Shown here: positions 1-37,331 of the stretch, piece after piece
Layout: the number at the start of each line of letters is the position of its first letter
Position numbering within the stretch: the first letter of the stretch is position 1
Assembly (NCBI GenBank): GCA_018821925.1
Contig: JAHJLF010000001.1
Location: 1 to 37,331, forward strand
Source: Candidatus Edwardsbacteria bacterium
Lineage (GTDB): Bacteria > Edwardsbacteria > AC1 > EtOH8
Length of the DNA stretch: 37,331 nt
Direction of reading: 5' to 3'
Program-made: the position numbers and the translations under genes
The notes under the pieces: model-generated
What the model was told of the DNA's origin: nothing
The model's database searches: none
Seen by the model: the letters and a program-made list of their open reading frames with translations, nothing else

Positions 1-1130
1 AAAAGCAACGTCGCGCAGGCCACTCTCATATGCACTTCTCGGGCCCCGAAATCATAAATAACCTGAACGTTGTCCTGCAGCTGGGTCCCCCTGACTATGG
101 AGTCCTCGCAGAAGGCAATGCTTTTATCCTTGATGATCTGCTGGTTGGGGATCAGTTTCATTTTTGCCACCAGGTTCCTGGTGGACTGGTTCTGGGGCAT
201 AAAACTCCTGGGCCAGGTCGGAGTGTATTTTACCAAGGGGCGCATATAGGGGATCTGTTTCCCGTTGGAATATCCTATGGCATAGCCCACCCCGGAATCC
301 GGGATGCCGGCAACGTAATCGATTTTTGCGTCATCATCCCGGGCCAGAAAGGCGCCGCATTTGTATCGGCATTGTTCAACGTTGATCCCCTGGTAATTCG
401 AGCTGGGATAGCCGTAATACACCCAGAGGAACGAACATATCTGCATTTTATCGCCCGGCTTAGCCTTTTGCTCACAGCCGTCTGCCGTCATCAAAACGAT
501 TTCTCCGGGCCCCAGGTCTCTCTCGATACTATACCCCAGATTATGGAAGGAGCTGGATTCCGAAGCCGCGGCAAACGCCCCGCCCTTCCTGCCCAAAACA
601 ACCGGGGTTCTGCCCAATTTGTCCCTGGCGGCATAGATGCCCTGGTCGGTCAGCAGAAGAACCGAACATGAACCCTTGATCAGGGATTGCAGGTTGACCA
701 GACCCTCTTCAAAAGTTTTTCCCTCGGATATCAGCATGGCCGCCAGCTCCGTAGGGCTGGTTCCCTTGCCTCCGGTTTCGGAGAAATGCTGGTGGCTTTT
801 AAAGGCCCGGTCCTCCAGCTCGGTTAAATTGCTTATTTTCCCGACAGTGACGATGCCGAATTCCCCCAGGTGCGATTTTATTATCAGCGGCTGGGCGTCG
901 AAATCGCTGATGATCCCGATGCCGCTGTTGCCGCTGAAGCTTCCCAGGTCGGGTTCGAATTTCGCCCTGAAATAATCGGCCTCTATGTTGTGGATTTTCC
1001 TGGTAAAACCATCGGGGCTAAGGACCGCCATCCCTCCTCTTTTGGTGCCCAGATGGGAATGGTAATCCGTGCCGTAAAAAAGATCCCGAACACAATCGGT
1101 CTTTGAAATATTGCCAAAAAATCCGCCCAT
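1..1130 (-). CDS. PurF-like amidophosphoribosyltransferase lacking the glutaminase cysteine (3' end outside window)
   Basis: The minus-strand frame stays open from ATG at 1130 to the window edge, giving about 376 residues of a family usually near 450-500. The C-terminal part shows the PRPP-binding phosphoribosyltransferase signature (CEDSIVRGTQLQDNV) and matches GPATase, the first committed step of purine synthesis (PRPP to phosphoribosylamine). The N-terminus begins MGGFFGN where normal PurF has, after processing, CGVFG: the Ntn-hydrolase nucleophile Cys is Gly. The glutamine-site motifs HVRYST and HNGNL are also not recognisable (GIGIISD and TVGKISN lie in their places). So the fold is kept but glutamine hydrolysis is unlikely; ammonia-dependent activity, a partner glutaminase or another phosphoribosyl reaction are alternatives. 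A good promoter lies 28-56 bases upstream, and an AGGCGG ribosome site precedes the ATG. Family call confident, exact reaction uncertain. Confidence 0.85.
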   Translation of the reverse strand, partial: MGGFFGNISKTDCVRDLFYGTDYHSHLGTKRGGMAVLSPDGFTRKIHNIEADYFRAKFEPDLGSFSGNSGIGIISDFDAQPLIIKSHLGEFGIVTVGKISNLTELEDRAFKSHQHFSETGGKGTSPTELAAMLISEGKTFEEGLVNLQSLIKGSCSVLLLTDQGIYAARDKLGRTPVVLGRKGGAFAAASESSSFHNLGYSIERDLGPGEIVLMTADGCEQKAKPGDKMQICSFLWVYYGYPSSNYQGINVEQCRYKCGAFLARDDDAKIDYVAGIPDSGVGYAIGYSNGKQIPYMRPLVKYTPTWPRSFMPQNQSTRNLVAKMKLIPNQQIIKDKSIAFCEDSIVRGTQLQDNVQVIYDFGAREVHMRVACATLL

Positions 1131-1157
1131 TATCCGCCTGCTTTGATAAGATTAATT

Positions 1158-1186
1158 ATTATATGATCATGGTATATATTAGACAA
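1158..1186 (-). promoter_or_regulatory. sigma-70-type promoter of the purF-like gene
   Basis: On the minus strand, TTGTCT and a perfect TATAAT are separated by 17 bases, ending 28 bases before the ATG at 1130. Position, spacing and AT-rich context fit a housekeeping promoter. Confidence 0.65.
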
Positions 1187-1205
1187 TTATCGCCCAAAAA
1201 GCAAT

Positions 1206-1240
1206 AAAAAAAACAGGGCCCGATTGGCCCTGTTTTTACC
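1206..1240 (-). terminator. intrinsic terminator after serA
   Basis: A 9-bp stem (AACAGGGCC / GGCCCTGTT, loop CGATT) is followed on the minus strand by a run of T. It lies about 45 bases beyond the serA stop. A shorter T run on the other side could make it bidirectional. Confidence 0.8.
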
Positions 1241-1281
1241 TCTCCCAAATCCCTCCCCTCGAGGGGAGGGTGGGGTGGGGT
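1241..1281. repeat. palindromic CCCTCCCCTCGAGGGGAGGG repeat unit
   Basis: A perfect palindrome (CCCTCCCC TCGA GGGGAGGG core) followed by GGGTGGGG lies between the serA stop and its terminator. Read as protein it gives the PNPSPRGEG motif that I recognise as a common intergenic repeat artefact in many bacterial genomes. Only one copy is seen in this window. Confidence 0.45.
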
Positions 1282-2207
1282 TATTTATTCACTTGGAAGG
1301 TCCTATCGCCCTTCTCCAGGAATTTGACTATCTGGTTGGCGGCCGCCAGCCCGGCGTTGATGTTGGCCTCCGAGGTCTCGGCCCCCATCTTCTTTTTGGT
1401 GGCGTGGTAGCGGTTGCCTAACTTCTCGGCGATCTCGGCATGGCAGTCCGGGGCGATGTCGGTGGCGTATTTCAGGTCCTCTCGCTCGGTCATTACTTTT
1501 TTGAGACCTTCCTCGTCGATCACTTCCTTGCGGGCGGTGTTGATCAGGGCCGCGCCCTTCTTCATCATCGACAGCAGGCTGTGATTGATGGACTTCTTGG
1601 TCTTGTCATTGGCCGGGATGTGCAGGGAGATATAATCGCACTGGGAATAGAGGTCTTCCATCTTATCAAAGACCTTGACCCCTTCGGCCTCCATCTTGGA
1701 TTTCTCCACGAAAGGATCGAAGGCGCAGATATTCATTCCGAAACCACGGGCGATGGCGGCCACTAATTTTCCCACGTTTCCGTAGGCGTGGATGCCCAGC
1801 TTCTTGCCCTTGAGTTCCGAACCGTTGCCCTCGGTGAATTTGTTGCGGGCCAGAAAGACCATCATTCCCATAGCCAGCTCGGCCACGGCGTTGGAGTTCT
1901 GGCCCGGGGTGTTCATGGCACAGATGCCCTTGGCGCTGGCGGCGGCCAGGTCAATGTTGTCGTAGCCGGCCCCGGCCCGGACGATGACCTTCAGGTTCTG
2001 GCCGGCCTCGATCACCGCGGCATCGGCCTTGTCCGAGCGGATGATCATGGCGTCAACATCGGCCACGGCCTTCAGCAGGTCGGCCTTGTCGGTGTATTTT
2101 TCCAGTTTGACCAGTTCGTAACCGGCCTCAGTGAATGTCTTGGCGATTCCGTCCACCGCCGCCTTGGCGAAGGGTTTTTCCGTGGCCAACAGCACTTTTT
2201 TTGCCAT
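1281..2207 (-). CDS. serA: D-3-phosphoglycerate dehydrogenase (short, no ACT domain)
   Basis: This 308-residue D-2-hydroxyacid dehydrogenase is expected to oxidise 3-phosphoglycerate to phosphohydroxypyruvate with NAD, the first step of serine synthesis; serC lies 5 kb away on the same strand. The substrate-binding segment VRAGAGYDNID (about 76-86) and the NAD Rossmann loop (GIHAYGNVG, 138-146) are clear, and the catalytic Arg is R226 in NTARKEV. The third catalytic residue is odd: where most family members have PHIG the sequence reads KKMGAETSEA, putting Lys273 where His is expected. I recall the same KKMG form in Bacteroidota SerA proteins. It ends soon after the dehydrogenase core, so there is no ACT domain and probably no serine feedback site. 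A GGGAG ribosome site precedes ATG at 2207, only 14 bases after the hicA stop. Confidence 0.88.
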   Translation of the reverse strand: MAKKVLLATEKPFAKAAVDGIAKTFTEAGYELVKLEKYTDKADLLKAVADVDAMIIRSDKADAAVIEAGQNLKVIVRAGAGYDNIDLAAASAKGICAMNTPGQNSNAVAELAMGMMVFLARNKFTEGNGSELKGKKLGIHAYGNVGKLVAAIARGFGMNICAFDPFVEKSKMEAEGVKVFDKMEDLYSQCDYISLHIPANDKTKKSINHSLLSMMKKGAALINTARKEVIDEEGLKKVMTEREDLKYATDIAPDCHAEIAEKLGNRYHATKKKMGAETSEANINAGLAAANQIVKFLEKGDRTFQVNK

Positions 2208-2221
2208 GATCGTCTCCCTTT

Positions 2222-2395
2222 TTATGATAATTCTTTAATGATATGTTTCGCCAAATGCTCGTCGATTTCAGTATGCCGGGGAACCGGCTGTTGTTTGCCG
2301 GTTGACGGGTTTTTAAACAAATCGTGCCGCCCGCCCCGGCGCATCAGAATGCACCCCAGACCGGAAAGCCTTTTAATAAGTTCCTTGCGCTTCAT
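2222..2395 (-). CDS. hicA: HicA-type mRNA interferase toxin (57 aa)
   Basis: A 57-residue frame starting MKRKELIKRLSGLGC and ending at TAA (2222-2224). It has the HicA double-stranded-RNA-binding fold signature: an N-terminal helix with a conserved LxxxG, then RRGGRHDLFKNP with the catalytic-type His, then VPRHTEIDEHLAKHIIKEL, matching the usual VPrH....l..g....ILk pattern. HicA cleaves mRNA and is neutralised by the neighbouring HicB. Its ATG overlaps the hicB stop codon (ATGA, 2392-2395), so translation is coupled. serA begins 14 bases downstream on the same strand. Confidence 0.85.
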   Translation of the reverse strand: MKRKELIKRLSGLGCILMRRGGRHDLFKNPSTGKQQPVPRHTEIDEHLAKHIIKELS

Positions 2396-2589
2396 ACCGA
2401 AAGTGCCAGCGTCTTTACCTTATGCTCAACGGGGACCTCATCCATCATCATCAACTGGTAGGCATCCTTCAGATTTTCCTCCAGCTCCTTGAGAGTCTCG
2501 CCCTGGCTCATTATCTCTGGGTGTTCCAGAAGTTTACCCACCCAGAACTTCTTGCCCTTCCAGTAGATCATGTTAAATGTTGTTTTCAT
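2392..2589 (-). CDS. hicB: HicB-type antitoxin, short form
   Basis: Start chosen at ATG 2587-2589 because GGAGG lies 6 bases before it; the ATG at 2601 contains that site. The 65-residue product (MKTTFNMIYWKGKKFWVGKLLEHPEI...) matches the HicB partial-RNase-H domain: strand-rich N-terminus, a SQGETLKELEENLKDAYQLM helix, then a short tail. There is no C-terminal ribbon-helix-helix or HTH domain, so on its own it may bind the toxin without acting as the DNA-binding repressor. It precedes and overlaps hicA. Order antitoxin-toxin is one of the two known for this family. Confidence 0.82.
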   Translation of the reverse strand: MKTTFNMIYWKGKKFWVGKLLEHPEIMSQGETLKELEENLKDAYQLMMMDEVPVEHKVKTLALSV

Positions 2590-2649
2590 AAAAGCCTCCA
2601 TGAGAATTGACCAAAGTGCGCCTTTTCACGTGAATGTTTCATCGTTGAG

Positions 2650-2678
2650 ATGTTATCAAAACCCTCATTAAAAGTCAA
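2650..2678 (-). promoter_or_regulatory. promoter of hicBA (and possibly serA)
   Basis: On the minus strand TTGACT and TAACAT are separated by 17 bases, 61 bases before the hicB start. A 10-bp perfect palindrome TTCACGTGAA at 2625-2634 lies just downstream of the expected transcription start and could be an operator; that role is a guess. Confidence 0.55.
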
Positions 2679-2682
2679 TATT

Positions 2683-2706
2683 AAACCGCCGGATAATCGG
2701 CGGTCT
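2683..2706 (-). terminator. probable terminator of the thr/met operon
   Basis: A 6-bp GC stem (CCGCCG / CGGCGG, 6-base loop) follows the last gene of the operon by about 50 bases; on the minus strand it is followed by TTTAATATT, a weak T tract. Confidence 0.5.
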
Positions 2707-2752
2707 ATGAGCACAGTGATAATTGCATTTTTTTCGCCAGGTTTAAACCATT

Positions 2753-3955
2753 TCAGCCGAACAGTTTTTTTATGAATTCGTTCCCGTGCATCAGGCCGAG
2801 GCTTCCCCTTTTAACCGATTCCTCGTCATAAACCTCGACCCCATCGGCCGGGACCCGGGGATCGTAGATGGCCACCGGCACCGGATCCTTGACGTGGTTG
2901 CCCATTTCCACCGGCGTGGCGTGGTCGGGCAGCACTGCTACCACGGCCTCCATTTTTTCCTCTTCCAGCCGGCGCATGATCCTGGCCACTAACCGCTGGT
3001 CCAGGTATTCGATGGTTTTGATCTTCAGGTCAAGGTCTTTTGAGTGGCCGGCCTCGTCGGTGGCCTCCACGTGGCAGTATACGAAATCGTGGTCCTTCAG
3101 GGCCTCGACGGCGGCGTCGGCCTTGCCCTCGTAATTGGTGTCCCAAAGCCCGGTAGCGCCCTTGACCGGGATCACATCCAGGCCGGCATAGACGCCGGTG
3201 CCGTTGATCAGGTCCACCGCCGATATCACTGCACCGGAGAGGCCGTAGAGTTCGCCGAAGGTTTTCATCATCGGCTTGCGGCCCGGAGACCACGGCCAGA
3301 TGTAATTGGCCTGGTCCTTCCCCTCTTTTTTTCTCTTCTGGTTCACCGGGTGGTTGGCCAGGATGTCGTGGGAGCGGAGTATCAGGTCGTTCAGCAGCCC
3401 GGCCGTGGCCTTGGCCTCCGGGGTGCGCGGCTTGACCATGAGCTCAGTGATCAGTTTGCCCACGTGGTCATGCGGCGGAAAGCATTCGAAATCCGGTGAG
3501 CCCTGCGACAATACCAGCAGGTGCCGGTAGGAGATGCCAGGGTGGAAACGAACAATGTCCGTGCCCAGCTTGGCCTGAATATCAGCGATCAGCTCCTTGG
3601 CCTCCTCGGTCGGAATATGTCCGGCTGAGTGGTTCTTGATCCTGCCGTCCTCGACGCAGATCAGGTTGCAGCGCATGGCCACGTCCGTGGGTTTGATGGC
3701 GATGCCCAGGCTGGCCGCCTCCAGCACCCCGCGTCCCTGGTAGCACTCCTTGGGGTCGTATCCCAAAACCGTCAGGTTGGCCACCTCGCTGCCGGGGGGC
3801 ATCTCCGGCTCCACTGTTACTAACTGGCCGCAGCGCCCCTCCCGGGCGATCCGGTCGATGGCCGGTTTGTTGGCCGCCATTAAAGGGGTCTTGCCGTTCA
3901 GCTTGGCCACCGGGCGGTCGGACATGCCGTCGCCGAGTATTACCAGATATTTCAT
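2753..3955 (-). CDS. ApgM-family phosphomutase-fold protein, probable homoserine kinase
   Basis: The 400-residue protein belongs to the archaeal-type cofactor-independent phosphoglycerate mutase (ApgM) branch of the alkaline phosphatase superfamily. Metal and nucleophile motifs are present: VILGDGMSD (D9), PPGSEVANLTVLGYDP with the presumed phospho-accepting Ser56, CHVEATDEAGHS and LPDHATPVEMGNH. The ATG overlaps the thrC stop codon (ATGA, 3952-3955), so it is translated together with threonine synthase and follows a Cys/Met-pathway PLP enzyme. It is established that ApgM-like proteins encoded with thr genes (for example in Bacteroides and Desulfovibrio) fill the homoserine kinase gap; no GHMP-type ThrB is visible here. 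I therefore favour homoserine to O-phosphohomoserine over glycolytic mutase activity. The fold is certain, the substrate is inferred from context. Confidence 0.8.
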   Translation of the reverse strand: MKYLVILGDGMSDRPVAKLNGKTPLMAANKPAIDRIAREGRCGQLVTVEPEMPPGSEVANLTVLGYDPKECYQGRGVLEAASLGIAIKPTDVAMRCNLICVEDGRIKNHSAGHIPTEEAKELIADIQAKLGTDIVRFHPGISYRHLLVLSQGSPDFECFPPHDHVGKLITELMVKPRTPEAKATAGLLNDLILRSHDILANHPVNQKRKKEGKDQANYIWPWSPGRKPMMKTFGELYGLSGAVISAVDLINGTGVYAGLDVIPVKGATGLWDTNYEGKADAAVEALKDHDFVYCHVEATDEAGHSKDLDLKIKTIEYLDQRLVARIMRRLEEEKMEAVVAVLPDHATPVEMGNHVKDPVPVAIYDPRVPADGVEVYDEESVKRGSLGLMHGNEFIKKLFG

Positions 3956-5307
3956 GAAAACTTCTCGAGCAGTATTTTTTTGAACTGGCCGTAGTCGTTG
4001 CGCATCGGCAGGTACAGCTCCGGCTTTTTCTCCACCTCAGACAGGCTGGGCGGCAGGGCCGGGTCGATGCCGATCAGGCGGGTGATCTCCTCCGGGAACT
4101 TGGCCGGGTGGGCGGTCTCGATGGAGATGGCCAGCTCCGGTTTTTCGCCGCTCTTCAAATACCGCATCAGGCCGGCCCAAGCCACGGCGCCGTGGGGCTC
4201 CAATATTGTTTTGTATTTTTCATATGTCTCTTTGATGGTGGCCCGGGTCTCGTCGTCGGTGATGCTGACCGCGAATATGTCCTGGCGTATCCTCTCCATG
4301 TCCGGATTTTTCGAGATGATCCCCTTCTCGTCCATGGCCCCGCCGTAGAGGTTTACCAACCGGGCCAGGTTCGAGGGGTGGCCAACATTCATGGCATTGG
4401 AGATGCAGACCCGGGACGGCTCGATCTTGTCGTACCGGCCGTTCTCGATGAATTTAGGGAACTCGTCGTTGGCGTTGGTGGCGATGACGAACTTTTCCAC
4501 CGGCACTCCCATCCGCTTGGCCAGCAGGCCGCCCATCATGTCTCCGAAGTTGCCCGAGGGAACGGAGAACACCACGGGCTGGCCCTCCCGCGCCAATCGG
4601 GCATAAGCGTAGACGTAGTAGACCGATTGAGGCAGAAGCCGGCCGATGTTGATGGAGTTGGCCGACGAGAACCTAATGTCTTTCAGATCGGGGTCGGTAA
4701 AGGCCTGCTTGACCATGGCCTGGCAATCGTCGAACTTGCCGTCCACGCTGAGGACGGTAACATTGCCGCCCAAAGTGGTCATCTGCTTGCGCTGGCGGTC
4801 GCTGACCTCGTCCTTGGGGAACAGAACCACCATGTGGATGCGGTCTATGTTATGAAAGGCGTGGGCTACCGCGCTGCCGGTGTCGCCCGAGGTGGCCGTC
4901 AGGATCACCAGGTCGCTTTTGTCCTGCTCCAGGAAGAACCGCATCCACCGGGCCATCATCCGGGCGGCGAAATCCTTGAACGAGGCGGTGGGGCCGTGGT
5001 CCAACCGCATAAGGTGGTTATTGTCGAACACCTTCTCCAACGGCACCTGGTAATCGTAGCATTCCCGGCAGATGCTTTTTAGTTTCTCGTCCGGGATCAT
5101 GCCTTCGGTGTAGCGCTTGAGAACGGCGTAGGCGATCTGGTGATAGGGCAGGTCATTGAAGGAAAGTACCTCGTCCAGCGGAATCTGCGGGATCTGCTCC
5201 GGCAGATAGAGACCTTTGTCCGGCGCCTGGCCGGTGAGCAGGGCGTCCTTTAAGGAAACCGGTTCGGCTTTAAGATTTGTGGAGTAAAATAATATCTGCT
5301 TATCCAT
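3952..5307 (-). CDS. thrC: threonine synthase
   Basis: A 451-residue PLP enzyme of fold type II that converts O-phosphohomoserine to threonine and phosphate. The N-terminal segment TNLKAEPVSLKDALLTGQAPDKGLYLPE is typical of the long bacterial ThrC form; the PLP lysine is K111 in HGPTASFKDFA, and the phosphate-binding region TSGDTGSAVAHAF and the SGNFGD cofactor loop follow. AAAGGAT lies 11 bases before the ATG. It sits 26 bases after the upstream PLP enzyme and overlaps the ApgM-like gene by 4 bases, whose expected product is its substrate. Confidence 0.95.
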   Translation of the reverse strand: MDKQILFYSTNLKAEPVSLKDALLTGQAPDKGLYLPEQIPQIPLDEVLSFNDLPYHQIAYAVLKRYTEGMIPDEKLKSICRECYDYQVPLEKVFDNNHLMRLDHGPTASFKDFAARMMARWMRFFLEQDKSDLVILTATSGDTGSAVAHAFHNIDRIHMVVLFPKDEVSDRQRKQMTTLGGNVTVLSVDGKFDDCQAMVKQAFTDPDLKDIRFSSANSINIGRLLPQSVYYVYAYARLAREGQPVVFSVPSGNFGDMMGGLLAKRMGVPVEKFVIATNANDEFPKFIENGRYDKIEPSRVCISNAMNVGHPSNLARLVNLYGGAMDEKGIISKNPDMERIRQDIFAVSITDDETRATIKETYEKYKTILEPHGAVAWAGLMRYLKSGEKPELAISIETAHPAKFPEEITRLIGIDPALPPSLSEVEKKPELYLPMRNDYGQFKKILLEKFS

Positions 5308-5333
5308 GATTAGTTATATCCTTTAATAGCACA

Positions 5334-6800
5334 CTATTTCCGCATTTTAGCCGAAGATGCCCCTCCGGCGGAAAATTCCGGTGAAGTGATATGATGTTTT
5401 TTCCCTTTAAGGACAGCCAGCGCCTGGTTAAGATCATTGATAATATCATCGGGGTGTTCGGCCCCGACGCACAAACGGATAAGATTTGGGGGAATGCAGG
5501 CCAGCTTTCTGCCTTTCTCTCCCTGTTGGGCATGGGTGGAAATTGTCGGTATGGTGGCCACGGATTTGATGCGACCCAAGTCGGTAGCCCTCCATATTCG
5601 CTGCAAGGCATCAAACACCTTCCGGGTATCCTGGTGGGTTCCCTTGACGCAGAACGACATCAGATGGCCGTAGCGGTTTACTTTTTTGCCGTACAGATCG
5701 TCATGCTCAGCGTCAACCAAATGCATATATTTCGAGGCCAGCTTGTTAAGGGGATGGGATTTCAGTCCAAGGTATTCAACTTTTTCGACCTGCTTATGGC
5801 TTTCCAGGAAAGTTGCCACTTTCATGGTGTTCCTTGACAGCTGGTCCATTCTGGGACGAAGAGTGCGCAAGTCGCTCAGAGCCAACAGCGCATTCATGGG
5901 CGACAGGTTCGGCCCGGTATCACGGTTTGGCAGCTGCTTGAGATAAGCGCAGAAATCTGCCTTTAGCTGGTCATTGTCAATATTAGTGGTAAGATTCTTA
6001 CGGGCGATAACCGCGCCGGCAATACAAAATCCGCTGCTGGTCATCGATTTGGTTACCGATTGAACCACGATATCGGCTCCGTGTGCCAGAGGACGCAGCA
6101 AAGCGGGAGTGGCAACGGTTGAATCTATGATCAAGGGGATTTTGTGTTTGTGGGCCAGCGCCGCCACTTTTTCCAGATCGAAAAAGGCTTGCGACGGATT
6201 GCTGGGCATTTCCCCGAACAGGAAACGGGTGTTCTCATCAATTTGAGATTCCCATTCCTTAATATTGTTTGAGTTGACAACTTTACGCCATTCGATATTT
6301 CGTTCTACATCCTTGCGAACGGAGAAAAGCTGGTAGGTGCCTCCATAAACCTGGCAGGTGGCGACGAAGTTGATGGGTTGGTTGGGTTTTTTCTTGTTTT
6401 CCACCAGAAACGGTTCTACCGCACTTTGAATGGCCGCCATTCCGGATGAAGTGGCGCAGCAGGAGGCATCTATGTTCGTTCCATATGATTCCAATAACGC
6501 CAGCACGCCTTCCAGGTAATAAACCGTAGGGTTGGCTATTCGGGAATAGCACCAGGTGGGTATCTGATAAGACAGGGCAGCTTCCATTTCATCGGAATCA
6601 CGAAAGGCCTGGGAAGTTGACATATATAATGGTTCTATGATAGAACCTTGGTTAAAATCAAGGGCCTCCTGCATGGAATAAATGCCATGTACCGCAATTG
6701 TGTCAAAACGGCATTTTTTTATCTGCCGAATATTTTGCTGGTGCCATTTGTTTGATCGCTTTGCGGCATTAATGTAACGAGAGATTCCTTGGGGTTTCAT
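5334..6800 (-). CDS. Cys/Met-metabolism PLP-dependent enzyme (cystathionine gamma-synthase / O-acylhomoserine sulfhydrylase family)
   Basis: A 488-residue fold type I PLP protein. The PLP lysine is K251 in QSVTKSMTSSG; the YSRIANPT motif (Y85, R87) supplies the phosphate and tyrosine contacts across the dimer, and LIRLCVGAEHPDDIINDL is the family's C-terminal signature. It is about 80-90 residues longer than typical members because of a basic N-terminal extension (about 1-32, rich in K, R, Q) and an extended tail. The operon with ApgM-like homoserine kinase and thrC points to homoserine-derived substrates, so cystathionine or homocysteine formation is most likely, possibly directly from O-phosphohomoserine as in plants; beta- or gamma-lyase activity cannot be excluded. 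AGAGGT precedes the ATG. Confidence 0.82.
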   Translation of the reverse strand: MKPQGISRYINAAKRSNKWHQQNIRQIKKCRFDTIAVHGIYSMQEALDFNQGSIIEPLYMSTSQAFRDSDEMEAALSYQIPTWCYSRIANPTVYYLEGVLALLESYGTNIDASCCATSSGMAAIQSAVEPFLVENKKKPNQPINFVATCQVYGGTYQLFSVRKDVERNIEWRKVVNSNNIKEWESQIDENTRFLFGEMPSNPSQAFFDLEKVAALAHKHKIPLIIDSTVATPALLRPLAHGADIVVQSVTKSMTSSGFCIAGAVIARKNLTTNIDNDQLKADFCAYLKQLPNRDTGPNLSPMNALLALSDLRTLRPRMDQLSRNTMKVATFLESHKQVEKVEYLGLKSHPLNKLASKYMHLVDAEHDDLYGKKVNRYGHLMSFCVKGTHQDTRKVFDALQRIWRATDLGRIKSVATIPTISTHAQQGEKGRKLACIPPNLIRLCVGAEHPDDIINDLNQALAVLKGKKHHITSPEFSAGGASSAKMRK

Positions 6801-6935
6801 AGCTCTTACCTCTTATATTAATTATGAAGATCAAAATCCTTTGATAGGAAAGTTTACGATCCGTTTCAGGGCGACAAGAAGCAACGATTGGAAGCAATAT
6901 TTCAAACGAACAGATTATCCAAAATTTGCCATTAT

Positions 6936-6982
6936 AAAACCCCTTCCCTCCCAGACATAGTCTGTCCGAGGAAAGGGGTTTG
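6936..6982 (-). terminator. bipartite hairpin terminator downstream of serC
   Basis: An outer 8-bp stem (AACCCCTT 6938-6945 / AAGGGGTT 6973-6980) encloses an inner CAGAC-ATA-GTCTG hairpin. On the minus strand it ends GGGGTTTTAT. It separates the serC transcript from the met/thr operon. No clear promoter was recognised between it and the ATG at 6800. Confidence 0.6.
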
Positions 6983-6983
6983 G

Positions 6984-7199
6984 CTATTTCATTGCATCCT
7001 CTTCAAGGGCTGCCACACCGACACCCATTTCGCTGTCTTTACAGCCAAGTCCCTTAAAAGCATTATAAATGTGGCCCTTGGCATAATAATATCCATCGGT
7101 CTGTTATAATCCATAAGTGAAATCTTTATTATCTTACCGCACAATTATCTGCTTGGCTGTGATGGCGCTGCCGGACAGGATGATATTTCCGTATTTGAT
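6984..7199 (-). other. serC-PLP enzyme intergenic tail with two unexplained open frames
   Basis: After the serC stop the same frame stays open for 21 more codons (7137-7199; begins IKYGNIILSGSAIT) to a second TAA. Further on, another minus-strand frame of 39 codons (6984-7103) ends at TAG immediately before the terminator and reads protein-like (GHIYNAFKGLGCKDSEMGVG, then VAALEEDAMK) but has no start codon. These may be remnants of a lost small gene or chance. Nothing else is seen in this stretch. Confidence 0.3.
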
Positions 7200-8288
7200 T
7201 TATGAATTTGCCTTCTCGAACTTCTTGATGAACTCCACCAGCTTCTCCACACCCTCCAAAGGCATGGCGTTGTAGATGCTGGCCCGCATCCCGCCGGTCT
7301 TGCGGTGGCCGCTCAGGGTGGTCAGGCCCTCTTCGGCCGCCTCTTTCAGGAACTTCTTGTCCAGGTCCTCGGAGGCGGTGCGGAAGGGAATGTTCATCAG
7401 GGAGCGGTCTTCTTTCTTCTGGACATGGCACTTGAAAATCTTGGAACTGTCCAGCACATCATAGAGCAGAGCCGCCTTCTTCTCGTTGATCTTCTGCATG
7501 GCCGGCACGCCGCCCAGGCCCAGTAGATACTCGCACACCAGCTTGATGATATAGATGCCGTAGCAGGGCGGGGTGTTGAACATCGAGCCGCTGTCCACGT
7601 GAGTCTTGTACTTCAGCATGGTGGGTGTCTCGGGCTTGGAGAAATCCACCATATCGTCCCTGATGATCACCACCGTCACGCCGGCCGGACCCATGTTCTT
7701 CTGGGCCCCGGCATAGATCAGCGCGAATTGCTTGACATCAATTACCTTGGACAAAATATCCGAGGACATGTCCACAACCAGCGGAACGCCCTTGGTATCG
7801 GGGTATTTCTTCCAGGAGGTGCCGAAGATTGTATTGTTGGTGGTCATGTGGACATAATCCGCATCCGGCCGCAATTCCTTGGGGTCTATCTCGGGCAGAT
7901 GGTTGAACACCTCCGGCTCGGATGTGGCCACCACCTTGATGTCGCCGTAGCGCTGGGCTTCCTTGATGGCCTTGGAAGCCCATTCCCCGGTGTTGACGTA
8001 GTCGGCCTTGTTGGATTTCTTCATCAGGTTCAAGGGAATCATGGCAAACTGGGTGGAGGCCCCGCCCTGCAGGAACAGCACCTTGTAATTGGCTGGGATA
8101 TTCATCAGTTCTCTTAAAGATTTCTCAGTCCCGTCTATGATGGACTGGTAGACCTTGGAGCGATGGCTCATCTCCATCACCGACATTCCCGAACCCTGGT
8201 AGTCAAGCATCTCTTCCGCAGCTTTTTTTAACACCGCCTCGGGCAGCATCCCCGGACCGGCCGAAAAATTGAAAACCCGCTTTGCCAT
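7200..8288 (-). CDS. serC: phosphoserine aminotransferase
   Basis: A 362-residue class V PLP aminotransferase that turns 3-phosphohydroxypyruvate and glutamate into phosphoserine; serA lies in the same window. The N-terminus RVFNFSAGPGMLPEAVL is the standard SerC start, HRSKVYQSI and the substrate/PLP phosphate segment LQGGASTQF (73-81) follow, and the Schiff-base lysine is K197 in YAGAQKNMGPAG. The C-terminus (SGHRKTGGMRASIYNAMPLEGVEKL) is complete, so length is normal. AAGGAG lies 8 bases before the ATG. It appears to be a single-gene unit bounded by the terminator at 6936-6982. Confidence 0.96.
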   Translation of the reverse strand: MAKRVFNFSAGPGMLPEAVLKKAAEEMLDYQGSGMSVMEMSHRSKVYQSIIDGTEKSLRELMNIPANYKVLFLQGGASTQFAMIPLNLMKKSNKADYVNTGEWASKAIKEAQRYGDIKVVATSEPEVFNHLPEIDPKELRPDADYVHMTTNNTIFGTSWKKYPDTKGVPLVVDMSSDILSKVIDVKQFALIYAGAQKNMGPAGVTVVIIRDDMVDFSKPETPTMLKYKTHVDSGSMFNTPPCYGIYIIKLVCEYLLGLGGVPAMQKINEKKAALLYDVLDSSKIFKCHVQKKEDRSLMNIPFRTASEDLDKKFLKEAAEEGLTTLSGHRKTGGMRASIYNAMPLEGVEKLVEFIKKFEKANS

Positions 8289-8369
8289 ATCAAACTCCTT
8301 ATATTATTTTTGTTGATGCAGACCGATGACCATGGATGCAAACAGATACACCTTTTATACGTTGAATCG

Positions 8370-8618
8370 TTGGCAAAATGGTGGAGCTGAACCGCCTTCC
8401 TCCTTCGTCCCTCAATGGGGGCTTCGGCGGACAGGGCGGCGGACTGCTGCCAAGCAAGAAAGAATGATGCTGTGGGATTCTCCGCCGGTCGCCCGGCTTT
8501 GATGTCAGGCGGCGGCGGATCTGCCGCTGCTTCGCTTACTTGCCAGGCATCAGGCGGAGAACCCTGCTAACTTCGTTAGCCCTGGGTTCTCACTTTAAAT
8601 ATGGTGGAGCTGATGGGA
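8370..8618. repeat. repeat-rich spacer with partial tRNA 3' ends
   Basis: The 430-base stretch between serC and the tRNA has no gene. It holds a short tRNA-Ala-3'-end match (TGGTGGAGCTGA near 8379-8391), GC-rich inverted segments (TCCGCC / GGCGGA), and the first copy of the 69-bp duplication listed separately. Confidence 0.5.
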
Positions 8619-8738
8619 TTCTGCGCCTGCGGCGCATCCGCCGCCGCCCAACTCCATAGCGCCTCTGCCGGCGGAGAACCCTGCTAACTTCGTTAGCCCT
8701 GGGTTCTCACTTTAAATATGGTGGAGCTGATGGGATTC
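8553..8738. repeat. 69-bp direct duplication including the tRNA-Ala 3' end
   Basis: Positions 8553-8621 and 8670-8738 are identical over 69 bases, 117 bases apart. Each contains a nested hairpin (AGAACCC...GGGTTCT outside, GCTAAC-TTC-GTTAGC inside) followed by the last 20 bases of tRNA-Ala including CCA. The second copy runs into the intact tRNA; the first breaks off. Confidence 0.9.
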
Positions 8739-8795
8739 GAACCCACTACCTACGCGATGCGAACGCGCCGCTCTACCAAACTGAGCTACAGCCCC
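8719..8795 (-). tRNA. tRNA-Ala (anticodon CGC)
   Basis: A 77-base cloverleaf on the minus strand: acceptor GGGGCTG / CAGCTCC with the G3-U70 pair that marks alanine tRNAs, D stem GCTC/GAGC, anticodon stem GCGCG/CGCGT with loop TTCGCAT (anticodon CGC, reading GCG), variable loop AGGTA, T arm GTGGG-TTCGAAT-CCCAT, discriminator A and encoded CCA. A hairpin without T tract follows its 3' end and may guide processing. Confidence 0.97.
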
Positions 8796-8923
8796 ACTTA
8801 TCTGCTTCGTGTTGTGCCCAACTCCCCGCGTCTTGTCCCGCTCTGACCTTACTTATCTGGCTAAGGCGGGAAACTACAGCCACACACCAAGAAATACCAA
8901 TATCTAATAATTAAAACCAATGA

Positions 8924-9085
8924 CTACAGCTTAATGATATCAAACTTATGGCCAATTATCAATATATTTTTAAAAGGGAAACGCTTCGGCTCGCTGACAT
9001 TGCTGGACAGCAGGGAGAAGATATCATCCCGGTGGCAGATGTCCTGGTACAGGTCCTTGAACCAGGTCAGGTAGTTGGTTTCCAT
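8924..9085 (-). CDS. possible 53-aa protein behind the aminotransferase
   Basis: ATG at 9085 opens a 53-codon frame (starts METNYLTWFKDLYQDICHRD, ends at TAG 8924-8926), 18 bases after the aminotransferase stop. Composition looks like a small helical, acidic-aromatic protein and codon use is normal, but the ribosome site is weak (AGG about 9 bases upstream) and I recognise no family. It could be a real small ORF or the residue of a longer gene. Confidence 0.35.
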   Translation of the reverse strand: METNYLTWFKDLYQDICHRDDIFSLLSSNVSEPKRFPFKNILIIGHKFDIIKL

Positions 9086-9102
9086 TTGTGGTGCCTGATT
9101 TT

Positions 9103-10269
9103 CTATTTTCTTGACGCCAGGGCCTTGGCTATCTGCTCCAGAGCCTGCCCGATATTCTCGATGGAGTTGGCGTAGGAAAAGCGGATATACCCCTCCCCGG
9201 CCGCCCCGAAGTTGGAGCCGCCCAGGGCGCAGACCCCGGCCTCCGTCAGCAGGAACTCGGTCATCTGCTTGGAGGTCATCCCTGTTTTTTTGATATTGGC
9301 GAAGGCATAAAAGGCCCCGGCCGGCATCCGGCAGGAAAGGCCCGGTATCTTATTGATGCCATTGACGATAAAATCCCGCCGCTTTTTGAGCTCGGCCAGC
9401 ATGGCATCCACCTCATCCTGCGGGCCCTTTAAGGCCTCGATGCAGGCGATCTGGCTGAAGGTGGCGGTGCAGGAGTTGATGTTGGTCATCAGCTGGGCCA
9501 TATGCTCCACCAATTCCACCGGCATCAGGCCGTAGCCCACCCGCCAGCCGGTCATGGCATAGGTCTTGGAATAGCCGTTGAGGATGATGGTCCGCTCCTT
9601 CATGCCGTCGAACTGGGCGATGCTCTCGAACTTGCCCTCGTAGATCATCCGGTCGTAGATCTCGTCGGACAGCACCGGGATGTCGCTATTGACCGAGATG
9701 TCGGCCACCGCCTTCAGATCGTCCTTGGTCAATATCCCGCCAGTGGGGTTGTGGGGCGAGTTCAGGATGATCAGCTTGGTCTTCTTGGTAATCTTGGATT
9801 TCAGCTCCTTGACGTCCAGCCGAAAATCGTTCTCCTCCCGAAGAGGAAGCGGCACCGGCACCCCGCCGTTGAACTTGACCATGGACTGATAGATGGGAAA
9901 TCCGGGATCCGGCACTAAGCACTCGTCGCCTTCCTCCAGCAGAGCGGTGATGGCGAAGGACATGATGGGTTTGGCGCCGGGGGTCACCACCACATGCTCC
10001 GGCCCGTATGGGACGCCGATCTGTTTAGAATAATATTCGGCGATGGCCTTGCGGTGCTCCGGCAGGCCGGCCGACGGCCCGTAGTGGGTCTTGCCGTCGT
10101 CCAGGGCCTTCTTGGCGGCTTCTTTGATATTTTTAGGGGTGTCGAAATCCGGCTCGCCGATCTCCAGGTGGATGATCTTTTTACCCCCGGCCTCCAGTTT
10201 CTTGGCCTTGGCCATCATCTCAAAGGCGGTCTCGACTTTGAGCTTCTCCATCTTGGCTGCAAATTTCAT
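9103..10269 (-). CDS. class I/II PLP aminotransferase (aspartate aminotransferase-like)
   Basis: A 388-residue fold type I aminotransferase. Visible family features: LEIGEPDFDTP near the N-terminus, the substrate-binding LNSPHNPTGG (169-178) with the PLP-contacting Asn, SDEIYDRMIY (201-210) with the ring-binding Asp and Tyr, and the Schiff-base lysine K235 in GYSKTYAMTGWRVGY. This is the subgroup that includes bacterial type I-gamma aspartate, prephenate and related aminotransferases; the specific substrate cannot be read from sequence. It shares its strand with serA, serC, thrC and the Met enzyme, fitting amino-acid synthesis. Confidence 0.9.
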   Translation of the reverse strand: MKFAAKMEKLKVETAFEMMAKAKKLEAGGKKIIHLEIGEPDFDTPKNIKEAAKKALDDGKTHYGPSAGLPEHRKAIAEYYSKQIGVPYGPEHVVVTPGAKPIMSFAITALLEEGDECLVPDPGFPIYQSMVKFNGGVPVPLPLREENDFRLDVKELKSKITKKTKLIILNSPHNPTGGILTKDDLKAVADISVNSDIPVLSDEIYDRMIYEGKFESIAQFDGMKERTIILNGYSKTYAMTGWRVGYGLMPVELVEHMAQLMTNINSCTATFSQIACIEALKGPQDEVDAMLAELKKRRDFIVNGINKIPGLSCRMPAGAFYAFANIKKTGMTSKQMTEFLLTEAGVCALGGSNFGAAGEGYIRFSYANSIENIGQALEQIAKALASRK

Positions 10270-10317
10270 CCTCTATCCTTTCAAAATAGTAAATGACTGT
10301 TATTCCCCGGCCTTGTT

Positions 10318-10391
10318 GTCATTCCAGCGAAGGCTGGAATCCAGAAAAACACCGACGATGATCCATGGATGCCTGCCTTCGCAGGCATGAC
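10318..10391. repeat. 74-bp palindromic GTCATtCC...GGcATGAC repeat
   Basis: The unit begins GTCATTCC and ends GGCATGAC, and contains two hairpins (ATTCCAGCGAAGGCTGGAAT and TGCCTGCCTTCGCAGGCA). Related copies are at 10916-10971, 15311-15390 and, partly, 16331-16360. The ATTCC-N-GGAAT core resembles short repeats such as neisserial dRS3. Confidence 0.7.
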
Positions 10392-10398
10392 ACCGGGT

Positions 10399-10671
10399 TT
10401 ATAGTTTCCCCATTATTACCAGGACGCCCATAACGATAAACATCCCCCCGGCGATGTAATGCAGGATATTCTGCGGGACCACCTTGATGATGGCCTGCCC
10501 GAACAGCGCCCCGATCAGGGTCACGCAGATCAGCGCCAGACTGCCGCCCAAAAATACCGACACCCAGCTCTTGGACTCGGCGCTCATGGTGATGACGGCC
10601 AATTGGGTCTTGTCGCCCAGCTCGGCCAGGAACAGTGTCAGGAATGCCATCCCGAATATCTTCCAGTTCAT
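10399..10671 (-). CDS. UPF0016 / GDT1-type cation transporter half-domain protein
   Basis: A 90-residue membrane protein with three predicted hydrophobic segments (about 5-22, 37-60, 68-88) and the family hallmark ELGDKTQL at 16-23. UPF0016/GDT1 proteins (MneA, TMEM165) move Mn2+ or Ca2+; the full-length form has two copies of this ~90-residue unit, so this is a single-repeat version that probably works as a homodimer or pairs with a second small subunit not seen here. It stands alone between repeats. SD-like AAAGG precedes the ATG. Confidence 0.85.
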   Translation of the reverse strand: MNWKIFGMAFLTLFLAELGDKTQLAVITMSAESKSWVSVFLGGSLALICVTLIGALFGQAIIKVVPQNILHYIAGGMFIVMGVLVIMGKL

Positions 10672-10688
10672 GTCTTTCCTTTAATATT

Positions 10689-10722
10689 TATCCGCAGATT
10701 TACACAGATTGCCACAGATTCA
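10689..10722. repeat. ATCTGTG/AATCTGCGG intergenic repeat
   Basis: An AT-rich motif (CCGCAGATTT.ACAGATT) is found here and in the opposite sense at about 11308-11340, i.e. on both sides of the GxxExxY pseudogene. A similar but diverged motif is near 16290-16320. Confidence 0.45.
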
Positions 10723-11266
10723 CTAACTTAAGACAAAACGTTTATAGTCTAAACTTGTTTTACCGAAATTAAGCAATAAAGCTTTCTTAAGTCCGGTAGC
10801 TTTTAGATAATTTATTACCTGTGCTTCTTCGGTGCCGCTCATATTGGACAGTGCCTTTATTACTCCGGCAATTAAATAGGTGAATAACCTTACCCTTTTT
10901 TTGAACGTTCTTGTTGTCATGCTCGTGAAAACGGGCATCCATGCCTGGATTCCTGCCTTCGCAGGAATGACACATTGCGCTATTCACTTGCCGAAGTAAT
11001 AATTCTAGAATTATAGTGCCAAAGCAAATAAAATCAGCCCGATACGATACATTTAATTGTTGACCTTGGTAAAATACAGGCAGGTTGCTTTCTCTTTGAT
11101 ATGGTATATCAAGTTTTTTCAATTCGATTGCTAAGGCCTCCTGATAAACCGGTTCTAAAAACCCGTGCCCCAGTTCTTTGTGAACATTCATTGCGGCACC
11201 GATTATTGCATAGGTCTCTGGGTCTCTCTTATCTGCAACAATATTTTTAGTAAAATCTGTATTCAT
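10723..11266 (-). pseudogene. GxxExxY-family protein gene interrupted by an inserted element
   Basis: The N-terminal 89 codons ([13 protein letters not shown]..., with the hallmark [13 protein letters not shown] at about 33-45 and [15 protein letters not shown]) belong to the GxxExxY family, small proteins related to PD-(D/E)XK nucleases with unknown role. After IILEL the frame runs into a 140-bp insertion and ends in unrelated codons. The true C-terminus ([20 protein letters not shown]...FVLS, stop at 10723) lies beyond the insertion in another frame. Joining 11000 to 10857, i.e. removing the element and one TA, restores one frame of 133 residues, the family's normal length. So the gene was intact and was broken by the insertion. 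Confidence 0.88.
10858..11001. mobile_element. 140-bp MITE-like element with 20-bp inverted repeats and TA target duplication
   Basis: The element 10860-10999 is bounded by TTACTCCGGCAATTAAATAG and its inverse TTACTTCGGCAAGTGAATAG (17 of 20 match) and flanked on both sides by TA (10858-10859, 11000-11001), the duplication made by Tc1/mariner and IS630-type transposases. It encodes nothing and carries a GTCAT...ATGAC palindromic repeat (10916-10971) inside. It interrupts the GxxExxY gene exactly; no transposase is in this window. Confidence 0.8.
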
Positions 11267-11366
11267 CTGCGGGTTGGTTCTCCACTCGGAAGGAACATAA
11301 TTAAGTATTAATCTGCGATAATCTGTGAAATCTGCGGATAGTTCCCGCTCAGTAAAACGAAATATA

Positions 11367-11395
11367 ATAATATACCATTAAACAATTTAAGTCAA
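11367..11395 (-). promoter_or_regulatory. promoter of the GxxExxY gene
   Basis: Minus strand TTGACT and TATTAT with a 17-base spacer, about 100 bases before the ATG at 11266; the leader contains the ATCTGTG repeat and a GGAG 12 bases from the ATG. Confidence 0.6.
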
Positions 11396-11410
11396 TCAAA
11401 GATTTAACAA

Positions 11411-11440
11411 AATAGGGGCTGTTACAGCCCCTATAAAAAT
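11411..11440 (-). terminator. intrinsic terminator of the ABC operon
   Basis: A 9-bp stem (TAGGGGCTG / CAGCCCCTA, 3-base loop) lies 20 bases past the stop at 11454 and is followed on the minus strand by TTTTG. Confidence 0.75.
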
Positions 11441-11453
11441 CAATTCGACTGAT

Positions 11454-12326
11454 CTATTTGCCGAATTTTCTTAAATGTTCGTCCCGGGTGGTGTTCCTCA
11501 CCCTGCTTTTCTCCCGGTCCCAATAGTATTTTCCGCCGAATGTGTCCAATGTGATGGGGCCGGTCAAGCCCGCCGAGATCAGCTCCTCCAGGTTTTCCGG
11601 CCAGCGGCCCGCCTGCCGACGGTATTTTTCCGCCAGCAACTGGAGGCGGTCCATCTCCTCCTCCAGCCGGATCTTGTCAAGATAGGTCTGGGCGATATCT
11701 TTCTCTTTTTGGGTGGGGCTGGTATCGTAAAGCTGCTGCCACATCATTTTGGAGGTCTGCAGGTGGCCCTGTTTTTTTGATATGAAAGCGGCATAGCGCA
11801 ATGCCCCTGCCCAGGCATTTGGGAGCCTGGAGGCCTGGACGAACTCATCAACGGCCTCATCGCCGCGTTTAAGGAAGATATACAGGATGAAGCCCTTCAT
11901 GTACGGGAATTCCCACCGGTCCGGGTTGTTGCGCTTGGCCTTGTCCAGCAGTTTCAGGGGATTGATGGTGTCCCCGGCGTCATGGGCCAGCAGCAGCGAG
12001 CCGAAGGTATACGGATATAAAAACTTGGGGTCCAGGTCGGTCAGGTTGTCGGTGATGGGATACAGGTATTCGTAGTTCTGGTCCGAACGCATATGGAAGG
12101 CGTAATACTGGATCATCCTCAGCCACAGGTAGTCGGCCATCATCAGCTCGTTGCCGGCCGACAGCAGTTTGACTATTTTGGGCGAGGGGAAATACAGCAG
12201 TTCCCGGACGGATTTTTCGCTGCTCAAGTACCTTTGGTCAAAACTGAGCTGAACCGCGATGAAACCCACCGCCAGCACTGCCAGGCACAGCAGGGTAATG
12301 ATAATATTTCTTGCCCGGTATTTCAT
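11454..12326 (-). CDS. membrane-anchored TPR-like protein of an ABC transporter operon
   Basis: A 290-residue protein with one N-terminal membrane anchor (about 7-27, ITLLCLAVLAVGFIAVQL), then a helical region resembling tetratricopeptide repeats (around 85-215: PYTFGSLLLAHDAG, WEFPYMKGFILYIFLKRGDEAVDEF, ALRYAAFISKKQGHL). The last ~70 residues carry a basic helix and a small PENLEELISAGLTGPITLDTFGGKYYWD segment reminiscent of the C-terminal part of pilin-like or DUF proteins. Its ATG overlaps the permease stop by 4 bases, so it is made together with that transporter and probably sits with it in the inner membrane, facing the periplasm. No named family recognised. Confidence 0.75.
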   Translation of the reverse strand: MKYRARNIIITLLCLAVLAVGFIAVQLSFDQRYLSSEKSVRELLYFPSPKIVKLLSAGNELMMADYLWLRMIQYYAFHMRSDQNYEYLYPITDNLTDLDPKFLYPYTFGSLLLAHDAGDTINPLKLLDKAKRNNPDRWEFPYMKGFILYIFLKRGDEAVDEFVQASRLPNAWAGALRYAAFISKKQGHLQTSKMMWQQLYDTSPTQKEKDIAQTYLDKIRLEEEMDRLQLLAEKYRRQAGRWPENLEELISAGLTGPITLDTFGGKYYWDREKSRVRNTTRDEHLRKFGK

Positions 12327-13090
12327 TTCAGGTCTTTGCGTTCCAGTATAATGGAAGCCACGGTCAAGGTAAACGCGACGTAAAATACCGCATAGGCCAG
12401 CATCAGCCAGAGCTTGGCATGATCCACTGGAAGGTTGTATATGGATTCCGTCCGGAAATTGAAATTCTGCAGATTGGGAATGACGTAGGAGACGGCTTTG
12501 GCGGCGATTTTAAGCAGATCTCCCGGCATCCGGTCGGCAAAGAGCCTCAGCTGGTCGGCCGATGTCCCGGCGATGTAGACACAAAAGGTGAAGACGGCGC
12601 TTAAGGCCGGGGAGGCCAGGGTGGAGAAAAGCATGGCCACCGCCGTGATCACTGTCAACTGTCCGAACAGGCCGGCTATGGTCAAAAAGAAAAGCCCGTC
12701 CGGCTTGCCGCCCATCAACGCCAGGGTCAATACCAACGTGGCGCCCATTATCAGGAAGGCCAGAAGAAGCGTGGCCATCAACCCGAAATATTTCCCCACC
12801 AGCAGTTCCCATCTCTTAACCGGCTTGGCCACCAGCACGTAGATGGTCCGCTTGTCCATCTCCTTGAACAACATGGCAGTCCCGCTAACCACCGCAATCA
12901 GCAGGCCGAACAAGGCGATGGCGCCGAAACCAAAATCCTTTAAGATCCGGATCTCCTGCCCCACCGACAAAGAGATCACCAGCCGGGAGCCGGGAAGGAC
13001 TATCAGGGCAAATACGATAAGCCCGTACAGTATCCGGTCCCGGACCGATTCCCGGAAGGTGTTGACGGCTATGGTAAGGATCCTTCTCAT
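12323..13090 (-). CDS. ABC-2-type transporter permease
   Basis: A 255-residue integral membrane protein with about six hydrophobic segments (roughly 20-38, 52-72, 105-128, 138-160, 168-188, 230-248) and the N-terminal phrase ILTIAVNTFRESVRDRILYGL typical of ABC-2/NosY-like permeases. It overlaps the ATPase stop by 4 bases upstream and the TPR-like gene by 4 bases downstream, so the three are one translationally coupled unit. Substrate not deducible; this permease class exports lipids, polysaccharides, drugs or helps assemble surface structures. Confidence 0.85.
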   Translation of the reverse strand: MRRILTIAVNTFRESVRDRILYGLIVFALIVLPGSRLVISLSVGQEIRILKDFGFGAIALFGLLIAVVSGTAMLFKEMDKRTIYVLVAKPVKRWELLVGKYFGLMATLLLAFLIMGATLVLTLALMGGKPDGLFFLTIAGLFGQLTVITAVAMLFSTLASPALSAVFTFCVYIAGTSADQLRLFADRMPGDLLKIAAKAVSYVIPNLQNFNFRTESIYNLPVDHAKLWLMLAYAVFYVAFTLTVASIILERKDLK

Positions 13091-14028
13091 TGTCCGGCCT
13101 CCTTTGCAGTGCGCACCTGCCGGGTGAAATAGCTCTCCAAATTCTCCCGCTGGGGAGAAACCGACACTATGGAACCGCCGGCTTGCATTATTTTCTTCAA
13201 TGCCGGGTCAAGGGCATCAGGCCCCTCCAGCCGGATTATCAGCTGCCCGGCCACTTTCTCGACCTTGGCATCATTAAGGGCAAAGCCCTCCGGCAGGTTC
13301 TGGGCCACCACCTCCACCCAGCTGACCGAATCCTTTAGCAGCTCGGGCAGGGTGCCCACCCGGTGCATCCGTCCGCCCACGATGATCCCCACCCGGTCGC
13401 ACAGGGCCTCGGCATCGGGCAGGATGTGCGAGCTGAAGAAGATGGTCTTGCCCTGTTTCTTCAGCTCCAGCATCAGGTCCTTGACCTCCTTGCGGCCCAG
13501 CGGGTCCAGGCCGGAGACCGGCTCGTCCCAAACCAAAAACTCCGGATCGTTGACCAGTGACTGGGCGATGCCGGTCCTCTGCAGCATGCCCTTGGAGCAC
13601 TTGCGCAGGGGCAGGCCGGCCGCCCGGGTCATCCCCACCAGCTCCAGCAGTTCATCGGTCTTGGCTTTGGCCTTTTTGCCGGTGATGCCGAACAGCGCGG
13701 CGCAGAACCGGATGAACTCGCCAACCGTCAGATAATCGTAAAAGTACGGGTTCTCCGGCAGAAAGCCGATCCGCTTCTTCACCTCCTGAGATTTCTCCAG
13801 GATGTCGTGCCCCATTATCCGGGCGGTGCCGGAGCTGGGCCGGATGATGCCCATCAGGGCCTTGATGGTGGTGGTCTTTCCGGCCCCGTTGGGGCCCAGA
13901 AATCCGAAGATCTCGCCGGGCTTTACCTCCAGGGATATCCGATCCAAAATGGTCTTGGACTTGGGGGAGAAATGCTCCCAGTCGGTAAAGCGCTTGGTAA
14001 GGCGGTCTATTTCCAGAATGTTTTCCAT
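13087..14028 (-). CDS. ABC transporter ATP-binding protein
   Basis: A 313-residue ABC ATPase: Walker A GPNGAGKTT at 45-53, Q-loop region GFLPENPYFYDYLT with Glu in place of Gln as in many ABC-2 exporters, signature CSKGMLQRTGIAQ (a CSKGM variant of LSGGQ), Walker B EFLVWDEPVSGLDPLGR and the switch His in FFSSHILPDAEALCDRVG. A ~75-residue C-terminal domain (VSWVEVVAQNLPEGF..., DPALKKIMQAGGSIVSVSPQ) follows, as in CcmA/GldA-like subunits. It drives the permease encoded directly after it. It is the first gene of the operon. Confidence 0.93.
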   Translation of the reverse strand: MENILEIDRLTKRFTDWEHFSPKSKTILDRISLEVKPGEIFGFLGPNGAGKTTTIKALMGIIRPSSGTARIMGHDILEKSQEVKKRIGFLPENPYFYDYLTVGEFIRFCAALFGITGKKAKAKTDELLELVGMTRAAGLPLRKCSKGMLQRTGIAQSLVNDPEFLVWDEPVSGLDPLGRKEVKDLMLELKKQGKTIFFSSHILPDAEALCDRVGIIVGGRMHRVGTLPELLKDSVSWVEVVAQNLPEGFALNDAKVEKVAGQLIIRLEGPDALDPALKKIMQAGGSIVSVSPQRENLESYFTRQVRTAKEAGQ

Positions 14029-14090
14029 AGGAATAATTTATCGGTTGTTATTTAATTTATCTTTTTACGCTCACCGTTGATGACAGAGTA

Positions 14091-14380
14091 CCCGCGTCAT
14101 TGCGAGAAGCATTTGTTGACTGGCTGGCGAAGCAATCCATGTTGGTAGTGGATCGCTTCATTTGTATTATGAATGCCTAATTCGCGATGACATGACAAAA
14201 CCCGCGTCATTGCGAGAAGCATTTGTTGACTGGCTGGCGAAGCAATCCATGATAGTGGTGTTATGAATGCCCAATTCGCGATGACATGACAAAACCCGCG
14301 TCATTGCGAGAAGCCTTTGTTGACTGGCTGGCGAAGCAATCCATGATAGTGGTGTTATGAATGCCTAATTCGCGATGACT
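14091..14380. repeat. three tandem foldback repeats (GTCATTGCGAG...TCGCGATGAC)
   Basis: Three units start at 14091, 14201 and 14295 (110, 94 and 86 bases). Each begins CCCGCGTCATTGCGAGAAGC, carries TTGTTGACTGGCTGGCGAAG and CAATCCATG, and ends TTCGCGATGAC, so the ends are inverted copies of each other. The first has a 16-base extra segment. Related copies are at 16136-16231 and, half a unit, 16371-16416. The rest of the gap 14029-14482 holds only a terminator. Confidence 0.88.
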
Positions 14381-14437
14381 TTATTGAGCATTGCATTATT
14401 ATACCCCGCCCGGGCCGTTTTGTCATGAAACCGGATT

Positions 14438-14470
14438 AAAAAAGACGGGTGCGAACACCCGTCTTTTTAT
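14438..14470 (-). terminator. intrinsic terminator after the first pilin gene
   Basis: An 11-bp stem (AAAGACGGGTG / CACCCGTCTTT, loop CGAA) begins 17 bases past the stop codon and has T runs on both sides, so it can work in either direction. Confidence 0.85.
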
Positions 14471-14482
14471 AAAGCCCGTGAT

Positions 14483-15040
14483 TTACTGACCGGACTGGAC
14501 CGGATTGGGCAGGGTGGTCTTGACGCCGCAGCCGAAAATGACATACATGGTGGCGTTGCCAAGGGCGGCAGCAGCGCCGGTATTGTCGGCCGAGGAGTAA
14601 TCAACGCTTCCCTGGTCCAAAGGTGCAGCAGCAGCCGGGACAATCGTCACCGGGGGCACCGGTGGGACGGCGATGGCGGCGGGGCCCGAGGCAAAAGCCC
14701 AACCTATGGTCTTGTCAACCGGGTTCCGCAGGTTATTGGGCAGCAGATTGCCGGGCAGGGCGACTGTGGCTCCGGCCACGCCGGCCACCATCACTAAGTT
14801 GGCCGGGACGTTAGGGTTGGTGGCAGCCACTGTTTGGAGGAAGTCCTGGGGATACAGTCCCTCGGTCTGGGTGGAGAAGTCCTCGACGGCCAGCTGGATG
14901 GTATGCATGTTGGCCTTGACGGAACCTTCCTTGGCCCGGTCCTGCATGCTCATGAAGTTCGGGATGGCGATGGCCGCCAGGATGCCGATGATGACCACCA
15001 CGATCATCAACTCGATCAGGGTAAAGCCTTTGTTGTTCAT
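14483..15040 (-). CDS. type IV major pilin-like protein (pilin 1)
   Basis: A 185-residue class III-signal prepilin: leader MNNKG, cleavage before F6, then FTLIELMIVVVIIGILAAIAIPNF with the conserved Glu at mature position 5. Residues after about 35 form the amphipathic helix (QDRAKEGSVKANMHTIQLAVEDF) and a globular part ending in an Ala/Pro/Val-rich loop (SGPAAIAVPPVPPV) and MYVIFGCGV with a single Cys, so no C-terminal disulfide loop. It would be processed by a prepilin peptidase, inserted in the inner membrane and assembled by PilB/PilC encoded upstream. AAGGAG precedes the ATG. A second pilin lies 437 bases upstream with its own promoter. Confidence 0.95.
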   Translation of the reverse strand: MNNKGFTLIELMIVVVIIGILAAIAIPNFMSMQDRAKEGSVKANMHTIQLAVEDFSTQTEGLYPQDFLQTVAATNPNVPANLVMVAGVAGATVALPGNLLPNNLRNPVDKTIGWAFASGPAAIAVPPVPPVTIVPAAAAPLDQGSVDYSSADNTGAAAALGNATMYVIFGCGVKTTLPNPVQSGQ

Positions 15041-15090
15041 TTGTTCTCCTTTTATGTTACTGGTTGGTTGGTTTTGGATTCTATACTGAT

Positions 15091-15118
15091 ATAATATACC
15101 TACAATTTCTATGCCAAA
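15091..15118 (-). promoter_or_regulatory. candidate promoter of pilin 1 (weak -24/-12 or overlapping sigma-70)
   Basis: Minus-strand TTGGCATAGAAATTGTA gives GG and GT with the exact sigma-54 spacing (GG-N10-GT rather than GC). The same bases read as TTGGCA-17-TTATAT for sigma-70. The predicted start is about 50 bases before the ATG. Confidence 0.4.
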
Positions 15119-15240
15119 TTTCTATATTGTTATTAATGAAAGAGTTAAAGAGTACCCCTGTTATTTATATTTAATGAATCATGCCATATATTATCGCAGA
15201 ATGCAATACTATCGCAAAAACATTTAAATGCTTATCCTGT

Positions 15241-15477
15241 TAGCTCAGGAAGTTTCATCCTGACAAAGTTGAAAATATTCAGCGTTTTTGACTGCAAAAC
15301 AAAAGGGTGAGTCAGGCCCGTCCCGCATCGTAGTGCGGGATAAACTCCAGCGGGAATCCAGCCCTGGACACCCGTCTTCACGGGTGTGACACGAACCATT
15401 TGTATTCAATTGGCAAGTAAGGTTTTATCTTGATCCCGACAGTTATTTTCCTGAATCAATGGGATAGTCATTTACAT
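15241..15477. repeat. hairpin repeats between the two pilin genes
   Basis: The 437-base gap between the pilins has no gene. At 15311-15390 lies a GTCAGG...GTGTGAC unit with two hairpins (TCCCGCA-TCGTAG-TGCGGGA and ACACCCGT-CTTC-ACGGGTGT), related to the 10318 repeat, and at 15246-15264 a TCAGGA / TCCTGA hairpin. No strong terminator follows pilin 2. Confidence 0.6.
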
Positions 15478-16026
15478 TTAATTAGCGCTTCCGCCCAATA
15501 TGACATTTGACAAAGGCGCTGTTTTGCCAAATCCGCATATCGCATATCCTTTTGCCCCCGGACTGGTGCCATTGTTCAAGTTGCCGCCACCATCGTAACT
15601 GCTATAATACACCACCCCGCTGTTGGCTGCGGCCGGCGGGCCGCCGGGAAGGTTATCCAGGGAAAAGGCTCCAACTTGGAACGGGTTGGCAAACCCGGCA
15701 TGGGGGTTTATCAGCGCCGCCGCCGGGAATGGCGGCACCCTGACTCCCTCGGCAATGGACTGGTCAGTCCCCCCGGGGAATACTGCCGAGATCCTGATTT
15801 CCAGGTTGTCCGGGTACCAACCGTCGGCCGCGGCCGCGAAGCCCTCCACCACTAATTGCATGGTGTGCATGTTTGCTTTGCATGAGGCCTCCTGGGCCCT
15901 GGTCTTCATGCTCAAAAAATTGGGGATCGCAACGGCCGCCAGAATGCCGATGATGACCACCACGATCATCAGCTCTATCAGGGTGAATCCTTTCTGCCAG
16001 GATTTTATTCCTCGGTTTTGAGCCAT
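15478..16026 (-). CDS. type IV pilin-like protein (pilin 2)
   Basis: A 182-residue prepilin with a longer, basic 13-residue leader (MAQNRGIKSWQKG) cut before FTLIELMIVVVIIGILAAVAIPNF; Glu is at mature position 5. The helical segment MKTRAQEASCKANMHTMQLVVEGF closely matches pilin 1, so the two are paralogues. The globular part has Gly/Pro-rich loops (LDNLPGGPPAAANSG, YYSSYDGGGNLNNG) and a late Cys (YAICGFGKTAPL). AAGGA lies 7 bases before the ATG. The gene has the clearest sigma-54 promoter in the locus and so may be the regulated pilin; pilin 1 versus pilin 2 as main subunit is not decidable here. Confidence 0.94.
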   Translation of the reverse strand: MAQNRGIKSWQKGFTLIELMIVVVIIGILAAVAIPNFLSMKTRAQEASCKANMHTMQLVVEGFAAAADGWYPDNLEIRISAVFPGGTDQSIAEGVRVPPFPAAALINPHAGFANPFQVGAFSLDNLPGGPPAAANSGVVYYSSYDGGGNLNNGTSPGAKGYAICGFGKTAPLSNVILGGSAN

Positions 16027-16050
16027 ATCATTTCCTTGCTAATTGTTATG

Positions 16051-16078
16051 CTGGTAATATAAGCAATTGCCATGCCTA
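16051..16078 (-). promoter_or_regulatory. sigma-54 (-24/-12) promoter of pilin 2
   Basis: Minus-strand TAGGCATGGCAATTGCTT matches TGGCAYG-N4-TTGCW: GG at plus 16075-16076 and GC at 16063-16064 with the strict 10-base gap. The predicted start near 16051 leaves a 25-base leader with AAGGA. The adjacent gene encodes a sigma-54 activator. Confidence 0.72.
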
Positions 16079-16135
16079 AAGTCGGGAGGCGGGCCCAAGC
16101 TGGCCTTGATCGCGTTCGCTGAATTTTGGCGCACA

Positions 16136-16416
16136 GTCATCGCGAGGTATTCAAGCATGATAAACAAACGAAGCAATCCATTTTATTTAGATTGCTTCAT
16201 AAGCACCAGATACAGCCAACATCGCAATGACCTGCGTTCTGTCACCCTTGAGAATAGCGTCCTGCTTGCCAGATTGGTCTTTGCGGTTAAAACAGATCCG
16301 TTAAATCTGCGAAAATCAGCGTCCTATTAAGTTCTGGATTCCCTCTTTCGAGGGAATGACAATGAGAACGAATAGATTGCTTCATAAGTATCAAATACAG
16401 CCAACCTCGCAATGAC
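16136..16416. repeat. foldback repeat copy plus half copy, and an ATTCC palindrome
   Basis: Positions 16136-16231 are a GTCATCGCGAG...ATCGCAATGAC unit of the 14091 family; its right half (TAGATTGCTTCATAAG..., ending TCGCAATGAC) is repeated at 16371-16416. At 16331-16360 lies a GGATTCCCTCTTTCGAGGGAAT hairpin of the other family. Apart from the pilin 2 promoter nothing else is seen in 16027-16444. Confidence 0.65.
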
Positions 16417-16444
16417 TGTTATTGCCATACTGACTACCCTGCTT

Positions 16445-18619
16445 TTATTCATCCGTAATATTATAACTTTTCAATTTACGGTACAGCGTGGCGTAATGTA
16501 TGCCCAGCTTTTTTGCCGCCAGGGATTTATTATTATTGCATTCGGCCAATACCCTGAGAATGGTCTGCTTCTCCTTATCCTTCAAATTGCCTATATCAGT
16601 CGCTTCAGGCAACGGCGCCTTTTTACTTTCGGGCCATGGATTCAACACCTCATCCGGCAGGCTGTTTTTTTCGATCACCGGCCCGGGCTCCAGGATGATG
16701 GCCCGCTCCAGGACATTCTCCAATTCCCTGACATTGCCGGGCCAATTGTATTGCATCAAAGCATCCCTGGTTGCGGCTGACAGCAGTTTTACCGGAAGGT
16801 TCTGCTTCCGGCAGTAATTGTCAATGATCTCATCGGCCAGCAGCAGCACGTCGTCCTTTCTGTCCCTCAGCGGCGGGATGGTTATCTGAATGACGTTGAG
16901 CCGGTAGAACAGGTCCATCCTGAACTTATTATTTTCCACCGCCTTTGCCAGGTCGCAGTTGGTGGCCGAGATCACCCTGACATCCACCTTGATGGGACGG
17001 GTGCCGCCCACCGGCACGATCTCCCGTTCCTGCAGGACCCGCAGCAGCTTCACCTGGATGGCCGGGGAAGTCTCGGATACCTCGTCCAGGAAAAAAGTGC
17101 CGCCGGAAGCCACCCTGAACAGGCCGTCCTTGTCGCGCATCGCCCCAGTGAACGATCCCTTGACGTGGCCGAACAGTTCCGATTCCAGCAGGGCCTCCGG
17201 CAAAGCAGCGCAGTTGATGCTGACGAATGGTCCCTTACCCCGGCCGCTCAGGCGGTGAAGCTCCCGGGCCAGCAGTTCCTTGCCGGTGCCGGACTCCCCG
17301 CTGACCAGCACCGTGCTGTCGGTGGGGGCCACCTGCTGGACCATATTCATGACCTCGACGAAGTTCGGCGACCGGCCTATTATCCGGCTGTCGTATTCCC
17401 GGCCGGTCTGTTCGGTCTTACTGGCCCCGGGGATCTCGATATGAGCAAACCTGGCAAAGTCATCGATGGTCTTGCGGATGTACTCGGTCTTCTGCCTTAC
17501 CTGGGATATCTTGGCGATGACAACCGGGTCCACTTCATTTTCCCTCATCAGTTCGGAGATGGTGGCGTTTATCTCGGAAAGATAGGGGTGCAGCAGTTTC
17601 AGCAGCGATTTGGTCAGTTCCTTGGAGGTCTCCAACTGTTCCATCTCGATCAGCCGGTTCTCCAGCGATTTGACCGTGCTCAGATCCTGAAAGATGGCGA
17701 TGATCCCCTCCAGTTTTCCCTGGCTGCCATAAACCGAGGTGGTGCTGACCCCCACCGGAATGCCCTCCTCCCGGCCCCGCGATATCTTAATCTCCATCCG
17801 CTGGGAGCGGTTTTCCGTCAGGGCATTCTCCGGGTTTAATACGCTCCCCAAAGATTCCAGGCCCTCGACGGCTATCTGGGAAACATTGCGGCCGATGATA
17901 TCATTTTTTCCCAGCCCCAGTATTTGCAGGCCGGCGAGGTTGCAGTATACGATCTGTCCTTTTTCATTAATGGTAAGCAGGCCGCTGCCCATCTTCTCCA
18001 GGATATCGCCGGTGGAGAGCTTGAATTCCTCCAGGGCCCGGGTGGTGTCCTCCAGCTGCCGGCCTTTCAACCTCAGCCTTTCGGCCAGATAACCGGAGAA
18101 GGCCGCCACCAGATAGAAGCAGATGGCATAGAGGTATCCCCGGAAAACAAATTCGGTAGTAAAGGCGGTCACAAAATCCTGGTCCCGGCCTAGCAGCAGG
18201 CCGGTCCTCAGGCTGTGGTAATCGAGATAGATCAAAAAAGCCAGTGTCAGGCTGGTTAAGGTGGCGGTAAAAATTGCCCCCTTGGCAAAACGGACATTGG
18301 CAGCAGCCATAATGGCTATGAAGAACAGAAGAGTGAAGGGGTTCTCCGCCCCGCCGGTCCGCTGGATGAAGACGGCTATCCAGCCGACGTCCAGCACCAT
18401 TTGCAGGTAGTCCCACCACTGGCTCGGCCTTTTATGGTTAAGATACCTGCCCAGGATGGTGAACAGCAGGAAGAATACCGTCAGGGAGATGATCACCAAA
18501 AAAGAAAGGGGAAGCGCCCCCAGTGTATTCAACACCAAAGCGCTTCCCGTCATCAATGCCACTATTATTACCCGGCCCCACAGCACCATCGGATTATCCT
18601 TCAGGAATGTTGATTCCAT
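16445..18619 (-). CDS. hybrid PilS-like membrane sensor fused to PilR-like sigma-54 activator
   Basis: A 724-residue protein. Residues 12-180 form about six membrane segments as in PilS; about 190-315 is a PAS domain (GSGLLTINEKGQIVYCNLAGLQILG); 318-395 is a coiled, HisKA-like stretch with a His (LLHPYLSEINATI, H344) but no histidine-kinase ATPase domain; 412-650 is a complete AAA+ sigma-54 interaction domain (Walker A GESGTGKE 441-448, GSFTGA 488-493 in place of GAFTGA, Walker B GGTFFLDE, arginine-finger region FRMDLFYRL); 680-722 is a Fis-type HTH. There is no receiver domain. So a signal sensed at the membrane probably acts directly on the activator without phosphotransfer. It lies between pilC and two pilin genes, one with a -24/-12 promoter, its likely target. 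Domain calls are strong; signal unknown. Confidence 0.9.
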   Translation of the reverse strand: MESTFLKDNPMVLWGRVIIVALMTGSALVLNTLGALPLSFLVIISLTVFFLLFTILGRYLNHKRPSQWWDYLQMVLDVGWIAVFIQRTGGAENPFTLLFFIAIMAAANVRFAKGAIFTATLTSLTLAFLIYLDYHSLRTGLLLGRDQDFVTAFTTEFVFRGYLYAICFYLVAAFSGYLAERLRLKGRQLEDTTRALEEFKLSTGDILEKMGSGLLTINEKGQIVYCNLAGLQILGLGKNDIIGRNVSQIAVEGLESLGSVLNPENALTENRSQRMEIKISRGREEGIPVGVSTTSVYGSQGKLEGIIAIFQDLSTVKSLENRLIEMEQLETSKELTKSLLKLLHPYLSEINATISELMRENEVDPVVIAKISQVRQKTEYIRKTIDDFARFAHIEIPGASKTEQTGREYDSRIIGRSPNFVEVMNMVQQVAPTDSTVLVSGESGTGKELLARELHRLSGRGKGPFVSINCAALPEALLESELFGHVKGSFTGAMRDKDGLFRVASGGTFFLDEVSETSPAIQVKLLRVLQEREIVPVGGTRPIKVDVRVISATNCDLAKAVENNKFRMDLFYRLNVIQITIPPLRDRKDDVLLLADEIIDNYCRKQNLPVKLLSAATRDALMQYNWPGNVRELENVLERAIILEPGPVIEKNSLPDEVLNPWPESKKAPLPEATDIGNLKDKEKQTILRVLAECNNNKSLAAKKLGIHYATLYRKLKSYNITDE

Positions 18620-18639
18620 GATATTTCAAGCGGCAAAAA

Positions 18640-19851
18640 TTAGTTGCCGCCCATCAGGGCCGAGGTCATGCTGAAGATAGGCAGGTACATGGCGACCACC
18701 ATGCCGCCGATGCCCAGGCCCAGCACCACCATTATTATCGGCTCCATGGCCGCGGTCAGGCCCTCCACCGCCCCGTCCACCTCCTCGTCGTAGAAGTCGG
18801 CGATTTTGTTGAGCATCTCGTCCAGGCCGCCGGTGGCCTCGCCCACCGCGATCATCTGCACCACCATGGGCGGGAATATCTTCATGGTCTTCAAGGGGGC
18901 CGAAATGGTCTCGCCGCCGCCGATGGACTTGCGGGCCGACATGATGGCGTCCTGCACCACCCGGTTGCCGGCGGTCTTGGCGGTGATCTCCAGGGCGTCC
19001 AGAATGGCCACGCCGCTGGCTAAAAGAGTACCCAAGGTACGGGCGAAACGGGCCACGGCCGATTTCTGCTGGAGACCGCCCAGGATGGGTATTTTAAGCA
19101 TCAGGGTGTCCAGATACAACTGCCCCTTGTCGGTCTTGTACCACCTCTGAAGGGTAATGATGGCGGCAGTTACCACGATTATAATGAGAACGATGTATTT
19201 CTGCAGGAACTTGGACAGCGCCACCACGAACAGGGTGGGGGCCGGCAGCCTGGCGCCCATCTCGGCGAACATCTTTTCAAAGATGGGGATCACGAAGATC
19301 AGCAGTACCGCCGCGGCTCCCACCGCCACGGAGGTCAGGATCACCGGCATGATCATGGCCCTTTTGACCTTGGACACCAGGGCCTCGGCCTTCTCCAGGT
19401 AGATCGCCAGGCGCATCAGGATGTTGTCCAGGATACCGCCGGCCTCGCCGGCCGCCGCCATATTGATATACAGTTCGCTGAACACGTGTTTCTGACGATT
19501 TAAAGCCTCGGCCAGAGTGGAGCCGCCCTCCACATCGGCCTTGATGGTCTCCAGCACCTTCTTGAAGGTGGGGTTCTCTTGCTGCTGGGACTGGATCTCC
19601 AGGCAGGAAACCAGCGGCAGGCCGGCGTTGATCATGGTGGCAAACTGCCTGGTGAAGATCGACAGGTCCTTGTTGCTTACCTTGGGCTGCAGAAAACTGA
19701 GTTTGAGTTCCTTGGGCTTGACCCGCACCGAGGACACTATTATATTTTTCTTGCGCAACGCCTCGATGACTGCGCCTTCGCTTTCGGCAGTCAGCTCTCC
19801 GGAGACCAAACCGGCTTTGGAATCGCGCCCTTTCCAGAGATATAGTGGCAT
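18640..19851 (-). CDS. pilC: type IV pilus inner-membrane platform protein PilC
   Basis: A 403-residue protein of the type II secretion F family: N-terminal soluble ~60 residues, then two copies of the T2SSF domain (about 70-195 and 272-397), each starting with helical LSIFTRQFATMINAGLPLV or VARFARTLGTLLASGVAIL and followed by membrane helices (VILTSVAVGAAAVLLIFVIP, IVLIIIVVTAAIITL, IIMVVLGLGIGGMVVAMYLP). PilC links the cytoplasmic ATPases to the growing pilus base. AAGGAG precedes the ATG; it follows pilT by 60 bases and precedes the hybrid regulator by 20, so all three are probably co-transcribed. Confidence 0.95.
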   Translation of the reverse strand: MPLYLWKGRDSKAGLVSGELTAESEGAVIEALRKKNIIVSSVRVKPKELKLSFLQPKVSNKDLSIFTRQFATMINAGLPLVSCLEIQSQQQENPTFKKVLETIKADVEGGSTLAEALNRQKHVFSELYINMAAAGEAGGILDNILMRLAIYLEKAEALVSKVKRAMIMPVILTSVAVGAAAVLLIFVIPIFEKMFAEMGARLPAPTLFVVALSKFLQKYIVLIIIVVTAAIITLQRWYKTDKGQLYLDTLMLKIPILGGLQQKSAVARFARTLGTLLASGVAILDALEITAKTAGNRVVQDAIMSARKSIGGGETISAPLKTMKIFPPMVVQMIAVGEATGGLDEMLNKIADFYDEEVDGAVEGLTAAMEPIIMVVLGLGIGGMVVAMYLPIFSMTSALMGGN

Positions 19852-19911
19852 CTTTATTGCTCCTTGTAAATATTAATTTTTCTCAATAAAGGAATTATAG
19901 TATTAGGTTTA

Positions 19912-20982
19912 TCACACTACGGCCTGGCGTTTCTTGATCATCTGGTCCAGTTCCTCCACATTGGATGTATAGTCGAAGGCGGTGTCCAGGGAGATCTTCT
20001 TCTCCAGAAACAGGTTCATCAGCGACTGGTTCATGGTCTGCATGCCGTATTTCTGCCCGGCCTGCATCGAAGAATATATCTGGTGGACCTTGTCGTCGCG
20101 GATCAGGGCTTTGATGGCCGGGGTGCAGACCATGATCTCCAGGCACAGGGCCCGGCCGCCCCGCATCATGGGGATCAGCTGCTGGGTAATCACCCCCTCC
20201 AGCACGAAAGCCAGCTGGGCCCGTACCTGGGACTGCTGGTAGGGCGGAAAGACGTCTACTATTCGGTGGATGGATTCGGCGGCCGAATTGGTGTGCAGGG
20301 TGGCCAGGGTCAGATGGCCGGTCTCGGAGATGTGCAGGGCCGACTCGACGGTCTCCAGGTCCCGCATCTCGCCCACCAGCACCACGTCGGGATCCTGTCT
20401 CAGGGCGTATTTCAGGGCGTTCTTGAAACTCTTGGTGTCCGACTCCAGCTCCCGCTGGTTGATGATGCATTTTTTATGATGATGGATGTACTCGATGGGG
20501 TCCTCGACGGTGATGATGTGCCCCCTCCGTTCGCTGTTAATCTTGTCGATCATGGTGGCCAGGGTGGTGGATTTGCCCGAGCCGGTGGGCCCGGTGACCA
20601 GCACCAGCCCCTTGGGTTTGTCGGCCAGGGCAGCGCAGATGGGCGGCAGGCCCAGGGCCTGGAAGGAGCGGATCTCCCAGGGGATCACCCGCATGGCCAT
20701 GGCCACGCAGCCCCTCTGCAGGAAGATGTTGCCCCGGAAGCGGGAGAGCCCCTGAATGCCGATGGACAGGTCCAGTTCCCGCTCGGTCTCAAAACGTTTC
20801 TTCTGGGTGTCCTTCAGGATGCTATAAGCCAGCTGTTCGGTCATCTGGGGAGTGAGCGGCTCGTGGGAGGTCTGCGTAAGTTCGCCGTCCACCCGGATCA
20901 CCGGAGGGATGCCCACCGTCAGGTGCAGGTCGGTCCCCTTCTTCTGGATCATCTCCTCTAAGAGTTGGGTAAGAGTCAACAT
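19912..20982 (-). CDS. pilT: twitching motility retraction ATPase PilT
   Basis: A 356-residue secretion ATPase of the PilT class: short N-terminal PAS-like domain (GTDLHLTVGIPPVIRVDGEL), Walker A GPTGSGKSTT (about 129-138), Asp box TVEDPIEYIH, Walker B DPDVVLVGEMRDLETVESAL, His box TGHLTLATLHTNSAAESIHRIVD. The C-terminal AIRNLIRE motif of PilT appears as AIKALIRDDKVHQIYS. It lacks the tetracysteine zinc motif of PilB, as expected. It drives pilus depolymerisation. Length is standard. AGGATGGG lies before the ATG. The 346-base gap upstream separates it from the pilB genes. Confidence 0.96.
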   Translation of the reverse strand: MLTLTQLLEEMIQKKGTDLHLTVGIPPVIRVDGELTQTSHEPLTPQMTEQLAYSILKDTQKKRFETERELDLSIGIQGLSRFRGNIFLQRGCVAMAMRVIPWEIRSFQALGLPPICAALADKPKGLVLVTGPTGSGKSTTLATMIDKINSERRGHIITVEDPIEYIHHHKKCIINQRELESDTKSFKNALKYALRQDPDVVLVGEMRDLETVESALHISETGHLTLATLHTNSAAESIHRIVDVFPPYQQSQVRAQLAFVLEGVITQQLIPMMRGGRALCLEIMVCTPAIKALIRDDKVHQIYSSMQAGQKYGMQTMNQSLMNLFLEKKISLDTAFDYTSNVEELDQMIKKRQAVV

Positions 20983-21328
20983 GCTTTGCCCATCCTTATT
21001 TTATATTCATTTTACCGCCGAGAGAGAGAAAAACTTTGTTGTTAACCCAGTCAGTATATTTGTTGCATTCTCTTGCCACTTTCAAACAATCCAAATGTGT
21101 AGCGACCCTAATTATTGCTTTGATTACATTGATTAACGGTGATTACACGGTTGGAAATCGGTGTAATCAGAGAAAATCCGTGCAATCTATTTGTTGCCCC
21201 CATTAATATTTGGAAATTTGGAATCAATTCCTTAAGGTTTTATGTTTTTGATCTTTTATTTTTGATCCATTCGAAAGCAAAACAATTTTGCTAATCTCAG
21301 GACAAGTTTTTGATTTTTGATCTTTAAC
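20983..21328. other. gene-free spacer between pilT and pilB
   Basis: A 346-base AT-rich stretch. It contains a diverged inverted motif (GGTGATTACACGG / CGGTGTAATCAG, about 21139-21168) with ATTGATTAACGG next to it, and repeated TTTTTGATTTTTGATC phrases near 21250-21325. No clear promoter, terminator or ORF was recognised, although pilT needs a promoter or read-through from pilB. Confidence 0.4.
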
Positions 21329-23088
21329 CTATCCCTCGGCGGTCTCGCGGAACATCTCCTCCACCGTGGTCAGGCCCTGCTTGACCTTGCCCCAGGCGTC
21401 CATCCGCAGGGTCAGCATGCCCTGCTCCACCGCCTTGGTCCTAATAGAGGTCACCGCCTCCCGGTTCAGTATCTGGTCCCTGATTTCGGGAGAGATGGGC
21501 ATCACCTCGTAGAGACCCACCCGGCCCTTGTATCCGGTATTGTTGCAGATGGGGCAGCCCTTGCCCTTGTAATGGTAACCCCGGCCACCTCCTCGGCGTT
21601 GAACCCCATGTCGATCAGGGACTGGGGATTGATCTGGAATGGCTCCTTGCAAGCCTTGCATATCCGGCGGACCAGGCGCTGGGCCTGGATCAGCACGGTC
21701 GAGGAGGCCACCAAAAACGGTTCGATCCCCATGTCGATCAGACGGCTGACCGACGACGGGGCATCGTTGGTATGCAGGGTGGACAGCACCAGATGTCCGG
21801 TCAGGGCGGCCTTGACCGCAACGGCGGCGGTGGGACCGTCGCGGATCTCGCCCAGCATGATGATGTTGGGAGCCTGCCGCAGCATGGCCCTAAGGGCCAT
21901 GTCAAAGGTAAAGCCGATGCCCAGCTCGGCCTGAACCTGATTGACCCCTTTCAGGTTATATTCGATGGGATCCTCCACCGTCAGGATGTGCCTGTCCGGC
22001 GTGTTCAGCTGGGAAAGAGCGGAATACAGGGTGGTGGTCTTTCCCGAACCGGTGGGGCCGGTAATCAGGACTATGCCGTAGGGGGCATGGATGGCTTTCA
22101 TGAAATTCTTCAGGGCCAGCTCGGTAAAACCGAAGTTGGCCAGGTCCAGCGTCAGGGATCCGGCATCCAGGATACGCATCACCACCTTCTCCCCGAACAA
22201 TACCGGCAGGGTGGACACCCGGAGGTCTATCTTCTTGTTGAGCACCTTGATGGCGATCCGGCCGTCCTGAGGCTTGCGGCGCTCGGTGACGTCCAGCTTG
22301 GCCATGATCTTGATACGGGAGACCAGCGGGGCCTTCATCCGCATGGGCGGCTCCATCAGGGTCTGCAACACGCCGTCCTGCCTTAATCTGATCCTGAAGA
22401 CCTTCTCATAGGGCTCCACATGGATGTCCGAGGCCCCCCGGCGGACCGCCTCGGTCATGATGTAGTTGACCATTTTGACCACCGGGGTGGAGGAGCCGGC
22501 CTGCTGGGCGTCGGCCAGATCCTCGTCCTGCTCTTCATCCACCATCTCCATCTCGATGTCGTCCCCCAGCCCCTCCAGGGCCGAGTCCTCAGGCAGGCTC
22601 TCGATGGCCTCGTCCTTAATCTGGCTCATCTGGCCGCCGGATGCGATTACCTGAACATCCTTGCCCAGCGGATAGTGCTGTTCCAGAAGCTTCTTGACAG
22701 CCGAATAGCCGGCCACCACCGGCTTGACATCCAGGCCGGTGAGAAATTTGATGTCCTCCAGAGCAAAAATATCGGAGGGATCGATCATGGCCAGAGTCAG
22801 AGCCCGGCCCAGGCGTTTTATCGGGATCACCATGAATTTATTGGCGATGTCCGGCCGGATCAGCTTTATCACCGCCGGCTCCACCTGGAAATTGCTCAGG
22901 TCCATGGCCGGGACATTGAACTGCCGGGACATGAACTGCATGGCCACATTCTCGGTGACCATCCCCATCCGGACCATGGTGGCAGCCAGCGGCTCGTTGT
23001 TGCTCTTCTGCTCCAGGGTTGCCTGGTCGTACTGGGACTTGGTCAGGAGCCCCATTTTCAAAAGCATGTCGGCAATATTTTGCGGCAT
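21329..23088 (-). CDS. PilB/GspE-type extension ATPase, third tandem copy, one-base frameshift near 21571
   Basis: Two overlapping frames make one ATPase of about 586 residues. The first (21502-23088) carries a diverged MshEN-like N-domain, RGASDIHVEPYEKVFRIR, Walker A GPTGSGKTTT, Asp box TVEDPIEYNL, Walker B NIIMLGEIRD, His box LSTLHTNDAPSSVSRLIDMG and the first zinc pair CKAC. At about 21571 a single base is missing: inserting one A in the plus-strand CTTGTAATGG (one T in minus-strand CATTACAAG) restores VTIYKGKGCPICNNTGYKGR with the second zinc pair and the complete C-terminus to 21329. So it is a recent frameshift, a sequencing error, or an inactive copy. The N-domain lacks the LG doublets found in the two sister copies, so c-di-GMP binding is doubtful. 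Confidence 0.88.
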
Positions 23089-23123
23089 AAATAAATAATC
23101 TATCTTTAAATATTAAATTTTCT

Positions 23124-24851
23124 TTAATCTGCGACGGCCACGGTTTCCTTGATGACCTCTTCAATGGTGGTTATCCCGTTTCGGACCTTAAGGATGCCAT
23201 CCATCCGCAGGGTGGCCATCCCTTCTTTCACGGCCTGGGCCTCGATCTTGAAGGTGGGGGCCCGTTCCAGTATCAGGTCCCTGATAGCCGGGCTGACTGG
23301 CAGAATCTCGGCCAGGCCGATCCGGCCCTTATATCCGGTATTGCGGCACTCCGAACAGCCCCGCCCCCGGAAGGCGGTGAATCCGGCTATATCCACCTTG
23401 CTGCCCAGGAATTCACGCAGCATCTTTTCCTCCGGCTTATACTGCTCCTTGCAGTAGGAGCATATCTTGCGGACCAGCCGCTGAGATTCCACCAGCAGCA
23501 GCGAAGAGGAGATCATGAAAGGCTCCACCCCCATGTCCACCAGCCGGGTAATGGTCAACGAGGCGCTGTTGGTATGGACGGTGGACAGCACCAGATGGCC
23601 GGTGAGCGAGGACCGGATGGCAATCTCGGCCGTCTGCCGGTCGCGGATCTCTCCCACCATGATGATGTTGGGATCCTGCCTCAAGAAGGCCTTGAGAGCG
23701 GCGGTAAAAGTGGTGCCGCCTTCCTCGCGCACCGCCACCTGATTGACCCCCATAAGACTGTACTCCACCGGCTCCTCGGCGGTCATGATATTGGTGTCCG
23801 GATGGTTGATGGACTCCAGGCAGGCATACATGGTGGTGGTCTTCCCGGAGCCGGTGGGCCCGGTGACCAGCACGATCCCAAAGGGCGTCTGGATCGCCTT
23901 CAGCAGGAACTTCAGCGGCTCCGGCTCGAACCCCAGGGTGGGCAGGTCGAATGACACCGCGCTGCGGTCCAGAATACGCAGGGCTACCTTCTCCCCGAAG
24001 GCGGTGGGGATGATGGATACCCGGATGTCTATCGGCTTTCCCTGGATGTTCATCCGCAGACGGCCGTCCTGGGGAAAACGCTTTTCCTCGATTTTTAATT
24101 TGGAGATGATCTTTATCCGGGCCGCGATGGAGCTCTTCATCCGCAGGGGGGGCGACATCACTTCGTGCAGCACGCCGTAGACCGACATCCGGACCCGGAT
24201 CTCCTTCTCATAGGGCTCGATGTGGATGTCGGTGGCATTGCGCTTGACCGCCTCGGCTATCAGGCCGTTAACCAGCTTGGCCGCCGGGCTGCTCTCGATG
24301 GCCGCGGCCATCTCCGAGGCGGAATCGCCGCCCTCCTCCTGCTGCTCCTCCAGTATCTCCAGATCTCCGGCATCCCCGTCGCCATCGGCCTCATCCATGG
24401 CCTTCATCACATCCTCCAGCATCCCGGCCGACCCGTATTGCTTGTCGATGGCCGACCAGATGGCGGCCTCGGAGGCTATCACCGGGCGGACCTCAAAACC
24501 GGTGGAGAATTTTATGTCCTCCATGGCCAGGATGTCGTTGGGATTGACCATGGCCACTGTCACGCTCCGGCCCAGGCGCGACAGGGGGACCAGCCCGTAT
24601 TTCTGGGCTATATGAGCCGGTATCAATTTGAGAACGGGCTCGTCGATTTTATAATCGTTCAGGTTGACCGAGGGGACATTGAATTGCTTGCTCAAGAAAG
24701 CCACCACTTCGTCCTCGGTGACAAAGCCCATTTTGACCAGCAGGGAGCCCAGCCTCTGGCCCGAGGTCTGCTGTTCTTTAAGGGCCTGCTCCAACTGCTC
24801 CGGGCTGATCATTCCGGCCTTGAGGAGCATATCGCCAACTTTTAACGCCAT
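23124..24851 (-). CDS. PilB/GspE-type extension ATPase, second tandem copy
   Basis: A 575-residue AAA-like secretion ATPase. Residues 1-60 form an MshEN-type domain (KVGDMLLKAGMISPEQLEQAL, QRLGSLLVKMGFVTEDEVVAFLSKQFNVPSVNL), the family known to bind cyclic di-GMP. An acidic linker (about 155-185, rich in D and E) follows. The ATPase core has RNATDIHIEPYEK, Walker A GPTGSGKTTTMYA, an unusual Asp box TAEEPVEYS, Walker B NIIMVGEIRDRQTAE, His box LSTVHTNSASLTITRLVDMG and two zinc pairs CSYC and CSEC. It powers pilus extension. It is 35 bases from each neighbour, so the three ATPases are one transcription unit. There is no good ribosome site. Confidence 0.95.
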   Translation of the reverse strand: MALKVGDMLLKAGMISPEQLEQALKEQQTSGQRLGSLLVKMGFVTEDEVVAFLSKQFNVPSVNLNDYKIDEPVLKLIPAHIAQKYGLVPLSRLGRSVTVAMVNPNDILAMEDIKFSTGFEVRPVIASEAAIWSAIDKQYGSAGMLEDVMKAMDEADGDGDAGDLEILEEQQEEGGDSASEMAAAIESSPAAKLVNGLIAEAVKRNATDIHIEPYEKEIRVRMSVYGVLHEVMSPPLRMKSSIAARIKIISKLKIEEKRFPQDGRLRMNIQGKPIDIRVSIIPTAFGEKVALRILDRSAVSFDLPTLGFEPEPLKFLLKAIQTPFGIVLVTGPTGSGKTTTMYACLESINHPDTNIMTAEEPVEYSLMGVNQVAVREEGGTTFTAALKAFLRQDPNIIMVGEIRDRQTAEIAIRSSLTGHLVLSTVHTNSASLTITRLVDMGVEPFMISSSLLLVESQRLVRKICSYCKEQYKPEEKMLREFLGSKVDIAGFTAFRGRGCSECRNTGYKGRIGLAEILPVSPAIRDLILERAPTFKIEAQAVKEGMATLRMDGILKVRNGITTIEEVIKETVAVAD

Positions 24852-24886
24852 GTCATGTCTTATTTAAAGTTTTGATGTTGTGATTA

Positions 24887-26581
24887 TCAATCCGAGGCTG
24901 TCTCCACGATGGCCGCCTCCATGGTGGTGATGCCTTTTCTGACCTTATCCAGGGCGTCATCCCGCAGGGTCTTCATCCCCATCTTGACCGCCATATCCCT
25001 GATCTCATCGGTGGAGGCCCGGGATACTATCAGCCTTCTTATCTCAGGGCCAATCGACATGATCTCGAACACCCCTACCCGGCCTTTGTAGCCGGTATTG
25101 TTGCACTCTAAGCAGCCCTTGCCCTTGAACAGCTCCACTCCCTGGAAGCTGGCGGGATCGACCCCCATTTTGAGCATCTCCTCCGGCGATATTTTTTCCG
25201 GCTCTTTGCATTTTGTGCATATCCGCCTGACCAGGCGTTGGGCCTCGATCAGGTTTATCGTGGCGGCTATCAGGAACGGCGGGATCTCCATATCCAGCAG
25301 GCGGTTCAGCGAACTGGGGGCGTCGTTGGTATGCAGGGTAGACAATACCAAATGTCCGGTCATGGCCGCGGTCATGGCTATTTCTCCGGTCTCCCGGTCC
25401 CGGATCTCCCCCACCAGAACTATATTGGGATCCTGTCGTAAAAAGGCTTTTAAGGCCTTGGCAAAAGTGTAGCCGATTTCGGGCCTAACGTTCACCTGGT
25501 TAATGCCGACGATGTCGTATTCCACCGGATCTTCAGCGGTGACGATGTTGACGCTGGGCTTGTTCAAACGGGAGATGCCGGAATAAAGAGTGCGGGTTTT
25601 TCCGGAGCCGGTGGGCCCGGTGACTAATATCATTCCGGTGGGCCGGGCCAGGGCTTTCAGGAAATCGTCCAGGGCCTTGCCCTCGATGCCCAGCTGGGTC
25701 AGGTCGCCGCCCAGGCCGCTCTGCTCTAAAATCCGGATGACGATCTTTTCCCCGTATTTTATTGGCATGGTGGAAACTCTCATATCCACCGTCCTATCGG
25801 ATAATTTAACGGAAAAGCGACCGTCCTGGGGAAGGCGGCGTTCTGTTAAATTAAGTTTGGAAAGAACCTTGATGCGCGAGGCCAATGCCGCCGAGATCCG
25901 GCGGGGCGGAGACATGGTCTCCTGCAGGACCCCGTCTATGCGGTAGCGCACCCTGAGGATTTTTTCGTAGGGCTCTATATGAATGTCCGACGCCCCGCGC
26001 TTGATGGCGTCGATGACAATGCTGTTGACTAATTTCACCACCGGGGTGGATTCGATATCCGCCTGGCTGGCCACCTCCTCAATATCCTTGTCCACCAGCT
26101 CCATGTCCTCGGCGGCGATCTCCTGCTCCACCGATTTCAAGGCCGCGGCCCGGGTGGTGCTGCCGTAATATTTGTCCAAAGCCTTCTCCAGCGAGGTCTC
26201 GGCGCATACCACCGGTTTGACCTCCATCCCGGTGAGAAAAGAGATTTGCTCCATGATGAACACATCGGCGGCATTGGACATGGCCAGAAACAGGGTCCGC
26301 CCGGTCTTTTTGATCGGCATCACCTGGAATTTCTGGGCTATTTCCGGGGGGATAAGTTTCAGGACCAGGGGATCCAGTTCGGCGGTGGAAAGATTCACCG
26401 TAGGAAGGTTGAGTTGCTTGCCCAGGAATTGAGTGATGGCATCTTCGGTCATAAACCCAAGCTTTATCAGGCTGGAGCCCAGCTTGGCTCCGGAGCTTTT
26501 TTGCTCGGCCAAGGCCTTGTCCAACTGATCTTTGCTGATCAGGCCGGACTGCACCAGCATGTCGCCTAATTTCAAACCCAT
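24887..26581 (-). CDS. PilB/GspE-type extension ATPase, first tandem copy
   Basis: Start chosen at ATG 26581 because GAGGGAG lies just before it and MGLKLGDMLV is the normal MshEN start; an upstream in-frame ATG at 26626 would add 15 unrelated residues. The 564-residue protein has an N-terminal MshEN-type domain (GDMLVQSGLISKDQLDKAL, AKLGSSLIKLGFMTEDAITQFLGKQLNLPTVNL), RGASDIHIEPYEK, Walker A GPTGSGKTRTLYS, Asp box TAEDPVEYD, Walker B NIVLVGEIRDRETGE, His box LSTLHTNDAPSSLNRLLDM and zinc pairs CTKC and CLEC. It lies 79 bases after the ComEA-like gene and first of three tandem PilB paralogues. Confidence 0.95.
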   Translation of the reverse strand: MGLKLGDMLVQSGLISKDQLDKALAEQKSSGAKLGSSLIKLGFMTEDAITQFLGKQLNLPTVNLSTAELDPLVLKLIPPEIAQKFQVMPIKKTGRTLFLAMSNAADVFIMEQISFLTGMEVKPVVCAETSLEKALDKYYGSTTRAAALKSVEQEIAAEDMELVDKDIEEVASQADIESTPVVKLVNSIVIDAIKRGASDIHIEPYEKILRVRYRIDGVLQETMSPPRRISAALASRIKVLSKLNLTERRLPQDGRFSVKLSDRTVDMRVSTMPIKYGEKIVIRILEQSGLGGDLTQLGIEGKALDDFLKALARPTGMILVTGPTGSGKTRTLYSGISRLNKPSVNIVTAEDPVEYDIVGINQVNVRPEIGYTFAKALKAFLRQDPNIVLVGEIRDRETGEIAMTAAMTGHLVLSTLHTNDAPSSLNRLLDMEIPPFLIAATINLIEAQRLVRRICTKCKEPEKISPEEMLKMGVDPASFQGVELFKGKGCLECNNTGYKGRVGVFEIMSIGPEIRRLIVSRASTDEIRDMAVKMGMKTLRDDALDKVRKGITTMEAAIVETASD

Positions 26582-26660
26582 AGCATCTCCCTCAATTTGA
26601 AATACTATAGCATATGCAAGTTGCAAATGTCAAGCAATTTGTCTTTTAACTTGATGGCCC

Positions 26661-27095
26661 TTAATGGTCTACAAATACATGCTCCCGGAGCCGGTTGAAT
26701 TTTTTATGGCCGATGCCTTTGACCTTCATAAGGTCCTCGACTTTTCGGAAATCTCCGGATTCCTTCCTGAAATCAATAATTTTCTTGGCCATCGCCGGGC
26801 CGATGGCCGGAAGTTTCTCCAGGTCCCGAGGCCCGGCCCGGTTGAGGTCTATCTTTTCGGCCGGAATCTTTTTGACAGGCCATTGATTTTTTGCCGCAGC
26901 TTCTGGGCCTGCCGGAAATGACCCCGGCCGTTCGATGACCTGGGGCAATTCCGGCCCGCCGTATTTAAGCTCCGGAGCAGAGACCGGATGTCTTTTCTTG
27001 TAGAGCAGCACGGCATTGCCCAGCGCCAAGGCCACAATAAAAAAAATTATAACCTTTTTTTCATCCGGTGTTAACCCAAACATCTTTCCCACCAA
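26661..27095 (-). CDS. ComEA-like helix-hairpin-helix protein with membrane anchor
   Basis: A 144-residue protein: membrane segment at about 14-31 (VIIFFIVALALGNAVLLY), a Pro-rich linker, then the ComEA DNA-binding domain at 80-142: KIDLNRAGPRDLEKLPAIGPAMAKKIIDFRK and VEDLMKVKGIGHKKFNRLREHV, i.e. two helix-hairpin-helix motifs with GIG/AIGP loops. ComEA proteins bind incoming double-stranded DNA on the outer face of the inner membrane during type IV pilus-assisted uptake. It lies 7 bases after sprA and 79 before the pilB genes, linking DNA uptake to the pilus locus. No ComEC is visible. Confidence 0.9.
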   Translation of the reverse strand: MVGKMFGLTPDEKKVIIFFIVALALGNAVLLYKKRHPVSAPELKYGGPELPQVIERPGSFPAGPEAAAKNQWPVKKIPAEKIDLNRAGPRDLEKLPAIGPAMAKKIIDFRKESGDFRKVEDLMKVKGIGHKKFNRLREHVFVDH

Positions 27096-27102
27096 TCAAG
27101 CG

Positions 27103-30100
27103 TTAAAACTTGATCTCCACCGAGGCATTGAAGGCCGTCCGGGTGCGGTCATTGTTCTTGGCTATCTTGTCCCTGGTGAAGCTGAAGTCAACTGAGGCCG
27201 ACCCGGTGATGCTCCGGGTGAAATTATAGCTGGCGCTGGGCGACATGGCAAATTCGTGGACCAGCGAAGTGTAGCCCAGTTCGGTTATCTTTTCGTAAGC
27301 GGTCTCGGTGAGCAGCTGTTGCAGGGCGGAGATCTCCCCTTCCGGGATCTCATTCCTGGCGCCAATGATGGAATAGCTGAACTGCGATTGCAGGCTGAGC
27401 TCGCTGTTGAATTTTATGCGCTTTTTGCCCAGCTTCCACAGGTTAAGCTTGAAACCCTTGGGGGCGCTGAATGAGTACGAAACGGAACTGCTGGTTTTAA
27501 AAGTCTGGTTGTAAGTGTCCCGCCCCTGGCCGATAACATCGTCGTTCTTCTGGCTGCTGTAATCAAAGGCAAGGTTGGTGCTGATGCTTTTCTTCCATCT
27601 CGCGGACATCGAAAGTATCGGGCTGAAATTATTCCTGGTGGCGATCCTTACCAGCGGCTTCTGGTTCTCCCAGGTCTTGTCGATCGTCCGGCTGTAAGAG
27701 GATGTCAGGCTGGCGCCGGTCATGGCCTTTTTCCACAGGCCCCATCTCTCCAGGCCGGCCAGGGTGGCCCTCAGCTCCGGCCAGGTGACGCTGCGGGTAG
27801 AGTTCCGGGCATCACCCACGATGATGGTATCATCGCTGCGGCGAAGGGAAAGACTCAGCGACAGCCTCATCAGATCCAGGCTGGTGCCCAGGGAGTATGT
27901 GTTGCGGATGGTATTGCGGTCGGTATTGGCCTGGAAATACCTGGGGATATCCGTGACCTGCTGCTTCAGACCGAACTGGTATAACATATCGGGACGCCTC
28001 ATCAGCAGGTTCGAGGCCTGGCTGGAGTTATCGCGGCTGAAGGAAGCCTGCACCCCTCCCAGTTTGTTGAACAGATAATCAATCTTTGTCACCAGCCATC
28101 TAGGGCTTCCCACCTCGGCCGAATCGTCCTTGGCCTTGTTGCGTAAACCGGTTACTTTGGCCAGCCATTTACCCACATCAAGGTTGCCGTTCAGAGACAG
28201 GCTGTTGGAATTGCTGACGTTCAGCAGGTGGAAGGTGTCCACGATGCTGGGCTTGGCAGCCAGGCTGTGGCCCTCGTTGTATTGGGTGGAAAAGGCCAGA
28301 CTGGGCTTGATGACCTTCAGCCAGTTAAGAGTGGTGCTGTAGTTCACCTTTTGGGAACGGGATATCTCGGACCCCAGGTCGAACTTTCTGGCCCATTCCC
28401 CCTGAAAGAACCGGTCCTTCAAATTCCGGGCGGTGTTGAAGGAGTAACTCAGGGAATTCATCAACTGCCATGAGAGATCGCCCTGGCCGCTTCGGGTATC
28501 TCCACTGCCGTTATTGTTCTCCACTCCGGTAAGCTTGTCCCAATACCATCTCTTAACCTGGTTGCGGGACCAACCTAGGCCGAAAGAGCTGGGCAGATAA
28601 TAGAATTGCAATCCCGGCCAGGTTTTAAAGGATTTTTTTTCTCCGGAGCTCCAGCCGTAGCCCAAACTCAGACCGCTGGAGGTGGTGCTGTCCGATGTCG
28701 TCCGGCTGTCGGAGACGCTGCGGCTCCAATTGAACCGGGGTGAGATCCGGTCGATGGTAAGGTTGGTCAGCCACCATTGGGTCATCTTCTTGGAGAAGGA
28801 AACATCAAACCCGGCATTCTGGGAGAAGGCCATCTGGGCCCGGCTCTCCTCCTCGGTAAGCCTGATATCGTCAGCCCCGTATTCACTATACTGCTGGGAT
28901 TCGCCGTATCTAAAGCCGATGGGAAGGGTCAGCCCCAGCCGATCCAGATACAATTTATGGGCATTGAAACTGCCGCTCAGGCTGTAATTTATACTCTTAA
29001 CCCCGCTCCCAGTGCCGCTGGAATTGACCCCGTACCAGTGGCTGCCGGTCTTGTTGTATGAAGCATTGAGCGATAAAAGATCGGCAAAGTTGATCGCCAC
29101 GCTGGAGGTGATGGCGGTGCCCCGGTCCCGGCGGACATCGTCCAACCGCAGTTCGTCGAACCAGACCTCATCGCTGAATATCCTGCCGGTATCGTCATTG
29201 AAAACGCACAATTCGATACTGTTTAGGCTGATCAGACTGGGATTCCCTTTCAGGGAATAGTTGCCGCTGGTCCTTATCTTATTTGTGGTATCCGTCGGGA
29301 ACGGCAGCTTTTTCAGGTCGCTGAAGGTTAGAACATCCATGATCATTTCCTGCCAGCCGGAAGACAACCCTTGCTTGTATTGATAGTAACTGTTCGGGTC
29401 ATTGCCGATCAGCCGCAGGCCGAACGATTTCTTAACATGGGTGGTGTCGTTGCTGTGGGCCCATATCTTCAGGGTTTTATACCCGGTGTAATTGTTCTCC
29501 TTATCCCGCAGTATTTTTCCGGCTGTGACATAATGCCCGGAGCGCAGGCTGTCGATATTTAAGCACAGGCTCTGCTCGAACTCCACCCTCCCCTGGTCGT
29601 CCTTCTGTTCGGTATTGGGGGGCAGGGTATAATCGGAATTATCCCGGTTGTTTTTTACCTCTATGGTAAACTTTTCGGAGGGATCGACGGCATCGAGGGT
29701 ATCGCTCGAAAACACACCCTCCTCCTGCCAGCGGTTGCCGCTGACCTCTATCATGGCTATCTCAAAAGCGGTGCTGGCCGGACAGCTGTCCACCCAGATC
29801 CGGGCATACTGAATGGAACTCCAGCCCAGCTGTGGGCCCACCGGTTGGACGGTATCCAGCAGGGCCGACAGCTGGTGCCAGCCGTATTGGTTGGCCTGGC
29901 TTTGAGAGAGGTCGAAGCGGAAGCTGTAATAATTATTACCCAGCTGGGGCACATCCAGAGAATCCAGGCCGTTCATTTTAAGGTCCTCGGTGTCGTAGTA
30001 ACCGTTGCGCTCGGTCCCGTTTATTTTGCTGTAGTCCGGTTTATTTATGTCAACGACATAATCATCGGTCCCGTCGTCGCCCGATGAAGCTAAATAAGTG

Positions 30101-32772
30101 CTGTCATTCCCCTTTACCCGATCCATACCGATGTCGGTATGATCGGTATATACCGGCTCCCGGTTGAGGTTCAGCGGTTCGCAATCCACTTTCCCGTTTG
30201 GAGGATGCAAACCCTTCTTGGTCCACCAAACCTGATCCTCGTCAATGTTCCGGCCAATGTCTATGTGAACGATCCCTTTCCCGTTTAAGCCCCTTATCCA
30301 GAGGTTCAGCAGTTTGCTCTGGCTTAAGTCCAGCCCGGTTTTGCTTAACAGCTGGGTAACCCCGGCCCAGGAGTTCAGAGTGTCCTGATGTCCGGCTTCA
30401 TACCTCAAGAACAATGTCCTGATGGTTTCGTTCCTCTGGGTCTCATCGGTAATTGCGGGATTGATCTCCTTCATGGTGACCTGGGTGGTGGGGTTGTACC
30501 AATAAAATGTTCTGGCCAGTAATGTATCGGCCCTGATCAGATTGGTATCGGCCTTAGTCGGAGGGACGCTGGAGCGCACCCAGGCCGAGCGGCTCAGGTT
30601 GAATTCGTCGGACACCTTGCTGCCGTCCATATCGTCAATGTACACCTGGCCCTTGGTATTGGGGTTGGGAAAGTTGCCGGCGATCTCGCCGGTCAGCTTA
30701 AAGTTGGATGGGGCCTCGGTCTCCACCAGCGGCAGGGCATTGGTCCAGCTGGTAAGGAAATCGGGGGCGGCCTGGAAGCTTCCGTCCAGACCGGCCACGA
30801 TTATCCGGCGGGGCTCCTCGCCCAGCCGGGGCTTTTCATCCGGGGTCTGCTCGCTGCGATACAGCCAGGTGCCGCCCAGCTGCCCGCTATCCCCGAATTT
30901 GTAGATGCCCCTTAGGCCGGCCAGGGTCTTGGATCCCAAAGCAAACGCTGGCAGGTATTGATACTCTATGTTAAGGGCGGCGTTGCTGTTCTGTAATTCG
31001 TTTTTGACCCGGTCGTTAAAGGTGACGGTGCCCATATCGTAGTCCACCGTATATTCGCTGGATGAGACCGGAGATCCGTTCAAGGTGACACTGACCGTTC
31101 CCTCCAGCAGGCGCCCCGGGGCATTCAGGGCATACATTGCCACTGTGGATTTGTAGGTGATTATAAAGCGGTATTTGGCGGAATAATTGGTCAAATTCTT
31201 CACCCGGTAAATATCAGGGCAGCTATCCGGCAAAGCCGAATCCAGAAAAGGCATATCTTGAGGGAAGAAGAAATAGCCCTCCTCCTGATTTATATAATTA
31301 TCATACAGAGCCCCGGCATTCTCCCAGCGCAGAAGCTCCAGGAATGTTTTCTGGCTGTCAGGATCATTCTCCAACCATTCATTTTCTTTGCGGTATTGCA
31401 GTTTTATGGTCAGGGTGGAAAAATCAATGCCCCGTCCGTTTAACGAATAATAATTTCGCTTTTCGTAGTTCCAGCAATAGCCGTTAATGGTATCGGCGGG
31501 CTGGCAGTTGGCCGGCTTCACCAGCATCAGGGTATCCGAATTATCGAAATCATGCTTGCTGGGATAATAGCTGCCATTTTTGGTCTTATAGGCCACCCCC
31601 AGCACCGATTGGTCATACATGCCGTTGGTCAGAATTATCCGCCCGGTGATGGGATCGTCCAGGATGAAATCGGTGATCTCGGTCTTGGCATCCATCCTGG
31701 TCTGCTCGTAAAGAGTGTCCCAGGGGATCCCCTTAAAATCCCTCCAACTCCTGTCTTTTAGGCGATGAGGGGCAGCCGTGTTCGGAGTATACTCATTCCC
31801 GATGAATACTTTTATGGCCTCAATAGCATCGCCCCCCGCCAACCCGCCGGGGATGATCTCATATACCGTATACTGCATGAATTCATTGTCCAAATGGGTG
31901 ACAGAAGACGCTACGTTCGAGCCGGAGAAGGAGCTGGTCTGACTCTGGCCCTCGTCCTTGCTGGCGATGGCCGTCAGCTCGAAGCCCCCCAGCCGGGCCA
32001 CCCCCTTAAGCCCGAACAGGCCCTTGTGAACCGTGGTCAGCCCGCCCACCAGAGAGGAGCCGCTTAAGGAAAATTCGGTGTCCCCGGCCTCCAGGCTCTG
32101 CAGGATCTCGTCCTCCTTGCCTTCATACCGCAGGCGGACCTTGCTGCGCTTGTCAGGATCGGCCTCGCTATCGTAATCTATCAGCACATGCACCCGGTCG
32201 CCGATCACCCCCTCCAGGTTCACCCGTTGCTCCTGCTTGATGTTTATCTTGTTGTCATCGGTGGTGGCATTGGCATCCAGGTCCCGGCCGATCTGGTTAT
32301 AAGTGGTCCGGTCGTATCCGGCGGTTATCTTCTGGTTGCCGCTGACCTTTATCTGGGCCCCGGAGCCGAAGGCCTTGCCCAGCCCCGGGATGGGTATCTG
32401 GATATCGGGGATCAGCCCCTCCCCGGTCCTCTCCTGGGGCGGTTTTGACAAAAATGCATAATTATTCCTTGACCAGGCGCTGTCCGTTCCCTCAATTCGC
32501 AATTTCTCCAAAAAGGCGCTCAAGCTGTAATACCTGATCCCGAAGGTCTGCTGGGAAACAAGCTCCTGCTCTATCATCAGCCCCAGCCGGTAGTCTATGC
32601 TGTAGCTGTTGGTCCGGGCGTTTTTCCGGAAGTTTTCAGCATTGTAATCCGCCGTGATATCCTCCAATGGCCCGAATTCCTGGGCCTGTCCATTCCCGGC
32701 GATGGTCAGCGCCAACGCCGCCAGGATGACAGCCAAAGATAGCGGATATATTTTGGATTTTCTATGGAGCAT
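27103..32772 (-). CDS. sprA: SprA-family giant outer-membrane translocon protein (type 9 secretion)
   Basis: A 1889-residue protein with a signal peptide (MLHRKSKIYPLSLAVILAAL, cleavage near AQA-QEF about 30), long beta-rich body with many alternating Ser/Tyr/Trp strands and a C-terminal Phe (NASVEIKF) as in outer-membrane barrels. SprA hallmarks: DRVHVLIDYDSEADPDKRSK and the LQSLEAGDTEFSLSGSSLVG segment in the N-domain, and KGQVYIDDMDGSKVSDEF near residue 710 (family YIDDFEG). SprA forms the 36-strand pore of T9SS in Bacteroidota, where it is about 2300-2500 residues; this one is some 500 shorter. The start at 32772 has no ribosome site. It is followed at 7 bases by comEA. Other T9SS genes (gldKLMN, porV) are not in the window. 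Confidence 0.85.
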   Translation of the reverse strand: MLHRKSKIYPLSLAVILAALALTIAGNGQAQEFGPLEDITADYNAENFRKNARTNSYSIDYRLGLMIEQELVSQQTFGIRYYSLSAFLEKLRIEGTDSAWSRNNYAFLSKPPQERTGEGLIPDIQIPIPGLGKAFGSGAQIKVSGNQKITAGYDRTTYNQIGRDLDANATTDDNKINIKQEQRVNLEGVIGDRVHVLIDYDSEADPDKRSKVRLRYEGKEDEILQSLEAGDTEFSLSGSSLVGGLTTVHKGLFGLKGVARLGGFELTAIASKDEGQSQTSSFSGSNVASSVTHLDNEFMQYTVYEIIPGGLAGGDAIEAIKVFIGNEYTPNTAAPHRLKDRSWRDFKGIPWDTLYEQTRMDAKTEITDFILDDPITGRIILTNGMYDQSVLGVAYKTKNGSYYPSKHDFDNSDTLMLVKPANCQPADTINGYCWNYEKRNYYSLNGRGIDFSTLTIKLQYRKENEWLENDPDSQKTFLELLRWENAGALYDNYINQEEGYFFFPQDMPFLDSALPDSCPDIYRVKNLTNYSAKYRFIITYKSTVAMYALNAPGRLLEGTVSVTLNGSPVSSSEYTVDYDMGTVTFNDRVKNELQNSNAALNIEYQYLPAFALGSKTLAGLRGIYKFGDSGQLGGTWLYRSEQTPDEKPRLGEEPRRIIVAGLDGSFQAAPDFLTSWTNALPLVETEAPSNFKLTGEIAGNFPNPNTKGQVYIDDMDGSKVSDEFNLSRSAWVRSSVPPTKADTNLIRADTLLARTFYWYNPTTQVTMKEINPAITDETQRNETIRTLFLRYEAGHQDTLNSWAGVTQLLSKTGLDLSQSKLLNLWIRGLNGKGIVHIDIGRNIDEDQVWWTKKGLHPPNGKVDCEPLNLNREPVYTDHTDIGMDRVKGNDSTYLASSGDDGTDDYVVDINKPDYSKINGTERNGYYDTEDLKMNGLDSLDVPQLGNNYYSFRFDLSQSQANQYGWHQLSALLDTVQPVGPQLGWSSIQYARIWVDSCPASTAFEIAMIEVSGNRWQEEGVFSSDTLDAVDPSEKFTIEVKNNRDNSDYTLPPNTEQKDDQGRVEFEQSLCLNIDSLRSGHYVTAGKILRDKENNYTGYKTLKIWAHSNDTTHVKKSFGLRLIGNDPNSYYQYKQGLSSGWQEMIMDVLTFSDLKKLPFPTDTTNKIRTSGNYSLKGNPSLISLNSIELCVFNDDTGRIFSDEVWFDELRLDDVRRDRGTAITSSVAINFADLLSLNASYNKTGSHWYGVNSSGTGSGVKSINYSLSGSFNAHKLYLDRLGLTLPIGFRYGESQQYSEYGADDIRLTEEESRAQMAFSQNAGFDVSFSKKMTQWWLTNLTIDRISPRFNWSRSVSDSRTTSDSTTSSGLSLGYGWSSGEKKSFKTWPGLQFYYLPSSFGLGWSRNQVKRWYWDKLTGVENNNGSGDTRSGQGDLSWQLMNSLSYSFNTARNLKDRFFQGEWARKFDLGSEISRSQKVNYSTTLNWLKVIKPSLAFSTQYNEGHSLAAKPSIVDTFHLLNVSNSNSLSLNGNLDVGKWLAKVTGLRNKAKDDSAEVGSPRWLVTKIDYLFNKLGGVQASFSRDNSSQASNLLMRRPDMLYQFGLKQQVTDIPRYFQANTDRNTIRNTYSLGTSLDLMRLSLSLSLRRSDDTIIVGDARNSTRSVTWPELRATLAGLERWGLWKKAMTGASLTSSYSRTIDKTWENQKPLVRIATRNNFSPILSMSARWKKSISTNLAFDYSSQKNDDVIGQGRDTYNQTFKTSSSVSYSFSAPKGFKLNLWKLGKKRIKFNSELSLQSQFSYSIIGARNEIPEGEISALQQLLTETAYEKITELGYTSLVHEFAMSPSASYNFTRSITGSASVDFSFTRDKIAKNNDRTRTAFNASVEIKF

Positions 32773-32849
32773 ATGGTTAGTTTATCACAGCTTATGTTTC
32801 AACTTCAATAAAAATTCTTGCTTTTTCTGCAAATACCGTATAACATTAT
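32773..32849. promoter_or_regulatory. divergent promoter region of sprA and lptF
   Basis: Only 77 bases separate the two start codons. Minus strand: TTGAAG-18-TAAACT (plus 32779-32808) would start transcription at about the sprA ATG. Plus strand: TTGCTT-17-TAACAT (32818-32846) would start at about the lptF ATG. Neither gene has a Shine-Dalgarno site, so leaderless mRNAs are possible. Confidence 0.45.
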
Positions 32850-34088
32850 ATGTCTATGAAGATAATCGACCGGTATCTTATAAAGGGCCATGCCCTTCCG
32901 TTTTTTCTGGCCCTGACTGTGCTGACCTTCGTTCTGCTGATGGACCGGCTGTTCGAGCTTATCAATATGATCATCCAGAAAAAAGTGCCGATCCTGATCG
33001 TCAGCAAGGTATTCTTCCTGAGCCTCCCCTACATGCTGACCATGACCATCCCCATGGCGGTGCTGGTGGCAGTGATCATGACTTACGGGCGGCTGGCCCA
33101 GGACAACGAACTGACGGCCATAAAATCCAGCGGGACCCCCTTTATCAGGCTTATCATCGCTCCCTTTCTGGCCGGGATCATCCTGACCGCCGGGCTGTAT
33201 TTCTTCAACGATCGCCTGATGCCCGAGACCAACCATATGGTCAAGAACCTGCTGATGGACATCTCCGAGACCAAGCCCACCCTGCAGCTCAAGGAGAACA
33301 TCTTCATTACCGATTTCCCCGATTACAATATCCTGATCCGGCGGATCGATCCCAAGACCTCGGAGCTGGGCAATGTCACCATCTACGAACAGAAGGGAAA
33401 CTCCCAGCCCCGGACCATCCTGGCATCCAAGGGGCGGCTGATGGTAACCCCCCAGGCCGCCTCGCTGAGGCTGGAACTGATGGACGGGGAGATCCACCAG
33501 CTGGACCCCGAGGACAAGACCCGCTACCACCGGATCAGTTTCAAAAAACATATTTTATATCTGCCGATGGACCCCCAGATCCAGCATCAGGTGCGGACCT
33601 ACCGCAGCGACCGGGAGATGTCCTCGGGCATGATGCAGCAGGTGATCGCCAATATCCGGAAGGAACTGAAGCCCCTGCAGGCCCAGCTGGCCGACAGCTC
33701 CAGTCTCCCGCCCCCCCGTTTGAGCCAGTTGTCCTCGGAGGTCCACAACCGCATATTGGAGATCCGGCGCTACCAGGTGGAGATCCAGAAAAAGATGGCC
33801 ATCCCGGCGGCCTGCCTGGTGTTCATCCTGATCGGGGCCCCCCTGGGAATCATCACCCGCAAGGGCAACCTGGGGGTCAGCTTCGGGCTGTCGCTGGGTT
33901 TCTTTGTCCTGTATTATATAGCCCTGATCGGCGGCGAGGAGCTGGCCGACCGGCAGATCCTTTCCCCGGTGCTGGCCATGTGGGCCGCCAACATGGTGCT
34001 GGGAGCCTGCGGCCTGATCCTGCTGTTCTGGAAGAATTATGAATTCAGCTTTAAAAAGAACCGTTATGCCGATAAAAATACTGGATAA
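32850..34088 (+). CDS. lptF: LPS export permease LptF
   Basis: A 412-residue YjgP/YjgQ family protein: three membrane segments at the N-terminus (ALPFFLALTVLTFVLLMDRL, LPYMLTMTIPMAVLVAVIMTYG, LIIAPFLAGIILTAGLYFF), a periplasmic beta-jellyroll domain (about 125-235), a helical segment around 270-315, then three more membrane segments (ACLVFILIGAPLGIITRKG, GLSLGFFVLYYIALIGGEELA, MWAANMVLGACGLILLF). With LptG and LptB it extracts lipopolysaccharide from the inner membrane for transport to the surface. The start could be ATG 32850 or 32856 (MKIIDRYL, the usual family start); there is no ribosome site for either. It overlaps lptG. Confidence 0.92.
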   Translation: MSMKIIDRYLIKGHALPFFLALTVLTFVLLMDRLFELINMIIQKKVPILIVSKVFFLSLPYMLTMTIPMAVLVAVIMTYGRLAQDNELTAIKSSGTPFIRLIIAPFLAGIILTAGLYFFNDRLMPETNHMVKNLLMDISETKPTLQLKENIFITDFPDYNILIRRIDPKTSELGNVTIYEQKGNSQPRTILASKGRLMVTPQAASLRLELMDGEIHQLDPEDKTRYHRISFKKHILYLPMDPQIQHQVRTYRSDREMSSGMMQQVIANIRKELKPLQAQLADSSSLPPPRLSQLSSEVHNRILEIRRYQVEIQKKMAIPAACLVFILIGAPLGIITRKGNLGVSFGLSLGFFVLYYIALIGGEELADRQILSPVLAMWAANMVLGACGLILLFWKNYEFSFKKNRYADKNTG

Positions 34089-35154
34089 ATACCTCTCCCG
34101 GGAATTCCTGAAATCGCTGATCTTTTCGCAGACCGCCTTCGTGCTGATCTTCGTTCTGGTGGATATCTTCGAAAAGCTGGACATGTTCATCGATAACCGG
34201 GCGCCCTATCATCTGGTGGCCTTGTTTTACATCTATCAGATACCGTATATAATGATCCTGACCCTGCCGGTGGCCATGCTGCTGGCCAGTATGGCCACTA
34301 TCAGTCAGATGGCCCGCCACCACGAGATCGTGGCCATGAAAGCCGCCGGGATGAGCCTCTACCGGATATTCGCCCCCCTGTTCATATTGGGCCTGCTGAT
34401 AAGCCTTGCGGTGATGGCTGTCAGCGAAACTATCGTCCCGTTCACCAACCAGAAAAAAGGCAATCTGGAAAGGATCCGGATAAGGAAGCAGATATCCCAG
34501 GAGCCCAAGATCAGATTCAACCTGCTATACGACGGCAGTGACGGCCGCCAGTTTTTTATTAAAAGATACAATGTGGAAAAAGCGGTGATGGATTCGGTGT
34601 CCATATTCCAGGTCGACCAGCAGAACCGGATATTGCAACGGGTGGACGCGGCCAGAGGGACCTGGGCCGGAGACGCCTGGCTGCTGGAGAAAGTCATAAT
34701 CCGGAAGTTCCGTCCGGACGGGACGGAACTTTCCGACAGCCTCCCGCAATTAAAACTCACCGGCTATGAGGAGGTCCCGGCATCGTTTTCCAAACGCGAA
34801 CTGCTGCCCGATGAGATGGGTTTCTTTGAACTGCGCCAGTTCATTGACCGTTTAAAGAGGTCCGGAAATAAGGTTCAACAATCGGTGGTGGACCTGTATC
34901 TCAAGTTATCATTCCCCTTCGCCAATTTCATCATCCTGCTGTTCGGCCTTCCCCTGCTGTCCAATTCGCGCAAAGGCAGCACGGCCTCGGGCTTTGCCAT
35001 ATCGTTGTTGACCTGCTTTGTTTTTTGGGGATTGCTGCAGACCGGACGGGCCCTGGGGCACAACGCGACGCTTTCGCCCATCCTGGCAGCCTGGCTGCCC
35101 AATATTATATTCGGGGCCATAGGAGCCTTCCTGCTCTACCGGGCTCCCAAATAA
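34066..35154 (+). CDS. lptG: LPS export permease LptG
   Basis: The second YjgP/YjgQ family subunit, partner of LptF. I start it at ATG 34066 (MPIKILDKYLSREFLKSLIFSQ, the usual family start, 362 aa); an ATG at 34039 in the same frame would add nine residues (MNSALKRTV). It overlaps the end of lptF in another frame by 23 bases. Membrane segments lie near 20-37, 55-80, 105-123 and, after a periplasmic domain, 275-297, 310-330 and 338-358 (FANFIILLFGLPLLSNSRKG, AISLLTCFVFWGLLQTGRALG, AWLPNIIFGAIGAFLLYRAP). It forms a heterodimer with LptF in the Lpt export machine; LptB, LptA and LptC are outside the window. Confidence 0.92.
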   Translation: MPIKILDKYLSREFLKSLIFSQTAFVLIFVLVDIFEKLDMFIDNRAPYHLVALFYIYQIPYIMILTLPVAMLLASMATISQMARHHEIVAMKAAGMSLYRIFAPLFILGLLISLAVMAVSETIVPFTNQKKGNLERIRIRKQISQEPKIRFNLLYDGSDGRQFFIKRYNVEKAVMDSVSIFQVDQQNRILQRVDAARGTWAGDAWLLEKVIIRKFRPDGTELSDSLPQLKLTGYEEVPASFSKRELLPDEMGFFELRQFIDRLKRSGNKVQQSVVDLYLKLSFPFANFIILLFGLPLLSNSRKGSTASGFAISLLTCFVFWGLLQTGRALGHNATLSPILAAWLPNIIFGAIGAFLLYRAPK

Positions 35155-35157
35155 AAA

Positions 35158-35259
35158 GACCGATCGTTTTCCAGCAATAACCACCGCCCCCGGACAATCA
35201 ATTGTCATGGGGGTCCAGACTAAAATTTTTCTGGTGGTTACCGCTTACGTTGATCGGTC
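35158..35259. other. highly structured intergenic element, possible RNA
   Basis: Starting 3 bases after the lptG stop: outer stem GACCGATC (35158-35165) / GATCGGTC (35252-35259), next stem AACCACC (35179-35185) / GGTGGTT (35233-35239), and inside CCCCC-G-GACAA-TCAA-TTGTC-AT-GGGGG plus a small AGA/TCT hairpin. On the minus strand the outer stem is followed by TTTTTATTT, as at a terminator or small-RNA end. No known RNA family recognised. Confidence 0.5.
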
Positions 35260-35288
35260 GTTAAATATGCTCCGACGTGTTTTTCATG

Positions 35289-35328
35289 GAATGCCTGACA
35301 GGCTCCGGCCTGTCAGGCATTTTGCTTG
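35289..35328 (+). terminator. terminator between lptG and ahcY
   Basis: A perfect 13-bp stem (AATGCCTGACAGG / CCTGTCAGGCATT, loop CTCCGG) followed on the plus strand by TTGCTT. The minus side has a weaker T run, so it may serve ahcY too. Confidence 0.75.
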
Positions 35329-35401
35329 AATGGTAACAAAAGGGATCCCAAAAAAGTTAAATCTCGTTAACCCTGTCTAAATGGTTTCCGGCCTGCCCGT
35401 T

Positions 35402-36658
<1,257 letters not shown>

Positions 36659-36671
36659 TTATTTCTCCTAA

Positions 36672-37331
36672 TTATTTTTTGGCTGCGGATTTCAGTTTGT
36701 CGGATACGTCGGTCTTCTCCCAGGGGAAGCCCTCCTCCTCCCGGCCGAAATGACCGTAGGCGGCGGTTTTACGGTAGATGGGCTGGCGCAGTTTGAGCAT
36801 GGTGATGATCCCGTGGGGGGTCAGGTCAAAGTACTGCCGGATAAGCTTGGTCAGTTTGGCGTCCTCCACCTTGCCGGTGCCGTAGGTATCCACCATGATG
36901 GACACCGGCTCGGCCACTCCGATGGCATAGGCCAGCTGGATCTCGCAGCGGTCGGCCAGGCCGGCAGCCACGATATTCTTGGCGATGTACCTGGCGGCGT
37001 AGGCCGCGCTGCGGTCCACCTTGGTGGGATCCTTGCCGGAGAAGCAGCCGCCGCCGTGGCGTCCGATGCCTCCGTAGGTGTCGACGATGATCTTTCGTCC
37101 GGTCAGTCCGGTGTCGCCCTGGGGCCCGCCGATCACGAACCGGCCGGTGGGATTGACCATGATCTTGGTCCGATCGTCCATCATCTTGCTGTCCACCACC
37201 CGGTTAATGACATGCTTGATGATATCCCGCTTGACCTTGTCCTCGGAGACATTGGCGTCATGCTGGGTGGAGACCACGATGGTGTCCACCCTCTTGGGCA
37301 CGCCGTTGACGTATTCGATGGTCACCTGGGA
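36672..37331 (-). CDS. metK: S-adenosylmethionine synthetase, C-terminal part (5' end outside window)
   Basis: The frame is open to the window edge and reads [25 protein letters not shown]..., about 219 residues of a ~385-residue enzyme: the central and C-terminal domains of MAT. Diagnostic segments: [29 protein letters not shown] with the phosphate/ATP-binding glycines, [29 protein letters not shown] with the metal/phosphate-binding loop, and the C-terminal [19 protein letters not shown]. It makes SAM from methionine and ATP. It is upstream of and co-transcribed with ahcY. The N-terminus and any upstream riboswitch lie beyond the window. Confidence 0.97.

Follow-up and report, generated by a model that had tools for sequence, protein, structure and literature searches.

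The window, by which we mean the whole stretch of DNA analysed, is one entire contig of 37,331 bases from a Candidatus Edwardsbacteria genome of 2.44 Mb (95 contigs, 99.4% complete). On its minus strand the genes for SprA, ComEA, three PilB proteins, a PilT-type and a PilC-type protein, a PilS/PilR-like fusion and two prepilins follow one another in this order, and the intergenic gaps from sprA through to pilB3 are 19, 34, 35, and 35 bases when comEA is taken from its ATG. The features of this region, starting with the divergent neighbours upstream of sprA, are:

34039..35154, plus strand: lptG (TIGR04408, 243 bits; cut-off 240)
32850..34088, plus strand: lptF, divergent conserved neighbour (LptF_LptG, 4e-86)
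32773..32849, no strand: divergent intergenic region between lptF and sprA, 77 bases (from coordinates and sequence)
27103..32772, minus strand: sprA (Sov), outer-membrane T9SS-type translocon by homology, 1889 aa, first gene of the unit
26661..27083, minus strand: comEA, membrane-anchored helix-hairpin-helix DNA-binding protein, 140 aa, ATG start (HHH_3, 1.4e-20)
24887..26626, minus strand: pilB1, type IV pilus extension ATPase (TIGR02538, 699 bits; cut-off 675.65) with Walker A and two CxxC motifs
23124..24851, minus strand: pilB2, PilB paralogue (TIGR02538, 670 bits, just under the cut-off of 675.65)
21332..23088, minus strand: pilB3, PilB paralogue, frameshifted (528-aa ORF at 21502-23088, second frame to 21332)
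19912..20982, minus strand: pilT-like retraction ATPase (T2SSE, 6e-49), syntenic in relatives
18640..19851, minus strand: pilC, platform protein (T2SSF, 1e-60)
16445..18619, minus strand: PilS/PilR-like regulator (Pfam: PilS-type membrane domain, PAS, sigma-54 AAA+ domain, Fis HTH)
15478..16026, minus strand: prepilin-like protein (N_methyl, 6e-9)
14483..15040, minus strand: prepilin-like protein (N_methyl, 6e-10)

The sequence comparisons show that the product of 27103-32772 is a true homologue of SprA/Sov, bearing out the identification made in the initial annotation. It matches the NCBIfam equivalog TIGR04189 with 351.1 bits over four stretches (cut-off 200), contains an SprA_N domain (48.9 bits), and in phmmer aligns in three collinear blocks with the SprA of Flavobacterium johnsoniae (6h3i/6h3j; E about 3e-28). 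The protein is 44-89% identical to SprA from genomes of Candidatus Edwardsbacteria/UBP2, the nearest named relatives, on which the assignment of the host is based, and in the aligned core it shares only 23-25% identity with SprA of the Bacteroidota. A Foldseek search with a weak predicted model of residues 120-1310 (pLDDT 50.5) placed 8gl6, 8gl8, 6h3i, and 6h3j at the top ranks (E 1e-39 to 2e-25); at a pLDDT of about 50, this ranking of T9SS translocon structures may be taken only to corroborate the identity of the protein. The earlier description of this SprA as short holds in comparison with the about 2400 aa of the Bacteroidota protein, but not more widely: the 60 loci measured outside the phylum encode proteins of 1862-2623 aa, and at 1889 aa the Edwardsbacteria protein lies at the short end of this range yet is ordinary outside the Bacteroidota.

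The gene following sprA had been placed 7 bases from its stop codon on the basis of an upstream TTG. The homologues in relatives align from the ATG at 27083 (MFGLTPDEKK), and the N-terminal anchor and start of ComEA are conserved, two other phyla included; the start is hence most likely this ATG, giving a predicted product of 140 aa and a gap of 19 rather than 7 bases. ComEC was found in each of the phylum's 10 genomes, so that ComEA probably acts with the pilus in the usual route of DNA uptake; ComEC-type proteins are widespread in bacteria and are weak evidence of transformability. The helix-hairpin-helix protein with its N-terminal anchor and the presence of ComEC agree with known ComEA/ComEC systems, from which this lineage differs in that comEA is apart from comEC and located behind sprA. 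No evidence connects SprA itself with DNA.

The genes that follow belong to a type IVa pilus, for which PilB, PilT, PilC, prepilin and secretin are all present. In common with other clusters of this kind (pilB-pilT-pilC, pilS/R), they include a PilB above its cut-off, PilT- and PilC-type genes and prepilins, and the PilQ-type secretin is encoded elsewhere in the genome; unlike them, the cluster is headed by sprA and comEA, contains three pilB paralogues and has PilS and PilR fused in one protein in which no kinase or receiver domain was matched. The three pilB genes previously noted are all real, but pilB3 is frameshifted near 21550-21574, where a tblastn search with an intact 589-aa homologue gave two overlapping frames; the gene is intact in four relatives, and a sequencing error may be the source of the frameshift. 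The secretin was found in nine of the 10 genomes of the phylum. The exception, G001, also lacks an ExbB-like gene, and because the two genes lie ~27-29 kb apart on one contig in both G002 and G003, an assembly gap is the likely explanation for both absences. Since the pilus has its own secretin, the idea of SprA as the pilus pore was rejected.

On the other side of sprA, the 77-base region between it and lptF is likely the control region of the unit, as predicted from the sequence. Two long minus-strand ORFs in this direction (32805-34190) are antisense to lptF and matched no family. The divergent arrangement of lptGF and sprA is retained in each genome of the phylum whose contig extends to that side, and in the other phyla lptF is divergent from sprA at 24 of 79 loci.

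All 10 genomes of the phylum, which represent four genera, contain SprA, and comEA lies behind sprA in every one of them where the contig continues. A pilB gene comes after comEA in all such genomes except G006 (locus L037), in which an FG-GAP protein with a sorting domain occupies its place; in G003, pilB1 and pilB2 are separated by a gene whose 1429-aa product carries a sorting domain. The order sprA-comEA-pilB, whose conservation in relatives had been left to be checked, is thus kept wherever the contigs reach, with this single exception after comEA, even among Edwardsbacteria whose SprA proteins are only 42-46% identical, and the genes maintain small gaps and a constant orientation.

The wider occurrence of this linkage was examined in a domain-wide sample of 386 genomes, 97 of which contain SprA above the cut-off. 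Among the matches listed in a contig scan for SprA there were five Edwardsbacteria loci and otherwise only Bacteroidota; other phyla were sampled separately, the outside comparison consisting of the sprA neighbourhoods (79 loci) of genomes that share only the domain with the window. At 69 of these loci, those with at least 1.2 kb of sequence downstream of sprA, the linkage could be tested, and at 17 of the 69, from 13 families, comEA is present on the same strand within 1.1 kb downstream; it was not found elsewhere in the flanks of the 69 loci. For one comEA placed at random in a 3-Mb genome, the chance expectation is, by our own arithmetic, less than one in a thousand. Downstream pilB genes were observed in five outside genomes (G070, G111, G249, G341, and G377). 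The order is sprA-cyclase-comEA-pilB-pilT-pilC in G070 and G111 and the same without the cyclase in G341, and overall either sprA-comEA-pilB-pilT-pilC or sprA-pilB-pilB-pilT-pilC is found in these five distant genomes.

In a SprA tree constructed with FastTree from 82 sequences and rooted at the midpoint, the comEA label, scored for 74 loci, requires 9 changes compared with a mean of 19 for shuffled labels. The root has comEA-linked loci on either side of it, and the same cluster is present in G111, the sister genome of the Edwardsbacteria (support 0.918). As the comEA and pilB links recur scattered over this tree, the arrangement is ancient and not accidental: the linkage of sprA and comEA is real, old and recurrent, and the concern that it might be fortuitous is answered both by the order kept across the phylum and by its recurrence at 17 of 69 loci of other phyla. 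The link is absent at 52 of the 74 scored loci and the coupling is therefore dispensable; the distribution on the tree fits an old arrangement that has been lost many times.

By its gene content the genome encodes the translocon half of a T9SS, which we call a T9SS-type system and not a canonical one. The equivalog for the PorU sortase (NF033707) is matched with 608.8 bits (cut-off 420) on contig C46, where the neighbouring genes encode a PorV-family protein of 824 aa and an M6-like protein that carries a sorting domain. The PorV family has 15 matches in this genome and 15-20 per genome in the phylum, with 218 bits for PorV_fam (cut-off 90) and a score below the cut-off of the narrower PorV equivalog. 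The sorting-domain cargo that had been proposed as something to look for is abundant, with 63 matches to the C-terminal domain TIGR04183 (63-93 per genome across the 10 genomes). In its SprA and PorU equivalogs above cut-off, its PorV-family proteins and its many Type A cargo proteins, this system resembles the T9SS of the Bacteroidota (SprA/Sov, PorV, PorU, GldKLMN; 6h3i, 8gl6, 8gl8); it differs in the motor and in that sprA shares an operon with comEA and pilB genes. In the usual account, a GldLM rotary motor powers the T9SS. In all 10 genomes of the phylum, the GldL profile gave no match over its cut-off and the GldM profile none at E 0.1. The reading as a T9SS in the initial annotation is thus partly supported: sortase, carriers and cargo are present, and the motor genes GldL and GldM, which it assumes, were not found by these profiles. 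Neither of the two observations that the initial annotation named as refuting it was made, since sorting-domain cargo exists and the gene order is kept in relatives. The GldL profile was also searched against 80 SprA-bearing genomes of other phyla and exceeded its cut-off in two, G212 (190 bits) and G342 (147 bits), whose SprA scores are the highest of all and which presumably belong to the Bacteroidota. A weak GldL match on contig C74 is an artefact, as it lies on the opposite strand to the called ORF and runs through a stop. The gene beside this match was named by eye as one for phenylalanyl-tRNA synthetase.

Based upon these observations, we consider it on balance probable that SprA belongs to a T9SS-type exporter that has no recognisable GldLM motor and is co-expressed with pili and DNA uptake, and that the pilus is not its driver. 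SprA would be the outer-membrane translocon, through which Sec-exported sorting-domain proteins would exit, carried by PorV-family proteins, to be cleaved and attached by PorU; these steps are assigned by homology. From the observed gaps and gene order, sprA would head a single transcription unit that also includes comEA and the pilB genes, so that the exporter would be made together with pili and the DNA-uptake proteins. Co-expression, which had earlier been offered as one possibility, is the best-supported meaning of the linkage, and it is well supported because the gaps are short and the operon is retained over large divergence. The neighbourhood would have been inherited from a distant ancestor and retained since both machines build the cell surface, rather than because the pilus drives SprA. 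The energy for cargo release would then come from another generator, possibly the ExbB-ExbD-ExbD-TonB system, Tol-Pal or a motor that has diverged beyond recognition.

The alternative that survives best, although we consider it unlikely, is that the conserved order has no functional meaning, with sprA, lptFG, ahcY, comEA and the pilus genes forming an ancestral envelope and housekeeping neighbourhood whose members do not interact even at the level of expression. Many lineages lack the comEA link, and other contexts downstream of sprA are as conserved, viz. a glutaminyl-cyclase-like gene at 31 loci and rimP-nusA-infB at 13 loci, the latter indicating that a conserved order around sprA need not imply a shared function. 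However, the small gaps and constant orientation in the Edwardsbacteria, the comEA link in 13 families of other phyla and the orders containing pil genes in five distant genomes argue against this explanation.

It is rather improbable that the system is an ordinary T9SS in which GldL and GldM are present but too diverged for the profiles to recognise, so that only the linkage would be unusual. The profiles were trained on Bacteroidota, from whose SprA the present one is highly divergent, and a divergent GldLM could escape them; however, SprA, PorU and the PorV family pass curated cut-offs at the same distance where GldL and GldM give nothing, the antisense match on C74 being the one GldL-like candidate in the Edwardsbacteria. 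A search of the genome for the MotA/ExbB family, which would not necessarily detect GldL, found only two genes, both explained by Tol and TonB: one is TolQ-like and the other is the ExbB of an ExbB-ExbD-ExbD-TonB cluster. This second gene, on contig C43, was considered as a stand-in for GldL beside a GldK-like lipoprotein; it was instead assigned to a TonB system on the strength of its neighbours, namely two ExbD, TonB, a TPR lipoprotein, a PstS-like protein and a cyclophilin-type prolyl isomerase.

The source of energy for SprA bears upon a further proposal, that of direct mechanical coupling, in which PilB-type ATPases together with the pilus platform, or else a pseudopilus, release the cargo of SprA in place of GldLM. 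Energy from the GldLM chain is reported to be required for pulling cargo and carrier off SprA (PMC10994853), and a system without GldLM therefore needs another source. In this genome three pilB genes directly follow sprA-comEA, and among the 80 SprA-bearing genomes of other phyla neither of the two with GldL has a PilB/GspE-type ATPase, which is present in 71 of the 78 that lack GldL, a pattern that is suggestive of a pilus drive. PilB is, however, widespread among Gram-negative bacteria, and no correlation can be drawn from only two genomes with GldL. Furthermore, seven SprA-bearing genomes (G062, G088, G121, G206, G258, G290, and G329), which are 92-100% complete, contain neither GldL nor PilB. 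As, moreover, the pilus is equipped with a PilQ-type secretin of its own, SprA does not depend on pili as an obligatory motor, and the earlier suggestion of a SprA that acts jointly with the pilus or the DNA-uptake machinery finds no confirmation here; we regard mechanical coupling as very improbable and would rank ExbB-ExbD-ExbD-TonB or Tol-type systems above the pilus as the energy source. A similarly slight chance is given to the general form of this idea, namely that SprA outside the Bacteroidota is mostly not driven by GldLM and that, where a sprA-comEA-pilB operon exists, the pilus ATPases or platform provide the force for cargo release. Least credible of all is that SprA acts with ComEA as an outer-membrane pore for DNA uptake, since, for all that comEA is its recurring neighbour, ComEC is present and the SprA pore is very wide in solved structures (6h3i), the PilQ-type secretin is the known port for DNA, many SprA loci lack comEA, and PorU, PorV and dozens of sorting-domain proteins account for SprA as a protein exporter.

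The literature usually presents the T9SS as limited to the Bacteroidetes or the FCB group. Passages in two papers describe it as restricted to Bacteroidetes (PMC7906972, PMC7463736), others assign it to the FCB group or superphylum (PMC8754138, PMC11205867), and one states that it "may also be present" in named FCB phyla (PMC11285876). A search confined to papers available without subscription found none joining SprA, type IX secretion and ComEA, and earlier reports may exist. More surprising than the linkage itself is how widely SprA is found apart from a GldL motor that can be recognised, as judged by profile search: this genome has the translocon, the sortase, carriers and cargo but no recognisable motor, and in 78 of the 80 SprA-bearing genomes of other phyla GldL was not detected. 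Translocon and motor would thereby be separated in evolution, and the question of what energises SprA becomes testable outside the Bacteroidota, for which the link of sprA with comEA and the pilus genes supplies specific candidates as well as a gene order that is likely ancestral.

A PorU cluster was found in the genome to which the window belongs, and a protein carrying a T9SS sorting domain was found within the pilB run of another Edwardsbacteria genome (locus L034):

L074:509-16999 (G000:C46), PorU cluster
L034:5491-9780, T9SS sorting-domain protein of 1429 aa, between pilB1 and pilB2

Besides PorU, the cluster encodes a PorV-family protein of 824 aa, an M6-like protein with a sorting domain and a POTRA/Omp85 protein. 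A further member, 1165 aa long, contains short SprA-like segments (profile 595-653). As in this cluster, PorV-like and SprA-like matches were found together again in several Edwardsbacteria. The separation of pilB1 from pilB2 by the sorting-domain protein was observed in one genome.

Three further features lie in the window:

16445-18619, regulator, a single protein with a PilS-type membrane domain, PAS, sigma-54 AAA+ and Fis HTH
21332-23088, pilB3, split by a frameshift
35381-36796, plus strand, 471-aa open frame antisense to ahcY

No kinase or receiver domain was matched in the regulator, which is perhaps a one-component, membrane-bound sigma-54 activator. The pilB3 homologue is unbroken (589 aa) in four relatives. 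The antisense frame aligns in relatives solely because ahcY itself aligns, and it is a gene-calling trap.

Among the sprA-bearing loci sampled in other phyla, rimP-nusA(-infB) takes the place downstream of sprA in 13 (L206, L207, L224, L230, L232, L236, L237, L239-L241, L244, L245 and L258), and in none of these 13 was comEA also present behind the same sprA. In 31 of the 79 loci an M28 protein is encoded directly downstream of sprA (within L191-L258), for example:

L204:8447-9346, M28 protein directly downstream of sprA

The best solved relative of this protein, 6qro (2e-56), is a glutamine cyclotransferase of the Bacteroidota type. PMC5837995 remarks that in Bacteroidetes the T9SS and the pyroglutamate Q-rule occur together; in these other phyla sprA and the cyclase-like gene are neighbours.
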